A DNA stretch of 64,000 nucleotides from Pannonibacter sp. XCT-53 (GTDB taxonomy: Bacteria > Pseudomonadota > Alphaproteobacteria > Rhizobiales > Stappiaceae), in the NCBI RefSeq assembly GCF_009915765.1, contig NZ_JAABLQ010000001.1:186001-250000 (forward strand), given 5' to 3'. The notes beneath the pieces were generated by a model that did not search any database, was not told the DNA's origin, and worked only from the letters and a program-made list of their open reading frames with translations. Position numbers and translations under genes: made by a program. Each line of letters opens with the position of its first letter. The stretch's first letter is position 1. This document shows, one piece after another, positions 1 to 64,000 of this stretch.

Positions 1-492
1 ACACCCGTTGCGATCGTGAATGTGCCGCAGGCGGCCGGCGAGGCTCCGGCCGTGTCGGAGATCCCGATGCCGCCGCCGGCACTCTGGGCCGAGCTGGACA
101 ACTCTGCGCAGAGTTCGGGCAGTGCAAAGCCGTCGACTGGCGCACCTGCCGCGCCGGCTGCGGCGCTGCCCATGCGCGAGGTGGAAAAGCTGGCATTCAG
201 CCGGTCGACGGCGACCACCGTGCCGCTGGAGTTCGCATTCGACCACCCGGAACTCGGCCACATCGCCAGCGTCATCGTGCGCCGGCTGACGGTCGGCCAG
301 GTCGGGGACATCCTCGACCGGCGCAGCCGGACGAGCGCGCCGGACCTGTACGACATCTACGCCGAGATGACGCAGCTGCCGGCCCCTGTGTTGCGCGGGC
401 TGGAGGCCGGCGACGGTGGGCGCGTGGTGGAGGTGTGCTGGGATTTTTTGCCCCCCGTGTTCCGGCCGACGTCTACAGCGACCGGCCAATAG
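1..492 (+). CDS. Phage tail assembly chaperone (P2 gpE-like), 5' end possibly outside the window
   Basis: The frame is open to the left edge, with GTG codons at 16 and 22, so the start is uncertain. The first half is Pro/Ala/Ser-rich and looks disordered. The conserved part begins near nucleotide 170 and ends with a pattern typical of the gpE/gp41 tail assembly chaperone family (YDIYAEMTQLPAPVLRGL, then a CWDFLPP tail). In P2-like phages this protein and its frameshifted longer form act as chaperones for the tape measure protein during tail assembly and are absent from the mature tail. The next gene is the tape measure, as expected. The -1 slippery heptamer lies near the 3' end at 444-450. 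Confidence 0.75.
   Translation, partial: TPVAIVNVPQAAGEAPAVSEIPMPPPALWAELDNSAQSSGSAKPSTGAPAAPAAALPMREVEKLAFSRSTATTVPLEFAFDHPELGHIASVIVRRLTVGQVGDILDRRSRTSAPDLYDIYAEMTQLPAPVLRGLEAGDGGRVVEVCWDFLPPVFRPTSTATGQ
444..450 (+). other. Programmed -1 ribosomal frameshift site (T TTT TTG)
   Basis: The zero frame reads GAT TTT TTG CCC; the heptamer TTTTTTG has the X XXY YYZ form. A -1 slip joins the upstream frame to the frame that ends at 683. This is the same heptamer reported for the E/E' frameshift of phage P2. A downstream stimulatory structure was not identified by eye. Confidence 0.75.
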
Positions 493-683
493 ACCGTGTC
501 GTGATCGACCTGCCGCGCTGGCGCTCCTATATCGCGCGTCTCGCCAGCTCGTTCTCGACGCCGCTGCCGGCGCTCCTCGACATGCCCTGGGACGAGGCGC
601 TGCGATGGTTTCCGGAGGTTCGGGCGATCTATGACGAGACGTGGGGGCGCGGTGGGGGCAGCTATGGGGGCCGCAACAGATGA
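447..683 (+). CDS. Tail assembly chaperone frameshift extension (P2 E'-like)
   Basis: This frame has no convincing start of its own (nearest GTG at 435) and is read as the C-terminal part of an E+E' fusion after a -1 slip at 444-450. The sequence continues APRVPADVYSDRPIDRVV and then a Trp-rich stretch (LDMPWDEALRWFPEVRAIYD) similar to the short GpE'-type proteins that precede tape measure genes. The stop codon overlaps the ATG of the tape measure gene (ATGA at 680-683), so the two genes are translationally coupled. In P2 the E:E+E' ratio matters for tail assembly; here that is inference by analogy. Confidence 0.7.
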   Translation, partial: FAPRVPADVYSDRPIDRVVIDLPRWRSYIARLASSFSTPLPALLDMPWDEALRWFPEVRAIYDETWGRGGGSYGGRNR

Positions 684-2938
684 GTGATCTCGACGTCGCC
701 CTGCGCCTTCGCCTGGTCAACCAGCTCTCGCGTCCTGCCGAGGAGGCCGAGCGGGATCTGCAGCAGCTCGGCCGGGCCGCCCAGCAGCTCGGCCGCACCC
801 GCGTCGGAGCCGAGCTCGGCACCGGACTGCAGCAGCTCGGCCGCGATGCCGAGGCTGCCCAAGGCAAACTCGGCGGCATCACTCAATCGGCCAACGAGGC
901 CCGGCAAGCGCTTGGCCGGATCGGCGACGGTGCCTCGGGCATCCGGGCGGATGCGCAGCGCGCCGAGGAGGCGATCCGGGGCATCCGGACGGAAGCCCAG
1001 GCCGTGCGCCAGGCGCTCGGCCGGATCGACGATGGCGCGTTCGACGGGCTGCGCGCCGATGCCAACGCGGCCGAGCAGGCAATCAAGGACATCGGGGCTG
1101 CCGCCGATGCGCAGCGGGCAAAGCTCGCCGGGCTGCGCATGGGTGGCCCGCTCAATGGCTCAGGCTACGGCCCCGTCCGGCCCGACATCACAGGCGGCAC
1201 CGGTATTGCTGGCGCGGCCTACGACCGGTTGGGCGGCGATGCGATCATCCCGCTGACGGCAGGGGCAGGCTATGCAGTCGGCGGCGCATTTGCCAGCGCC
1301 GGCATCGTGGCCGGTCATGCGATAACGGCCGCCGCCGGCGACGAGTTTACCTCTGACCAGCTCCGCGTCCTCGGGGGCTATGGCCCCGAGGATCAGGCCC
1401 GATATGACCAGATCCTGGCCCAGATCGGCGCGCGCAAGGGCGTGGGCACCCGCGGCGCGATGAGCGTCATGGGCCTCCTGATGTCGGGCGGTCTCGACGC
1501 GGAGGCGGCGGCCGCGATGACCGAAAGCGCCATCGTGTTCGGCAAGGCCACTCAGGCAAGCCCGGAAGACGCGGCCAACACCACGATCGCGCTCAAAAAC
1601 AATTTCGGGATCGGCTCCGACCAGCTGATGGCGGCCTATGACGCGATGGCGCTTGGCGGCAAGGCCGGCCAGTTCGAGGTCAGGGACATGGCCAAGCATT
1701 TCCCGTCGATCGCGGCCAAAATGAGCGCGCTCGGCGAGGGTGGCATGTCGGGCACGCAGCTGCTCGTCGCCCTGGGACAGCAGATCCGCAAGACGGCTGG
1801 TTCGTCGAATGAGGCTGCGACGAACTTTGAAAACATGCTCGGAAAATTTCGGGCTCAGGATTTCATCGCCAATGCAGCCGAGGTCGGGATCGACGTCGAG
1901 AAAACGCTGCAGGGCGCGCAGGCAGCCGGCACATCGCCGGTGATGGCTCTCCTCGAGGAGATCCAGAGCACGGTCGGAACGGACGGGTTTGCCCTCGCCA
2001 AACTGATGCCTGACGTCGAGTCGCTCGCAGGTCTGGAGGCGAGCCTGAAAGGCCTGCAGGCCGCCAAGGATCTCATGAAAGACATGGACGCGGCACCCGG
2101 CACCGTCATGGAAGATTTTGCCATCGCGACGGATAACGCCAGCGCCGCCTGGGACCGGTTTTCGGCCAATGTCGCAGCCAAGGCCAAGGGCCTGGCGGCC
2201 AACACACTGCCGCTGCTGACCGAGGCGATGAACGCGCTGTCGGCTGCGATGGAGGGCGGCACGAACGAGCCGTCGACGCTCAAGGCCCCGCCCGGATCCT
2301 CCGGCGCTCTGCAGCAGGAAATGCACGCGCGCACCGACAACGCGCACCGCGCCAACCGGTTTTTCGAGCAGCTGCTCGGCTGGGAGCCGTCGGAGGCCTC
2401 CAAGCGGCTCGACGTGATCGATGCGTATCAGGAGTACGGCCGCACCCGGGCAGAGGGCGAACGCTACAGCGCCGAGGACTACGAGGCCGGACTGGAGCGG
2501 GACGCAGCACGCAAACGCCGCGAGACGATGTGGGGCATCGGCGGCTCGCCGCTCTCTGACGATCTGCGGCCCGAGGCCGAGGCCAGCATGCGCGGTTATG
2601 TCGAGGGGCTGGCGAGCGAGGGCGCGGCGGCCGAGCAGGAGGCCGCGTCCATCGCCGACCGGATCAAGGCGCTCCTTGGATTTACCGTCAGTCCGACCAT
2701 CGCGCCGACCTATGTCGCACCCGGCAGCCCTGGCAGCTCCGGTGGGTCTGATGCTGCGCCGGCCACCGCTGGCGAGCGCCATTCCTCTCTGCAATCCTCG
2801 CAAAACCTGCGGGTGACCCAGCACATCACCTCGCCCAACCCGTCGCACGCGGCCGCCAAGGCCCGGCGCGAGCAGGCCCGCGCGGTCAACCGGAGTTTTG
2901 CCCGTGCCCAGCATGATCTGGCGAGGGTGCCGACATGA
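680..2938 (+). CDS. Phage tail tape measure protein
   Basis: The 752-residue protein starts at an ATG overlapping the previous stop. Residues 1-150 are an Ala/Gln/Arg-rich helical region with repeated ALGRI and QQLGR segments, expected to form a long coiled coil. A glycine-alanine-rich hydrophobic stretch follows (about 190-225), then a globular TP901-type core, and a low-complexity C-terminus. This protein sets tail length and fills the tail tube before DNA ejection. Its position after the E/E' genes and before U, X and D matches P2-like tail operons. The upstream in-frame start at 641 is less likely because it lies inside the E' frame. Confidence 0.9.
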   Translation: MSDLDVALRLRLVNQLSRPAEEAERDLQQLGRAAQQLGRTRVGAELGTGLQQLGRDAEAAQGKLGGITQSANEARQALGRIGDGASGIRADAQRAEEAIRGIRTEAQAVRQALGRIDDGAFDGLRADANAAEQAIKDIGAAADAQRAKLAGLRMGGPLNGSGYGPVRPDITGGTGIAGAAYDRLGGDAIIPLTAGAGYAVGGAFASAGIVAGHAITAAAGDEFTSDQLRVLGGYGPEDQARYDQILAQIGARKGVGTRGAMSVMGLLMSGGLDAEAAAAMTESAIVFGKATQASPEDAANTTIALKNNFGIGSDQLMAAYDAMALGGKAGQFEVRDMAKHFPSIAAKMSALGEGGMSGTQLLVALGQQIRKTAGSSNEAATNFENMLGKFRAQDFIANAAEVGIDVEKTLQGAQAAGTSPVMALLEEIQSTVGTDGFALAKLMPDVESLAGLEASLKGLQAAKDLMKDMDAAPGTVMEDFAIATDNASAAWDRFSANVAAKAKGLAANTLPLLTEAMNALSAAMEGGTNEPSTLKAPPGSSGALQQEMHARTDNAHRANRFFEQLLGWEPSEASKRLDVIDAYQEYGRTRAEGERYSAEDYEAGLERDAARKRRETMWGIGGSPLSDDLRPEAEASMRGYVEGLASEGAAAEQEAASIADRIKALLGFTVSPTIAPTYVAPGSPGSSGGSDAAPATAGERHSSLQSSQNLRVTQHITSPNPSHAAAKARREQARAVNRSFARAQHDLARVPT

Positions 2939-3402
2939 CACCTGCGCTCACCAACACCGGCGCGCTGTTCTCCATCGGGTCGGCGATCCTCTACACGGTC
3001 GGGCTCAACCCGCAGCGGCTGAGCTATGCCAGCGAGGCCCGGTTCCCGGCGCATCCCGTGCAGGGCGGCATCGCATATCAAATCACCGGCGCGGGCCAGG
3101 AGCGGCTGACGATCGAGGCCGTGACATTCCCGCATGTGGTCGGCGGTCTCGATGCCCTGGCGCTGCTCAAAGGGTATCACCGGGCGCAGTCAATCGTCCC
3201 CTATGTGCGCCTGCGCGGCAACTACCTCGGCGAGAGCGGCGGCATGGTGGCGATCGAGACGCTCGATTATGACGAGGAGCGGCTGCACCCGTTCGACGGC
3301 GTCGGCCGCCAGATCGACGTGAGCCTCGGCCTCCTGCTGTTGCCGGCCGACAGCTATCTTGCGCAACCCGGCCGGATCGCGGATCTCGGAGGGCTCATCT
3401 GA
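2935..3402 (+). CDS. Phage tail protein U (P2 gpU family)
   Basis: The 155-residue protein contains the features of the GpU family: an N-terminal LFSIGSAILYTV segment, a W-less RFPAHPVQGG motif where typical GpU proteins have a similar 'rf.a.prigg.p' region, and a C-terminal IDVSLGLLLLPAD strand. GpU is a tail completion/baseplate-proximal protein in contractile-tailed phages. The start ATG overlaps the tape measure stop (ATGA) and its own stop overlaps the start of the next gene, so the operon is tightly coupled. Confidence 0.85.
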   Translation: MTPALTNTGALFSIGSAILYTVGLNPQRLSYASEARFPAHPVQGGIAYQITGAGQERLTIEAVTFPHVVGGLDALALLKGYHRAQSIVPYVRLRGNYLGESGGMVAIETLDYDEERLHPFDGVGRQIDVSLGLLLLPADSYLAQPGRIADLGGLI

Positions 3403-3620
3403 TGCGCTACACCGTGCCCTATGGCGGCAGGCGGCTCGACCAGATCGCACGCGAGACGCTGCGCAGCGAGCGTGGCGGCACGGTTGAGGCGATCCTGACC
3501 GCCAATCCGGGCCTCGCAACCCTGCTCGATGGCGCAACGGTGCCGGCCGGCACGTCGATCGAGATCCCCGAAACCTACCGCCCGGCTAAAAGCGGCCGGC
3601 GCGTGCTGGCCTGGGAGTAA
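3402..3620 (+). CDS. Phage tail protein X (LysM-like)
   Basis: The 72-residue protein has the small LysM-like fold of the P2 gpX family: an early RYTVPYGGRRLDQIA segment, a VEAILTANPGLA helix and an AGTSIEIPE strand. In P2-like phages gpX sits between U and D and helps assemble the baseplate hub. The ATG overlaps the stop of gpU (TGATG). Length and neighbours agree with the family. Confidence 0.85.
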   Translation: MRYTVPYGGRRLDQIARETLRSERGGTVEAILTANPGLATLLDGATVPAGTSIEIPETYRPAKSGRRVLAWE

Positions 3621-3623
3621 GCG

Positions 3624-4613
3624 ATGCAGCGACCCGTCGTCCACGTCATCGGAGCCATGAGCGGCAACCTCGTCCCCGGCTGGGGACCTGCGCTGCGGGC
3701 TGTCCGCTACACGGACAACGAGGGCGCGGATGCCGACGAGATCGAGATCGAGTTCTCGGTCGACGGCCCCGGCGCGTCCCGGCCGGCCTCCGGCACCAGC
3801 TACCGGCTGCTCTATGGCTGGGATGAGGCAGGCCTGCGCGATGCCGGCTCGTTCACGGTCCAGTCGTCGTCGCTGAGCTACGCACCGGACGATGGCTGGA
3901 CGCTGACCGTCGTCGCCCGGTCGGCGGATTTTCTCGACGCCGACAAGGCGGGTGAAACAGCGCATTTCGACGAGCAGACGGTCGGCGAGATCATGCAACG
4001 CCTCGCCGGGTCGGCCGGCAAATCCGCGCGGGTGCATCCTGCGCTGGCCAATATCAAACTGCCCTATCGGCTCAACTGGGGGCAATCACCGCTCGGCTTT
4101 GCCCAGGCGCTGGCCGACGAGATCGGCGGCAGCCTCAAACCCGCAAACGGGCAATGGCAGGTGACAAAAAAGAACAGCGGCCAGACCGCTGGCGGCACGC
4201 CGCTGCCGCCGCTGGTCATCCCGCCCGAGCGTGTCACCGGCTGCGAGATCACCGAGGAGGAGCGGCCGAAATTCGGCCAGGCGCAACAGCCCTGGTTCGA
4301 CCCGGAGGCCGGGCTGTCGCAATTGGCCAGTGCCGCCGGCATCGGCAAGGCCGCGCAGGCGCTGTTGCTGCATCCCGCCGCCTCGGCCGTCGAGGCGGCG
4401 GTCTCGGCCGCTGCGGCTGTCCTCGACCTCGGCCGGGGCTCTGTCAGCGGCTCGGTGACAGCCATCGGCGATCCCGATGCCATGGCCGGTGCGCCGGTGA
4501 TCCTGCCTGGCTACGGCGGCGCGGCGGCAGTCGCCACGTCCATCACCCACGAGTTCACATTCGACGAGGGCGGCGGCTGGTTGATGACCGTCGAGCTCGC
4601 CGCGCAGACCTGA
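3624..4613 (+). CDS. Phage tail hub protein D / late control protein (gpD family)
   Basis: The 329-residue protein matches the P2 gpD family in size, position and sequence style: an N-terminal beta domain with 'DEIEIEFSVDGPG', a central 'ADEIGGSLKPANGQW' insertion and C-terminal strands ending 'TITHEFTFDEGGGW'-like (here SITHEFTFDEGGGWLMTVEL). gpD is the gp27-like baseplate hub that mounts on the tail tube. It begins 3 nt after gpX and closes the recognisable P2-type tail block. Confidence 0.85.
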   Translation: MQRPVVHVIGAMSGNLVPGWGPALRAVRYTDNEGADADEIEIEFSVDGPGASRPASGTSYRLLYGWDEAGLRDAGSFTVQSSSLSYAPDDGWTLTVVARSADFLDADKAGETAHFDEQTVGEIMQRLAGSAGKSARVHPALANIKLPYRLNWGQSPLGFAQALADEIGGSLKPANGQWQVTKKNSGQTAGGTPLPPLVIPPERVTGCEITEEERPKFGQAQQPWFDPEAGLSQLASAAGIGKAAQALLLHPAASAVEAAVSAAAAVLDLGRGSVSGSVTAIGDPDAMAGAPVILPGYGGAAAVATSITHEFTFDEGGGWLMTVELAAQT

Positions 4614-4622
4614 GAGACCATC

Positions 4623-6965
4623 ATGACCGAGAGATTTTCGACAACCGCCGCCGCCGCCATCTCGCCGCCCTGGAGCCCCTCCGGCGACGTCGTGTTGCAG
4701 GCAGATTGCGCCGACCCGCGCGCGCTGGTGGACATTGAGGGGCGCGTCAACGACGCGGCACCGTGGCTGCCGCTGGTGACATTGTCGCGGCAGGGCCAGC
4801 GCCAGGCGCGGCTGGCGCGCATGCCCCAGATGCGCGTGTCGGTCCGGGAGAACGGTGCCGGCCAGGCCGTCCGCGTGTTCGAGGAGGTTGCGCTGACGTC
4901 GGTGGCGGCGACAAACGTCGTCGGCAAATTCCGCGAGGCGTTCGAGACGTTCTCGGGCGAGCGATGGCAGCTCGACCTCGCGGCTGGCGACATCGTCACC
5001 GTCGACGGCAATGCGATCAGCGCCAGTTATCTCGTTGTCTCGAAGGACCCGCTGAGCTCCGGCACCGAGACCGTTGTCACCGGCCGGACCCTGTTCACGA
5101 TGCCGTACGATCTGGCGTATGGACTGCACATGTCGCAGCGTGCCGTGGGCCTGGAGGCCGCGATCGAGGTTGTGTCGGATGAGGCCCCGCTCCCCGAAGC
5201 GCCTGATCTGCCGATTGCGTCGATCAGCCAGGCCGGCACGGTGCTGACGATCACGACGACGGTGCCGCACGGGCTCGTGCCGGGCAAACGCATCGGCATT
5301 TGCGATGTCGCAGACAGCCGCCTCAACTATGCGGGGCTGGTTGTTGCAACTGCGCCGACCGCGACCACGCTGACGGTGACCGCCGGCGTCATGGGCACGT
5401 TGCCGTCCCTGACGGCCGGGCCGCTCACGGGCGGCTCGGTCTATCAGCGGCCGGGCATGGGGCGAGCCCAGAACGGTGTCGCTCTGGTCTACGAAGGGGC
5501 ATCTCAGACCTCCGCGTCCGTTTACCTGCGCAGTGCCAGCGGAGACCTGTTGCCGTCCGGGACGGTCAACGGTGACCAGCGCATCACGACTGGCAGCACG
5601 ACGTCTCAGGCGCCGATCAACGCTGCCCGGACCTATGCGTTCCTGCCGTCTGTCGAGACGCGCATTGTCGCTCGCGTGGACAGCGTCCAGATCTCGGATG
5701 TCGGTGCTGACAGCTCGTCGCAGGCCGCCAATCGGTCGCGCCGGTCCCAGGTCATCCCGGACGAGACGCGGAACTACAAGGTCCGCCTGCGGGCACATAC
5801 CAACAAGTCGCACACCCGGCCGGTCGCGCAGATCGTCAGCGCCGTGAAATCGGGCAGCGCGACAGCGACGATCGTGACCGATCAGCCGCATGGGCTCAAC
5901 GCCAGCAGTCAGGTCGTGATCCTGGGCATTGCAGATGCCGTCAATTTCCCGGCGCTGGCCGCCCCGACGACTGTCGCCAGCGTTGTCAACAGCACCACCT
6001 TCACGGTTGCAATCGGGGCGTCCGCGACTGCAACGTCGCACGGTGGCTATGTTGCGCTGGCGCAGGGTGGGCAGGGTCAGGCCGGCGGTGTGGCTCAGTC
6101 GATCATCTCGGTCGCCAGGGCCGAGAATGTCGTGACGCTGACGGGCTCCGCGAGTTGGTCCGGCCTGGTGCACGGAGACTATGTCAATGTGGTCGGGTGC
6201 CGGCGCACCACCGCCCCGCTCGGAGCGTCGGTCGGCGTCGACGGAGCGTATAGGGTCCGGGAGATCAATGGCGCGACGCTGATCCTCGAGCAGATCAATG
6301 CCGATGTCTCGCCGGGCGGCGGTGACATTTCCGCGATCGCATGCGGTGGCGCAGTGATCAAACGCAGCGATGTCCGGCTGTCGTTCCTGCGGCTGATTGA
6401 TTTCGAGCGTCTGCGCGTCGAGGCGCTGCCTCGGCCAGGCGGTGACAGCAGCGATGCATTTCCGGTCACGTGCCAGAGTGGTTCTGTCGCAGTGGCCGGG
6501 ACAGTCGCTGAGGACGCGAGCGCGGGCTCTGTTAACCCCGTCCAGATCGGCGTGCGGGCTCGCTCCAGCAACCCCTCGCCCATGTCCGCATCCGGTGACG
6601 CGGTCCATGCGCTGGCCACGATGATCGGGGCGTTGGTCGTCAAACCCTATTCCATCGCCGATGCCGAGTGGTCCATGTCCATCGCGTTGACGTCCACCAC
6701 GGCTCAGACGATCCAGGGTGCGGCCGGGTCGGGTCTCCGGCGTCATCTGACGGCAATTCAGGCCATCAACACCGGCGCAGCTTCGGTCGACCTGATCATT
6801 CTCGACGGCACGACCGAGAGATGGCGCATGCCTCTCCCGGTCAACGTGCCGGTGTCGGTGCAGCTGCCGACGGGGCTGCAGGTCAGCACCAACACCGCGC
6901 TCAACGTCAACCTCGGGGCTGCCGGCACCGTCCGGTTCAACGCCCAGGGCTACACTGCAACCTAA
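4623..6965 (+). CDS. Large phage tail/baseplate-associated structural protein of unknown exact role
   Basis: The 780-residue protein follows gpD by 9 nt. Residues 1-110 resemble an Ig-like or FN3-like beta domain. The rest is Thr/Ser/Val/Ala-rich beta sequence. At least three copies of a module with a 'PHGL' or 'VHGD' turn followed by a short V-x-G-x-x-D/A-x-x-N element can be seen (about residues 215-265, 420-475 and 500-560), which is common in tail fibre and baseplate decoration proteins. The C-terminal 110 residues form a further beta domain. No peptidase or glycosidase motif was seen. It could be a tail fibre, a tip attachment protein or an adhesion module. The start is ATG 4623 with GAGAGACC upstream. 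Confidence 0.65.
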   Translation: MTERFSTTAAAAISPPWSPSGDVVLQADCADPRALVDIEGRVNDAAPWLPLVTLSRQGQRQARLARMPQMRVSVRENGAGQAVRVFEEVALTSVAATNVVGKFREAFETFSGERWQLDLAAGDIVTVDGNAISASYLVVSKDPLSSGTETVVTGRTLFTMPYDLAYGLHMSQRAVGLEAAIEVVSDEAPLPEAPDLPIASISQAGTVLTITTTVPHGLVPGKRIGICDVADSRLNYAGLVVATAPTATTLTVTAGVMGTLPSLTAGPLTGGSVYQRPGMGRAQNGVALVYEGASQTSASVYLRSASGDLLPSGTVNGDQRITTGSTTSQAPINAARTYAFLPSVETRIVARVDSVQISDVGADSSSQAANRSRRSQVIPDETRNYKVRLRAHTNKSHTRPVAQIVSAVKSGSATATIVTDQPHGLNASSQVVILGIADAVNFPALAAPTTVASVVNSTTFTVAIGASATATSHGGYVALAQGGQGQAGGVAQSIISVARAENVVTLTGSASWSGLVHGDYVNVVGCRRTTAPLGASVGVDGAYRVREINGATLILEQINADVSPGGGDISAIACGGAVIKRSDVRLSFLRLIDFERLRVEALPRPGGDSSDAFPVTCQSGSVAVAGTVAEDASAGSVNPVQIGVRARSSNPSPMSASGDAVHALATMIGALVVKPYSIADAEWSMSIALTSTTAQTIQGAAGSGLRRHLTAIQAINTGAASVDLIILDGTTERWRMPLPVNVPVSVQLPTGLQVSTNTALNVNLGAAGTVRFNAQGYTAT

Positions 6966-6983
6966 CGGCCGAGGAGAACGCCG

Positions 6984-7199
6984 ATGATTACCTTGCTGAT
7001 CCATTCCACCGAGTTTCGCCCCGGCCGCCTGCCGGACCCCGAGGAGCCTGGCGACACGGGCCGGCCGGATACCTGGTACGTGCGGTTTGAATGGGCCGAC
7101 CACGCCGGGACCCGGTCCAGTGATGTGGTGCTGGAGGGGCTGCCTGAGAGCGCCAGCAGCCAGGAGATCTACGACGCCGTGATGGCGACGATCAGCTAA
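6984..7199 (+). CDS. Small phage protein of unknown function
   Basis: The 71-residue acidic protein is preceded by a good ribosome binding site (GAGGAG, 7 nt from the ATG) and follows the large tail gene by 18 nt on the same strand, so it is probably the last gene of the tail operon. The sequence has a short beta pattern (TWYVRFEWADHAG) and an acidic C-terminal helix. It is not recognised; a tail fibre accessory role is only positional inference. Confidence 0.5.
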   Translation: MITLLIHSTEFRPGRLPDPEEPGDTGRPDTWYVRFEWADHAGTRSSDVVLEGLPESASSQEIYDAVMATIS

Positions 7200-7339
7200 C
7201 CGCGACGGGCGGTCCGGGCCGCGCCAACGGCCCGAACGGCGGGGACCATTCGCAGGCTCCGCCCGGCAGACCGATCAGGATCACCGCCGCACCCGCTGCT
7301 CGCGCGAGCGCCGGCAGTGTGGCTGAGTCGTCCGGTTAT

Positions 7340-7558
7340 ATGAAAGACATTCGTTGCGGCTGTTGCCGCGCCCTGCTGTTCCGGATGGCGTCCGCGCCAT
7401 CCGCACCCGCCATCGAGATCAAGTGCCGCCGCTGCGGCACGATCAATCACCTGAGGCCGCCCGAGCCCGCACCTGAGCGCGACAGTCCCACAGCGCCCGA
7501 CACGGAGCCCGGCCCATGCGCTGGCAATTGCATAACCTCGACGCCATCCCCTGGCTGA
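7340..7558 (+). CDS. Com-like zinc-binding translational regulator
   Basis: The 72-residue protein begins MKDIRCGCCRALLFR and later has IKCRRCGTINHLR, that is two CxxC pairs separated by about 20 residues, the signature of the Mu Com family. Mu Com binds the mom mRNA and opens the hidden start of the DNA modification gene. Here the 3' end of com overlaps the methyltransferase start by 43 nt in another frame, as com overlaps mom in Mu. A GTG 21 nt upstream (7319) is an alternative start; the ATG gives the usual family N-terminus. Com regulation of the next gene is therefore likely by analogy but not shown. Confidence 0.75.
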   Translation: MKDIRCGCCRALLFRMASAPSAPAIEIKCRRCGTINHLRPPEPAPERDSPTAPDTEPGPCAGNCITSTPSPG

Positions 7559-8223
7559 TCGACCAGTCCGCCGAACAGTTCGACGCCCTGGTCACCGACC
7601 CGCCTTATTCCTCAGGCGGCCTGCACGCAGGCACCCGGACGGCCGACAGCGCCAATAACAAATACCTGTCCTCGCCGGAGAAGTACCCGGAGTTCAGTGG
7701 CGAGAACCGGGACCAGTTCTCCTATCTGCAATGGTCGACGCTCTGGATGACCCACGCCTTCCGCGTGCTGCGGCCGGGAGCAACGGCGCTGGTTTTTACC
7801 GACTGGCGGCAGCTGCCGGTGATCACCAGCGCGTTTCAGGCGGCCGGCTTCACGTGGCGCGGGGTCGTCACCTGGGACAAGACCGAGGCGAGCCGGCCGC
7901 AGAAGGGCCGGTTCCGCGCCCAGACGGAGTTCGTCATCTGGGGCTCAAAGGGAGCCTGGCACTCGAATGAGGGGCCTGCGCTGCCCGGCGTGTTCCGCCA
8001 TTCGGTCACAGCCGGTGGCCCCAAGCTGCACACGACCGGCAAGCCCGTGCCGCTGATGGATGACCTCATGAAGGCATGCCCCGAGGGCACGGTCCTCGAC
8101 CCGTTCGCCGGCTCCGGCTCCACCGGCGTAGCGGCGCTGCGCAGTGGCCGGTTCTTCGTCGGCTGCGAGCGCGAGGAGGCCTATTTCGACATCGCCTGCG
8201 AGCGGCTTTCAAAGAGCGCGTAA
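7516..8223 (+). CDS. Phage DNA methyltransferase (N6-adenine or N4-cytosine, DPPY type)
   Basis: The 235-residue protein carries motif IV DPPY at about residues 28-31 and the AdoMet-binding FAGSGSTG motif near residue 196. Because DPPY precedes FxGxG, this is the beta-class order. It has no visible target-recognition extension, so it is a compact orphan methyltransferase, with no restriction gene beside it. It probably methylates phage DNA against host restriction or alters regulation. Its start overlaps the Com-like gene in a different frame, consistent with translational control. Target base and sequence cannot be predicted from sequence alone. Confidence 0.85.
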   Translation: MRWQLHNLDAIPWLIDQSAEQFDALVTDPPYSSGGLHAGTRTADSANNKYLSSPEKYPEFSGENRDQFSYLQWSTLWMTHAFRVLRPGATALVFTDWRQLPVITSAFQAAGFTWRGVVTWDKTEASRPQKGRFRAQTEFVIWGSKGAWHSNEGPALPGVFRHSVTAGGPKLHTTGKPVPLMDDLMKACPEGTVLDPFAGSGSTGVAALRSGRFFVGCEREEAYFDIACERLSKSA

Positions 8224-8230
8224 GGCAAAA

Positions 8231-8262
8231 GCGGATTGTCAGGTTCCGGCTTGGCAATCCGC
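8231..8262 (+). terminator. Possible transcription terminator after the methyltransferase
   Basis: Arms GCGGATTG and CAATCCGC (8 bp) enclose a 16-nt loop just after the methyltransferase stop. There is no strong T run, so termination is only suggested by position. Confidence 0.3.
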
Positions 8263-8330
8263 GAACCTTCTGTCTTTGCTAGAGACTGCGGTAAGCGCGA
8301 AAACGGCTCTAACCAACAGGGGCAGACGAG

Positions 8331-8879
8331 ATGACATCAGGACTTACCGAAAACAATGGCCGGCTTGAGCAGCGACTGGATGGCTGCCGCGCCTATTTCG
8401 AGCATGTCCTTACGCCCAATGCCGAACTGTTCTTCGGTCAGTCCAGAACGCCCGCATCGACGATCAACCTTGTGACCTCGCTCTTTCACTTCCATGAGTG
8501 GCTGCACCGTGAGTTCAAGGAAAAGCTACTTCTGAAGTATGGGGCAGAGGCTGAAACGCCCGGTGGCTTCTGGCGCTGCATTCAGAAAACAAACCCAGAC
8601 TTTGGCTACATCCGCGACATGACCAATGGCTCGAAACACGTCAAACTGGAAGCCAAAGGAAAGGGAGGGCCATCGACCGAGATGCGAGGTATCGAAGAGT
8701 TCGCGATTGAGAGACGCGGGTTTGGAATAGGCGGCTTTGGGCTTGGAAGTTACGGGGGCGGACCCGATCCAATTGTGACCGTTGGTGACAGGACGGCAGA
8801 GCTGTATCCCATCTCAAGGCAGCTGCTTGATTATTGGTCCGGCCTGCTCCTGGAATTGGAAGGACTATCCGGCGAATGA
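8331..8879 (+). CDS. Hypothetical prophage accessory protein
   Basis: The 182-residue protein is not recognised. It has a helical first half with aromatic and histidine residues (SLFHFHEWLHREFKEKL), a central IRDMTNGSKHVKL motif, and a glycine-rich turn (GFGIGGFGLGSYGGG) before a C-terminal helix. The base composition is lower in GC than the tail genes, as expected for an accessory gene at a prophage right end. The helical region with conserved-looking N/H/K residues could be HEPN-like, but no catalytic RxxxxH motif is evident. The start is ATG 8331 with GACGAG upstream. Confidence 0.5.
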   Translation: MTSGLTENNGRLEQRLDGCRAYFEHVLTPNAELFFGQSRTPASTINLVTSLFHFHEWLHREFKEKLLLKYGAEAETPGGFWRCIQKTNPDFGYIRDMTNGSKHVKLEAKGKGGPSTEMRGIEEFAIERRGFGIGGFGLGSYGGGPDPIVTVGDRTAELYPISRQLLDYWSGLLLELEGLSGE

Positions 8880-8919
8880 CGTCTGCCCAAGGCGAACGCA
8901 GATACCGGCGTGCCGCCCT

Positions 8920-9168
8920 ATGAATAGTCAGATCTCGTTAGCCACAATTGGTGAACTGAAGGCTCACGGCTACCGGCTGTTTGGGCATTGCCGAAACCTC
9001 CGTTGTGCCCGAGGCCGCGAACTCGATATCGAGAAACTCATCGAGCGGTTTGGTGCCGATCATCGCTTTGTTCGAGACCAAAGGATCAGTGCAGCGCTCG
9101 TCTGTTCCGCCTGCGGCCACAAAGGCGGCTCGCTCACAATAGCAGGCCCGAACCTCCCGAGGTCATGA
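8920..9168 (+). CDS. Hypothetical zinc-ribbon-like small protein
   Basis: The 82-residue protein has two cysteine pairs (HCRNLRC near residue 20 and CSACG near residue 66), suggesting a zinc-binding fold, and a central LDIEKLIERFGADHRFVRD helix. Similar short proteins occur across alphaproteobacteria, often near mobile elements, without a known function. The ATG at 8920 is preferred over upstream in-frame codons because it gives this family-like N-terminus (ISLATIGELKAHGYRL). It is the last gene before the integration repeat at 9302. Confidence 0.5.
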   Translation: MNSQISLATIGELKAHGYRLFGHCRNLRCARGRELDIEKLIERFGADHRFVRDQRISAALVCSACGHKGGSLTIAGPNLPRS

Positions 9169-9301
9169 ACTGCTCGAGGGTCCTTCAAACACGGTTCAAA
9201 GCCAAATCAAAGCAAAGCGCCGTGCTGCAAAATCACGCGTCAAATTTGCAAAACTTCGCGTCGGGCTACAGTCACCAACATATCGGGAACTGTCGGAAGA
9301 A

Positions 9302-9348
9302 GATGGTAGCGGAGGAGGGACTCGAACCCCCGACACGCGGATTATGAT
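9302..9348. repeat. attL: 47-bp direct repeat of the tRNA-Met 3' half
   Basis: These 47 bases are identical to 19555-19601. They start at the bases that flank the CCA end and stop in the anticodon loop, after which the sequence diverges. This is a tRNA fragment left by site-specific integration, not a functional tRNA. A short inverted repeat (GCGCAC at 9352-9357, GTGCGC at 9364-9369) lies just inside. Confidence 0.92.
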
Positions 9349-9393
9349 GCAGCGCACAACCCTGTGCGCGCAATACTTTAAGCCCCGAAATAC

Positions 9394-9443
9394 TGTCAAA
9401 CCCGGTACGGAAAATCAATGGCTTAGCCGGGCTTTGTCAAACC
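9394..9443 (+). repeat. TGTCAAACC direct repeats near attL (candidate integrase arm sites)
   Basis: TGTCAAACC occurs at 9394-9402 and 9435-9443, inside the left end of the island, and again at 19471-19479 near the right end, with a related palindrome CGTCAAACTTGACG at 19493-19506. Repeats near both ends of an integrated element are typical of integrase or excisionase arm-binding sites. The second copy runs into AAACCGGTTT, a small palindrome. Confidence 0.45.
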
Positions 9444-9474
9444 GGTTTGCGCCCCTTTCGGCAAGGGGGGCGGC

Positions 9475-10281
9475 ATGACAAACGTGCTCCCTCTCCGGCG
9501 CGAACGCGGTCCTTCCGCCGTGCATACAATCCAGTACAGCGACAAGTTGGCTTGGATCGGCAAGGTCGCAACGGACCTTGAGCTGACCCCGTCTGATCTG
9601 CGGATAGCTGTTGTCCTGTCCGGCTATATCAACACACAGGACGGTCGCGCCTGGCCGTCGCACGCCACCCTTGCCAAGGTCACGGGCCTGAACGAGCGGA
9701 CGGTGACACGCGGCCTGAAGGCGCTGGTGGCGCGTGGCTACCTGTCGCTTGAGAAGGGGAGCGGTCGCGGGAGCTGCAATGTCTACACGTTCCAGCCGGT
9801 CGATGCGGATGTTGCACCGCTGCCGACTGATGGCCCTGCCCCTGTCGAGGCACTGGAAAAGGGTGACAAAAGTTACCGTGAACCCGAACGAAAGGGTGAC
9901 AAAAGCTACCGTGAAAGGGTGACAAATCCTGCCGGAAAGGGTGACAAAAACAGCCCCCTAACTAGAATAAATAATATAAATAAAAAAACCAAAGGCGCGG
10001 GCACGCGCGAGGCCATGCCGGAACGCTGCAGGCCAGTACCTGGACCTTCCAAGCCGAAGCCGCTTCCCGAGCCGAAAGCGCGCTTCGTCGCCACTGACGA
10101 TCCGCGCTATCCGACGCTTGCGGCCATTCACGAACGGATCCGCAAAAGGCCGCCGTTCGTTATCGAGGCCAACTTCGGGCCGGGTGGCAAGGCTGGATAC
10201 TCGTTCGCTCTGGACATCTTCGACGAATTCGACCGGCAGGCGTCTGCGGCGCTGCCCGATGGCTGGGAAGGGGTGAACTGA
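9475..10281 (+). CDS. Replication initiator with N-terminal winged helix (lambda O-like)
   Basis: The 268-residue protein starts at ATG 9475 after AAGGGGGG. Residues 20-105 form a winged helix-turn-helix of the HTH_36/O-protein type (LAWIGKVATDLELTPSD, WPSHATLAKVTGLNERTV, ALVARGYLSLEKG). A flexible middle follows, encoded by DNA that carries four iterons and an AT-rich stretch, then a C-terminal part of about 90 residues ending FALDIFDEFDRQ. Lambda O is built the same way: an N-terminal origin-binding domain with the origin inside the gene. It probably starts replication of the excised island and recruits host helicase. The stop overlaps the HNH start (TGATG). Confidence 0.75.
   Translation: MTNVLPLRRERGPSAVHTIQYSDKLAWIGKVATDLELTPSDLRIAVVLSGYINTQDGRAWPSHATLAKVTGLNERTVTRGLKALVARGYLSLEKGSGRGSCNVYTFQPVDADVAPLPTDGPAPVEALEKGDKSYREPERKGDKSYRERVTNPAGKGDKNSPLTRINNINKKTKGAGTREAMPERCRPVPGPSKPKPLPEPKARFVATDDPRYPTLAAIHERIRKRPPFVIEANFGPGGKAGYSFALDIFDEFDRQASAALPDGWEGVN
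9858..9993 (+). other. Candidate replication origin: four iterons and an AT-rich region inside the initiator gene
   Basis: AAAGGGTGACAAA occurs at 9858, 9891, 9914 and 9936; start-to-start distances are 33, 23 and 22 bp, near whole helical turns. Copies 1 and 2 extend further in common (through ACCGTGAA). Copies 1, 2 and 4 are read as KGDK but copy 3 is read in another frame as ERVTN, so the DNA word rather than the peptide is conserved. A stretch of about 35 bp that is almost all A/T (9959-9993) follows, like the unwinding element of the lambda origin. Confidence 0.75.
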
Positions 10282-10724
10282 TGCCCGGCTGGCCGTACAA
10301 CACCCGCGCATGGAAGCGGCTGCGGCTGGTGAAGCTGTCGGCAAGCCCCGTCTGCGAAGTGTGCGCCCGGCGCGGCGTGGTCGAGGCCGCGCGCGTGGTT
10401 GACCACAACACCGCGATCAACGCCGGAGGCGATCCGTTCCCGCCGCTCGACGGTCTGACCGCCATGTGCGTCCCGTGTCACAACAGCAAAACCGCAGCCG
10501 TTGACCGCAAGACCGCGCTGCCCTTTGCCCGCCGCATCAAGGGCTTTGACGCGGACGGAAACCCGCTCGATGACACGGACGAGTGGCACACCGGGGGCGG
10601 GGGCGGGCAAAATCACCAGAACGGCAAAGCCCGAATACCGACTGGGAACCAGAACTTCCACTTAGTTTCGTCCAGAAAATTGGATGAAACCTCTGATAAC
10701 GTTGACGATTTGGGGTTTGCCTGA
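10281..10724 (+). CDS. HNH endonuclease (phage packaging type)
   Basis: The 147-residue protein has a CxxC pair (C25, C28), the HNH core D41-H42-N43, and a second CVPCHNSK motif (C63, C66, H67, N68), making a zinc-stabilised HNH nuclease. In HK97-like cos phages and in capsid-forming satellites an HNH protein next to the terminase is needed for cos cutting. It begins at the initiator stop and ends 1 nt before terL, so the three genes form one operon. The last 45 residues are Gly/Asn/Ser-rich and look disordered. Confidence 0.85.
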   Translation: MPGWPYNTRAWKRLRLVKLSASPVCEVCARRGVVEAARVVDHNTAINAGGDPFPPLDGLTAMCVPCHNSKTAAVDRKTALPFARRIKGFDADGNPLDDTDEWHTGGGGGQNHQNGKARIPTGNQNFHLVSSRKLDETSDNVDDLGFA

Positions 10725-12356
10725 ATGGCTGTCCGGGGCATAGGGGCCAAGCCGCTTTCGGAGCGCGGCAAGATCGAGGTTCGGACCGTGAAGCCCTGGG
10801 AGGAACCGGGGCTGACGCGGGCGGGGCGCGTCATCGCGTTCCTCGAGGATCTGCCGATCACGGCGGGAAGCCTCGCCGGGACGACGATGAAAATCCGCCC
10901 CTGGCAGCGCGCGTTCCTTGAGGAAGTCTATGCCGAAGACGAGACCGGGCGGCGTCCGGTCCGGACGGCGGTGCTGTCCATGGGCCGCAAGAACGGCAAG
11001 ACGCAGCTGGCCGCCGGGCTGGCGCTGTGTCACCTGATGGGGCCGGAAGCCGAACCGCGTGGCGAGGTGTATTCGGCGGCGCTGACACGCGATCAGGCCG
11101 CGAAACTTTTTCAAGAGATGACCGCGATCCTGCAAGCGCATCCAGAGCTGGACGACCGGGCGAACGTGATCCGTCACAGCAAGCAAGTGGAAGTGCTCTT
11201 TGGCGATGGCGCGGGCTCGATCTATGCCGCCCTGTCGGCGGATGCCGGATCGAAGATGGGGTTGAGCCCGTCCTTCGTGGTCTATGACGAGCTTGGCAGC
11301 GCGCCGAACCGTGACCTGTTCGACGCGCTGGATACGGCCACCGGCGCGCGCGACAACCCGCTGATGATGTGCATTTCAACGCAGGCGGCGGCGGACCATC
11401 ACGTGTTTTCCGAATTGATCGACTACGGGCTGAAGGTGCAGGCGGGCGATGTGGACGACCCCTCGTTTCACCTGACGCTCTATGCCGCGCCGGCTGATGC
11501 CGATCCTTGGGAGGCGGAGACCTGGGAGGCGGCAAATCCGGCGCTTGGCGACTTCCGCAGCCTCGATGATGTGACCCGGCAGGCGGCACAGGCGCGCCTG
11601 GTGCCGTCGAAGGAATCCGCCTTTCGCAATTTGATCCTCAATCAGCGGGTGGCCGCCGTGTCGCGGTTTATCCATAAGGTCGAATGGGAGAAGTGCAGCG
11701 CCGCGCCGGACTTGGCCGCCTTGCGCGGCCGCACGTGTTTCGGCGGCCTCGACCTGTCAGCCGGGCGCGACTTGACGGCGTTCGTTCTGGTGTTTCCCGG
11801 CGAAGGGCGCATGTTTGACGTGGTGCCGAAGTTCTACTTCCCCGAGGCGGCGGTGAAGGAACGCTCCGAAGAGGATCGTGTCCCGTATGACCTGTGGGCG
11901 CGGCAAGGCTTCATCACGCTCATTCCTGGCGCGACGATTGATCCCGGCTTTGTCGCCCATGAGCTTGCCGAGGCTGCGAGCCTCTATGACTTGCAGAAAC
12001 TCGCCTATGACCGCTGGCGCATCGAAGACCTGCGGCGCGAGCTGAGCCTGTTGGGCGCAGGGTTGCCGCTGGAGCCCTTCGGTCAGGGCTTCCGTGACAT
12101 GGCCCCTGCGGTGGACCTTCTGGAACGCTGCGTGGCGGAAGGCTTGCTGCGACACGGTGGCAACCCGGTGCTGAAGATGTGTGCGACGAACGCTGTGGTC
12201 ACGCGCGATCCGGCGGGAAATCGCAAGCTGGACAAGTCGAAGGCAAACGGGCGGATTGACGGCCTGGTGGCGCTCGCCATGGCGTTGGCAGTCAGCGGGC
12301 GGCAGGAGGAGGAACCTCTCCCGGCGTGTCTGGCGCAGTTTTTGGATGACGGGTGA
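10725..12356 (+). CDS. Terminase large subunit
   Basis: The 543-residue protein is a full-length Terminase_1 (HK97-type) large subunit. The ATPase has Walker A SMGRKNGKT at residues 85-93 and Walker B FVVYDELG at about 185-192. The nuclease half starts at FGGLDLSAGRDLTAF and has a late Asp in NGRIDGLVALAMAL. It powers DNA packaging into the capsid. It directly follows the HNH gene; the small subunit usually found between them is absent. Having its own terminase means the island can package itself and need not redirect a helper terminase. Confidence 0.92.
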   Translation: MAVRGIGAKPLSERGKIEVRTVKPWEEPGLTRAGRVIAFLEDLPITAGSLAGTTMKIRPWQRAFLEEVYAEDETGRRPVRTAVLSMGRKNGKTQLAAGLALCHLMGPEAEPRGEVYSAALTRDQAAKLFQEMTAILQAHPELDDRANVIRHSKQVEVLFGDGAGSIYAALSADAGSKMGLSPSFVVYDELGSAPNRDLFDALDTATGARDNPLMMCISTQAAADHHVFSELIDYGLKVQAGDVDDPSFHLTLYAAPADADPWEAETWEAANPALGDFRSLDDVTRQAAQARLVPSKESAFRNLILNQRVAAVSRFIHKVEWEKCSAAPDLAALRGRTCFGGLDLSAGRDLTAFVLVFPGEGRMFDVVPKFYFPEAAVKERSEEDRVPYDLWARQGFITLIPGATIDPGFVAHELAEAASLYDLQKLAYDRWRIEDLRRELSLLGAGLPLEPFGQGFRDMAPAVDLLERCVAEGLLRHGGNPVLKMCATNAVVTRDPAGNRKLDKSKANGRIDGLVALAMALAVSGRQEEEPLPACLAQFLDDG

Positions 12357-12371
12357 CACCATGTCACCCGT
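12349..12371. terminator. Symmetric hairpin between convergent terL and cargo gene
   Basis: A 10-bp perfect stem (ACGGGTGACA / TGTCACCCGT) with a 3-nt CCA loop contains the stop codons of both converging genes. It could be a bidirectional terminator, although no T run follows on either strand. The arm includes GGGTGACA, the core of the iteron, so it may also be a binding site for the initiator. Confidence 0.45.
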
Positions 12372-13110
12372 GTGTTTGCGGTTCAGCTGCTATGCGTTCG
12401 ATGATCGGAAACGTCTTATCTTTAAGCAGATTTTGAAGACACAGCCCCATTTCGGTTGCGATTGCGGCGCCGGAAGATAGTTCCGAATTTACGCAAGAAG
12501 AGATGTCGTTGAAAAATTTTGCTAGCGCATCGGATCTAGCCATTATTTCTACAAATTGCGGGTGTGAAGCATTAATATTCCAAGCTTCTCTTTGTGAGTC
12601 GAATTGATTGCTCATAACTAGAGGCATTAAGAAATCCCTTTCTTGATAGTATTCAATTGCCGATTCAATAATTGAATTGTACCTTCTTTCAAATTCCTCG
12701 ATCTTAGATAGAAGATCCGGTCTTTTTGCATCAATAAAAACACTATAGTCACTTGAATCAATGGAAGTTATCATTCTTTGAAGGCCGGGAATTTTATGGG
12801 AGTATCCCCAAATTTCTGAATCCAGCTTGCTTTCTTGATGTCTTTTTATTGCATCTGTTGAAGCGTTCTGAAGATGTATGAGCCAGCTCAACATTTGACT
12901 GATCCTCAGAGTAATTCTATGCGCCTTCAATATTCTGTCCATTTTCACTGTTTTATTTAATATCATCCTTGAAGACCAGTATTGCCCAATGGCCGCAAGC
13001 AACCCTCCAAAAAATACCGATAGTACTCCGCTATAATTTTCTTTGAGAAAAGATGCTGACATAAAGTAAAGATCAGAGAAAAATGAATAAAATTGATCTA
13101 ATTCCATCAT
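12364..13110 (-). CDS. AT-rich membrane-anchored cargo protein of unknown function
   Basis: The 248-residue protein is much more AT-rich than everything around it, a sign of recent transfer. One membrane helix is visible at about residues 26-48 (YSGVLSVFFGGLLAAIGQYW), followed by a long charged helical cytoplasmic domain with aromatic residues and no recognised catalytic motif. It lies downstream of the Xre repressor on the same strand, so it is likely expressed while the island is integrated. Satellites often carry defence or conversion genes at such a site; an anti-phage or superinfection-exclusion role is possible but is inference only. Confidence 0.6.
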   Translation of the reverse strand: MMELDQFYSFFSDLYFMSASFLKENYSGVLSVFFGGLLAAIGQYWSSRMILNKTVKMDRILKAHRITLRISQMLSWLIHLQNASTDAIKRHQESKLDSEIWGYSHKIPGLQRMITSIDSSDYSVFIDAKRPDLLSKIEEFERRYNSIIESAIEYYQERDFLMPLVMSNQFDSQREAWNINASHPQFVEIMARSDALAKFFNDISSCVNSELSSGAAIATEMGLCLQNLLKDKTFPIIERIAAEPQTHG

Positions 13111-13192
13111 TGAATCTCCGGGTTCTATTCTGGGGTCGGTGGCCAGATTTAGGATTGCAATTATGGCTTTAGAGTCCTCTAGCGTGTTAAGT

Positions 13193-13417
13193 TCAGGACT
13201 TCCTCAGTCGCACACCCGGACCTTCCCCGTTTTCGTCGATGAAGATCACGCCTGCAGTTTCGAGGGCGGCGCGGATCGCGTCAACCGTGCGTGGCTTAAG
13301 TTCGTCGCCACGCTCTAGGCGTGAGATGGTGTTTGTTGACACATTCGCCAGCGTAGCAAGGTCTCTGACCGATAAGTCTAGCGCCACCCGGGCCATCTTG
13401 CATTGAATAGCATTCAT
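13193..13417 (-). CDS. Xre/Cro-family repressor
   Basis: The 74-residue protein is a single helix-turn-helix domain: RMARVALDLS-like first helix (KMARVALDLSVRDLATLANV), recognition helix STNTISRLERG, and a C-terminal 'GVIFIDENGEGPGVRLR' tail common in alphaproteobacterial phage regulators. It is divergent from the plus-strand genes starting at 13515, across a 97-bp region with repeated CGATTTCGC and GCAACACT words. It probably controls the switch between integrated and induced states. The cargo gene 82 bp downstream may share its transcript. Confidence 0.8.
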   Translation of the reverse strand: MNAIQCKMARVALDLSVRDLATLANVSTNTISRLERGDELKPRTVDAIRAALETAGVIFIDENGEGPGVRLRKS

Positions 13418-13514
13418 CGCAACACTGTCTCGATTTCGCGTTGACGAAGCGAAATAGCGCGGCTATTTTCGCAACGAAGTTTCGATTTCGCAACACTATC
13501 ACAGGAGCAACGCG
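13418..13514. promoter_or_regulatory. Divergent control region with repeated operator-like words
   Basis: CGATTTCGC occurs at 13431-13439 and 13483-13491, GCAACACT at 13419-13426 and 13490-13497. Between them is a near-palindrome, GCGAAATAGC (13449-13458) facing GCTATTTTCGC (13462-13472). The region separates the Xre repressor from the divergent plus-strand genes, so these are candidate repressor operators. AGGAG before 13515 serves as ribosome binding site. Confidence 0.5.
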
Positions 13515-13874
13515 ATGGGCCATCCCTTGCGCGAACGGTCGAACCTTGTCCCGCTCTGGCTCACCATCGAGCCGGAGACGCGCCGCCGCATCGAGCAGGC
13601 GGCGGAACAGTTGATTGCCCTGCTCGATATCATCGACGGCGACCCGGACCTTGAGCCCGCGTTGGGCTGGCCGGAAGAAGGGCCGGACGCCTGTGTCCGT
13701 CATGGCCTCACGGACGAGGAGGAACCGTCCCTGGGCTGGCCGGAGGTGCAGCGCTGGGGCGCGCCGCTGTCCTGGCGCGCCCATGCCACCAATGACAATC
13801 ACCATGATTGCGAGATCGACGAGGACGAGGAAGACGACCTCGACCCGGACGCCAATGAGACCGACGAGGAGTGA
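13515..13874 (+). CDS. Hypothetical acidic island protein
   Basis: The 119-residue protein is the first gene to the right of the operator region. Residues 15-45 are helical (PLWLTIEPETRRRIEQAAEQLIALLDIIDGDPDLEP). Two GWPE segments follow, and the last 25 residues are almost all Asp/Glu (EIDEDEEDDLDPD). Small proteins with this 'ALLD-x-x-DGDPDLE' pattern are common in alphaproteobacterial phages and islands, with no known role. The acidic tail could bind basic proteins or mimic DNA. RBS AGGAG lies 5-10 nt before the ATG. Confidence 0.6.
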   Translation: MGHPLRERSNLVPLWLTIEPETRRRIEQAAEQLIALLDIIDGDPDLEPALGWPEEGPDACVRHGLTDEEEPSLGWPEVQRWGAPLSWRAHATNDNHHDCEIDEDEEDDLDPDANETDEE

Positions 13875-13879
13875 AGCCA

Positions 13880-14137
13880 ATGACCGATGCCACCAACGAC
13901 CAAAACGAGGCCAGAGGGCCGCGCCACCGGATCGACGCTTTCGTTGATGCCGAAGGTCACTGCATTGATTTGTCGGGCCTGCTGGAGGCTTTTGCGCTGC
14001 TGGCGGACGGGCTCGACAGTCCCCGCGCGGGCGCGCTTCAGGCCATCGTCACCGCCTGCCGCGACAAGCTGGTGTTGATCGAGGCGGCGCTTGACGTAGC
14101 AAGGCAGGAAGCGTTCCGCGAGTTCAAGCGGCATTGA
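13880..14137 (+). CDS. Hypothetical small island protein
   Basis: The 85-residue protein has a helical C-terminal half (LLEAFALLADGLDSPRAGA, then two further helices ending in ARQEAFREFKRH) after a short beta hairpin (RIDAFVDAEGHCIDLSG). It is not recognised. The ATG at 13880 has GAGGAG 9-14 nt upstream; a GTG at 13871 overlaps the previous stop and is less likely. It forms a two-gene unit with the acidic protein. Confidence 0.5.
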   Translation: MTDATNDQNEARGPRHRIDAFVDAEGHCIDLSGLLEAFALLADGLDSPRAGALQAIVTACRDKLVLIEAALDVARQEAFREFKRH

Positions 14138-14218
14138 TAGCCGTTAGCGCTGGGGAAACTGCGGCACGCTGATCGCTATCCGTGTTTTGTCGTTGACATA
14201 ACTCGCGCTCCAGTTCAG

Positions 14219-14239
14219 CCTATTGAAAATCTCAATAGG
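14219..14239. promoter_or_regulatory. Palindrome overlapping a possible promoter of the MerR-like gene
   Basis: Arms CCTATTGA and TCAATAGG (8 bp) surround a 5-nt centre, 10 nt before the next start codon. A TTGACA at 14193-14198 could be the -35 element, with the palindrome covering the -10 region at a long spacing of about 20 bp, the arrangement used by MerR-type regulators. Confidence 0.45.
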
Positions 14240-14248
14240 AGCGACGAC

Positions 14249-14713
14249 ATGGAAAATCCATATGCAAAACTGAAGTTCCGCGTGAAGGCTGCATGCCGGA
14301 TTGTGGGTATTGATCCGCAGCGTTTCAATGAAGCGGTTGCCGCTGGTCACTATGGCTGCGCCCCCGAAGTGGCTCGTGGTGCAACAAGGTTGATGGACTA
14401 CAACGATCTTGTTGCGCTTTTCTTTTACCGGACGTTCCTGGATCAGGAGTTTCCGCCGCGCCTTGCCGGTCTTTACGCTTGCCGCATTCGCTCTCGACTG
14501 GACGATTTGGCCGAAGACGAAGGCGACGTGATGTTGCTTCGCTACTTCAACAACAGGGGCGAAGTGCTGGTGGAAAACCGGCTTCCCGCGAACCAGCGTC
14601 CGCCGCGCGCCGAAGGTTTGCTGCAGCGGTTTTCTTTCGATGTCGTGGCGGCGCGTCAGGTGCTGGACAAGCTGATTGCCGAGGAGCTGTCGATTATTGG
14701 CGAAGACGATTGA
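14249..14713 (+). CDS. MerR-like winged-helix DNA-binding protein
   Basis: The 154-residue protein has an N-terminal part that follows the MerR pattern: KAACRIVGIDPQRFNEAV as helix-turn-helix, a wing ending in RLMDYNDLVALFFYRTF, and a helix after QEFPPRLAG. The C-terminal half has no recognised effector domain and ends in an acidic helix. It has its own palindromic promoter region and stands just before the capsid operon, so it may activate structural genes, or act as a small-terminase-like DNA binder. These roles are inference; the fold assignment is by pattern only. Confidence 0.55.
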   Translation: MENPYAKLKFRVKAACRIVGIDPQRFNEAVAAGHYGCAPEVARGATRLMDYNDLVALFFYRTFLDQEFPPRLAGLYACRIRSRLDDLAEDEGDVMLLRYFNNRGEVLVENRLPANQRPPRAEGLLQRFSFDVVAARQVLDKLIAEELSIIGEDD

Positions 14714-14915
14714 TCCGGAATTCCCGCGCTACTCATTGAGGCCCTGCCAGCGGGCCAACAGCGACAAGGCCCCCTCCGGGGCGCGGGAGCAGTCCTTGAT
14801 CACGGTCAAGGGGGCCGGGCTGGCGCAAATTGAAAGTACTCTCCGCCAAGATTGTACCGGGTGAAGGTGACGCAAGGGCTGATTGTGGCCAAAATTGGAA
14901 CGAAAGGTGTAGAAA

Positions 14916-16148
14916 ATGCCAACACTTCAGGAACTTTTGTCGCAGCGTGCCGCCAAGGTGACGGAAATCCGGGCCCTGCACGCCAAGGCTGCGCTTGATG
15001 CCGCCGAGGAGCAGCGCTTCAACACGCTCGACGGTGAAATCACCGCGCTTGATACCTCGATTGCCCGCGAAAAGCGGGTTGCCGCGTTTGAGCGCGAGGC
15101 CGAAGGCGGCGAGCGGGTGGACGGCGGCGAGTATGGCCGCGAGGCGCGGGCCTATTCGCTGGCCGCTGCGGTGCAGGGCGCGCTGTCCGGCCGCCTGACG
15201 GGCCGCGAGGCTGAGATTGATGCCGAGCTGAAGCGGGGGCGGGAAAGCCGCTCCGGTGCGTCCGGCATTCACTTGGCGGTGCCAGTCGATGTGCTGCTTG
15301 GCGAGACCCGCAGCCAGACGGTGGGCGCGGGTGCGGCGGGTGGCTTCACGGTGCCGACGACCATTGCCGCCGTTGCGGACCGGTTCCGCCCGGCGCTGAA
15401 GGTCGAGGCCATGGGCGCGACCGTGTTGCGCAATCTGACCGGCTTCCTCGACCTTCCGAACCTTGCTTCCAGCGGTTCCGCGTCCTGGGTGGCCGAGAAT
15501 GGCAATGCGACCCGGTCGGCGGCAGCCTTTGAAAAGGTGTCGATGGGGCCGAAGACGATCACGGCAGAATATCGCCTGTCCCGTCGTCTGATGCTGCAAA
15601 GCGGCGCGGCGATTGAAGACATCCTTCGCCGGGATATTGGCTTCATGCTGGCGCAGGGTCTCGACCGCGCGGCGATTGCTGGCACCGGAACCGGGGCCGA
15701 GCCTCGTGGCCTGCTGGCTACTTCGGGCGTGACCAAAGTCACGACCGCAGCCGCGCTGTCGGACACGACCGCCAACCTCATGGCCGAACTGGAGCGCGAT
15801 GACGTGACCGGCACCACGGCCTTCCTGACCCACCCGAACGTCATGCGCCTTGCGCGGACGCTGAAGGACGGCGAGGGCCATGTGATTCAGATGAATGAGC
15901 TTTTCCACGGCGGCCGGGTTGAAACCTCGACACAGGTGCCGAACGACCTTGGCGCGGGCGATGACAAGTCGGCGCTGATTTATGGCCAGTGGGCGGAACT
16001 GTACCTGGGCTACTGGTCTGCGGTCGACATCCTGATCAACCCTTATCACCCGGACGTCGCCTCCAACGGCGGCGCGCTGCTTCATGCCTTCCTCGATGCG
16101 GACGTTGCCGTCCGGCATCCGGAAGCCTTCGCTTACGCGGAGGTGTGA
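14916..16148 (+). CDS. HK97-fold major capsid protein
   Basis: The 410-residue protein has the layout of the HK97 family: an N-terminal helical delta domain (residues 1-120; LQELLSQRAAKVTEIRALH, then IAREKRVAAFERE), which acts as scaffold and is expected to be cut by the prohead protease, and the capsid fold from about residue 135 (GGFTVPTTIAAVADRFRP, WVAENGNATRS, LSRRLMLQSGAAIEDILRRDI, GTGTGAEPRGLL). It is full length. The 202-nt gap upstream has no recognised gene and probably holds the promoter; RBS is AAAGGTG. Order capsid-connector-protease-portal is reversed compared with HK97. Confidence 0.92.
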   Translation: MPTLQELLSQRAAKVTEIRALHAKAALDAAEEQRFNTLDGEITALDTSIAREKRVAAFEREAEGGERVDGGEYGREARAYSLAAAVQGALSGRLTGREAEIDAELKRGRESRSGASGIHLAVPVDVLLGETRSQTVGAGAAGGFTVPTTIAAVADRFRPALKVEAMGATVLRNLTGFLDLPNLASSGSASWVAENGNATRSAAAFEKVSMGPKTITAEYRLSRRLMLQSGAAIEDILRRDIGFMLAQGLDRAAIAGTGTGAEPRGLLATSGVTKVTTAAALSDTTANLMAELERDDVTGTTAFLTHPNVMRLARTLKDGEGHVIQMNELFHGGRVETSTQVPNDLGAGDDKSALIYGQWAELYLGYWSAVDILINPYHPDVASNGGALLHAFLDADVAVRHPEAFAYAEV

Positions 16149-16150
16149 GC

Positions 16151-16423
16151 ATGGTCACGCTCGACGAGGCGAAGGCGCATAGCAGGATCGAAGGCACCTA
16201 TGACGACGCTGTCGTTGCGCAGGCTGTCGCGGCGGCGGGCGATCACCTGAAGTCGGTTGGCGTCGATATCGACGCCAGCCCCCTGCCGCCAGCCGTCAAA
16301 CAGGCTTGGCTGTTGCTGTTTGGCCATTTTTACGAGAATCGCGAGGCAACGGGCAAGGACTCCTTCCCGATTGCCTTTGGCGTTGATCGCCTGATCGCGC
16401 CTTATCGGAGGCTCGGGGTATGA
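16151..16423 (+). CDS. Head-tail connector (gp6-like)
   Basis: The 90-residue all-helical protein fits the HK97 gp6-like connector/adaptor family: VTLDEAKAHSRIEGTYDDAVV at the start, a second helix 'AVAAAGDHLKSVGV' and PPAVKQAWLLLFGHFYENREA. It forms a ring under the portal and joins head to tail. It is the only neck gene in the island, so the satellite seems to make heads with a neck onto which helper tails can dock. The ATG is 2 nt after the capsid stop and the stop overlaps the protease start. Confidence 0.85.
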   Translation: MVTLDEAKAHSRIEGTYDDAVVAQAVAAAGDHLKSVGVDIDASPLPPAVKQAWLLLFGHFYENREATGKDSFPIAFGVDRLIAPYRRLGV

Positions 16424-16959
16424 CCAGCACGTTTGAAAAGCGCGGCGCGGCGCTTGAACTGCGCGCCAAGGGCCGCAAACTGGAAGGCTATGCGGCCACC
16501 TTCCGGCAACCGGCGATCATCGCTGGCCGCTTCGTTGAGACCATTTCGCCGGGGGCCTTCGCGGGCTCCCTGCGCGCCGGAAAAGACATCCTCGCCCTGG
16601 TCGATCACGATCCGGGCCGCGTCCTGGCGCGCACACGCTCCGGCACGCTGCGGCTCTCCGAGGATAGTCGCGGCCTTGCCTTTGACTTGGACGTTCCCGA
16701 CACCGCGGCGGGCCGCGACGTGCTGGCGCTGGCCGAACGTGGCGACATCGGCGGCATGTCCTTCGGCTTCACCGCCCTCGACGAACAGCGCGACGGCGAC
16801 CGGCGCGAACTTCGGGCCGTCGAGCTGCATGAGATTTCCGTGGTGCTGGGTTGGCCTGCGTATGAGGGCACTGTGATCCAATCCCGTGCGCGGGAACGGG
16901 AGAACGCATTGCGCGCCCGCATTGCCCGGACGCTGCGCATTCTGGAGCTGACAAAATGA
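16420..16959 (+). CDS. HK97 family prohead protease
   Basis: The 179-residue protein shows the serine protease of the HK97 gp4 family: GYAATFRQPAIIAGRFVETISPGAF, LVDHDPGRVLARTRSG with the catalytic His near residue 66, and GDIGGMSFGF with the catalytic Ser near residue 112. It cuts the delta domain from the capsid protein during maturation. It overlaps both neighbours by 4 nt. A frequently fused scaffold is not present, in line with the delta domain carried by the capsid protein. Confidence 0.9.
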   Translation: MTSTFEKRGAALELRAKGRKLEGYAATFRQPAIIAGRFVETISPGAFAGSLRAGKDILALVDHDPGRVLARTRSGTLRLSEDSRGLAFDLDVPDTAAGRDVLALAERGDIGGMSFGFTALDEQRDGDRRELRAVELHEISVVLGWPAYEGTVIQSRARERENALRARIARTLRILELTK

Positions 16960-18170
16960 GCCTTCTAGACCGTCTGTTTGGCCGTGAGAAACGCGCCGCC
17001 GTCCGCTCCGATGACGCCTATCTGGCCGGATTTTTCGGCCAGCGCGCGGGCCTTGGCGCGGCTGTGGATCCGGCGCGGGCCAGCGGGCTTTCTGTTGCCC
17101 ATGCCTGTGTCAGCAGCATCTGCCAGAACCTGGCGGCGGTTCCGTTGAACCTGTACCGGCGCGCCGAGGATGGCGGACGTGAGCGGGCTTCTGATCATCC
17201 GCTCTATGGCGTGCTCCATGACATGGCGAACCCGAACATGACCGCCTTTGAAGCCCGTGAAGTGCTGATGGCGTCTGTCCTGATCACCGGCAATGCCTTC
17301 GCGCGGATTGAATGGAACGGGCGCGGCCAAGTGGCGGCGCTGTGGCCGATTGATCCGGGCTCGGTCGCGGTCGAGCGGTTGCCGTCCGGGCGGCTTCGCT
17401 ACCGTGTCAGCACGGGCGCGGCATCCAGCGAGGTGCTGTTGCAAGACGAGATGCTGCATTTGCGCTATCGCCTCGACCGCAGCGGCGTCATGGGCTTGTC
17501 GCCCATTGCCATTGCCCGCGAAACCTTCGCGCTGGCGCTTCAGCAACAGGAAACCGCCGCGAAACAGGCGGCGAACAGCTTCAAGCCTGAAGGCGCGCTG
17601 GTCTTTCCCTCGCCTATTGCAGGCCAGCAGCGGCAACAGGTGCTTGACCAGCTTGAGGCGAAGATCAACGCGACCAACGGCACGCGCGGCGTGCTGGTTC
17701 TGGATGGCGGCACCGACTGGAAAAGCTTCAGCTTTTCCGCGCGCGATGCCGAGTTTCTGGAAAGCCGCAAGCTGACCAATCTTGATATCTGCCGCGTGTG
17801 GGGCGTGCCGCCAACCGTGGTCGGCATCACCGATCACGCGACCTACAGTAATACGGATCAAGAAAGCCGCGCGCTCGTCGTGCGCTGCCTGGCGCCCATG
17901 GCCAAGCGGATCGAACAGGCCATGAATGCCGCCCTTCTGACGGCCGACGCGCGCAAAAGCCTGTTCATTGAACACGACCTGGCCGGGCTGTTGCGTGGCG
18001 ATATGGCGGCCAGATACGCGGCTTATGCCGTTGGGCGGAACGGCGGTTGGCTGTCTGTGAACGAAGTTCGGGCATGGGAAAACCTGCCCAAGATCGACGG
18101 CGGCGACGATTACTTATCGCCCTTGAACATGACGGCGGCGGGTGCCGAACAAGGGGAGCGGGGCGAATGA
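16956..18170 (+). CDS. HK97 family portal protein
   Basis: The 404-residue protein is a full-length HK97-type portal. Family segments include SVAHACVSSICQNLAAVPLNLYRR, the VLITGNAFARIEWNGRG strand region, ALWPIDPGSVAVE, and WGVPPTVVGITDHATYSNTDQ. The portal ring is the DNA entry channel at one capsid vertex and the docking site for terminase and connector. It overlaps the protease (ATGA) and the excisionase-like gene, so the head genes and the recombination genes may share a transcript. Confidence 0.92.
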   Translation: MSLLDRLFGREKRAAVRSDDAYLAGFFGQRAGLGAAVDPARASGLSVAHACVSSICQNLAAVPLNLYRRAEDGGRERASDHPLYGVLHDMANPNMTAFEAREVLMASVLITGNAFARIEWNGRGQVAALWPIDPGSVAVERLPSGRLRYRVSTGAASSEVLLQDEMLHLRYRLDRSGVMGLSPIAIARETFALALQQQETAAKQAANSFKPEGALVFPSPIAGQQRQQVLDQLEAKINATNGTRGVLVLDGGTDWKSFSFSARDAEFLESRKLTNLDICRVWGVPPTVVGITDHATYSNTDQESRALVVRCLAPMAKRIEQAMNAALLTADARKSLFIEHDLAGLLRGDMAARYAAYAVGRNGGWLSVNEVRAWENLPKIDGGDDYLSPLNMTAAGAEQGERGE

Positions 18171-18403
18171 ATCGCGCGGTCATCGAAGTGAAAGCGAAGC
18201 CGTTTCGCCTTCTGTCTCGCGACGATGCAGCAGCCTATTGCGGCCTGCCGCCGAAGCGTTTCGAGGCGCTGTGTCCTGTCGCGGCGATCCCGCTGCCGAC
18301 CGGCAAGAAGGTGTTCGATGCCCGTGATCTTGACACGTGGATTGACGGCCTGAAGGCCAATGCCACGGACACGGACGCGGACATTCTGGACAAATTGGGG
18401 TGA
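18167..18403 (+). CDS. Excisionase / AlpA-like winged-helix protein
   Basis: The 78-residue protein has the pattern of a small recombination directionality factor: FRLLSRDDAAAYCGLPPKRFEALCPVAAIPLPTGKKVFDARDLDTWID, that is a helix-turn-helix with a wing followed by the 'D-L-D-x-W-I-D' helix seen in AlpA/Xis-type proteins. In PICIs AlpA is an activator and in many islands it promotes excision. It sits directly before the integrase (3-nt gap) and overlaps the portal stop (ATGA). Confidence 0.8.
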   Translation: MNRAVIEVKAKPFRLLSRDDAAAYCGLPPKRFEALCPVAAIPLPTGKKVFDARDLDTWIDGLKANATDTDADILDKLG

Positions 18404-18406
18404 GCG

Positions 18407-19489
18407 ATGAAGGCGGGAAAATGGTGGCCCAAAGGCTTCCGCGTCTGGGTCGACAAAAAGCCGCCGTTCCGGGCGCGATGCCAGCACCGCAAGAGCGGCG
18501 TTATGGTCGACCTGGTGAAGTTCCCGCCCAAGACAGCGGCGTTTTATGCCGAATGCGCCCGACTGGACGCGGCGCACGCGCCGGACACGGTGAAGCCCGG
18601 CACTCTGGCCGCGATCGTTGAAGGCTATCGCGGCAGCCGCGCTTTCCTCGACCTGGCACCGCGCACGCGCGCGGATTACCAGAAAGTCTTCGACTACCTT
18701 CACCCGATCCGCGACACGGAACTGACCCGGTTTACGACGCCTTTCATCGTCAAGCTGCGTGATCGCGCGCACGAAAAGCGGGGCGAGCGGTTCGGAACCT
18801 ATGTCAAAGCTGTGCTGTCTGTCGTGTTCGGATGGGCGCGGGAACGTGGTTTCGTGGCGGACAATCCCGCCAAGGGCGTGAAGGGCGTCAAGCGCCGCAA
18901 GGATCGCCCGGACGCAAATCGGCCCTGGAGCGACAGCGAGCGGGATGCCGTTCTTTCCGCTGCCCCGCCGCACATGCGCCCGGCGCTGGCCGTCATGATG
19001 TTCACCGGCCTTGCGCCTGGCGATGCCTTGAGCCTGCCGCGCGGCTGCTGGCAGGGCGGATCAATCGAAGTCCGGCGCAACAAGACCGGCGTTGCCGTGT
19101 CCTGGCCTGTCATCGCCCCGCTGAAGGCGATCCTTGATGACGCTCCGGCTCATGATGCCCTGACGCTGTGTGCCAACTCTTATGGGCGGCCTTGGACCGC
19201 ATCCGGCTTCCGTGCGAGCTGGCGCACGCTGCGCAGCGATCTGGAAGCGGCCGGGCGCGTGCAACCTCACCTGACCTTGTACGGCCTGCGGCACACCGTG
19301 GCGACCATCCTTCGGGAAGCCGGGCTGGATGAACGCGCCATCGCGGATGCGCTCGGGCAGAAGACGGAAGCCATGGCCCGGCACTACGCCAAGGCCGCGA
19401 ACCTGCGGCGCAAGATGGGCGGCGTTGCCGAGAAATTCGAGACCGAAGTGAACAACCGTCGAACAGGAAGTGTCAAACCGACAGCCTAA
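18407..19489 (+). CDS. Tyrosine recombinase (island integrase)
   Basis: The 360-residue protein has an N-terminal arm-binding part, a SAM-like core-binding domain (residues 60-160) and a catalytic domain. Recognisable are the beta-hairpin Lys (RRNKTG), the second Arg in YGLRHTVA, and the Tyr nucleophile in ARHYAK. Some canonical positions differ: the first catalytic Arg site reads TGLAPGDAL, box II has Tyr instead of His before xxR, and the LGH site reads LGQ. Related integrases in alphaproteobacteria seem to share such changes, so it is probably active. It lies 67 nt from the tRNA-Met attachment site. Confidence 0.9.
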   Translation: MKAGKWWPKGFRVWVDKKPPFRARCQHRKSGVMVDLVKFPPKTAAFYAECARLDAAHAPDTVKPGTLAAIVEGYRGSRAFLDLAPRTRADYQKVFDYLHPIRDTELTRFTTPFIVKLRDRAHEKRGERFGTYVKAVLSVVFGWARERGFVADNPAKGVKGVKRRKDRPDANRPWSDSERDAVLSAAPPHMRPALAVMMFTGLAPGDALSLPRGCWQGGSIEVRRNKTGVAVSWPVIAPLKAILDDAPAHDALTLCANSYGRPWTASGFRASWRTLRSDLEAAGRVQPHLTLYGLRHTVATILREAGLDERAIADALGQKTEAMARHYAKAANLRRKMGGVAEKFETEVNNRRTGSVKPTA

Positions 19490-19507
19490 AAACGTCAAAC
19501 TTGACGT
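19471..19507 (+). repeat. TGTCAAACC repeat and palindrome near attR (candidate arm sites)
   Basis: TGTCAAACC at 19471-19479 matches the two copies inside attL. It is followed by the palindrome ACGTCAA-AC-TTGACGT (19492-19507), which contains the related word GTCAAAC. The first word overlaps the integrase 3' end. Confidence 0.45.
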
Positions 19508-19554
19508 AAAACGAGATTTGTGGAGCGGGAAAGATGATGAAAATCAACTGGATG

Positions 19555-19601
19555 GATGGTAGCGGAGGAGGGACTCGAACCCCCGACACGCGGATTATGA
19601 T
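19555..19601. repeat. attR: 47-bp repeat within tRNA-Met
   Basis: This copy is identical to 9302-9348 and is contained in the intact tRNA-Met gene, from just outside the CCA end to the anticodon loop. Integration here leaves the tRNA whole because the element brings or keeps the same 3' sequence. Confidence 0.92.
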
Positions 19602-19633
19602 TCCGCTGCTCTAACCAACTGAGCTACTCCGCC
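19557..19633 (-). tRNA. tRNA-Met (anticodon CAT), elongator type
   Basis: On the minus strand the sequence folds into a standard cloverleaf: acceptor GGCGGAG pairs with CTCCGCT (one G-U), D arm AGCTCAGTTGGTTAGAGC, anticodon stem GCGGA/TCCGC with loop ATCATAA (CAT complement at 19597-19599), T arm with GGTTCGAGTCC, and encoded CCA. The gene is intact. It is the attachment site of the island on its 3' side. Confidence 0.95.
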
Positions 19634-19844
19634 ATCCGGTCCGGGGTCCGGGCGAGACGGGGCAAATTTGCCGGTCTGCCGGGGTCGGATGGACCAGCGT
19701 CTTGGGCGACGCCGGATGTGGCGTGCTTATAGAAAGGAGCGGGGCGGCCTGTCAAGCGCGCTTGCGGCCTCCCGCATCAGAGTTTTTTGCCGGCTGTGGA
19801 TGAACGCGGCAGGGGGCGGGCCTGGCCTCGCCGGTCGTCGCACC

Positions 19845-19934
19845 GGGCAAGGACGAGGCGGGCAAGGACGAGGCGGGCAGGGGCGATGCGGGCAGGGACA
19901 GCGTGAGCAGGGACGGCGCGAGGGGACGGCGCTG
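19845..19934 (+). repeat. Degenerate 15-bp tandem repeats
   Basis: About six imperfect copies of GGGCAAGGACGAGGC lie in the 486-bp stretch between tRNA-Met and mnmA (19634-20119). The first two copies are exact, later ones drift. No gene with a ribosome binding site was recognised in this stretch; the open frames crossing it are products of high GC and the repeat. Confidence 0.6.
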
Positions 19935-20119
19935 GAGGAGCGGTGCTGGAAGAGCGGTGCCGGGGGGGGTGCCGGGGGGCGACCTGCCCCCGGCGTTCCG
20001 GGTCTCGGGCGGGGCTTATGCCAAGGCGCTGCGATGCTGACGCATCACGCCTTGAAAAGGCTCAACCGCCGCTCGGGCTTGACCCGCTCTCGGTGAGCGC
20101 GGCGCATCAAGAGTGGGTC

Positions 20120-21328
20120 TCAGCCGCGAACGGGCGTGGCGGTCACGGGCACCGCATGGGTGCGCAGCTCCGCGCGGGAAAAGTCCGGCGCGGCACTCAG
20201 GCCGACCGGCCGGGCTTTGGCGATCCAGCCGCCGCCCAGCACGCGCGCGCCGGGGCTGTCGCTGTCGAAGAACACGCAGGCCTGGCCGGGGGCGACGCCG
20301 GTCTCGCCGTCGGTCAAGTCCACCCGCGCCTGGCCGTTTTCCAGCGTCAGCCGCGCCGGGGTGGGCGGCCGGGTCGAGCGCACCTTGGCAAAGACCTCGC
20401 AGCTCATGTTCTCGGCAAGCGGTGTGCTGCCCAGCCAGTTGACATCGCGCAGCTCCAGCGTCCGGGTGGCGAGCGCCTCGCGCGGGCCGACGAGCACGCG
20501 TCGGTTCGGCGCGTCGAGATGCACCACATAGAGCGGCTCGCCGGTGGCCACCCCAATGCCGCGGCGCTGGCCGATGGTGTAGTGGATGATGCCGTCGTGG
20601 CGGCCGAGCACGCGCCCGTCCACATGCACGATCTCGCCGGGCTCGGCGGCTTCGGGCCGCAGCTTGCGGATCACGTCGGAATACTTGCCGTTCGGCACGA
20701 AGCAGATGTCCTGGCTGTCCTGCTTGTCGGCGACGGAGAGGCCGAACTCGCGCGCCAGCTCGCGCACCGCCGGCTTCGACAGGCCGCCGAGCGGAAAGCG
20801 CAGGAAGTCGAGCTGCGCCTGCGTCGTGGCAAAGAGGAAATAGCTCTGGTCGCGGTCGAGATCGACCGGCCGGTACAGCGCCCGGTGCGCGCCCTCCTGC
20901 TCGGAGCGCACATAGTGGCCGGTCGCCAGCACGTCGGCGCCCAGCGTGCGCGCGGTCTCCAGGAGGTCGGAGAACTTGACGGTCTGGTTGCAGGCAACGC
21001 AGGGCACCGGCGTCTCGCCATTCATGTAGCTGTCGGCGAAGCGGTCGATCACGGCTTCCTTGAAGCGGCGCTCGTAGTCCAGCACGTAATGGGGAATGCC
21101 GAGCCGTTCGGCGACGCGGCGGGCATCATGGATGTCCTGGCCGGCGCAGCAGGAGCCGGCGCGGTGCACGGCGGCGCCATGGTCATACAGCTGCAGCGTG
21201 ACGCCGATGACGTCATAGCCTTCGCGCTGCATCAGGCCGGCAACAACGGAGGAGTCCACGCCGCCGGACATGGCGACTACCACACGCGTGTCCCTGGGTG
21301 CACGCGGCAGGTCGAGGGAATTCAGCAT
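20120..21328 (-). CDS. mnmA: tRNA-specific 2-thiouridylase MnmA
   Basis: The 402-residue protein inserts sulfur at C2 of U34 in tRNA Lys, Glu and Gln. It has the PP-loop SGGVDSS near residues 20-26, catalytic cysteines in VPCVACNQ and DSQDICFV, and the C-terminal beta barrel with [10 protein letters not shown]. Length agrees with the family, with a short C-terminal extension. The start at 21328 gives the usual N-terminus; an in-frame ATG 33 nt upstream is possible. It is oriented away from fliK. Confidence 0.93.
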
Positions 21329-21639
21329 CTGAGGTCGATCCTTGCGCCTTGGCGGGGTCAAGGTCCGCCAGTCGGGGATGAAACGTCGCCTCGCAACGGG
21401 CCAGCCTCACGGCGGCTTGCCCTTGGCAAGGCACGTCAGGGCCGGCAGGTCCGATTGCGAGAAACACGCCGCTTATACAGAAACTTGCGGCCAAAGCCAA
21501 ATCAGCCCGGTGCGGGGCGGCAATCTCTGCCGGGTCGCGCCAGCAACTTCTGCCGTCCGGGGAGGGCGCCGGTGGCGATGTCGGGGCTGCTCGATGGCCA
21601 GTTTCTTGATTCAAAACAGCATTTTAGCCCGTGGAAAAC

Positions 21640-21654
21640 TGGCGCGCGCATTGC
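21640..21654 (+). promoter_or_regulatory. Sigma-54-type promoter upstream of fliK
   Basis: TGGCGCGCGCATTGC fits the -24/-12 consensus TGGCRC-N5-TTGC. The predicted transcript would start about 12 nt downstream, some 30 nt before the GTG start of fliK. Inverted arms GCCAGTTT (21597-21604) and AAACTGGC (21636-21643) just upstream could be an activator site. FlbD, a sigma-54 activator, is encoded in the next operon. Confidence 0.65.
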
Positions 21655-21696
21655 ATTGGGAGGGCAAGACAAGTCCGCCCCTGTGGCGGTTGATGT

Positions 21697-24126
21697 GTGA
21701 GGGTGCTCGTGCAGGCGTTACAGATCCGGTTTGAGGGGGTGGGTTCCGCTGCCACGGTCGGTGGGGCAGGCGAGGCTGCGGCGTCGGATGCGGCCGCCTC
21801 CGGCGTGTTTTCCGATCTGCTGGTAGCGATGCAGCAGGCCACGTCTGCCGAGGGCGCGCAGCCTCCGGCGCAGCTCTCCGGTGCGGCCACGGGTGCTCTG
21901 TCCGGGTCCCAGTCGCTCGTTGCGCAGGTTGCCGCCGGCGGTCAGGGGTTTGGCCAGTCGTCGGGTCAGTCATCAGGCCAATCTTCAGGTCAGGGCTCCG
22001 GTTCCGGCCAGAACGGTGGTCAGGGCCTCGGCAAGGCCGCGGGTCCGGCGTCCCTGCGGGGTGGCCTGTCGTCCGAGGCCTCCTTCGTGGTCCCGGGGGG
22101 CTCGGCTTCGGACGCTGCGGCCGGCGAAGACAAGGCCGCCGATGGCGCATCGCTGCTCGTCCCTCCGTTCCCGGCGCTTGCCGTTCAGCCGCTTCCCGTC
22201 TCCGCCCAGACGACATTCCAGACGCCTGGCCAGACACCTGGCCAGGCGGCGTCCCAGACGGCGTCCCAGGTGGCGTCCCAGGGGGGCATCCCGTCCGGGA
22301 GCGTCCTGCCGGGCGTCGCCGGAGGCGCGGCTGCTCTGCCCGTGGCCGGTCCCGCGGCAGGCGGGGGGCAGGAGCTGTCGGCCACGGGCGGTCAGCCCGG
22401 GGGCATCGCGCCTGCCTCCGCCGAGGGGCCCGGCACCGCGTCCGCGCCGGCTGCGGGGGCCTCCTCCGGTCCGCTGCCGGGTCAGGGCCTTGCCTCCGGT
22501 CAGACGCCGTTGCCGGCGCCGTTGCCGGCCTTCACCGCTGCCGGCGGCGCCGGGGCTTTGCCCCTTGGACCGGCCCGGCCGGCTGATGCGGCGGCCGCCA
22601 TGGCTGCGGCCGGCTCTTCGGTCGCAGCTGACGGGTCGCAGGCGGGTGCGGCGCCCGTTGCCTCCGCTCCGCTCAGCGACATTCCCGTGCCCGAGGTGCC
22701 CGGCAGCTGGGAGACCCGCGTGCCCACGCCCGACGAGCTGCGGGCAGGTCGCTTCCTGGATGCCGCCAGGGCGGCCGCTGACGCTGCCCTGATGGCCGCA
22801 GGCTCCGCCGACAGCGCGGCCACCGCGAAGGGCGGCGATGCGCCTGCGGTCCAGACGACGCCCCAGACGACACCCCAGACGGTTTCTCAGGCCGCAACGC
22901 AGGCAGCGTCTCAGGCCCTGTCCCTGGCACCTTCTCAGTCACAGGCCGCCGCCGCCGGTCTGCGCGTCGTGGCCGAGGCCACCGATGCCACCGGCGTGCC
23001 GTCCGCTGTGACGGGCGGCAATCCGCTGGTGGCCCGGCTCGCCGAGGCCGTCGGCGGTGCCTTTTCGCTGACTGCGACCACAAGCGCCGCGCCGGCGTCG
23101 GCCGCTCTGGCGCAGGCACAACCGGGCGCGGCCGCAGATGCTGCCGCGGATCCGGTGCTTGGCCTGCAGGCGGGGCGCAGCCTGACCGGTGCGCCGCGTA
23201 CGGCGGCCGCCGGTGAGGGAACCGGCTCTGCAGCCGCGTCCTCCGGGGCCGGCACGCCGGGTCTTGCCGGGCTGGGTGAGCCGAGCGCGGCCGACCTCTC
23301 CGCCGCCGAAGGGGATGCCGCACTGGCCGCCGATCCTGAGGCCGTCGATCCGGCCCAGGACCTGCGCCAGTCTGCGGGTGCCGAGGGTCGCCAGCCGGGG
23401 GCGAGCCAGACGGTGCCGGGCGCCGCCGAGGGTGCTCGCGGCACGGCGGCCGCCGATACGGGCGGCGCCGGCCCTGCGCAGGCCCAGTCCGCCGCCGGGG
23501 GTGCAGACGCCCGTCAGGATGCAGCGTCGCCGCAGGGCGCGGTCGAGCGTGCCGGGGCTGATTTCCTCGACGAGTTCGCAGCCTCCACCCGGACCGTCAC
23601 CGGCTTCCTCGGCACGGCGACTGCGGCTACCGGCATGCCCGGAGATCCGGCCGCCGCCCAGTCCAACCCGCAGATGGCCCAGGCCGCCGCCGCGCAGGTC
23701 GTCGCCCAGATGCAGTCGCAGGCGCGCCCCGGCCAGAGCCGCTTCCAGATCCGTCTTGATCCCGAGGAGCTCGGGCGGATCGACGTGGAAATGACCGTCA
23801 GCAAGGATGGCGAGGTCAAGGCCAGGCTGACCATCGACAAGTCCGAGACCCTCGACATGTTCCTGCGTGACCAGCGCAGCCTCGAGAAGGCGCTGGAAAT
23901 GGCCGGTCTGAAGGCGGACCAGGGCGGGCTGCAGTTCTCCCTGCGCGATGAGGGCGGGCGTTCCTTCTCCTTTGCCGGACAAGATGGCCAGGGACGCCAG
24001 GGGCAGGAGGGTGGCCAGCGCCAGCCGGTCCAGTCCGAGGCGGCGGCAGCTGACCCGGCGGCGGGCGAGCGTGTCGCCCGGCTTTACCGCGGCAGCGCGG
24101 CGGGTGGTCTCGACATTCGCATCTGA
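21697..24126 (+). CDS. fliK: Flagellar hook-length control protein FliK
   Basis: The 809-residue protein has a very long Ala/Gly/Pro/Gln-rich, disordered first part and a compact C-terminal Flg_hook domain at about residues 680-770 (FQIRLDPEELGRIDVEMTV, then KARLTIDKSETLDMFLRDQ). FliK measures the hook and switches the export apparatus from hook to filament substrates. The middle part holds repeated GQSSGQSSGQ and SQTASQ-type runs, expected for a ruler. The start is GTG 21697; a second GTG follows two codons later. flgD follows at 127 nt. Confidence 0.88.
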   Translation: MRVLVQALQIRFEGVGSAATVGGAGEAAASDAAASGVFSDLLVAMQQATSAEGAQPPAQLSGAATGALSGSQSLVAQVAAGGQGFGQSSGQSSGQSSGQGSGSGQNGGQGLGKAAGPASLRGGLSSEASFVVPGGSASDAAAGEDKAADGASLLVPPFPALAVQPLPVSAQTTFQTPGQTPGQAASQTASQVASQGGIPSGSVLPGVAGGAAALPVAGPAAGGGQELSATGGQPGGIAPASAEGPGTASAPAAGASSGPLPGQGLASGQTPLPAPLPAFTAAGGAGALPLGPARPADAAAAMAAAGSSVAADGSQAGAAPVASAPLSDIPVPEVPGSWETRVPTPDELRAGRFLDAARAAADAALMAAGSADSAATAKGGDAPAVQTTPQTTPQTVSQAATQAASQALSLAPSQSQAAAAGLRVVAEATDATGVPSAVTGGNPLVARLAEAVGGAFSLTATTSAAPASAALAQAQPGAAADAAADPVLGLQAGRSLTGAPRTAAAGEGTGSAAASSGAGTPGLAGLGEPSAADLSAAEGDAALAADPEAVDPAQDLRQSAGAEGRQPGASQTVPGAAEGARGTAAADTGGAGPAQAQSAAGGADARQDAASPQGAVERAGADFLDEFAASTRTVTGFLGTATAATGMPGDPAAAQSNPQMAQAAAAQVVAQMQSQARPGQSRFQIRLDPEELGRIDVEMTVSKDGEVKARLTIDKSETLDMFLRDQRSLEKALEMAGLKADQGGLQFSLRDEGGRSFSFAGQDGQGRQGQEGGQRQPVQSEAAAADPAAGERVARLYRGSAAGGLDIRI

Positions 24127-24253
24127 TACGGGGCCTGCCGCGCGCCACAGGGGCGCCGGACCCCGCCGAACAATGAGTTGAGTACCGGATGCCTGCCCGA
24201 TCGGCCGGCAGTCCGGGCCCCCGGAGCGGGGCCAGTCAAGGAGCACAGGCATC

Positions 24254-24922
24254 ATGGCAACAGTCAGCACACCGACGGCTGCAGGCACGTCCCAAACGTC
24301 CTCCACCGATCAGAGCCGCAAGACGCTGTTCGGCAGCTATGACCTGTTTCTCAAGCTGCTCACCACCCAGATCAAGAACCAGAACCCGCTCGAGCCGCTG
24401 GACCCTGCGCAGTACACCCAGCAGCTCGTGCAATACTCGACGGTGGAGCAGGGACTGAAGACCAACGAGCAGCTGGCCAGCCTGCTCAGCGTCATCCAGT
24501 CCGGTCAGGCCAGCAGCTACGTGTCCTATCTCGGGTCCTACGTGTCGGCCGCCGGCGATTCCACGATGCTGGAAAACGGCAAGGCCGTCTGGAACTACTC
24601 CGTCGCCGAAGACGCCAAGGGCTTCGTCGAGGTGCGCAATTCCGGCGGCGCGCTGGTCTATCGCGGGGAGGTGAACCTGTCGAAGGGCAACGGCAGCTAC
24701 ACCTGGGATGGCAAGACGTCAGAGGGCGCGACGGCGGCGGCTGGTGCCTACACGATCAAGTTCGATGTCTATGACACCGGCGGAGCGCGGGAAGCGGTCA
24801 CGTCGGAGGTCAAGGGCAAGGTGGACAAGGTCGACATGTCGAGCGGCACGGCCTTCCTGAAGATCGGCGATGTGCGAATCCCCGTCTCGGCGGTGAAGAC
24901 CGTCTCGTCCACCGCGATCTGA
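24254..24922 (+). CDS. flgD: Flagellar hook assembly protein FlgD
   Basis: The 222-residue protein is the hook cap needed to polymerise FlgE. The conserved N-terminal segment FLKLLTTQIKNQNPLEPLD is present, followed by QYTQQLVQYSTVEQG. The C-terminal Tudor/FN3-like domain has the GSYTWDGKTSEG turn and AGAYTIKFDVYD. Length is normal. RBS is AAGGAG 7-12 nt before the ATG (24239-24244 region). A strong terminator follows, so fliK-flgD form one unit. Confidence 0.93.
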   Translation: MATVSTPTAAGTSQTSSTDQSRKTLFGSYDLFLKLLTTQIKNQNPLEPLDPAQYTQQLVQYSTVEQGLKTNEQLASLLSVIQSGQASSYVSYLGSYVSAAGDSTMLENGKAVWNYSVAEDAKGFVEVRNSGGALVYRGEVNLSKGNGSYTWDGKTSEGATAAAGAYTIKFDVYDTGGAREAVTSEVKGKVDKVDMSSGTAFLKIGDVRIPVSAVKTVSSTAI

Positions 24923-25004
24923 TCTGGCCGGGCCCGCCTGGTCCCCTCAAGGTCCCTCCCGCACTCTCTGGGCGCGTGGGGCAGGGGAGCCTGATCCTCA
25001 CAAT

Positions 25005-25036
25005 CGGCCGGCGCCGCAAGCGCCGGCCGCTTTCGT
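25005..25036 (+). terminator. Rho-independent-like terminator after flgD
   Basis: A 10-bp perfect stem CGGCCGGCGC / GCGCCGGCCG with a 5-nt loop is followed by CTTTCGTTC. It lies 83 nt after the flgD stop. Confidence 0.75.
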
Positions 25037-25067
25037 TCGGGCCGCTGCGTCACCTGGCGCGGTATGG

Positions 25068-25082
25068 TTAGCGCATCGTTAA
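25068..25082. promoter_or_regulatory. Candidate CtrA box upstream of sciP
   Basis: TTAGCGCATCGTTAA fits TTAA-N7-TTAA with one mismatch. It is about 165 nt before the sciP start, in an AT-rich stretch (25060-25245) that clearly differs from the coding background. The rest of the 24923-25245 gap holds only the flgD terminator and this region. Confidence 0.5.
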
Positions 25083-25245
25083 TGTGTCCGAAAGATGGCG
25101 ATGCAAATCGCAATGAATGCTTTAATAGCTACTCAAGAAATTGCAATTTCGTGGTTAATCAACCGTGTATTGTTGCTTAGGCAAATTTTAAATCCCGCCA
25201 TGTAATCTCACTTCTAAACCTGGTCATGGTTTGTGTGAGAGTACA

Positions 25246-25521
25246 ATGACCGAGCAAGTTCGTTCGCGTGTGAAGTATGTGATAGGGCCGGATGGCAGCC
25301 CGCTGACTATTGCGGATCTGCCTCCTCCGAGCACCAAGCGATGGGTGATCCGCCGCAAGGCGGAGGTCGTCGCCGCGGTGCGTGGCGGCCTGCTGTCGCT
25401 GGAAGAAGCCTGCCAGCGCTACACGCTGACGGTGGAAGAATTCCTGTCCTGGCAAAGCTCGATCGAGCGCCATGGACTGGCTGGCCTGCGGGCAACCCGC
25501 ATCCAGCAGTACCGCAATTAA
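25246..25521 (+). CDS. sciP: CtrA inhibitor SciP (DUF1153 family)
   Basis: The 91-residue protein is nearly the family consensus: YVIGPDGSPLTIADLPPP, RWVIRRKAEVVAAVRGGLL, SLEEACQRY and the recognition helix TVEEFLSWQ. In Caulobacter SciP is a small helix-turn-helix protein that binds CtrA and blocks activation of CtrA target promoters in the swarmer phase. Its position between flgD and fliF, both linked to CtrA control, suggests local feedback on flagellar genes. ATG 25246 is chosen over an in-frame upstream codon because it gives the family N-terminus. Confidence 0.92.
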   Translation: MTEQVRSRVKYVIGPDGSPLTIADLPPPSTKRWVIRRKAEVVAAVRGGLLSLEEACQRYTLTVEEFLSWQSSIERHGLAGLRATRIQQYRN

Positions 25522-25566
25522 CGGTCCGGCGCCCCCCGCGCGCACGGCTCGAACCTCCAAACCTTG

Positions 25567-25595
25567 AAGCCTGGCCCACCGGCCAGGCTTTTTTT
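25567..25595 (+). terminator. Rho-independent terminator after sciP
   Basis: A 10-bp perfect stem (AAGCCTGGCC / GGCCAGGCTT) with a CACC loop is followed by a T run. It lies 46 nt after the sciP stop and separates sciP from fliF. The rest of the gap to 25913 holds only the fliF promoter region. Confidence 0.9.
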
Positions 25596-25791
25596 ATGGC
25601 CCCGTCTGTGGCACGGCTGCGGGCCATCTGCTGCAGGCCGGTGCCGGGGATTCGGGCAAGGGTCGTGCCTCTCCGGCGCAATTCTGACCGCAAGGTTAAC
25701 GCGAACAGGCAATTTCTTCCATTTTGCGAAACCGCCCGCTTGCCCTGAAATGGCGGAAATCCGCCAATTCCTGAAACGGCGTCAATACTCG

Positions 25792-25806
25792 TTAATAACT
25801 TGTTTA
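25792..25806. promoter_or_regulatory. Candidate CtrA box upstream of fliF
   Basis: TTAATAACTTGTTTA fits TTAA-N7-TTAA with one mismatch and is followed by CC, as in TTAACC half sites. It is 108 nt before the fliF start. A further TTAACG half site is at 25697. In Caulobacter the fliF operon promoter is a direct CtrA target. Confidence 0.6.
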
Positions 25807-25913
25807 CCTTCTGGCGGGCAAATTTTGCCTATCGGACAATGCGTCGTCGGCATCGGGTGGGACTTTGATTCCCCCGGTACCAGCGGCGGGGCAGGATCAG
25901 CTGGCGGGCAAAC

Positions 25914-27533
25914 GTGAACGGATTGATCGAATTCATCAGGACTCTGGGTCCAACGCGCGTCGCCGCGATGGGGGCGGTGGCCGCGATTCTGGTCGGTATG
26001 TTCGCTTTCATCATCTTCCGCGTCACCGCGCCGGAGATGGGACAGCTTTATTCCAACCTGACGATCGAGGATTCCGCCCAGATCGTGAACAACCTGGAAC
26101 AGCTGGCGATCCCTTACGAGCTGCGGCAGGACGGCGGCACGATCCTGATCCCGAAGGATCAGATCGCCCGCACCCGCATGCGGCTGGCAGAAGAGGGGCT
26201 GCCGACGGGCGGGTCGGTCGGCTACGAGATCTTCGACCGGACCGATACGCTGGGGGCCACCAGCTTCGTCCAGAACATCAACCAGTTGCGAGCCCTCGAG
26301 GGAGAGCTTGCGCGCACCATCCGCTCCATTGACCGGGTCGTGTCGGCGCGCGTGCATCTGGTGATCCCGGAACGGCAGCTGTTCCAGCGCGACGTGCGGC
26401 CGCCGTCGGCCTCCATTGCCATCAAGGTGCGCGGCGGGCTCGGGGCCAGCGAGGTGCGGGCCATCCAGCACCTTGTCGCCGCTGCGGTCGATGGCCTGAC
26501 CCCGGAGCGCGTGTCGATTGTCGATGACACCGGCCGCCTGCTGGCGACCGCGACCGATGGCACTGCGGACAGCATGGCGTCCGGCGAGCTGCAGGAACGG
26601 ACCTTCGAGATCGAGCAGCGCCTGCGCAACCAGATCGAGGAGATCCTGAACAGCGTCGTCGGCCCGGGTCGTGCCCGCGTGCGCGTCGCTGCCGAGGTCG
26701 ATTTCAACCGGGTCACCGAGACGCAGGAGCGTTTCGATCCGGAAGGCCAGGTCGTGCGCTCGACGCAGACCAAGGAAGAGAACACCACCCGCAACGCCCA
26801 GCAGGGCGGGGTGACGGCCGGCAACCAGCTCCCCAATGCGGACGCCAATGGCGGGGCCGGTGATGCCGAGGCTTCCAGCCTGACCGAGGAAATCGTCAAC
26901 TTCGAGGTGTCGAAGGCCATCCGGACCGAGACGCTCGAGGCCGGACGCATCAAGCGCCTGTCGGTCGCCGTGCTGGTCGATGGCCTTTACGAGCCCAATG
27001 CGGACGGCGCGATGCAGTACACGCCGCGCCCGCAGGAGGTGCTGGACCGGATTGCCGTGCTGGTGCGCTCCGCTGTCGGCTTCGACGAGTCGCGTGGCGA
27101 CGTGGTCGAGGTGGTCAACCTCCAGTTCGCCGCCCCGCCGGAGACCGATTTCGAATCTGCCGAGCAGGGTCTGTTCGACTTCACCCGCGACGACATCATG
27201 CGCTTCGCCGAGCTGGGCGTGCTGCTGCTGATCTCGCTCCTGCTGCTGCTGTTCGTCGTCCGTCCGCTGCTGAAGCGCATCGTGACGCCGGAGGAGAAGA
27301 CCGCGCAGGAGCTGGTGATCGCGCCGGACGGCACGCTGGTGGCCCAGTCCGAGCTGCCGGCCGGGGAGCTGGCCGAAGACGAGGACGACGGCGTCGTGAT
27401 CGAGTGGCTGGAAGAAGCCAAGCGCGAGGGCGCGCTGCAGGCCTCTTCCATCGCCAAGGTCGGCGCGATGATCGAGGACTATCCGACGGAAGCCGTGACC
27501 ATCGTGCGCGGCTGGCTGGATGAGGCGGCCTGA
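25914..27533 (+). CDS. fliF: Flagellar MS-ring protein FliF
   Basis: The 539-residue protein forms the membrane ring on which the basal body is built. A membrane helix lies at residues 15-37, the YscJ/FliF ring-building domains at about 45-225 ([38 protein letters not shown]), a second membrane helix at about 432-452, and the FliG-binding C-terminus ends [12 protein letters not shown]. The start codon is GTG 25914. It is the first gene of the fliF-fliG-fliH-fliN-flbD-flhA run; fliG starts 2 nt after its stop. Confidence 0.95.
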
Positions 27534-27535
27534 CC

Positions 27536-28585
27536 ATGTCTCTCGACTCAATGCAGAACCAGCTGACCATCTCCGAAGATGGTGTCGAGCGCGAGCTGAA
27601 GGGGCCGGAGCGGGCCGCCGTTCTCATGCTGGCGCTGGGCGAGGTGCACGGCAAGCAGATCTGGGCGCGGCTGGACGAGATCGAGATCCGCCAGATCTCG
27701 GCCGCCATGGCCAAGCTTGGCCCGGTGACGCCCAACATGCTGCAGAACCTGTTCTCGGACTTCGTGCGCAAGCTGTCGTCGCGCGGCGCGCTGATGGGCA
27801 ACGTCGATGCGACCGAGCGGCTGCTCGCGGCCTTCCTGCCCCAGGACAAGGTGGCGACGATCATGGAGGAAATCCGTGGTCCTGCCGGCCGCAACATGTG
27901 GGAAAAGCTCTCCAACGTGCAGGAGAACGTTCTCGCCAACTACCTGAAGAACGAATACCCGCAGACCGTCGCCGTGGTGCTGTCGAAGATCGACCCGGAT
28001 CACGCCGCCAAGGTTCTGGGCATCCTGCCGGAAGACCTGGCGCTCGAGGTGATCAACCGCATGCTTCGGATGGAGGCGGTGCAGAAGGAAGTGCTGGAAA
28101 AGGTCGAGCTGACGCTTCGCAAGGAGTTCATGTCCAACCTCACCAACACCAGCCGCCGCGACAGCCACGAGATGATGGCGGACATCTTCAACAATTTCGA
28201 CCGCCAGACGGAAGCCCGGTTCCTTGCCGCCCTCGAGGAGGAGAACCGCGAGTCCGCCGAGCGCATCAAGAACCTGATGTTCACCTTCGACGACCTGATG
28301 AAGCTCGATGCGGCCGGGTGCCAGACGCTGCTGCGCAATGTCGAGAAGGACCGTCTCGCCATCGCCCTCAAGGGCTCCAACGACGCGGTGCGCGCCTTCT
28401 TCTTCGGCAACATGTCCGGCCGTGCCGCGAAGATGCTGCAGGACGACATGGACGCGCTCGGACCGGTGCGCCTGCGCGATGTGGACGAGGCCCAGTCGGC
28501 CATGGTCAACACCGCGAAGGATCTGGCCGCGCGCGGCGAACTCATGATCTCGAAGTCGAAGGGCGAAGACGAGATCATCTACTGA
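27536..28585 (+). CDS. fliG: Flagellar motor switch protein FliG
   Basis: The 349-residue protein couples the MS ring to the stator and rotor switch. The middle domain has [14 protein letters not shown] (the EHPQ-type motif, here EYPQ) and the C-terminal domain has [12 protein letters not shown] and [19 protein letters not shown], the torque-generating part with charged residues facing MotA. Length is normal for alphaproteobacteria. ATG 27536 is 2 nt after fliF. Confidence 0.95.
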
Positions 28586-28627
28586 TGACATGCAACACCC
28601 GATGACCGGTAACCGTGGGAACCGCAC

Positions 28628-29332
28628 ATGACACGCCTGGGCAAACCGTCGAAGTTCTTGTTCGACAAGAACTTCAGCGAGCCGGAGGTGCCGGTGGTGA
28701 CGGCGCCGCCGGAACCGGTCGAACCGATGATGACGGTCGCCGAACACGAGCGCCTTCTGGCTGCCGCCCGCGACGAGGCGCGCCGGCAGGGGCACGCCGA
28801 GGGGCTGGTCGAAGGCCGCTCCGGCGAGGAACGTCGCCTGGCCGAGCAGGTCGGCGACCTGTCGCGCGTGGTGGCCGGGCTGCTGGCGGAGATCGACGGG
28901 TACCGGGAGCAGACCGAGAAGGACGCCACCACGCTGGCCTTTCTCATCGCCCGGCGCCTGTCGGCCCATCTCATCGCCCGCAATCCGCTGGCGGAGACCG
29001 TGGCGCTGGTGGCCGAGTGCCTCGGTCCGTTGCGCGGCGCGCCGCATCTGGTCATCCGCGTGGCCGAGCGCGATGTGGACGCGCTGAAGGCGCGGCTCGA
29101 TCCGGTGGTGCGGGAGAAGGGCTTCGACGGGCGGCTGGTGCTGCTCGGCGAGCCGGAGATTGCCCGCGGCGATTGCCGCATCGAATGGGCCGACGGGGGC
29201 ATCCTGCGCGACCGCAAGGCGCTGGAAACCCAGATCGACCAGTCGATCAAGTCCTATTTCGAGGCCAAGGCCGCGGCACGGGCGAAGGCCCGGCAAGGCG
29301 CCGAGGCAGGTGCCAGGGAGACTGAATCATGA
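28628..29332 (+). CDS. fliH: Flagellar assembly protein FliH (FlbE-like)
   Basis: The 234-residue protein follows fliG by 42 nt, the position of flbE/fliH in the Caulobacter fliF operon. It has an acidic Pro-rich N-terminus, a helical stalk (residues 38-100, with EHERLLAAARDEARRQGHAEGL) and a C-terminal domain typical of FliH/YscL (LVIRVAERDVDALKARLDP, GDCRIEWADGGILRDRKALE). FliH binds and regulates the FliI export ATPase. fliI itself is not in this window. Its stop overlaps fliN (ATGA). Confidence 0.85.
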   Translation: MTRLGKPSKFLFDKNFSEPEVPVVTAPPEPVEPMMTVAEHERLLAAARDEARRQGHAEGLVEGRSGEERRLAEQVGDLSRVVAGLLAEIDGYREQTEKDATTLAFLIARRLSAHLIARNPLAETVALVAECLGPLRGAPHLVIRVAERDVDALKARLDPVVREKGFDGRLVLLGEPEIARGDCRIEWADGGILRDRKALETQIDQSIKSYFEAKAAARAKARQGAEAGARETES

Positions 29333-29670
29333 GCGATGACAGTGACCGCGGCCTTCCGCTCGACGAGCTTCAGCCGCAAGGCCGCCGTCGCGACGACCGT
29401 GACGACCAGGTGAGCACGGCGCAGTCGGCGGCGGATCTCGAGGCGGTGTTCGATGTGCCCGTGCGCATTTCCGCCGTACTCGGCCATTCCCGCCTGCATG
29501 TGTCCGATCTGCTCAAGCTGGCGTCGGGCACCGTGCTCGAGCTGGACCGCAAGGTCGGCGAGGCGATCGACATCTACGTGAACGACCGGCTGGTCGCGCG
29601 CGGTGAAGTGGTGCTCGTCGAGGACAAGCTCGGGGTCACCATGACGGAAATCATCAAGGCCGAGCGCTGA
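29329..29670 (+). CDS. fliN: Flagellar motor switch protein FliN
   Basis: The 113-residue protein is a short FliN with a charged, variable N-terminus (1-40) and the SpoA/C-ring domain (VFDVPVRISAVLGHSRLHVSDLLKLASGTVLELDRKVG, ending GVTMTEII). FliN forms the lower ring of the rotor switch and binds FliH. It starts inside the fliH stop and is followed by flbD after 20 nt. Confidence 0.93.
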   Translation: MSDDSDRGLPLDELQPQGRRRDDRDDQVSTAQSAADLEAVFDVPVRISAVLGHSRLHVSDLLKLASGTVLELDRKVGEAIDIYVNDRLVARGEVVLVEDKLGVTMTEIIKAER

Positions 29671-29690
29671 CGCTCGGGCAGGAGAAGACG

Positions 29691-31046
<1,356 letters not shown>

Positions 31047-31078
31047 CACGCTGACCAGGAACGGGCCTGCCACAGTCC

Positions 31079-33229
31079 ATGACCGACACCTCCGCCAACG
31101 ATCCGACTGAACCGAAGCAGCCGCGTCCGCCGGTGCCTTCGCTCGGCCTGCCGACGATGGCGGAGTTCTGGGATTCAATCCGCAAGGGCGACGTCGGTCT
31201 GGCCGTCGGCGTGATGATCATCCTCGTGATGCTCATCATGCCGATGCCGGCGATCCTGCTGGACTTCTTCCTCGCCATTTCGATCATCACCTCGGTGATG
31301 ATCCTGATGACGGGCCTGTTCATCCAGAAGCCGCTGGAATTCTCGTCCTTCCCGACCGTCCTCCTGATCTCGACCATGCTGCGTCTGGCGCTCAACCTCG
31401 CCTCGACGCGCCTGATCCTCTCCCACGGTCACGAGGGCACCGATGCCGCCGGACAGGTCATCCAGTCCTTCGGCAACTTCGTCATGGGCGGCAACTTCGT
31501 CATCGGCGTGATCGTGTTCGCGATCCTGGTGATCGTGAACTTCGTCGTCATCACCAAGGGTTCGGGCCGTATCGCGGAAGTGGCCGCCCGCTTCACCCTC
31601 GACGCCATGCCCGGCAAGCAGATGGCAATCGACGCCGACCTGTCTGCCGGCCTCATCGACGAGGCGGAAGCCAAGCGGCGGCGCAAGGAGCTGGAGGAGG
31701 AGAGCACCTTCTTCGGCGCCATGGACGGTGCGTCGAAATTCGTGCGCGGCGATGCCATCGCCGGCCTGCTGATCACCTTCATCAACATCATCGGTGGCAT
31801 CATCATCGGCGTCGCCCAGATGGGGCTGACCTTCGGCGAGGCGGCCGAGAACTACACGATCCTGACCGTCGGTGACGGTCTGGTGTCGCAGATCCCCGCC
31901 CTGATCGTCTCCACCGCCGCCGGTATCCTGGTGTCCAAGGCCGGCGTCAGCGGCTCGGCCGACAAGGCGCTGGTCGCCCAGTTCACCGGCTATCCGAAGG
32001 CGCTGGGCATGTCGGCCTTCGTCATGGTGGCGCTGTCCCTGCTGCCGGGCATCCCGATGATCCCGTTCCTCGGTCTTGCCGGTCTGGCGGCCTGGCTTGC
32101 GATCAAGGCCGGCAACGCCAAGAAACTCTCGGCCTTCAAGGCGGCGGCCGTGAAGGCCGTCGAGACGGCGCCGAAGCCCCCGGCCGAACCGCCGATCACC
32201 GACGCGCTGAAGATGGACGAGCTCAGGATCGAGCTGGGCTACGCGCTGCTGCCGCTCATCAACGGCCAGCAGACCGGGCAGCCGGACCAGCTGACGGAGC
32301 AGATCAAGGCGCTGCGCCGGCAGATTGCTGCCGACATGGGCATCATCATGCCGCCGGTGCGTATCCTCGACAACATCCAGCTCGGCGCCAACGACTACAC
32401 CATCAAGGTCAAGGAGGTGGAGGCCGGCAAGGGGACGCTCTACCCCAACCGCTTCATGGTGATGGATCCGGCCGGCGGTCAGGTGAAGCTGCCCGGCACC
32501 AACACGACCGAGCCCACCTTCGGCCTGCCGGCCACCTGGATCGAGGCCATCTACCGCGAGGATGCGTCGCTGCGCGGCTACACGGTGGTCGATCCGGCCA
32601 CGGTTCTCTCCACCCATCTGACCGAAACGATCAAGGCCAACGTTGCCGAGCTGGTCACCTATGCCGATGTGCAGAAGCTTCTCAAGGAGCTGAAGGGCGA
32701 GCAGGCCAAGCTGGTGGAGGATCTCATCCCGACCCAGATCACCGTCTCGGGCATCCAGCGGGTGCTGCAGACGCTGCTGGCCGAGCGCGTGTCGGTGCGC
32801 GATCTGGGCACGATCCTCGAAGGCGTCGCGGAGGCGGCCGGCTTTACCCGCAACACCAACACCATCGCCGAGCATGTGCGTGCGCGGCTGGCGCGCCAGA
32901 TCTGCGCCGCCAACATGTCGCCGGGCGGCTATCTGCCGCTGGTTGCCCTGTCCCCTCGCTGGGAACAGTCCTTCATCGAGTCCATCGTCGGGGAGGGGGA
33001 TGACCGGCAGCTGGCCATGCAGCCGTCGAAGCTGCAGGAATTCGTCACCCTCGTGCGTGATGCCTTCGAGAAGGCGGCGCAGCAGGGCGAGGTACCCGTG
33101 CTCCTGACCTCGCCGCAGACCCGTCCCTTCGTCCGCTCGATCGTCGAGCGTTTCCGCGCGCACACGACGGTCATGAGCCAGAACGAGGTGCATCCCCGCG
33201 TCAAGCTGAAGACCATCGGGTCGATCTGA
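31079..33229 (+). CDS. flhA: Flagellar export apparatus protein FlhA
   Basis: The 716-residue protein has about eight membrane helices in residues 35-345 and the FHIPEP loop (GSGRIAEVAARFTLDAMPGK, then DADLSAGLIDEAEAKRRR). The large cytoplasmic part from about 375 forms the nonameric docking ring for export substrates. It is the export gate of the type III flagellar secretion system. It starts 32 nt after flbD and ends the operon. Length is normal. Confidence 0.95.
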   Translation: MTDTSANDPTEPKQPRPPVPSLGLPTMAEFWDSIRKGDVGLAVGVMIILVMLIMPMPAILLDFFLAISIITSVMILMTGLFIQKPLEFSSFPTVLLISTMLRLALNLASTRLILSHGHEGTDAAGQVIQSFGNFVMGGNFVIGVIVFAILVIVNFVVITKGSGRIAEVAARFTLDAMPGKQMAIDADLSAGLIDEAEAKRRRKELEEESTFFGAMDGASKFVRGDAIAGLLITFINIIGGIIIGVAQMGLTFGEAAENYTILTVGDGLVSQIPALIVSTAAGILVSKAGVSGSADKALVAQFTGYPKALGMSAFVMVALSLLPGIPMIPFLGLAGLAAWLAIKAGNAKKLSAFKAAAVKAVETAPKPPAEPPITDALKMDELRIELGYALLPLINGQQTGQPDQLTEQIKALRRQIAADMGIIMPPVRILDNIQLGANDYTIKVKEVEAGKGTLYPNRFMVMDPAGGQVKLPGTNTTEPTFGLPATWIEAIYREDASLRGYTVVDPATVLSTHLTETIKANVAELVTYADVQKLLKELKGEQAKLVEDLIPTQITVSGIQRVLQTLLAERVSVRDLGTILEGVAEAAGFTRNTNTIAEHVRARLARQICAANMSPGGYLPLVALSPRWEQSFIESIVGEGDDRQLAMQPSKLQEFVTLVRDAFEKAAQQGEVPVLLTSPQTRPFVRSIVERFRAHTTVMSQNEVHPRVKLKTIGSI

Positions 33230-33240
33230 GGTGTGGGCCC

Positions 33241-33310
33241 GTTCAGACCGGCAGGGTCAGACCAGCAGGGTCAGACCAGCAGGGTCAGACCGGCAGGGTC
33301 AGACCAGCAG
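33241..33310 (+). repeat. 14-bp tandem repeat (five copies)
   Basis: Five direct copies of GGTCAGACCRGCAG run from just after the flhA stop into the 3' end of the minus-strand small gene. The unit varies only at one position, apart from one base change in the first copy. On the minus strand, the last codons and stop of the small gene are formed by a repeat unit, so copy number may affect its C-terminus. Confidence 0.85.
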
Positions 33311-33541
33311 GTTCAGGCGCGACAGGGCGGAGGCGGTGCTGATCGCGCTGCCCTGGAAGGCGTTGTAGGTCTGCTGCTGCGACACGGTGACGGCCGTCTG
33401 GAAGACCGAACTCTGGATCTGCTGGGACAGCATCTGGGTTCTTTCGATGCCCTTGCGGCGTTGCGCCGCCCACGCGTCATTGTAGTCCTTCAGCGTGACG
33501 CGCTCGTTTCTCTGTCCGAATTTGTTGCCGATGCCGCTCAT
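33299..33541 (-). CDS. Small protein downstream of flhA, probably CtrA-controlled
   Basis: The 80-residue protein starts at ATG 33541 (MSGIGNKFGQRNERVT). It is not recognised. It has a basic, aromatic N-terminal part (LKDYNDAWAAQRRKGIE) and a C-terminal Gln/Ser/Thr/Ala-rich helix (VFQTAVTVSQQQTYNAF, then SAISTASALSRL), similar in style to the helices of axial flagellar proteins. A perfect TTAA-N7-TTAA box is 24-38 nt upstream. The frame also has starts at 33562 and 33571, but those lie in or beside the box. A flagellar or cell-cycle role is inferred from context. Confidence 0.55.
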   Translation of the reverse strand: MSGIGNKFGQRNERVTLKDYNDAWAAQRRKGIERTQMLSQQIQSSVFQTAVTVSQQQTYNAFQGSAISTASALSRLNLLV

Positions 33542-33564
33542 GAGAAAAGGGTGGCCGATCATGG

Positions 33565-33579
33565 TTAACACACGGTTAA
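33565..33579. promoter_or_regulatory. Perfect CtrA box (TTAA-N7-TTAA)
   Basis: TTAACACACGGTTAA matches the full consensus, within TTAACACACGGTTAAC. It lies between the minus-strand small gene and the plus-strand GNAT gene (33709) and is closer to the former. Confidence 0.8.
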
Positions 33580-33708
33580 CGCCCGCAATCTGCTTCGAAT
33601 GACGGTTGCCGCCGGTCGGCTTGCGATGCTACTCCGCCCCTGTCCGGGCTGTCCCCTGCCAGACAGCCAGACCCAGAGCGCCTCACGACAGACCTGTCCG
33701 GAGCCCCC

Positions 33709-34317
33709 ATGACCAGCCTCAATCTCGACGGCTACACTGCCGTGCCCGCCGGCAAGATCGCGTTCGTTGTCACCTTTCTGGAGATGACGGCGCGTCCTGT
33801 GCCGCGGGCCCTGCCTGCGCCGGAGGGCGTCACGCTCGTGCCCTGGGTGAAGCCGGACCCGGAGACCTACCTGCCGCTGTTTCGTGCGGTGGGCGATGAC
33901 TGGCTCTGGTTCTCGCGGGTGCGGATGCCGCGCGCGCGCCTGGCCGCCGTTCTCGCCGAGGACACGCGCACCATCCATGTCGCCATGGCCGACGGCGAGC
34001 CGGTCGGGCTTCTCGAACTGGACTTTGCGGACCCGGCAAATGTCGAGCTGGCCTTCTTCGGCCTCGTGCCGCAGGCAACCGGCCGTGGTCTCGGGCGCTG
34101 GCTGATGGAGGCGGGGCTCGACATGGCCTGGGCCCGCCCGCAGACGCGCCGCTTCTTCGTTCACACCTGCACCGGCGACAGCCCGTCCGCGCTCGGCTTC
34201 TACCGCTCCAGCGGCTTCGTGCCGGTGAGCCGGTCGATCGAGATCGTCGACGATCCGCGTCTTCTCGGGGTGCTGCCGGAGACCGCCGGCGCGCATATCC
34301 CGCTGCTGCGGCCCTGA
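33709..34317 (+). CDS. GNAT family N-acetyltransferase
   Basis: The 202-residue protein has the acetyl-CoA-binding motif in LVPQATGRGLGRWLMEAGL (V-x-x-x-x-x-G-R-G-L-G) at about residues 122-140 and the terminal C-motif ALGFYRSSGFVPVSR. The substrate is not predictable. It stands alone, divergent from the CtrA-box small gene, in an AGCCCCC-preceded ATG context. No signal peptide or partner was seen. Confidence 0.85.
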   Translation: MTSLNLDGYTAVPAGKIAFVVTFLEMTARPVPRALPAPEGVTLVPWVKPDPETYLPLFRAVGDDWLWFSRVRMPRARLAAVLAEDTRTIHVAMADGEPVGLLELDFADPANVELAFFGLVPQATGRGLGRWLMEAGLDMAWARPQTRRFFVHTCTGDSPSALGFYRSSGFVPVSRSIEIVDDPRLLGVLPETAGAHIPLLRP

Positions 34318-34566
34318 GCCGGGGCGCGTGCCCCTCTCCCCTCCGCAAGGGCACTCTTGCCGCCCGCACTTTGCCACCCGCGCGCTGCCTCACTGGCCTG
34401 TCCTGTCCTTCTTGCCTCTCTTTCTGGACGGCCTGTCGCGCCAGCCAGTCTCCCCGCTCCATCCCTTGCGTGCCCCGTCCCCGGCCCCTTCGCCGGCACG
34501 TGACGGTTCCTCTGTCTGCCCGGTACGCGGGTTGGCAGCCGGCCACGGCCGTGGTGGCGGTAACAG

Positions 34567-34590
34567 TTAAAATGGCTTAAGAAGGGTTAA
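34567..34590. promoter_or_regulatory. Three TTAA words at 10-bp intervals
   Basis: TTAA occurs at 34567, 34577 and 34587. The gap of six between words is one short of the CtrA spacing, so this is only CtrA-like. It is the sole feature noticed in the 34318-34710 gap and is about 120 nt before the next gene; another TTAACG is near 34676. Confidence 0.35.
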
Positions 34591-34710
34591 CCAAACCGCC
34601 GACATTGCCGGTGGACGAGTGCAGTCGGGACGGGGCCGACGGTTTTCCCGCCGGCCGCTTCCGGTAAAAGTCCGCTTAACGATTGTGGCGTCCCCGAACC
34701 TGGAATCACC

Positions 34711-35313
34711 ATGGCCAACGAACAGAGCAGCGGCTCCCCCACGAATGTCGTGCCCCACGCGAAGGTGCGCAGCCTGCGCGATGCCATTCGCAAGGTCCGC
34801 CTCGGCGAGGCCGAACGCGCCGATGTGGTGATCGAGCTGCAGGAGACCGAGCGCACGCGCCTCGAGATGCTGGCCGACGAGCTGACCGACGTCTTCCGCG
34901 AAGTGCCGGAGAACGACGACCAGTTCTCCTTCCAGATCGTCCCGGGCTCGACGCCGCGCCTGTGGATCGACATGACCAGCCACATCGCTGTCGGTGGCGA
35001 CCGCCGCACCTACCGCTTCCTCAAGGACACCCGCCTTGGCCGGGTCGTCATTCTCGAGACGGCGGATCTGGACGACATGGCCGACTGCGTCACCGAATAC
35101 ATTGCCGAGCGCATCATCGAGCGCGAGCGCGCGCTGGAGGGGGACTGGCTCGACAAGCGCATGAAGGCCGCGATTGCCGGTGAGCAGGCAGCCGTCGCCT
35201 CCGGTCGCGCGGCCTCCGCCTGGGGCCCGGTGCTGGTGGCGTTTCTCGGCGGCATCCTCGCCGGCATGGTGGCCCTCGTGGCCTATGCCTGGTTCGCCAA
35301 TCCGATGGGCTGA
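34711..35313 (+). CDS. Conserved hypothetical protein with C-terminal membrane anchor
   Basis: The 200-residue protein has an acidic, helical N-terminal part (VRSLRDAIRKVRLGEAERADVVIELQETERTRLEMLADEL), a central beta domain (FSFQIVPGSTPRLWIDM, YRFLKDTRLGRVVILE), a basic linker, and one membrane helix at about 172-196. This looks like a tail-anchored cytoplasmic protein conserved in alphaproteobacteria. No enzyme motif was seen. The ATG at 34711 follows CCTGGAATCACC; the upstream gap contains TTAA words. Confidence 0.7.
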   Translation: MANEQSSGSPTNVVPHAKVRSLRDAIRKVRLGEAERADVVIELQETERTRLEMLADELTDVFREVPENDDQFSFQIVPGSTPRLWIDMTSHIAVGGDRRTYRFLKDTRLGRVVILETADLDDMADCVTEYIAERIIERERALEGDWLDKRMKAAIAGEQAAVASGRAASAWGPVLVAFLGGILAGMVALVAYAWFANPMG

Positions 35314-35323
35314 GCCCGGCGGC

Positions 35324-36247
35324 TCAGCGTCTGCGGCGCGGGATCGTCAGGTCGGCCCGGTCGATCTCCTCGATGCCGCCATCGATGGTCCGGAAGCCGC
35401 GTTCCTCCAGGCTGCAGGTCCAGCCGGCATCCCCGGCGGCGGTGATCGTGAACAGATTGTAGCGGGCCGCCGGCTTGCGGCCACCCGGCGCATGGCTTGC
35501 CGACGGCACGCCGATCACCGGCACCGGTCCATCCGGCCCCTCGATGCTGGTGCGGCTGTCGACATGCGTGTGCCCGTGCAGCACCAGTTCCGCGCCGGCG
35601 CGCTTGATGGCCGCGCGGACGCGGGAGGCATCTTCCAGCCGCTTGTACCAGCTTGTCGCGCCCTGAAACGGCGGGTGGTGGATCAGCACGACCCGGAACA
35701 GGCCTTCCTCGCCCAGCCCCGCCAGCACCTCGGTCAGCCGCCGGGTCTGGCGCACGCCGACCCGACCGGTGGCAAAGCCCGGCGCCGTGGCGCGGGCGGT
35801 CGACACGCCGACCAGGGCCAGCGGTCCGCGACGGCGGACATAGGGAAAATGCGCCGTGCCTGGATGAGCCATCGGCGTGCCGTCGCCGGTCATGAAGGCG
35901 CTCCAGGCCTCCATCGCGCTTCTCAGCGCGCCGGGAACATAGGCGTCATGGTTGCCGGGCACGACGGACAGGCGCTCGGGGGCCGCGACGGCGCCGAGCC
36001 AGGCGCTGGCGGCGGCGATTTCCGAGGGGAGGGCAATGTTGACGAGGTCGCCGGTCAGGGCAATGTGATCGGGGGTGCGCTGCTCCATGTCGTCGAGCAG
36101 CCGGGCCAGATAGTCGCCGCCCATGGCGCGCAGGCGGTTGCGCCGCCAGTTGACGTAGCCGAGCACCCGCTTCGACAGGAGCTGGAGAAGGCTCGGGTCG
36201 GGGAGGGGACCGAGATGCGGATCGGAGAAATGGGCCAGTCGGAACAT
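35324..36247 (-). CDS. Calcineurin-like metallophosphoesterase
   Basis: The 307-residue protein has all metal-binding motifs of the family: FSDPHLG (residues 6-12), LTGDLVN, VVPGNHDAY, LIHHPPF and LHGHTHVD. It probably hydrolyses a phosphodiester or phosphomonoester; the substrate is not known. Start 36247 gives MFRLAHFSDPHLG, typical of relatives; an in-frame ATG three codons upstream (36256) is possible. It converges on the anchored protein gene with a 10-nt gap. Confidence 0.88.
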   Translation of the reverse strand: MFRLAHFSDPHLGPLPDPSLLQLLSKRVLGYVNWRRNRLRAMGGDYLARLLDDMEQRTPDHIALTGDLVNIALPSEIAAASAWLGAVAAPERLSVVPGNHDAYVPGALRSAMEAWSAFMTGDGTPMAHPGTAHFPYVRRRGPLALVGVSTARATAPGFATGRVGVRQTRRLTEVLAGLGEEGLFRVVLIHHPPFQGATSWYKRLEDASRVRAAIKRAGAELVLHGHTHVDSRTSIEGPDGPVPVIGVPSASHAPGGRKPAARYNLFTITAAGDAGWTCSLEERGFRTIDGGIEEIDRADLTIPRRRR

Positions 36248-36304
36248 GGCTGGCATGTTCTGTGTCGGCCCGGTCCGGTCAAGGGCCTACGGCTGCCCGG
36301 CATG

Positions 36305-36341
36305 AAAAAAAACGCCCGGGGGAGGCCGGGCGTCTTTTTGG
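36305..36341 (-). terminator. Bidirectional-looking terminator downstream of the 38-aa gene
   Basis: An 8-bp stem ACGCCCGG / CCGGGCGT with a short GA-rich loop is flanked by an A run on the left and CTTTTTG on the right. On the minus strand the A run becomes a T run, so it terminates transcription from the small gene at 36491. Confidence 0.85.
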
Positions 36342-36374
36342 GGTCAACTCATCGCAGCCGTCGCCGGCGCAGCC

Positions 36375-36491
36375 TCACGAGGCGCTGAAGGTCGACAGGG
36401 TTGCGCGGATACGCGGGTTGCTCAGGTCGATTTCCGGCTTCCAGGTGAAGCGGGAGGGACGACGGCGACGCGCGAACAGGGCGGTAAACAT
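36375..36491 (-). CDS. Short 38-residue basic protein (small ORF)
   Basis: The small frame begins MFTALFARRRRPSRFTW after a GAGACC-type ribosome binding site and ends LSTFSAS. It is strongly basic at the N-terminus. A canonical terminator lies 34 nt downstream on the same strand. On the minus strand an upstream TTGTGC and an AT-rich ATTATATAT (about 36568-36579) form a possible promoter. Promoter, ribosome site, frame and terminator together make a short independent gene likely. Function is unknown. Confidence 0.5.
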   Translation of the reverse strand: MFTALFARRRRPSRFTWKPEIDLSNPRIRATLSTFSAS

Positions 36492-36722
36492 GGGGGTCTC
36501 TTTTGGTTTCCGGCGAGAGCCTTGCCCAGGGATTGTGCAAGTTGCTGCCCGCTTTTTCATCGGAATGAGCGATATATAATCCTTCTTCGCAGATGCACAA
36601 TCCAGCTTTCCGGTAGGTCAGACCTGCGCGCGGCGCATGGCCGGTAAAGGCCGTCTTCACGTTTTGCCTTGAGAACGCCATCAAGGCTTGTCTTGGCCCC
36701 GGTGATCGGCATAAGTGCGGCC

Positions 36723-37205
36723 ATGCAGTTCCTCCTGTCCATGCTTCCGGCCCGCCTGACCCGTCGCATCATCCATGGCGCCGCCCTGGTGCGCCACGCC
36801 CACACCCTCGGCGTCCGGGTCATCGTGCGGGATGCGGCCGGCTATGTGCTTCTGGTGCGTCACACCTACCTGCCGGGCTGGTATCTTCCCGGTGGCGGCG
36901 TTGATGTGGGGGAGACCCTGAGCGAGGCGGCGGCCCGCGAGATCTTCGAGGAGACCGGTATCCGCGCCCGGGGCGAGCCGGTGCTGCTCGGCCTCTATCA
37001 CAACCGCGAGACCACCCGCCGCGACCATGTCGCCCTGTTCGAGCTGCCCGACTGGGATCCGCCCACGCGCTCGCCGGTGCCGAATGCGGAGATCGCCGAG
37101 GCGCGGTTCTTTGCGCCGGACCAGCTGCCGCCGGACATCACCAGCGCCACCGCCCGCCGGTTGGACGAGCTGGCCGGACGGATGGCCCGCAGCGCGCTCT
37201 GGTGA
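36723..37205 (+). CDS. Nudix hydrolase
   Basis: The 160-residue protein has the complete Nudix box, GGVDVGETLSEAAAREIFEETGI-type (G-x5-E-x7-RE-x2-EE-x-G), at about residues 58-80, preceded by LVRHTYLPGWYLPGGG. The substrate, a nucleoside diphosphate derivative, is unknown. The start ATG 36723 is chosen because the upstream alternative is a TTG at 36669. It is close to a second Nudix gene in this window (46031) but only shares the box. Confidence 0.88.
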   Translation: MQFLLSMLPARLTRRIIHGAALVRHAHTLGVRVIVRDAAGYVLLVRHTYLPGWYLPGGGVDVGETLSEAAAREIFEETGIRARGEPVLLGLYHNRETTRRDHVALFELPDWDPPTRSPVPNAEIAEARFFAPDQLPPDITSATARRLDELAGRMARSALW

Positions 37206-37424
37206 GAACGTGATTTTTTCGTGGACCGGCAGGCGCGACGCGTGTTAGTGCGATTCCCGTGGGCTGCACGCTTGGCAGCCGGAGCAGGATCACCATGATC
37301 GCATGCCATGACCAGCGACGACGACGTTGCCGACGAGACAGGATCTCGTCCGCCTTCGCGCGTCTGGGGCATGGCTGCTGAGCGGGACTTCCGCCTCGGC
37401 GGATCCGGGCAACGGACGTGACTG

Positions 37425-37949
37425 ATGTCCATCTCTGCCCAGGATCCCCTGACCATGAAAGCCGACACCTGGTTCATTCGCCTCGAGCACGCCTGCGACG
37501 AGGCCGCCGTTGACGCCCTGCAAGCTGCTGCCTTCGGCCCGGGCCGCTTTGCCCGGACCGCCTTCCGCATCCGCGAAGGGGTGCCGCAGGATGATCGCCT
37601 GTGTTTCGTCGGTCTGGCCGGCGACCAGGTGGCCGGCTCCGTCCGGCTGACGCCGATCCGCATCGGCACGACGCCTGCCCAGCTGCTCGGACCGCTCACG
37701 GTGGCTCCGGAGTACAAGAACCGCGGACTTGGCCGGCTGCTGATGCGCACCGCGCTCGACGAGGCGCGGCGGCTTGGCGAAACGGCCGTCCTGCTGGTCG
37801 GCGATCCTCCCTATTACGGGCCTTTCGGCTTCGAGCACGTTCCGCTCGGCCGGATCGTGCTGCCCGGACCGGTCGATCCCAACCGCCTGCTCGTGGCCAT
37901 GCTTGACGGCGCGCCGATGCCGGAGGGACCCGTCCGCGGCGGCCGCTGA
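37425..37949 (+). CDS. GNAT family N-acetyltransferase (YhbS-like)
   Basis: The 174-residue protein has the acetyl-CoA motif LTVAPEYKNRGLGRLLMRTAL and the YYGPFGFEHVPLG motif typical of YhbS-like acetyltransferases. The substrate is not known. A second in-frame ATG (37455) could also be the start. The stop codon lies inside the first unit of a 52-bp tandem repeat array; the last residues (RGGR) are part of it. Confidence 0.85.
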   Translation: MSISAQDPLTMKADTWFIRLEHACDEAAVDALQAAAFGPGRFARTAFRIREGVPQDDRLCFVGLAGDQVAGSVRLTPIRIGTTPAQLLGPLTVAPEYKNRGLGRLLMRTALDEARRLGETAVLLVGDPPYYGPFGFEHVPLGRIVLPGPVDPNRLLVAMLDGAPMPEGPVRGGR

Positions 37950-38141
37950 TCCGTCAGCGGCCAGAGCGGACATCACGCCCACCCTCCGCGGCGGCCGCTG
38001 ATCCGTCAGCGGCCAGAGCGGACATCACGCCCACTCCCCGCGGCGGCCGCTGATCCGTCAGCGGCCAGAGCGGACATCACGCCCACCCTCCGCGGCGGCC
38101 GCTGATCCGTCAGGGGCCAGAGCGGACATCACGCCGACCCG
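37934..38141. repeat. Four tandem copies of a 52-bp hairpin-bearing repeat
   Basis: Units begin at 37934, 37986, 38038 and 38090. The first three are nearly identical and the fourth has several changes. Each contains GGCCGCTGA-TCCG-TCAGCGGCC, a 9-bp inverted repeat with a 4-nt loop. The array occupies the gap between the converging GNAT and membrane protein genes and contributes the GNAT stop codon. The hairpins may end transcription from both sides. Confidence 0.9.
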
Positions 38142-38155
38142 CCAGCGGCCGGGGC

Positions 38156-40234
38156 CTAGCGACCCTCGCGGAACCAGGCGGCCGAGACCGCGCCGAGCAG
38201 CAGGGCGAGGCCGATGAGACCCGACAGGAGCGGGATGCGGTCGATGCCCTTCAGCACGCTCGCCTCGGTCTGCTTCAGGCCGATCCAGCCGGCGCCCGCA
38301 TAGTCGTCGGCGCGTTTCAGCGGCACGAGGCGCGGGATCAGCGCGCCGCCACCGATGTCGGCGATGCGCTGCGTCACGCCGCCGGTCTGGGCGCTCAGCG
38401 GCTCCAGCCGTTCCGTCGTCGACAGCACGTTGCTGAACTCGCGCGGGTTCTGCGGCCCCACATGCACCAGCGCCGTCCGCTCGCCGTCGGTGGCCGAGTA
38501 GAGACCGATTTCCGTGGCCGCCAGGCTGGCGCGCCACAGTCCGGGGTCGGCTTCCTGGAGCGTCAGGCTGCGCGTGCCGCCGGTTGGCAGCGTCACCGTC
38601 ACGTCGGCCGCGCTGTCGCCCAGGGTCTGGCGCTCGACGACCAGCTCGGAGCCGCGCAGGCTGACGCGCAGCGCCTCTTCCTCCAGGTCCGGTTCCTTCA
38701 TCAGCCAGTGCGCCAGCCGGCGCATCAGCGGCACATGCGGTCCGCCGCCTTCGTACCCGCGCGCCCAGAGCCAGATCTGGTCCGACAGGAACACGGCGAC
38801 GCGTCCGGCTTCCTCGCGGTTGAGCACCAGCAGCGGCACGTTGCTCGGACCGGTCATCAGCGACTGGCCCATGTCCACTTCGGCCTCGACGGCGCGGAAC
38901 CAGCGGCTCCACTGCGGCGGGTCCGACTGGGCGCCGGGCAGGCCCCGGGTCACGGGGTGCCGGTCGCCGATGTCGGAGATGTCGGCCCGGAAGGGCGTCA
39001 CGATCACGTTGCCGGTCGGGCGGGCCGGGAGCACCGGCGCCATCGGCGTCTGGTAGATCGTCGAGCCCTCGGCATAGTCGGGACCACCGGCGATCAGCAG
39101 CGCCCCGCCGGCGCGGACGTAACGGGCGATGTTGTCGAAATAGAGCATCGGCAACACGCCACGGTTCACGTAGCGATCGAAGATGATCAGGTCGAACTGG
39201 TCGATCTTTTCGGAGAACAGCTCGCGCGTCGGGAAGGCGATCAGCGACAGCTGGTTGACCGGCGTGCCGTCCTGCTTTTCCGGCGGCCGCAGGATGGTGA
39301 AATGCACCAGATCGACCGAGGCGTCGGACTTCAGCAGGTTGCGCCAGGTGCGCTCGCCGGCATGCGGCGATCCGGAGACGAGCAGGACGCGCAGGTTCTC
39401 GCGGATGCCGTCAATGGTCACGACCACCCGGTTGTTGAGCGGCGTCAGCTCGTCGGGCAGCGTGTTGGCCTCGAACTCGAAAATGTTGTGGCCGCCGTGG
39501 CCGATCTCCACCGGAACCTCGATCCGCTCGCCCGGGGTTGCCCGGAACTCGGTGATGAGCTCGCCGTCGCGCCGCACGCGGATCGTGGCCGGGCTGCCGC
39601 TGGCACCGCCGAGCGCGCCCGCATCCTCAAGGCTCAGCGTCACGGTCTGTTCCGAGCCGACAAGGCCGAAGCGGGGGGCGCGCACCAGCGACAGGCGCCG
39701 GTCGCCCTCGTCGGCGCGGCCGGTCACCAGGCCATGCAGCGGGGCGTTGAAGCCGAGCGCGCCGCTGGTCGCGGGGATGTCATGCACCTGCCCGTCGGTC
39801 AGAAGGATGGCGCCGCCGACGCGGTCGGGGGGCACGTCCGACAGGCCCTCCGCCAGCGCGCCGAACAGCGCCGTTCCGTCATCGCGCAGCGACGGGCTCA
39901 CCTCGATGCGGCGCAGCTCGAAGCCGGGCAGGGCGGCGATGCGCTGTTCCAGCTCGGCGAGGGCTGCGGCCGTGGCCGCGTCGCGCCCGTCGAGGCTCTG
40001 GCTCTGGCTCTTGTCGACAACCACCGCGACCACGCTGGTCAGCGGCTCGCGGTCTTCCCGTTCCAGCGCCGGATTGGCGAGCGCCAGAAGGGCAAGCGCC
40101 AGCGCGGTGCCGCGCAGCAGCGCGCCGCGCACGCCGAGCCTGAGCGCGATGGCAAGCAGCACGGCGATGGCCGTCGCCCCGGCGCCGATCACCCACCAGG
40201 GCACGAAGGGATCGAAGGAAACGGACCACATCAT
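38156..40234 (-). CDS. Large membrane protein with GATase1-like/VWA-like domain (MoxR cluster)
   Basis: The 692-residue protein begins MMWSVSFDPFVPWWVIG with two N-terminal membrane helices. A VWA-like region with VVVDKSQSQSLDG and ILLTDGQ follows, then a beta-rich part, a class I glutamine amidotransferase-like region (LRVLLVSGSPHAGERTWRNLL, FDLIIFDRY, ALLIAGGPD) and a C-terminal helix at about 665-685. It has no signs of a glutaminase Cys-His-Glu triad. It ends the four-gene cluster MoxR-DUF58-DUF4159-this, found in many alphaproteobacteria and thought to act in chaperone-like or envelope stress roles. The start at 40234 has AAGGAGA 6 nt upstream. Confidence 0.8.
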   Translation of the reverse strand: MMWSVSFDPFVPWWVIGAGATAIAVLLAIALRLGVRGALLRGTALALALLALANPALEREDREPLTSVVAVVVDKSQSQSLDGRDAATAAALAELEQRIAALPGFELRRIEVSPSLRDDGTALFGALAEGLSDVPPDRVGGAILLTDGQVHDIPATSGALGFNAPLHGLVTGRADEGDRRLSLVRAPRFGLVGSEQTVTLSLEDAGALGGASGSPATIRVRRDGELITEFRATPGERIEVPVEIGHGGHNIFEFEANTLPDELTPLNNRVVVTIDGIRENLRVLLVSGSPHAGERTWRNLLKSDASVDLVHFTILRPPEKQDGTPVNQLSLIAFPTRELFSEKIDQFDLIIFDRYVNRGVLPMLYFDNIARYVRAGGALLIAGGPDYAEGSTIYQTPMAPVLPARPTGNVIVTPFRADISDIGDRHPVTRGLPGAQSDPPQWSRWFRAVEAEVDMGQSLMTGPSNVPLLVLNREEAGRVAVFLSDQIWLWARGYEGGGPHVPLMRRLAHWLMKEPDLEEEALRVSLRGSELVVERQTLGDSAADVTVTLPTGGTRSLTLQEADPGLWRASLAATEIGLYSATDGERTALVHVGPQNPREFSNVLSTTERLEPLSAQTGGVTQRIADIGGGALIPRLVPLKRADDYAGAGWIGLKQTEASVLKGIDRIPLLSGLIGLALLLGAVSAAWFREGR

Positions 40235-40247
40235 CGACGTCTCCTTG

Positions 40248-43112
40248 TCACTGGCCGAGCCGTTCCAGCAGGGCCGGAACATGCACCTGGTCGGCCTTGT
40301 AGTTGCCGGTCAGGCTGTACATGACGATGTTCACGCCCGACCGGTAGGCATACTCGCGCTGGTCGGGATCATCCGGCACGGTGGGATAGAGCGGATTGCC
40401 GCTCTGGTCGGTTGCCCAGGCCGCGGCGAAATCATTGCCGGTGATCATGATCGGCGACACGCCGTCGCCGGCGCGCACCGGCCGGTCGGTGCCCTCGGGG
40501 CTCGCCTCGGAGGCTTCCACCCACAGCGGGCTGGTGGCGTAGCGCCCCGGAAAACTGTCGAGCAGGAAGAAGGCCTTGGTCAGCACATGGTCGGCCGGCA
40601 CCGGTTCGAGCGCGGGCACGTCGAGCCCGTCGAGGATCTCGCGCAGCTTCAGCGTCGCCGGTGTGCCGGAAAAGCCCGTGGCCGACGCGGTGATGTGATC
40701 GCGCGTGTCGAACAGGATCGTGCCGCCGTTGCGCATGAACCCGTCGATCCGCGCCATGGTGCGTGCATCCGGCTTGGTGGCTGCGGCGTCCACCGGCCAG
40801 TAGAGCAGGGCGAAGAACGCCAGCTCGTCGCGCGAGATGTCCACCCCGATCGGGGCGCCCGGCTCCAGCGCCGTGCGGGCGGCCAGATATTGCGACAGGC
40901 CGTCGAGGCCGGCCCGGCTCGTCTCGTCGATCTCCGGATTGCCGGTGATGACATAGGCAAGCCGCGTGTCGGTCGCCGCCTCAAGCGCCCACAGGTCGTC
41001 GGAGGAGCCGGCTCCGGACGCGGTCTGGGCCAGCGCCGCGCCGCCCGGACCGGACAGGACGGCCGGCGCGGCCGTCAGGCAGAGGGCCAGGGCAATGGTC
41101 ATGGCGGCGCGGGCAAGGCGCAGCCGGCTCACAAGTCCGGCCATCAGCAGCACGATCAGGGCATCCAGCATCAGGAGAAGGAAGGCGGCGGAAAACAGTC
41201 CGGCCCTGAGGTCCACCGGCTCGGCATCGAGATAGGGCCGGGTATCGAGGTCCTCACCCAGGGCAGAGACATCGAGCGGGGTCAGCGTTTCGCTGCCGGT
41301 CAGCAGGTTCAGGGCCCGGTAGCCATCCTCGGTCCCGTAGAGGCCGGGCGGGGTGTCGCGGCTCGCGGTCACGCTGGCGAAGCCGCTGGCGGCGACGGGC
41401 ACCACGTCAGCGCGCGGCGGCACGAAGCTGCCATAGCCGTCGAGCAGGCGCAGCGGCGGCAGCACGGCGCGCACCTCGCCTTCGCTCACCTCCACGCTCG
41501 CGGCCTCGCCGGCTTCCGGCGCGGCGGCGGCGGCCGCGCTGGCGGAGGCGACGATGCGGCGGAGCATGTCGACATAGACGCCCGACAGGGGCAGGTTCGA
41601 CCAGGCCGTGTCCGCCGTGACATGGAACAGCACCACCGCGCCGTCGCCGCGCCGACCGGCGGTCACCAGCGGGGTGCCGTCGGTCAGAAGGGCCCAGCTG
41701 CGCTCCGGCAGGTCCGCCGTCGGCTCCGCCAGCACCTGCCGCGACACCAGCACTTCCTCCGGCACGGTCAGTCCCGCGAAGGGCGAGGCCGGGGGGAAGG
41801 GGGCGAGCTTCTGCGGCTGTTCCCAGGACAGGCTGCCGCCGAGCGTGCGGTCGCCGGCACGCAGCGCCACCGGCAGCAGGTCGTCGGTGCCGCCGGCCGT
41901 GCGCGGCCCGGCGAAGCGGACCAGCAGGCCGCCGCCGCGGATCCAGCGGTCAAGCGCTTCGGCGGCCGGATCGGGCAGGCGACCGACATCCGCCAGAACC
42001 ACCACCGAGACGCCCTGCTCCAGCAGTTCGGGCACGGCCTCGCTGAGGTCGGTGGCACGCGGCACGCGCAGGTCGGCAAAGGGGGCGAGGGCGCGCTGCA
42101 GATAGTAGAGCGGCGACAGCAGCGGCTGGGCCTGGTCGGCGCCTGCGCCGGAGATCAGGCCAACGGTCCGGCGGCGCCAGCTGTCGTCGATCAGCTTCAC
42201 CGCGCCGGCCGCCCGGACGCCGTCGATCTCCAGTCGGGCGATGTCGTTGCGCAGCTCGCTCGGCAGGGCAAAGGTGGCCTCGGTGCTGGCCGCGCCGCCC
42301 TCGAAGCGGGCGGTCGCCTCGCCCAGCACCAGTCCTTTCGGATCGAGCGCGCGCAGCACCACATCGGGGCTGCTCGCCTCCGGCTTGCGGATGACGGTGG
42401 CCGTCAGCGCGTCGGCGGTGCTCACCAGACCGCCGATGCCGAGCGGCGTGCGGGCGTTGGTGTAGAGGGTCAGCGGGATGTCGCCGGCGAGCGCGGAAAG
42501 GTCGCGCTGGAACGCGCCGGCCGAGGGGTCCTCCAGTCCGTCCGAGATCCAGACGATGCGGCTCGGGGCCGTCTCGCTCACCGTCTTGCGCAGGGCGGTG
42601 ACGAGTTCGGCGCGCTGCCGGTCCCAGGGGCGCGGTGCCATGGCGCGCAGCCGTTCGGCCGCCACATCGGCGGGGGCCGGGGCAAGCGGCTGGCCGGCGC
42701 CGTCGGCGGTGGCGGCCAGGATCACCGGCAGTTCGGCGGTCTCGGCCAGCGCCAGCAGGCCGTTGGCGGCCGTCACTTGCCGGTCCCAGTCGGTCGCCGA
42801 GGTCCAGCCGTTGTCGATGAGCAGGAGAACCGGTCCCGACCCCAGGTCGATGCGGTCGGCGGGCCGCCACTGCGGACCGGCAAGGGCCAGGATCAGGAGG
42901 GCCGCGATCAGCAGCCGCAGCAGCGTCAGCCACCAGGGGCTCTTCTGCGGGGTTTCCTCGCGCTTCTCGATGTCGACAAGAAGGCGGGTGGGCGGGAAGG
43001 TGACCTCCCGCGGGCGTGGCGGCGTGAAGCGCAGCAGCCACCAGATCACCGGCAGCAGCACCAGGGCCCCGAGGATCAGCGGCGTGGCGAAGGCGAGGGG
43101 CAGTCCGAACAT
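40248..43112 (-). CDS. BatA-domain and DUF4159 membrane protein
   Basis: The 954-residue protein has the N-terminal BatA segment (LPLAFATPLILGALVLLPVIWWLLRFTPP, then a second helix near 62-80), a VWA-like part (VLLLIDNGWTSATDW), a long beta-rich middle, further helices near 640-660 and a DUF4159 domain at about 720-950 (LAFFALLYWPVDAAA, NGGTILFDTRD). DUF4159 resembles a GATase-like fold. It is the largest member of the MoxR cluster and overlaps the DUF58 gene by 1 nt. Function is unknown beyond the cluster. Confidence 0.8.
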   Translation of the reverse strand: MFGLPLAFATPLILGALVLLPVIWWLLRFTPPRPREVTFPPTRLLVDIEKREETPQKSPWWLTLLRLLIAALLILALAGPQWRPADRIDLGSGPVLLLIDNGWTSATDWDRQVTAANGLLALAETAELPVILAATADGAGQPLAPAPADVAAERLRAMAPRPWDRQRAELVTALRKTVSETAPSRIVWISDGLEDPSAGAFQRDLSALAGDIPLTLYTNARTPLGIGGLVSTADALTATVIRKPEASSPDVVLRALDPKGLVLGEATARFEGGAASTEATFALPSELRNDIARLEIDGVRAAGAVKLIDDSWRRRTVGLISGAGADQAQPLLSPLYYLQRALAPFADLRVPRATDLSEAVPELLEQGVSVVVLADVGRLPDPAAEALDRWIRGGGLLVRFAGPRTAGGTDDLLPVALRAGDRTLGGSLSWEQPQKLAPFPPASPFAGLTVPEEVLVSRQVLAEPTADLPERSWALLTDGTPLVTAGRRGDGAVVLFHVTADTAWSNLPLSGVYVDMLRRIVASASAAAAAAPEAGEAASVEVSEGEVRAVLPPLRLLDGYGSFVPPRADVVPVAASGFASVTASRDTPPGLYGTEDGYRALNLLTGSETLTPLDVSALGEDLDTRPYLDAEPVDLRAGLFSAAFLLLMLDALIVLLMAGLVSRLRLARAAMTIALALCLTAAPAVLSGPGGAALAQTASGAGSSDDLWALEAATDTRLAYVITGNPEIDETSRAGLDGLSQYLAARTALEPGAPIGVDISRDELAFFALLYWPVDAAATKPDARTMARIDGFMRNGGTILFDTRDHITASATGFSGTPATLKLREILDGLDVPALEPVPADHVLTKAFFLLDSFPGRYATSPLWVEASEASPEGTDRPVRAGDGVSPIMITGNDFAAAWATDQSGNPLYPTVPDDPDQREYAYRSGVNIVMYSLTGNYKADQVHVPALLERLGQ

Positions 43113-44119
43113 CAGAGCCGTCCTCCCCGTGCGCCGCGCGCCTCCGCCTGACCGCTCAGCCGTTCGTGCAGCATCAGCAGCGGTTCGGTCGCCGAGCGGT
43201 CGGTGTGATGCAGGATGTAGCTCCAGCCGGCGCGGGCGGCGAGCTGGCGCAGGGCGTCCTTGCGGGCCGCGAGCCGCTCCTGATAGGCCTGCCGCCAGCC
43301 TTCGGCCCGGCCGGTGGTCAGTTTCAGTCCGGTTTCCGGATCGCGGAACTCGACCCGGCCGTCAAAGGGAAAGCTTTCCTCGATCGGGTCCAGCACCTGG
43401 ACGAGGGCGCCGCGGGCGCCGGTGCCGGCAACATGGGTCACCCAGCGGGCGGTGTCCTCGAGCGGGTCGAGGAAGTCGGCAATCAGCACCACGTCGGAAA
43501 AGCGCCGGATGCCGGAGCTGTCGGGCAGGGCGGCGGGCCTGGCAAGGTGAAGGAGCGCATCGGCCACCCGCTCGGCCGCATTGCGGTCGGACACGGGGCG
43601 CGTCACGCCGGGCAGGCCGATCCGCTCGCCGGTGGAGGCCAGCATGTCGGCCAGCGCCAGCAGCAGCACCACCGCCCGGTCCCGTTTCGAGGTCCGGCTG
43701 AGGCTGGAGCGGAAGGCCATCGACGGCGACAGGTCCGCCCACAGCCACAAGGTATGCGCGGCTTCCCACTCGCGCTCGCGCACATAAAGATGATCATCGC
43801 GCGCCGACCGGCGCCAGTCGATGCGGCGGGCCGGCTCGCCCATGCTGAAGGGCCGGAACTGCCAGAAGGTCTCACCCGGGCCGGACCGCCGGCGGCCATG
43901 CCAGCCGGCAGAGACCGTGTTGCCGATGTGGCGCGCATCGACCAGCAGCTCCGGCATCGCATCGGCAAGGCTGCGGGCTTCGCCCATGGTTGCGGGCAGG
44001 GTCACGGGGCCGGAGGACGCGGCCGGACCGGCCGCCGCGCCGCCGTTCCGTGCGCCAGCCGGTGTGCCCGCCGGTGCGCCGTCCCGTGCCGTGGTCTGCG
44101 TGTCTGCGCCGCTCGCCAT
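43112..44119 (-). CDS. DUF58 protein (MoxR partner)
   Basis: The 335-residue protein has the DUF58 signature: RRSGPGETFWQFRPFSMGEPARRIDW, then LYVREREWEAAHTLWLWADLSPSM, a VWA-like domain with a metal-binding-like D-x-S-x-S. The N-terminal 40 residues are Ala/Gly-rich and disordered. DUF58 proteins work with MoxR AAA+ ATPases, probably in maturation or assembly of periplasmic or membrane proteins. It is between moxR (41-nt gap) and the BatA protein. Confidence 0.88.
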   Translation of the reverse strand: MASGADTQTTARDGAPAGTPAGARNGGAAAGPAASSGPVTLPATMGEARSLADAMPELLVDARHIGNTVSAGWHGRRRSGPGETFWQFRPFSMGEPARRIDWRRSARDDHLYVREREWEAAHTLWLWADLSPSMAFRSSLSRTSKRDRAVVLLLALADMLASTGERIGLPGVTRPVSDRNAAERVADALLHLARPAALPDSSGIRRFSDVVLIADFLDPLEDTARWVTHVAGTGARGALVQVLDPIEESFPFDGRVEFRDPETGLKLTTGRAEGWRQAYQERLAARKDALRQLAARAGWSYILHHTDRSATEPLLMLHERLSGQAEARGARGGRL

Positions 44120-44160
44120 GCCCTGTCTCCCTGCTCGATCCGCGCCGCGACGGGCCGTGC

Positions 44161-45174
44161 TCAGCCGATCCTGGACTTCAGCCGGCCGATCACCTCGCGC
44201 ACGCTGTGCCCGTCGGCGCGGGCGGCAAAGGTCAGGGCCATGCGGTGCTGCAGGACCGGCTCGGCCAGGGCCAGCACGTCATCGACGGAGGGGGCAAGCC
44301 GGCCTTCCAGCAGCGCCCGGGCACGGACGGTCAGCATCAGCGCCTGGCTGGCGCGCGGACCCGGGCCCCAGGCGATCAGCTTCTGCAGGTCGTCGCTCTG
44401 CCCGTCTTCCGCAGGCCTTGCGCCGCGCACCAGGGCCAGGATGGCCTCGACAACGCTCTCGCCCACCGGCATGCGGCGGACCAGTCCCTGGATTGCCGCC
44501 AGCTCCTCGCCGTTCAGCACGCCGCGCGCCCGGGCTTCCGAGGCGCCGGTCGTCTCCAGCAGGATCCGCCGCTCGGCCTCGAGCGAGGGATAATGCACGT
44601 CGATCTGCATCAGGAACCGGTCGAGCTGGGCTTCCGGCAGCGGATAGGTGCCCTCCTGCTCCAGCGGGTTCTGGGTGGCCAGCACGTGGAACGGCCGCGG
44701 CAGGTCATGCGGGTGGCCGGCGACGGTGACATGGTATTCCTGCATCGCCTGCAGCAGCGCCGACTGGGTGCGCGGGCTGGCGCGGTTGATCTCGTCGGCC
44801 ATCAGCAGCTGGCAGAACACCGGGCCCGGAATGAAGCGGAAGGCGCGGGTGCCGTCAGCGGCCTGCTCCATGACTTCCGCGCCGAGAATGTCGGAGGGCA
44901 TCAGGTCGGGCGTGAACTGGATGCGGCGGGCGTTGAGGCCGAGCACCGTGCCGAGCGTCTCCACCAGCTTGGTCTTGGCGAGGCCCGGCACACCGACGAG
45001 CAGCCCGTGGCCGCCAGCCAGGATGGTGACCAGCGCGCGCTCGACCACGCTTTCCTGTCCGAAGATGACGCGGGCGATGTCGGCACGGGCCTCGCCGATG
45101 CGGGCCACTGCCTTTTCGGCGTCCGCGACGATCGCGGCCGGGTCGGTGTTGGGGGAGGGGCTGACTGCGCTCAT
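44161..45174 (-). CDS. MoxR-family AAA+ ATPase
   Basis: The 337-residue protein starts at 45174 (MSAVSPSPNTDP); an upstream in-frame ATG at 45219 is possible. It has Walker A GVPGLAKTK, Walker B LLMADEINRASP, sensor ATQNPLEQEGTYPLPEAQLDRF and a C-terminal lid domain. It is the motor of the MoxR/VWA chaperone-like pair. It heads the four-gene minus-strand operon. A short inverted repeat TGTCA-CTT-TGACA (45226-45238) lies in the divergent gap to the DUF1285 gene. Confidence 0.92.
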   Translation of the reverse strand: MSAVSPSPNTDPAAIVADAEKAVARIGEARADIARVIFGQESVVERALVTILAGGHGLLVGVPGLAKTKLVETLGTVLGLNARRIQFTPDLMPSDILGAEVMEQAADGTRAFRFIPGPVFCQLLMADEINRASPRTQSALLQAMQEYHVTVAGHPHDLPRPFHVLATQNPLEQEGTYPLPEAQLDRFLMQIDVHYPSLEAERRILLETTGASEARARGVLNGEELAAIQGLVRRMPVGESVVEAILALVRGARPAEDGQSDDLQKLIAWGPGPRASQALMLTVRARALLEGRLAPSVDDVLALAEPVLQHRMALTFAARADGHSVREVIGRLKSRIG

Positions 45175-45410
45175 CGCGGACCTCTTCGCTGGACCTTCAT
45201 CACCACCCGAACGGGCCATTGGTCATGTCACTTTGACAGCATATCTTAGCACCGGTAAGCCGCTAATTCTGGCAAGCGGTCGTCCTGCAACCCCGGCTTG
45301 TCTGACCTACGGACGGTGCGGCTGCGGCGGATCACAGCGGCCGGACATGGCGGAACGATGGCGCGGCCGGCGGCGGAGCGGGTCCGGCAGACCAGGAACA
45401 GGAACAGCTG

Positions 45411-46034
45411 ATGACGCATCTGGATGAGGGACTGGGCGCGCTGCTGGCCCGCGCGGGCGCGGGCGCCGGCCGCAAGCCCCCGGTCGAGCGCTGGAATCCG
45501 CCCTTTTGCGGCGACATCGACATGCGCATCGCCGCCAATGGCAGCTGGCACTACCTCGGCTCGCCGATTGGCCGCGAGGCGCTGGTCCGCCTGTTCGCCT
45601 CGGTCCTGCGCCACGACGAGGACGGCTGTCACTATCTCGTGACCCCTGTGGAAAAGGTCCGCATCCGGGTCGATGACGCCCCGTTCCTGGCGGTGGAGCT
45701 GCATGCCGAGGGGCAGGGTGCGGCGCAGCGACTCACCCTGCGCACGTCGGTCGGCGATGTGGTGGTCGCGGGGCCGGACCACCGGCTGCGCTTTGTCGTC
45801 GAACCGGAGACCGGCGGGCTCAAGCCTTACGTGCGGGTGCGCGGCCGGCTGGACGCCCTGCTGGCGCGGCCGCTGCTCTACGAACTGGCCGGCCTGTTCG
45901 AGGACCGGGCAGGCGAGGTGGGCGTGTGGAGCGACGGGGTCTTCTTTGCCCTGCCGCCGGCTGCCGTCGCGGCCCTGTCGGGCGGCCTTGCCGAGGCCGG
46001 CCCGGGCGTTGGCGCCGGGGAGAGTGCGGCATGA
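45411..46034 (+). CDS. DUF1285 protein
   Basis: The 207-residue protein is a member of the DUF1285 family: PPVERWNPPFCGDIDMRIAANGSWHYLGSPIGREALV-like N-terminus (short segments only visible here: GDIDMRI, WHYLGSPI, RLFASVLRHDEDG), then a YHLVTPVEKVRIRVDDAPF region. It has no known function. It starts a plus-strand operon with a CoA-pyrophosphatase-like Nudix gene, DUF6111 and the CCA transferase, with overlapping stops and starts throughout. Confidence 0.88.
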   Translation: MTHLDEGLGALLARAGAGAGRKPPVERWNPPFCGDIDMRIAANGSWHYLGSPIGREALVRLFASVLRHDEDGCHYLVTPVEKVRIRVDDAPFLAVELHAEGQGAAQRLTLRTSVGDVVVAGPDHRLRFVVEPETGGLKPYVRVRGRLDALLARPLLYELAGLFEDRAGEVGVWSDGVFFALPPAAVAALSGGLAEAGPGVGAGESAA

Positions 46035-46669
46035 GCCTGCTTGACCTTGCTCCCTTCACGGCAGCCGCCTTCCGCGACCGGGCCCGCGCCCGCCTGCCGG
46101 TGCCCGCCGATCTGGTCACCGGTGACCACGTGCTCAATCCGGACATGGGGCCTTACGCCAAGTGGGATGGCCCGCCGCGCGAGGCGGCCGTGCTCATCCC
46201 CATCTATGACCAGGGCGCCCGGGGGGCCACGGTGCTCTTCACCGAGCGCACCGCCCATCTCAAGGCCCATGCCGGGCAGGTCGCCTTTCCCGGCGGCAAG
46301 ATCGACCCGGAGGACGGCTCGCCGGAGATCGCGGCGCTGCGCGAGGCCGAGGAGGAGATCGGCCTCGACCGCCGCCACGTCGAGCCCTTCGCCCGCCTGG
46401 CGCCCTATCTGACCGGCTCCGGCTACCGCGTCACGCCGGTGATCGGTTTCGTGTCGGGCCGGCCGCCGCTCACGCCCAATCCCGGCGAGGTGGCCGATGT
46501 GTTCGAGGTTCCGCTCGAATTCCTGATGGATCCTGCAAATCATCAGCGCCAGAGCCGCGACTGGCAGGGCCGTCCGCGCTACTTCTATGCCATGCCCTTC
46601 CAGACCCGCTTCATCTGGGGCGTGACGGCGGGCATCGTCCGCTCCCTCTATGATACGGTTTATGGCTGA
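46031..46669 (+). CDS. CoA pyrophosphatase-like Nudix hydrolase
   Basis: The 212-residue protein has the UPF0035/CoAse motif (RTAHLKAHAGQVAFPGGK) immediately before the Nudix box (GGKIDPEDGSPEIAALREA, EEEIGL). This pair identifies CoA or acyl-CoA pyrophosphatases of the YeaB/NudL type. ATG 46031 overlaps the DUF1285 stop (ATGA); its stop overlaps the next gene. Confidence 0.9.
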   Translation: MSLLDLAPFTAAAFRDRARARLPVPADLVTGDHVLNPDMGPYAKWDGPPREAAVLIPIYDQGARGATVLFTERTAHLKAHAGQVAFPGGKIDPEDGSPEIAALREAEEEIGLDRRHVEPFARLAPYLTGSGYRVTPVIGFVSGRPPLTPNPGEVADVFEVPLEFLMDPANHQRQSRDWQGRPRYFYAMPFQTRFIWGVTAGIVRSLYDTVYG

Positions 46670-46929
46670 TGCTGCGTGTAGTCCTGACCCAGATCCTGTT
46701 CTTCCTGCTTCCTTTCCTCGGCTATGCCCTGTGGCTCTGGTTTACCCGCAAGGGCCAGACCGCCGACAACTGGCGCAACGGGCCGATCTTCTGGCTGGTG
46801 TTTTCCGGTCTGCTCATCAGCGTCCTCGGCTTCATCCTGATGGCAAGCTTTGACCGCATGCCGCAGGGCAAGGAGTACCGGCCGGCGGAGTATCGCAACG
46901 GCGTCTTCGTGCCGGGGCGTTATGAGTAG
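46669..46929 (+). CDS. DUF6111 family membrane protein
   Basis: The 86-residue protein has two membrane helices (about 3-23 and 40-61) and a conserved C-terminal GKEYRPAEYRNGVFVPGRYE motif. It is a small, alphaproteobacteria-specific protein nearly always located before the CCA transferase gene. The ATG overlaps the Nudix stop and its own stop lies inside the next gene. Function is unknown. Confidence 0.85.
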   Translation: MLRVVLTQILFFLLPFLGYALWLWFTRKGQTADNWRNGPIFWLVFSGLLISVLGFILMASFDRMPQGKEYRPAEYRNGVFVPGRYE

Positions 46930-48313
46930 CGGCAGCCCGTCCGGTCCGCTCTCCGCACCCGGATCGTCTCCGGTTGCCCCGTCGCTGGCCGGCCAGCCCT
47001 GGCTGGCGGATCCGGCCCTGCAACAGGTGTTTGAGGCCATCGGCCGCGAGGGGGACGAGCTGCGCGCCGTCGGCGGCGTGGTGCGCAATTCCCTCCTCGG
47101 CGTGCCCGTGTCCGATGTCGATCTCTGCAGCACGGCCCTGCCCGAGGTGGTGATGCAGCGCGCCCGTGCCGCCGGACTGAAGGCCGTGCCGACCGGCATC
47201 GAGCATGGCACCGTCACGGTGGTCAGCGCCGGCCAGGCCTTCGAGATCACGACGCTGCGCGAGGATGTGGAGACCTTCGGCCGCCACGCGGTGGTCCGCT
47301 TCGGCCGCGACTGGGCGCGGGATGCGGCGCGGCGCGACTTCACGCTGAATGCGCTCTATTGCGCTGCCGACGGCACGGTCCACGATCCGCTCCGTGGCCT
47401 CTCCGACTGTCTGGCGCGACGCGTCCGCTTCATCGGTGCGGCGAGCCAGCGCATCCGCGAGGATTACCTGCGCATCCTGCGGTTCTTCCGCATGCACGCC
47501 TGCTACGGGTCCGGCAGCCTCGACCCGGACGGACTGTCGGCCGCCATCGCGCTGCGGGACGGGTTGCGGCAGCTGTCGGCCGAGCGCGTCGGCGCGGAGC
47601 TGAAACGTCTTGTCGTCGCCCCCGGGGCGGCGCCCGTCCTGCGCCAGATGGAAGACTGCGGCATCCTGGAGATCGTCACCGGCGGGCTGGCACGGCTGGC
47701 CCTGTTCGAGGCGCTTGTCGAGGCCCCGCCAGAGGTCCGGACCGCGTCCGGTCCGGATGCGCCGGTCGAGGGTTCGGCTCAGGCCACTGTCACCAAACCA
47801 GCGGCCCCCGGACCAACTGCCCCCGGACCAACTTCCCCCGGGCTGGCGGCCCCCGTGGCGCTGGCGGCGCTGTTCGGCTTCGTTCGCGAGGATCTGGAGC
47901 GTCTGGCCGCGCGGCTCCGGCTCTCCAACGCCGAGCGCGAGCGGATGCTCGCGGCGCGGAGCGCGGGAGAGGCGCTTGCGGCCGCCGCCGACCCGGAGCG
48001 CAGGCTCAAGGCGCTTGTCGTCGATGCCGGGCCCGAGCCTGCCGCCGACGGGCTGAGGCTGGCGATTGCGGCTTGCCGGGCCGGGGGCGGAGATCCCGCC
48101 GCCCTCGTCGCGCTCCGGCCGCTGCTTGAGGCCTGGCCGGTCCCGGTCTTTCCGGTTGGCGGACGCGATCTGGTGGCGCTCGGCCTGCCGAAAGGGCCGG
48201 CCCTCGGGGCGACGCTGGCCCGGCTGCGGCAGGCGTGGGTGGCCAGCGACTACGCCGCCAGCCGCGCCGACCTGCTGCGGCTCGTGGCGGCGGAGCTGCC
48301 CCCGGCCGGCTAG
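46922..48313 (+). CDS. cca: CCA tRNA nucleotidyltransferase
   Basis: The 463-residue protein adds or repairs the 3' CCA of tRNAs, or is the close poly(A) polymerase relative. It has GGVVRNSLLGVPVSDVDLCS with the catalytic D-x-D, RRDFTLNALYC and YLRILRFFRMHACYG. A Pro/Gly repeat insert (PGPTAPGPTSPG) near residue 297 looks like a flexible linker. ATG 46922 overlaps the DUF6111 stop. Whether its main role is CCA addition cannot be decided from sequence, but the tRNA in this window encodes its own CCA. Confidence 0.9.
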   Translation: MSSGSPSGPLSAPGSSPVAPSLAGQPWLADPALQQVFEAIGREGDELRAVGGVVRNSLLGVPVSDVDLCSTALPEVVMQRARAAGLKAVPTGIEHGTVTVVSAGQAFEITTLREDVETFGRHAVVRFGRDWARDAARRDFTLNALYCAADGTVHDPLRGLSDCLARRVRFIGAASQRIREDYLRILRFFRMHACYGSGSLDPDGLSAAIALRDGLRQLSAERVGAELKRLVVAPGAAPVLRQMEDCGILEIVTGGLARLALFEALVEAPPEVRTASGPDAPVEGSAQATVTKPAAPGPTAPGPTSPGLAAPVALAALFGFVREDLERLAARLRLSNAERERMLAARSAGEALAAAADPERRLKALVVDAGPEPAADGLRLAIAACRAGGGDPAALVALRPLLEAWPVPVFPVGGRDLVALGLPKGPALGATLARLRQAWVASDYAASRADLLRLVAAELPPAG

Positions 48314-48385
48314 GCCCCCGTCTCGCCTGCCCGTCTCCCGGTCTTGTCGTTTCCCCGTGTCTTTTCCTCGTGTCGTTGGCCGGAC

Positions 48386-49321
48386 TTACGGCCACTTCAC
48401 CACGGGTGGCATGGACGACAGGATCGAGGCGACATTGCCGCCGGTCTTCAGCCCGAAGATCGTGCCGCGGTCATAGAGCAGGTTGTACTCGACATAGCGC
48501 CCGCGCCGGATCAGCTGTTCCTCGCGCTCGGCCTCCGACCAGGGCTTGGCGAAATTGGCCTGCACCAGCTTCGGATAGATGTCGAGGAAGCCCAGTCCCA
48601 CGTCCCGCGTCAGGGCGAAGTCCGCATCCCAGTCGCCGGAGTTGAGATAGTCGTAGAAGATGCCGCCGATGCCGCGCGGCTCGTTGCGGTGCTTGAGGAA
48701 GAAGTAGTCGTCGCACCAGGTCTTGAAGGCCGGATAGTCCGCATTCCTGTGCGGCGCGCAGGCATTCTCCATCGCCTTGTGAAAGGCGATGCTGTCCGGA
48801 TCGGTCTGCGTGCGCCGCGCGTCCAGCACCGGCGTCAGGTCGGCGCCGCCGCCGAACCACTGCCGCGTCGTCACGACCATGCGCGTGTTCATGTGCACGG
48901 CCGGCACATGCGGGTTCTGCGGATGGGCGATCAGGCTGATGCCGGAGGCCCAGAAACGCGGGTCCTCCGCCGCACCGGGGATCTGGCCCCGGAACTCGGG
49001 CGAGAACTCGCCGTAGACGGTGGAGACATGCACGCCCACCTTCTCGAACACGCGGCCATGCATCATCGACATGACACCGCCGCCGCCCTTGGCGCCGCTC
49101 GCATCCGTGCGCTCCCAGGGCGTGCGCTCGAACCGGCCGGCCGGCTGGTCGGCAAGCGGGCCGCCCAGGCTGCCGATCTCGTCCTCCAGCGCCTCGAAGG
49201 CCGCGCAGATGCGGTCCCTGAGGTCGGCGAACCAGGCCGGAGCGGCCTCCTTCTTGGCCTCGATGTCGGCCGGAACCGGGCCGCCGCGCTGGCTGCCGCC
49301 GTCGGGGATCTTGTCGTTCAT
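48386..49321 (-). CDS. hemF: Oxygen-dependent coproporphyrinogen III oxidase
   Basis: The 311-residue protein decarboxylates coproporphyrinogen III to protoporphyrinogen IX in haem synthesis. The family block '[10 protein letters not shown]' and 'HNPRMRV'-like [15 protein letters not shown] motif are present, with [14 protein letters not shown] and [18 protein letters not shown]. It is full length, on the minus strand, convergent with the CCA gene over a 72-nt gap. Confidence 0.95.
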
Positions 49322-49490
49322 GGGCTTTCGCGTCCTCTCATGGGCTGGATCGGGCGGTCAGGGCTCCCGGCGCCTGCCCTCGGTCCGCTGATGCGGTGTC
49401 CTTGGCAAAAGTTCTAGCGGCTCCCGGGCCGACATGCAAAGCACGGTCATGCCGTGGCGCCTGCTCTCCGTCCGATCTCCGTCACATCCG

Positions 49491-49964
49491 TCAAACGCGG
49501 GTGACTGTGGGAAAGTTCCCGGTCTGGCGCAGGGCTTCGCCGAGGATCATCGCCGCCGAGATGGCCACATTGAGGGACCGCAGCCCCTCGGCCATCGGAA
49601 TGAGCACCCGCGCATCGGCGGCCGCGTGCACGCTCTCCGGCACGCCCGCGGTCTCGCGGCCCAGCATCAGCAGGTCATCGGGGGCATAGTCCAGCCGGGT
49701 GTAGGCGATGCTTCCCCGGGTCGAGGCCAGCACCAGGCGCCGGCCCTCGGCCTCGCGCCACGCCTCGAAGGCGGCCCAGGTCACATGCCGGATCAGCGCC
49801 GCGCGTTCCAGATAGTCCATGCCGGCCCGCCGCAGGGCGTGGTCCGACAGCGGAAATCCGGCGGGCTCGATCAGGTGCACCTTCACGTTGAGGCAGGCGG
49901 CCATGCGCAGCATCGTGCCGGTGTTCTGCGGGATATCCGGCTGATAGAGGACAAGATCGGGCAT
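49491..49964 (-). CDS. trmL: tRNA (cytidine(34)-2'-O)-methyltransferase TrmL
   Basis: The 157-residue SPOUT methyltransferase has the typical LYQPDIPQNTGTMLRMAACL start, GRETAGVP and IPMAEGLRSLNVAISAAMIL, which forms the AdoMet knot. It methylates the wobble base of tRNA Leu isoacceptors. The start at 49964 is the family start; the upstream in-frame sequence is not conserved. It is followed on the same strand by hemF after a gap of about 170 nt. Confidence 0.92.
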   Translation of the reverse strand: MPDLVLYQPDIPQNTGTMLRMAACLNVKVHLIEPAGFPLSDHALRRAGMDYLERAALIRHVTWAAFEAWREAEGRRLVLASTRGSIAYTRLDYAPDDLLMLGRETAGVPESVHAAADARVLIPMAEGLRSLNVAISAAMILGEALRQTGNFPTVTRV

Positions 49965-50059
49965 GGGCGGCTTCGGTTCGCGGACACTCCGCGATCCGAT
50001 ACGGGCGTGCCGCAGGACTTGCAAGCCCTGCGGCCCCTTGCGTCAGCGGGGGGTGGCCG

Positions 50060-50926
50060 TCAGCGGCCGCTCACCTCTGCCAGCAGCTCGCTCGCCGCCA
50101 GCTTGCCGAGCGCGTTGCCGGCGAGCGGGCTGTCCCCGGTCAGCAGCTTGCCGTCCTTGTGCACCTGTCCCGAAATGCCCGTGTTCAGGATCTCGAAGCC
50201 AAGGGCACTCAGCTTCTCGCCGAACTTCCAGGTCAGGTGGCCGGGCATGTAGCCGATGTCCGGCGTCTGGGCATCCATCGCGTCGGGGAAGGCCACGATC
50301 TGCTTGCCCTTGAAGAGCGTGCTGTCCTCGCCCACCGCCAGGAAGGCCGCCGGGCCGTGGCAGAGCGAGATGACGAACTTGTCGTGCGCCACCGCCCATT
50401 CGAGCACTGCCTTGACCTCGGGGCTGTGCGGCAGGCCGATCAGCGCGCCATGTCCGCCGGGAATGAACACGCCGATGTAGTCGGACTGGTCGCCGAGCGA
50501 CTCCGCGACCACATCCGCGAGCTTGCGCGGCGCCTTGATCTGGTCGGCATAGCGGGCGAACAGTCCGGTGATCTCGGCGTCCTCCTTGGGCATGGCCCAG
50601 AACTCGAATTTCATCGGGTTGCCCGATGCCGTGGCGAACTCGAAGTCGAAGCCGGCCTTCTCCATGTGATACATGGGCAGCAGGGTCTCGACCGGATGGT
50701 TGCCGGTGGAGAACATCGCACCATTGGCGAGCAGCAGGTACCGTTCGTCTGCGCCGATCACCAGGATCTTCCACCGCTTGCCGGTGTAGGGTGCGGGATA
50801 GTCGGCTCCCGACAGATCAGACTTCGGCGACGTGAACTGGCTGAGCGAGTAAGGCGAGGGGAAAAATGCGTTGTCCTCGGCAGGGTCCGGCGTCGGCTTC
50901 ATGTCTTGATTGACGGTGGCAGTCAT
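50060..50926 (-). CDS. hchA: Glyoxalase III / protein deglycase HchA (Hsp31)
   Basis: The 288-residue protein matches E. coli Hsp31 over its length: [53 protein letters not shown] (here [15 protein letters not shown]), the nucleophile Cys in [11 protein letters not shown], and [13 protein letters not shown]. It converts methylglyoxal to lactate and has chaperone and deglycase activity. The start is ATG 50926 with GGAGAAAG upstream. It is divergent from an AraC-type gene with 149 nt between starts, probably its regulator. Confidence 0.94.
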
Positions 50927-51020
50927 TTTCTTTCTCCGTTTGTGTGTGTATTCCGGATTTTCTTTAGGTGAATTTTTCAGGTTTATGATAACCGCAGGTC
51001 CTGGATTGTTGTCGGGTGAT

Positions 51021-51046
51021 GCAGTCGGACTGCGAATTTTCGCAGT
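51021..51046. promoter_or_regulatory. Palindromic operator candidate in the hchA-araC divergent region
   Basis: ACTGCGAATTTTCGCAGT (51029-51046) is a perfect palindrome with a 2-nt centre. A further half site GCAGTC (51021) faces it, giving GCAGT-CGG-ACTGC. The site is 30 nt before the AraC-type start and about 100 nt before hchA. Confidence 0.6.
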
Positions 51047-51075
51047 ATATTTGCAAACGAAGAGAGCGAACTGCA

Positions 51076-52083
51076 ATGTCTCAAACGCCGGATCACTTTG
51101 CCGAAACGCCGGCCGGGCATCCGGGCGATGCCCTGTCGCCCATCCTCGAGGTGATCCGCCTGCGTGGCGAGGGCCTCTCGGCCTTTCGTCCGGCGCCGGG
51201 CTTTTCCTTCTCGTTCGGGCCTGCGCGCGGCGTCCTGCATGTCGTCGGCGCGGGGCGCATCCAGCTGGCAGCCGGCCCGCAGGAGCGGCCCCTGGTGCTG
51301 GAAACCGGGGATGTGGCCGTCCTCATCCCGGCCGACGGGCATCGGATCGCCGACGACTGGGCCCTGCCGCCGCAGGCGGTCGCGCCCGGCTGTGCCCTCG
51401 ACCTGCCGCAGCAGGACGCCGGTCCCGGTCCCGGCCCCGACCCCAATCCCGGCCCCAATCCCGACCCTGCACCGGCCGACGGTCATGCTGCCTGGTTCAC
51501 CGGCTGGTTCTCCTTCGATCCGGTCCTGGCCAAGCACCTGTTCTCCATCCTGCCGGTGCCGCTTGTCGTCAGGGCCGGCCAGATCCGGCCGGAGGGCTGG
51601 CTTGGGCGTCTCGTCGAGATGATTGCGCTCGAGACGGCGGTTGCCCGGCAGGGCGCGCATGTGGCGACGTCGCGTCTCCTCGATCTGCTGATCATCCAGG
51701 TCCTGCGCAGCTGGGCGATCGCATCGGCGACCGAGGTGGGCTGGCTGGCAGCCGCCACCGATGACCGGATCGGCCGCGCCCTGGCGGCCATCCACGCCGA
51801 TCCGGCCCATGCCTGGACCGTCAACGAGCTGGCGGCTCTGGCCGGCATGTCACGCACCGTGTTTGCCGAGCGCTTCGCGCAGCTCGTCGGGCATACGCCG
51901 GCAAGCTACATCGCCTGCTGGCGCCTCGATCACGCCACCGGGTTGCTGCGCACGTCAGATCTGACCCTCTCCGAGATTGCCTTCCGCAGCGGCTTTGCCT
52001 CCGCCGCCACCTTCTCGCGCGCCTTCCGCCAGCGCTTCGAGGCCACGCCGCAACGCTGGCGCCAGCTCAACCGCGGTCGCTGA
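51076..52083 (+). CDS. AraC-family transcriptional regulator with cupin domain
   Basis: The 335-residue protein has a cupin sensor domain (about 20-190) and a C-terminal double helix-turn-helix (about 235-335; [30 protein letters not shown], then [24 protein letters not shown]). A Pro/Gly/Asp/Asn repeat linker ([17 protein letters not shown]) interrupts the cupin region near residue 118. Cupin_6 AraC relatives often sense reactive carbonyls or other small molecules. It is divergent from hchA, with a perfect palindrome between. ATG 51076 is chosen; ATG 51016 is upstream. Confidence 0.88.
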
Positions 52084-52246
52084 GCGCCCGGCTGCGCCGC
52101 CCGCGCGCCTGTCGGCGCCCGCCAGCGCCCGTCAGCGGCACGGCGCGCCCGCACCGCAGGCAGGGATCGAGGGACTGGCCGGCCCGCCAGAAGCTGCTAC
52201 ATAGGGCGGGGGAGAGACGCGAGACCACGCCAGCGGGGCCACAGCA

Positions 52247-54085
<1,839 letters not shown>

Positions 54086-54170
54086 GGGCTGGCGGCGGGC
54101 GCGGCCAACCCCTGCCGGGTGATCCGGCCGGCCGGGGCCGGCGTAGACGTCAGGCAGAAGGAACACAGAC

Positions 54171-54572
54171 ATGCCCCAGATCCTCGTCGCCTATGGCACG
54201 ACCGCCGCGATCTTCCTCATCATCGACGCCATCTGGCTGTCCCAGGTTGCCACCCGCTTCTACTTCGACCGCATCGGTCATCTGCTGATGGACAAGCCGA
54301 ACCTCGGGGCGGCAGCGGTCTTCTACATGCTCTATGTCGTCGGCATCCTGATCTTTGCCGTGCTGCCGGCGCTGCGCAACGAGTCCTTCTGGCATGCGCT
54401 TGTCTATGGCGCGCTGTTCGGCTTCTTCGCCTATCTCACCTATGACATGACCAACTACGCCACCATGCGCGACTGGCCGTTCATCGTCGTCGTGGTGGAT
54501 GTGCTGTGGGGCACGGTGCTCACCGGGGTCTCGGCCGCCGGAGGCTATTACCTGACGCAGAAATTCCTCTGA
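54171..54572 (+). CDS. DUF2177 membrane protein
   Basis: The 133-residue protein has four membrane helices and the family segments AAIFLIIDAIWL, YFDRIGHLL, AAVFYMLYVVGI and YDMTNYATMRDWP. It is a DUF2177 member of unknown function. RBS is AAGGAA before ATG 54171. It stands alone between the ABC exporter and the chemoreceptor. Confidence 0.88.
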   Translation: MPQILVAYGTTAAIFLIIDAIWLSQVATRFYFDRIGHLLMDKPNLGAAAVFYMLYVVGILIFAVLPALRNESFWHALVYGALFGFFAYLTYDMTNYATMRDWPFIVVVVDVLWGTVLTGVSAAGGYYLTQKFL

Positions 54573-54677
54573 CCTTCGCTTGACTGGCGCGTCCATAGAA
54601 AATTTACGGACTGGGCCGAGTATTGATGCAAGGTGGTGGACCGTTCCGGTCAGTGTTTCCTCTTGCGAGTTTGTGCG

Positions 54678-56021
54678 ATGTCCCAATCCGGTAATGCCGG
54701 CCTCCGGCTGCCCATCGTGGGCAGGTTCCTGGTGCTGGTCGTGTCAGCGGCCGTGATCATGATGGTCGGCACGGCCTATGCCTTCTACGTCTTCCGCATG
54801 GCCCTGACCCGCGCGCTGGCCGATCCGGTCGAGGCGCAGGGGTTCCTCGGGGCGACCGGCGCGGCGCGGGTCGATGCGCTCATCTTCGACCAGATGCTGC
54901 AGGTCATGATCGTCTGCACGCCCGTGGGACTTGCCTTTCTCGGTCTTGCGATCTGGCTGGCGATGGGGGTGGCGCGGCCGCTCCGGCGCCTGCAGGACGG
55001 TCTGACCCGCCTGTCGCGCGGGGATCTGGATGTGGCGGTGGAGGGCGGCGACCGCTCCGACGAGATTGGCGACATCGCCCGCTCCGTGCTGGAGTTCCGC
55101 GGCAAGCTTGCGGCCCGGGCCCGCGAGGAAGCCGAGCGGCAGACCCGGCAGCAGCAGCACAGCGAGGAAGAGCGCAAGGCGCTCCTGCGTGACATTGCCG
55201 ATGATTTCGAGCGTTCGGTGCTCAGCGCCGTCCACTCGCTGGGCGAGACCGCCCGGGCCGTCAACAGCAACGCGGGCGAACTCAGGGACGCCGTTGGCCG
55301 CTCCTCGCATGCGGTGGCCGAGGTCAGCTCCGCGACCGCCCAGTCCGGCCAGTCCGTCGGCAGCATGTCGGACGCGGCCGCCTTGCTCACCCGCTCGATC
55401 GCCGGCATCACCGACGACGTGCAGCAGGCCTCGCTCATTGCCGGCAGCGCCGTCGAGGAGGCCCGCCAGACCGACGCCATCGTCGGCCGCCTGTCCGAGA
55501 CAGGCCGTGCCATCGGCGAGGTGGTCGAGCTGATCAGCCAGATCGCCAACCAGACCAATCTCCTGGCGCTCAACGCCACCATCGAGGCCGCGCGGGCCGG
55601 AGAGGCGGGACGCGGCTTCGCCGTTGTCGCCAACGAGGTCAAGGCCCTCGCCGGCCAGACCACCAAGGCCACCGAAGAGATCACCGCACAGGTCGCCTCG
55701 GTCCAGACCGTTGCCGATCAGGCGGTTGTCGCCATCCGCTCCATCGCCGGCACGATCGACCGCATCAGCGAGATTTCCAACACCATCCGCGCCTCCGTGC
55801 AGCAGCAGGCCGAGGCCACCGGCGCCATCGGCCGGTCCGTGTCGGTTGCGACCTCCAGCACGTCCCGCGTCGACAGCAACGTCGCGCAGCTCGCCGGAGC
55901 GATGCAGGCCAGCACCCGGGCCACCGACGCCATGCAGTCCGCAGCCGGCCAGCTCGGCACCCTGTCGGGCGAGCTGCAGGCGCAGGTGCGGCAGTTCCTG
56001 ACCAGCATCCGCGCGGCCTGA
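54678..56021 (+). CDS. Methyl-accepting chemotaxis protein
   Basis: The 447-residue receptor has a membrane helix at about 13-36, a short periplasmic loop of 35 residues, a second helix at about 71-94, a HAMP domain ([21 protein letters not shown]) and a signalling domain. The hairpin tip [18 protein letters not shown] and [18 protein letters not shown] are conserved. With such a small periplasmic part it may sense an intracellular or membrane state. ATG 54678 is chosen after TTGTGCG. No CheW-binding pentapeptide at the C-terminus was recognised. Confidence 0.9.
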
Positions 56022-56234
56022 CGATCCGTGGCGGAGGCCGCGCGGAGATCCCGCGTGGCCTGCCTCCGGCTGCAACCTGCATTTGTTGCGCAAAGGCCAC
56101 AGCTGCCCCGAAAGCGCGGCAGCCGGCGTTATACAGCTTTTCCTCTACGCCAGACTCGGCTAGGTAAATTCCTGCGTCCGGTGGCGGATGCATCTTGGCA
56201 ACCTGATCAACCTTCGAGCCGTGGGAGGGTGTAC

Positions 56235-56318
56235 ATGACCATTGCGTCGCGCGTCTGCATGACCGCCGCCCTGTTGCTGGGCTCGATCGCCGAGTTGGCC
56301 CGCTCCCCGCGGGCCTGA
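56235..56318 (+). CDS. Possible 27-residue peptide gene
   Basis: The reading frame starts MTIASRVCMTAALLLGSIAE after GGGAGGG at an 8-nt spacing and encodes a short hydrophobic peptide. A hairpin GGCCCGC/GCGGGCC (56297-56316) overlaps its end. It is in the 433-nt gap between the chemoreceptor and the next gene, where nothing else was noticed. It could be a leader or a small membrane peptide, or chance. Confidence 0.25.
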   Translation: MTIASRVCMTAALLLGSIAELARSPRA

Positions 56319-56454
56319 CCCAAAGCTCCACATTCCAGCTGACCTGCCTCCGGTCCAAGCCACGCCGCCCTGACGGCGGGCTGCAGCCGCCATGTCATGG
56401 CCCCTGTCTTCCGGTGGCATATCTCTGAGCCATTCCTCTGCCTGGAGCAGACCC

Positions 56455-56878
56455 ATGTCCGATCGTTATCCGACGGACCCGTTCGCCTTGCCGAACCGTC
56501 CGGATGTTGCATTTACCCTGGCTGGCGCCGACAGGCCGGCCGTTGTCCGTTCGCCCCTGCAGCGCCTGCGCCTGGCCGTGCTGGCGCTTGCGGCCTTCGT
56601 CGTGACCGTGACCGGCGTTGCCGCCCTTCTTTTCCTGCCGGTTCTCCTGCATGAACTGATGGACCTGCAGGCTGTGCAAAGGCACGGTGAAGTCATGCTG
56701 ATGTCGCGATACGGCGCGCATCTGATGTCGCTGTTCCTGGGGACCGTCGTGGTCTCCGGGGCCCTGGTCAGCTTTGCCCTGGCCGTCGTCCTGTCGTCGC
56801 AGCGGTCGCGGGTGCTCACACCCGTGGTTCGCCGGCGCAAGCAAGAGCGGGGCGTCCGCACCCGCCCGGAGATCACCG

Positions 56879-56895
<17 letters not shown>
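56455..56895 (+). CDS. Small two-helix membrane protein, partner of the second ABC exporter
   Basis: The 146-residue protein has two membrane helices (about 38-62 and 86-110) with the charged loop LHELMDLQAVQRHGEVMLMSRYG between, and a basic C-terminal tail. It overlaps the next ABC gene by 17 nt, which suggests a joint role. It is not recognised. The start ATG 56455 has GGAGCAG 4-10 nt upstream. Confidence 0.6.
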
Positions 56896-58717
<1,822 letters not shown>

Positions 58718-58726
58718 GCATAAGGC

Positions 58727-58756
58727 GGGGGACGCGCGCCGGCGTGCGGGTCCCCC
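58727..58756 (+). terminator. Possible terminator after the second ABC exporter
   Basis: Arms GGGGGAC and GTCCCCC enclose a 16-nt GC-rich loop 9 nt after the stop codon. There is no T run. The remaining gap to petA (up to 59021) shows only the petA ribosome binding site. Confidence 0.4.
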
Positions 58757-59021
58757 CCTTCCAATCGCGGTGTTTTCGCGGCATCAAGGGGGCGAGGGTG
58801 AGACGGAAAGCGGTGCGACAAATGGGTCTGCGCCCATCCGCTATCTGGACAAGCCTGCAGAACGGTGCAAAAAGACGAGCCGCTTGGAGAAGGTGCGTGC
58901 GAATGCCGCACCCGTCTGCCGTTGATGCCCGCGTCGGACTGCCTATGGTTTTTTCGGAACCCGGGGCGGCCTGCCAGCGGGCATTCGGTATACGTTGAAC
59001 AGGTTTCGAGAGGACGCGACC

Positions 59022-59582
59022 TTGGCAAATACCCATTCGGCGGAACCGACCCGCCGTGACTTCCTCTATCTTGCGACGGGCGCCATGGGCGTTGTGGGCG
59101 CGGCCTCCGTGGCCTGGCCCTTCATCGACCAGATGAACCCGGACGCGTCGGCCCTCGCTCTTGCCTCGATCGAGGTGGACATCTCCGCCGTCGAGGTCGG
59201 TCAGTCGATCACCGTCACGTGGCGTGGCAAGCCGGTCTTCATCCGTCATCGCACGGAGAAGGAGATCGAGGAAGCCAAGGCCGTGCCGCTCACCGCGCTG
59301 CCTGATCCGCTCGCCCGCAACTCCAACCTGCCGGACTCCGCCGAGGCGACCGACGCCAACCGCGCGGCCGAAGGCAAGGAGCCCTGGCTCGTCATGGTCG
59401 GCATCTGCACCCATCTGGGCTGCGTTCCGATCGGCGACGCCGGCGACTTCGGCGGCTGGTTCTGCCCGTGCCACGGCTCGCACTACGACACCGCCGGCCG
59501 CATCCGCCTCGGGCCCGCACCGCAAAATCTGCTGGTCCCGCCCTTCGCGTTCGTTGAGGACGCGAAGATCAAGATCGGTTGA
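59022..59582 (+). CDS. petA: Ubiquinol-cytochrome c reductase iron-sulfur subunit (Rieske)
   Basis: The 186-residue protein starts at TTG 59022 ([19 protein letters not shown]), with GAGAGGA at 7 nt. The twin-arginine-type TRRDFL precedes a single membrane helix that anchors the protein. The Rieske cluster ligands are in CTHLGC and CPCHGSHYD. The periplasmic head carries electrons from ubiquinol to cytochrome c1. An in-frame TTG at 58995 is the alternative start. It leads the petABC operon. Confidence 0.93.
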
Positions 59583-59605
59583 CCCGGAGCCCTGAGGAGA
59601 CAGCC

Positions 59606-60871
59606 ATGGCTGGACATTCTAACTACGTTCCGCAGAGCGCGGCCGCAAAGTGGCTCGAGAGCCGTCTGCCGGTCATTTCGCTCGTGCGCGGATCCTTCGT
59701 CGATTTCCCGACCCCGAAGAACCTCAACTACTGGTGGACCTTCGGCGGCATCCTGTTCTTCGTGCTGATCTCGCAGATCATCACCGGCATCGTCCTGGCG
59801 ATGCACTACACGCCGAACACCGCGATGGCGTTCAAGAGCGTCGAGCACATCATGCGTGATGTGAACTACGGCTGGCTCATCCGCTACCTGCACTCCAACG
59901 GCGCGTCGATGTTCTTCATCGCCGTGTACATCCACATCTTCCGTGGTCTCTATTACGGCTCCTACAAGGCGCCGCGCGAGATCTCGTGGATCCTCGGCGT
60001 GGTCATCTTCCTCCTGATGATGGGCACCGCCTTCATGGGCTACGTGCTGCCGTGGGGCCAGATGTCCTTCTGGGGCGCGACCGTGATCACCAACCTGTTC
60101 TCGGCCATCCCGCTCGTCGGCGAGTCGGTCAAGACCTGGCTGTGGGGTGGCTTCGCCGTCGACAACCCGACGCTGAACCGCTTCTTCTCGCTGCACTACC
60201 TGCTGCCGTTCATGATCTTCGGCGTCGTGCTGCTGCACGTGTGGGCCTTCCACACCACCGGCAACAACAACCCGACGGGCGTGCAGCCGAAGTCGAGCCA
60301 GGACACCCTGCCGTTCCACCCTTACTACACGATCAAGGATCTGTTCGCGATTGTCGTGTTCGTGATCTTCTTCGCGTGGTTCGTGTTCTACGTGCCGAAC
60401 TTCCTTGGTCACCCGGACAACTACATCCCCGCCAACCCGCTGGTCACCCCGGCGTATATCGTTCCGGAATGGTACTTCCTGCCATTCTACGCGATCCTGC
60501 GCGCCGTGCCGGACAAGCTCGGTGGCGTGCTGGCCATGTTCGGTGCGATCGCGATCCTGTTCGTCCTGCCGTGGCTTGACACTTCCAAGGTGCGCTCGGG
60601 TGCCTATCGCCCGCTGTTCAAGCAGTTCTTCTGGATCTTCGCGGCCAATGCGGTGGCTCTCGGCTACCTGGGCGCGATGCCGGCGGAAGGCATCTACGTG
60701 ATCCTGTCGCAGATCTGCACGGTCTACTACTTCGCCCACTTCCTGGTGATCCTGCCGCTGCTCGGCTTCCTGGAGAAGCCGCTGCCGATCCCGGCGTCGA
60801 TCTCGGAGGCCGTCCTTGCGGGCGGATCCGGCAAGCCAGCTGGTGCTGTCGCGGCACCGGAAACGAAGTGA
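59606..60871 (+). CDS. petB: Cytochrome b of the bc1 complex
   Basis: The 421-residue protein has eight membrane helices, the haem-ligating histidines in helices B and D (segments [12 protein letters not shown] and [15 protein letters not shown]), and the Qo-site [14 protein letters not shown] motif. It carries the two b haems. The start ATG 59606 has TGAGGAGA upstream, 23 nt after petA. Length is normal. Confidence 0.95.
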
Positions 60872-60899
60872 CCGCCGGTCAGGTCAGGAGTTTTTGAAC

Positions 60900-61742
60900 A
60901 TGCGCATCATGATCAAGACGGCCCGCGCCCTGGTCGCCGCCGTCGCCCTCGCGGCCTCCGCGCCGGCCTTCGCCGCCGGGAAGGATGTCGTTATCGAGCG
61001 CCAGCAATGGTCCTTCGCCGGTCCGTTCGGCCAGTTCGATCAGGCCCAGCTGCAGCGAGGCTTCAAGGTCTACCGTGAAGTCTGCGCTTCGTGCCACGGC
61101 CTCAACCTGCTCTCGTTCCGCAACCTCGCGCAGCCGGGTGGTCCCGGCTTCACCGAGGACCAGGCGAAGGCGATCGCGGCGGAATACACCGTCACGGACG
61201 GCCCGAATGCCGATGGCGATATGTTCGAGCGTCCGGCGATCCTCGCCGACCGCTTCCCCTCGCCGTTCCCGAACGAGCAGGCCGCCCGTGCGGCCAACGG
61301 CGGCGCCTATCCGCCGGACTTCTCGCTCATCGCCAAGGCGCGCGCCGCGAAGCGGGGCTTCCCGTGGTTCGTGTTCGATCCCTTCACGCAGTATGCGGAG
61401 CTGGGACCGGATTACCTCTACGCGCTGCTGACCGGCTATGAGGAGAACGTCCCCGAGGGCGTCGTCATCAACCCGGGCCAGTACTACAACCCGAAGTTCC
61501 TCTCCGGGAACGCGATTGGCATGGCCCCGCCGCTGTCCGACGACATCGTCGAGTACACCGACGGCACGCCGCAGACCGTGGACCAGTATGCCCGCGACAT
61601 CTCCGCCTTCCTGATGTGGGCCGCCGAGCCCAAGCTGGAAGAGCGCAAGGAGCTGGGCTTCCGGGTCATGGTCTTCCTCCTTGTCTTCGCTTCGCTCCTC
61701 TACTTCACCAAGCAGAAGATCTGGCGCAACGTCGCCCACTGA
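60900..61742 (+). CDS. petC: Cytochrome c1
   Basis: The 280-residue protein has a signal peptide (about 1-27, ending APAFAAG), the haem-binding CASCHG near residue 62, the distal Met in the GMAPPL motif and a C-terminal membrane anchor (VFLLVFASLLYF). It passes electrons to soluble cytochrome c. It starts 28 nt after petB and ends the operon; a strong terminator follows. Confidence 0.95.
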   Translation: MRIMIKTARALVAAVALAASAPAFAAGKDVVIERQQWSFAGPFGQFDQAQLQRGFKVYREVCASCHGLNLLSFRNLAQPGGPGFTEDQAKAIAAEYTVTDGPNADGDMFERPAILADRFPSPFPNEQAARAANGGAYPPDFSLIAKARAAKRGFPWFVFDPFTQYAELGPDYLYALLTGYEENVPEGVVINPGQYYNPKFLSGNAIGMAPPLSDDIVEYTDGTPQTVDQYARDISAFLMWAAEPKLEERKELGFRVMVFLLVFASLLYFTKQKIWRNVAH

Positions 61743-61780
61743 GGAGCTTCGCGTCGAAGCTTCGCGTCCTCAAATCCTGA

Positions 61781-61813
61781 AAGGGCCGCCGTGGCAGCAC
61801 GGCGGCCCTTTTT
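61781..61813 (+). terminator. Rho-independent terminator after petC
   Basis: A 13-bp perfect stem (AAGGGCCGCCGTG / CACGGCGGCCCTT) with a GCAG loop is followed by TTTGC. It lies 38 nt after petC. The remaining gap to mtnP (61814-62153) has an additional long inverted repeat and no gene. Confidence 0.92.
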
Positions 61814-62032
61814 GCTTTCCGGGGCACACCTGACGAGCCCCTTCGTTCCTCTGTCGGAGTGACCCCGGCAAGACGACGCGCGAGCCGGGGCCCTTGCGCT
61901 TGCGCCGCAGCGCTGCATCGCCCGGGCGATGACGCGGGCTGGTGGCGAGGTGTGCCGGTCCCATCGCCAGCCGCTTGCTGCGCCGGCACCGGGCAGGTCC
62001 CGGGTCTCCGCCTTGCTCTCGCCCGGGGAGAC

Positions 62033-62084
62033 ACAGCCGGCTCATGAGGGGACCATCGGGATCATCCCCTCATGAGCCGGCTGT
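62033..62084. repeat. Long perfect inverted repeat upstream of mtnP
   Basis: Two perfect 20-bp arms at 62033-62052 and 62065-62084 enclose a 12-nt centre; the arm reads ACAGCCGGCTCATGAGGGG, then A. It is followed by CTTCTTT. It is 70 nt before mtnP. It could be a terminator read from either side, a recombination site, or a mobile palindromic element. Confidence 0.75.
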
Positions 62085-62153
62085 CTTCTTTGTGTCAGCC
62101 TGTCGGGGTAGGGTGCGAACCGACACCGGGCGGAACCGGAGGGGAGACAGGCA

Positions 62154-63029
<876 letters not shown>

Positions 63030-63076
63030 CACCTGCCGCTCTTGCTCGCCAGATGGCGCGCCAGCGTCCGCGCCCG

Positions 63077-63712
63077 TCAGCGTTGCTGCAGGGCGAGGCG
63101 CAGGCCAAGGCCGATGAAGATCACGCCGAGGCCGCGGTCCATCCACATCGACAGCCGCTGGTTCTGGCGCAGGTGCCCGGTCAGGCGCTCGCCGATCAGC
63201 ACCAGCGGTGGCTCGATGCAGGCCGCGATCAGCACGACCAGAAACCCGTGCAGGAACAGCTGCGCCCCGACCGGGCCTGCCCCCGGCACCACGAACTGGG
63301 GCAGGAAGGCGAGGAAGAACATCCCGACCTTCGGGTTCAGCAGCGACACGATCACGCCCTGCCGGTAGATCGGCAGCCAGCCCTGCTCGGGTCGCGCCTT
63401 GCCCTTCAGCAGCACGCTGCCGCGCGAGCGCAGGGCCGAGATCCCGAGCCACACCAGATAGGCCGCCCCCGCCCATTTCACGACCGAGAAGGCAACGGCC
63501 GAGGCGGCCAGGAGGGCGGAGAGCCCGGCGGCGGCCATCAGCACATGGCCGAAGGCCCCCGTCCAGATGCCGAACATGGCGGCGAAGCCGGACCGGCGCC
63601 CGCCGGCAGCCGTCTGCGCCAGGATGAAGGCGAAGTCGGGCCCGGGCGACAGGTTGAGCAGCAGCGCGGCCGTGAAGAACGTGGTCCAGTGCAGCAGGGA
63701 ATAGTCGAACAT
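63077..63712 (-). CDS. LysE-family amino acid exporter
   Basis: The 211-residue protein has six membrane helices and the family motif NLSPGPDFAFILAQTAAGGRRSG at residues 19-41, seen here in parts, with LNPKVGMFFLAFLPQFV in the middle. It probably exports an amino acid or homoserine lactone-like compound. The start at 63712 (MFDYSLLHW) is preferred over the long N-terminal in-frame extension, which is Pro/Arg-rich and not family-like. Confidence 0.88.
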   Translation of the reverse strand: MFDYSLLHWTTFFTAALLLNLSPGPDFAFILAQTAAGGRRSGFAAMFGIWTGAFGHVLMAAAGLSALLAASAVAFSVVKWAGAAYLVWLGISALRSRGSVLLKGKARPEQGWLPIYRQGVIVSLLNPKVGMFFLAFLPQFVVPGAGPVGAQLFLHGFLVVLIAACIEPPLVLIGERLTGHLRQNQRLSMWMDRGLGVIFIGLGLRLALQQR

Positions 63713-63952
63713 CGGCGGTGTCCGGTTTGTCGGTCCGGCCAGACCGGGCCCGCCGGCAGGCCGGATCGGATCGGGACGGTGCGGGCGGGACCAGAGGGGC
63801 GCCAGACCGGAGCGGCCGGGCAGGGCGGGGAAAACGTCAGGCTGGGGGCAGGCGGCAAGCCGTCTGGCCCCCGGGGCCACACCTCCTGTATAACCGGCAA
63901 AAGGATCGGCCGTCACGGGCCGGCGCGCGAAAAAACAGGTGGACCGCAGACC

Positions 63953-64000
63953 ATGGACATGCCCAGCGTTGCTGACGAACTCATCGAGGCCATCCGCACC
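63953..64000 (+). CDS. apt: Probable adenine phosphoribosyltransferase, N-terminal 16 codons only
   Basis: The frame begins MDMPSVADELIEAIRT and runs off the window. An acidic/helical N-terminus ending in AIRT (family: AIRTIPDYP) and the position after mtnP suggest apt, as both enzymes act in adenine salvage. Only 16 residues are visible, so this is tentative. Confidence 0.45.
   Translation, partial: MDMPSVADELIEAIRT

What the first reader, a model, noticed from the sequence alone, without database searches (positions are those of the whole stretch)
9858..9993. Lambda-style origin embedded in the satellite's initiator gene
Four copies of AAAGGGTGACAAA at helical-turn spacing are followed by a 35-bp nearly pure A/T stretch, all inside a gene for a winged-helix initiator. 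One iteron is in a different reading frame, showing that the DNA word is selected. Capsid-forming satellites usually have a primase-type module, so a self-contained O-like replicon is notable.
Basis: partly seen in the sequence, partly recalled or inferred. Interest (0 to 1): 0.75.

Follow-up and report, generated by a model that had tools for sequence, protein, structure and literature searches.

The report
Replication origin inside satellite initiator gene
A small virus-like passenger in a marine-type bacterium carries, inside the gene for its own DNA-copying starter protein, the DNA landing sites and easily melted stretch at which copying probably begins; this is the arrangement known from phage lambda, seen here in a capsid-making satellite in which no primase gene could be recognised.

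Summary
Four exact copies of AAAGGGTGACAAA (9858, 9891, 9914, 9936) lie inside a winged-helix initiator gene (9475-10281), the third in another reading frame, followed by the most A/T-rich 34 bp of the window. Codon-preserving shuffles reproduce neither feature. The gene opens a 10.25-kb island (47-bp att repeats at a tRNA-Met gene) with its own terminase, capsid, protease, portal and integrase, but no tail or recognisable primase genes. Six related Stappiaceae islands (11-12 kb, tRNA-integrated) have the same layout: initiator, array spaced mostly about 33, 22 and 23 bp, then A/T stretch. Repeat lags of 22 and 23 bp, not multiples of three, dominate in 32 non-redundant relatives. Searching viral contigs with the DNA word alone (30 hits; reversed control 0) mostly returned genes for the same winged-helix family, and the recognition helix co-varies with the word. 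A relaxase element carries the array without a recognised terminase, so a packaging site is unlikely. Best reading: a lambda-type origin within an O-like initiator gene in a cf-PICI-like satellite. Binding and replication were not tested. The origin type is known; its use in a satellite with no recognisable primase looks like a new variant.

The parts
9302..9348 (.). attL: 47-bp direct repeat of the tRNA-Met 3' end; left border of the island
   Evidence: exact repeat; only two copies of its core in the genome
9475..10281 (+). rep: O-like initiator, 268 aa; winged-helix domain at about residues 20-107, disordered linker 112-187 that holds the origin, small C-terminal domain at about 200-262
   Evidence: Pfam HTH_36 4.6e-10; PHROGs replication initiation / O-like 1e-12 to 6e-10; AlphaFold2 model
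9858..9870 (+). iteron 1, frame 2
   Evidence: exact copy
9891..9903 (+). iteron 2, frame 2
   Evidence: exact copy
9914..9926 (+). iteron 3, frame 1 (reads ERVTN instead of KGDK)
   Evidence: exact copy; frame
9936..9948 (+). iteron 4, frame 2
   Evidence: exact copy
9958..9993 (.). A/T-rich stretch, probable DNA unwinding element
   Evidence: 31/36 A/T, contains the most A/T-rich 34-mer of the window; the same position in relatives
10281..10724 (+). HNH endonuclease (packaging module)
   Evidence: phrog_2323 1.1e-20
10725..12356 (+). terminase large subunit
   Evidence: PF20441, PF03354
12364..13110 (-). unknown gene, 248 aa
   Evidence: ORF; no Pfam or PHROG match
13193..13417 (-). Xre-type regulator
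   Evidence: PF01381 2e-8; conserved in the related islands
13515..13874 (+). unknown gene, 119 aa; parts conserved in related islands
13871..14137 (+). unknown gene, 88 aa
14249..14713 (+). unknown gene, 154 aa
   Evidence: ORF; only a sub-threshold match
14916..16148 (+). HK97-type major capsid protein
   Evidence: PF05065, TIGR01554
16148..16423 (+). head-tail connector
   Evidence: phrog_40, TIGR01560
16420..16959 (+). prohead protease
   Evidence: PF04586
16956..18170 (+). portal protein
   Evidence: PF04860 2.4e-101
18167..18403 (+). small AlpA/excisionase-like protein (tentative)
   Evidence: weak phrog_66 0.041; no Pfam match; conserved next to int
18407..19489 (+). tyrosine integrase
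   Evidence: PF00589, phrog_1
19555..19601 (.). attR: the repeat within the intact tRNA-Met gene (19557-19633, -)

Best explanation
The segment 9858-9993 is the replication origin of a 10.25-kb capsid-forming phage satellite, built like ori-lambda and lying in the linker-coding part of the satellite's O-like initiator gene. The winged-helix N-terminal domain of Rep, probably as dimers, binds four iterons centred on GGGTGACA, arranged over about 90 bp at 3-, 2- and 2-turn spacing, and forms an O-some-like complex that melts the adjacent A/T stretch on its downstream side. The C-terminal domain then recruits the replicative helicase, directly or through a host loader, since no P-like loader is recognised. 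Shown here: the array, its selection as DNA, its conserved geometry, the A/T stretch, the initiator family, the domain layout predicted around a disordered linker, and the satellite context. Inferred: binding, dimerisation, melting, helicase recruitment and actual origin activity.
For: Array and A/T stretch exceed codon-preserving nulls. The initiator matches phage O-like and initiator PHROGs, and lambda O matches phrog_678, 391 and 345, two of which (678, 391) are among the window protein's best hits. The same layout occurs in seven tRNA islands. Lags 22 and 23 stand far above the null in 32 non-redundant relatives: 27 and 43 against null maxima of 16 and 19. The near relative G010 keeps all four iterons and the A/T stretch unchanged, with 3 changes in the array region and all three in spacers. 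The DNA word alone found 30 viral contigs, 26 of them with the array in an ORF scoring E<=2e-6 to the winged-helix model; the reversed word found none. Recognition helix with R[TS] goes with GGTGAC arrays, 17/18 against 5/19, p=3e-5; using only genes found by protein search 8/8 against 5/19, p=6e-4. Iterons of relatives are significant dyads, as in lambda. Lambda's own array sits at codons 116-144, the window's at 127-157. The structural model has a confident winged helix and C-terminal domain around a disordered linker over the origin.
Against: No binding or replication data. The dyad is weak in the window's own iterons (frac 0.097). Direct profile comparison with lambda O is not significant, so kinship with lambda O rests on shared intermediate families. 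Some distant relatives have neither array nor A/T stretch. No P-like helicase loader was recognised. The word-helix association was looked for after the fact and is affected by relatedness.
Confidence: 0.87

Rival explanations
1. The repeats are a protein-level feature: a repetitive KGDK linker peptide or its recent duplication, with no DNA role.
For: Three of the four copies read KGDK, and copies 1 and 2 share 24 of 25 bases, which looks like a duplication.
Against: Copy 3 is in another frame and reads RVTN. Codon permutation keeps the protein and loses the repeat. Lags of 22 and 23 bp are enriched beyond the protein-preserving null. The DNA word finds unrelated-sequence genes of the same family with mixed frames.
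Confidence: 0.02
2. Packaging site: the repeats are terminase-binding (cosB- or pac-like) sites beside the HNH-TerL packaging genes.
For: The array lies about 330 bp upstream of the HNH gene and TerL follows.
Against: The same gene position carries an array in islands with an unrelated terminase and head module and in a relaxase-bearing element where no terminase was recognised. The word co-varies with the Rep recognition helix.
Confidence: 0.04
3. Operator array: Rep, or another regulator, binds the repeats mainly to control transcription of rep and the downstream packaging genes.
For: A promoter-like match GTGACA-16-TAGAAT overlaps iteron 4 and the A/T stretch; origin iterons of plasmids often serve in autoregulation (general knowledge).
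Against: It is one consensus match and shuffles also give some. The single-sided A/T stretch and the array inside the coding region follow origin rather than operator design. A dual role is not excluded.
Confidence: 0.07

Closest known systems
Phage lambda ori within gene O
   Same: Four iterons followed by an A/T stretch of about 40 bp inside the initiator gene at almost the same codons; iterons in mixed frames at 20-24 bp spacing; N-terminal DNA-binding domain, linker, C-terminal domain (PMC5043065, PMC7466680).
   Different: Different iteron word; one 33-bp gap; iteron dyad weak in the window; no recognised P gene; no significant direct similarity to lambda O; carried by a satellite, not a full phage.
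Capsid-forming PICI (cf-PICI)
   Same: Small integrated island with own HNH, TerL, capsid, protease, portal, connector, regulator and integrase, and no tail genes (features as in PMC10690885, PMC13230959).
   Different: 10-12 kb, below the cf-PICI average of 14 kb given in PMC10803314; no TerS recognised in the window island; AlpA only tentative; no recognisable primase; found in Alphaproteobacteria, which are not in the host list of PMC10803314; induction and helper unknown.
PICI pri-rep-ori module
   Same: Island-encoded initiator with iterons and an A/T-rich melting site.
   Different: There the origin lies immediately 3' of rep, with two iteron sets flanking the A/T region and a primase gene or domain (PMC6092414); here there is one set, inside the gene, and no recognisable primase.

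Membership tests
lambda-type (O/ori) replicon | Origin lies inside the initiator gene | tested here: met
   Array and A/T stretch within 9475-10281
lambda-type (O/ori) replicon | Multiple iterons selected as DNA next to one A/T-rich stretch | tested here: met
lambda-type (O/ori) replicon | Iterons are inverted repeats | tested here: inconclusive
   Significant in relatives L004, L005, L007, L011, L019 (0 of 300) and L006 (0.013); window 0.097
lambda-type (O/ori) replicon | Initiator belongs to the O-like families | tested here: met
   phrog_678, 391 and 270; lambda O matches 678 and 391; direct comparison with lambda O not significant
lambda-type (O/ori) replicon | Initiator binds the iterons and melts the A/T stretch | not testable with these tools
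   Needs biochemistry
lambda-type (O/ori) replicon | Partner helicase loader (P) | tested here: not met
   No loader among the island's genes by Pfam or PHROGs
cf-PICI | Island with att repeats and integrase | tested here: met
cf-PICI | Own capsid, protease, portal, connector, HNH and TerL | tested here: met
cf-PICI | Small terminase subunit | tested here: inconclusive
   None recognised in the window island; present in the related island L045
cf-PICI | No tail genes; tails from a helper phage | tested here: inconclusive
   No tail gene recognised in the island; dependence on a helper not testable
cf-PICI | Induction by a helper phage | not testable with these tools
   -
PICI pri-rep-ori | Primase gene or domain and origin 3' of rep with two iteron sets | tested here: not met
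   No primase recognised; single array inside rep; no other cluster of three GGTGAC within 80 bp in the window

The most novel reading that the evidence does not exclude
A family of capsid-forming satellites in Alphaproteobacteria replicates from an O-type origin embedded in the initiator gene, without a primase of its own, and belongs to a large class of mobile-element initiators whose recognition helix predicts the iteron word written in their own gene, so that origin and specificity can be read from one open reading frame.
Probability: 0.55. Interest if true: 0.6.

Novelty: new variant of a known kind. Interest (0 to 1): 0.48.

Why it matters
Phage satellites described so far are reported to carry primases, a Streptomyces pair being the stated exception (PMC10690885). 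A capsid-making satellite family that apparently relies on a lambda-type initiator with the origin inside its gene would be another route to satellite replication, with the host supplying loader and primase. Because the binding site lies within the gene of its binder, site and protein travel together through head-module exchange and between phages, satellites and relaxase elements. The link between recognition helix and iteron word makes origin specificity predictable from sequence and easy to test by domain swaps in laboratory plasmids.

Tried and rejected
Single-protein scan of viral contigs found nothing; an alignment query did. Two family searches failed because of wrong coordinates for the connector. 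A first ORF script ignored strand and stopped with an error; redone. Tandem integration of the left prophage at the same tRNA was considered and rejected: only two att copies exist in the genome. DnaA boxes: none in the island. Helper-origin mimicry: tandem iterons occur nowhere else in the host genome. Sequence search of solved structures gave no meaningful hit; Foldseek against PDB gave only generic winged helices with E above 0.004, among them 4pql and 4pt7, the latter titled 'Structure of initiator'. Direct lambda O comparison was not significant. The L009/L010/L027 initiators show the A/T stretch but no array by the 10-mer test; by eye degenerate units remain.

Full report
Observation. 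The four 13-bp words and the A/T stretch are present as described. Spacing is 33, 23 and 22 bp and the frames are 2, 2, 1, 2. Permuting synonymous codons, which keeps the protein and the codon counts, never gave four exact 13-mers in 5000 trials and never reached the A/T content in 2000. The A/T core is the most A/T-rich 34-mer of the 64 kb.

Context. The gene is the first of an island bounded by a 47-bp direct repeat, 9302-9348 and 19555-19601, the latter within an intact tRNA-Met gene; the genome has only these two copies of its core. Gene order: rep, HNH, TerL, an unknown gene and an Xre regulator on the other strand, three small unknown genes, HK97 capsid, connector, protease, portal, a small AlpA-like gene and integrase. 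No tail, primase, helicase or loader gene was recognised.

Related islands. The window lies in a genome whose congeners include a Pannonibacter record, and its relatives are Stappia, Labrenzia and Pseudovibrio. Six islands with related Rep, 11.1-11.8 kb, sit at the 3' ends of tRNA-Phe, tRNA-Met or tRNA-Ser genes. The G010 island has the same head module as the window. Three sampled others (L045, L046, L047) carry an unrelated one, with phrog_15 TerL and phrog_4523 fused protease-capsid, plus phrog_21 portal in the two where that gene was scanned. The Xre regulator is detected in all of them, and AlpA-like and integrase genes in those whose right end was in the compared stretch and similar enough, which excludes the Pseudovibrio island. 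Rep and its embedded array therefore belong to the backbone, not to the packaging module. A further relative, L042, has the array beside a MobA/VirD2-type relaxase, with no terminase recognised among the neighbours scanned.

DNA-level selection. In 32 non-redundant initiators the strongest self-similarity lags are 22 and 23 bp (27 and 43 counts, null maxima 16 and 19); lags 33 and 45, which keep the frame, are matched by the protein-preserving null. A 22- or 23-bp step cannot come from in-frame peptide repeats. Between the window and its 91-93% identical relative, the array and A/T stretch show three changes in 135 bp, all in spacers; this is consistent with constraint but too few to prove it.

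Independent recovery. Searching viral contigs for two copies of the word, with no protein information, gave 30 contigs; the reversed word gave none. In 26 of the 30 the array lies in an ORF that matches the winged-helix model at E<=2e-6; in the other four the ORF taken was short or gave no match. Spacings of 21-23 and 30-38 bp predominate, though one group has steps of 11-12 bp, and copies fall in mixed frames. Within the 87 genomes of the family the exact tandem word occurs only in the window island and in G010.

Specificity. After dereplication, initiators with at least two GGTGAC sites in the linker have R[TS] in the recognition helix in 17 of 18 cases, the others in 5 of 19 (Fisher p=3e-5). 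Because ten of the first group had been found by the word itself, I repeated it with protein-found genes only: 8/8 against 5/19, p=6e-4. The motif was chosen after looking, and relatedness is not corrected for. Units of relatives are dyads, for example GTGACACCGGTGTCAC in L007 and GGACAGATCTGTCC in L011, as lambda iterons are; the window's own dyad is weak (0.097).

Comparison with lambda. Fetched as a control, lambda O has its iterons at codons 116-144 with spacing 20, 24, 23 in mixed frames, followed by an A-rich stretch; the window has codons 127-157. The literature states that ori-lambda lies within O, that its 19-bp inverted repeats bind O dimers, and that a neighbouring 40-bp A+T region is opened (PMC5043065; also PMC7466680). 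The window Rep and lambda O match shared PHROGs, but direct comparison is not significant. The predicted structure gives two confident domains joined by a disordered linker, residues 112-187, which is the part that encodes the origin: such a linker tolerates sequence dictated by DNA needs (inference).

Comparison with satellites. Gram-negative PICIs have the origin 3' of rep with two iteron sets around the A/T region (PMC6092414). cf-PICIs carry capsid and packaging genes (PMC10690885, PMC13230959), average 14 kb and are reported mainly from other lineages (PMC10803314). [quoted passage not shown] The original cf-PICI paper was not in the library, so the replication modules of cf-PICIs at large were not checked. 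The present family works like a cf-PICI; membership is not fully shown, since TerS, AlpA, helper and induction are open.

Verdict. A lambda-type origin inside an O-like initiator gene of a capsid-forming satellite: well supported by comparative sequence evidence, untested by experiment. The origin design is known and widespread; the combination with a satellite lacking a recognisable primase, and the readable helix-word link, are the parts worth following.

Noticed in passing
window 9302-19601 and loci L044-L048, L085-L090: Stappiaceae islands share a Rep-Xre-(AlpA-like)-Int backbone but carry at least two unrelated head and terminase modules, suggesting exchange of whole capsid modules on a satellite backbone.
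   Followed up: partly
window attL/attR and L085: The window island sits at tRNA-Met and its close relative in G010 at tRNA-Phe although their integrases are 94% identical; the two att repeats share CGACACGCGGATT.
   Followed up: no
window 1-7200 and L034: A contractile-tail prophage module (sheath, baseplate, tape measure, gpU- and gpD-like proteins) abuts the island on the left, with no copy of the island's att repeat at its far side; a possible tail donor.
   Followed up: partly
L042 / L092 (G037): The same initiator and array type occurs beside a MobA/VirD2-type relaxase, pointing to an integrative mobilisable element.
   Followed up: partly
L002 (G000:C1:2353034-2356237): A second winged-helix gene of the same genome has five ACGGGTGTCA-like repeats (codon null 0/40).
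   Followed up: no
L044 12938-13807: The G010 island carries an IS transposase gene between TerL and the Xre regulator.
   Followed up: no
L103, L108, L112, L114, L116, L120, L122, L123: One group of viral contigs has the same word at 11-12 bp steps, about one helical turn, in a shorter initiator.
   Followed up: no
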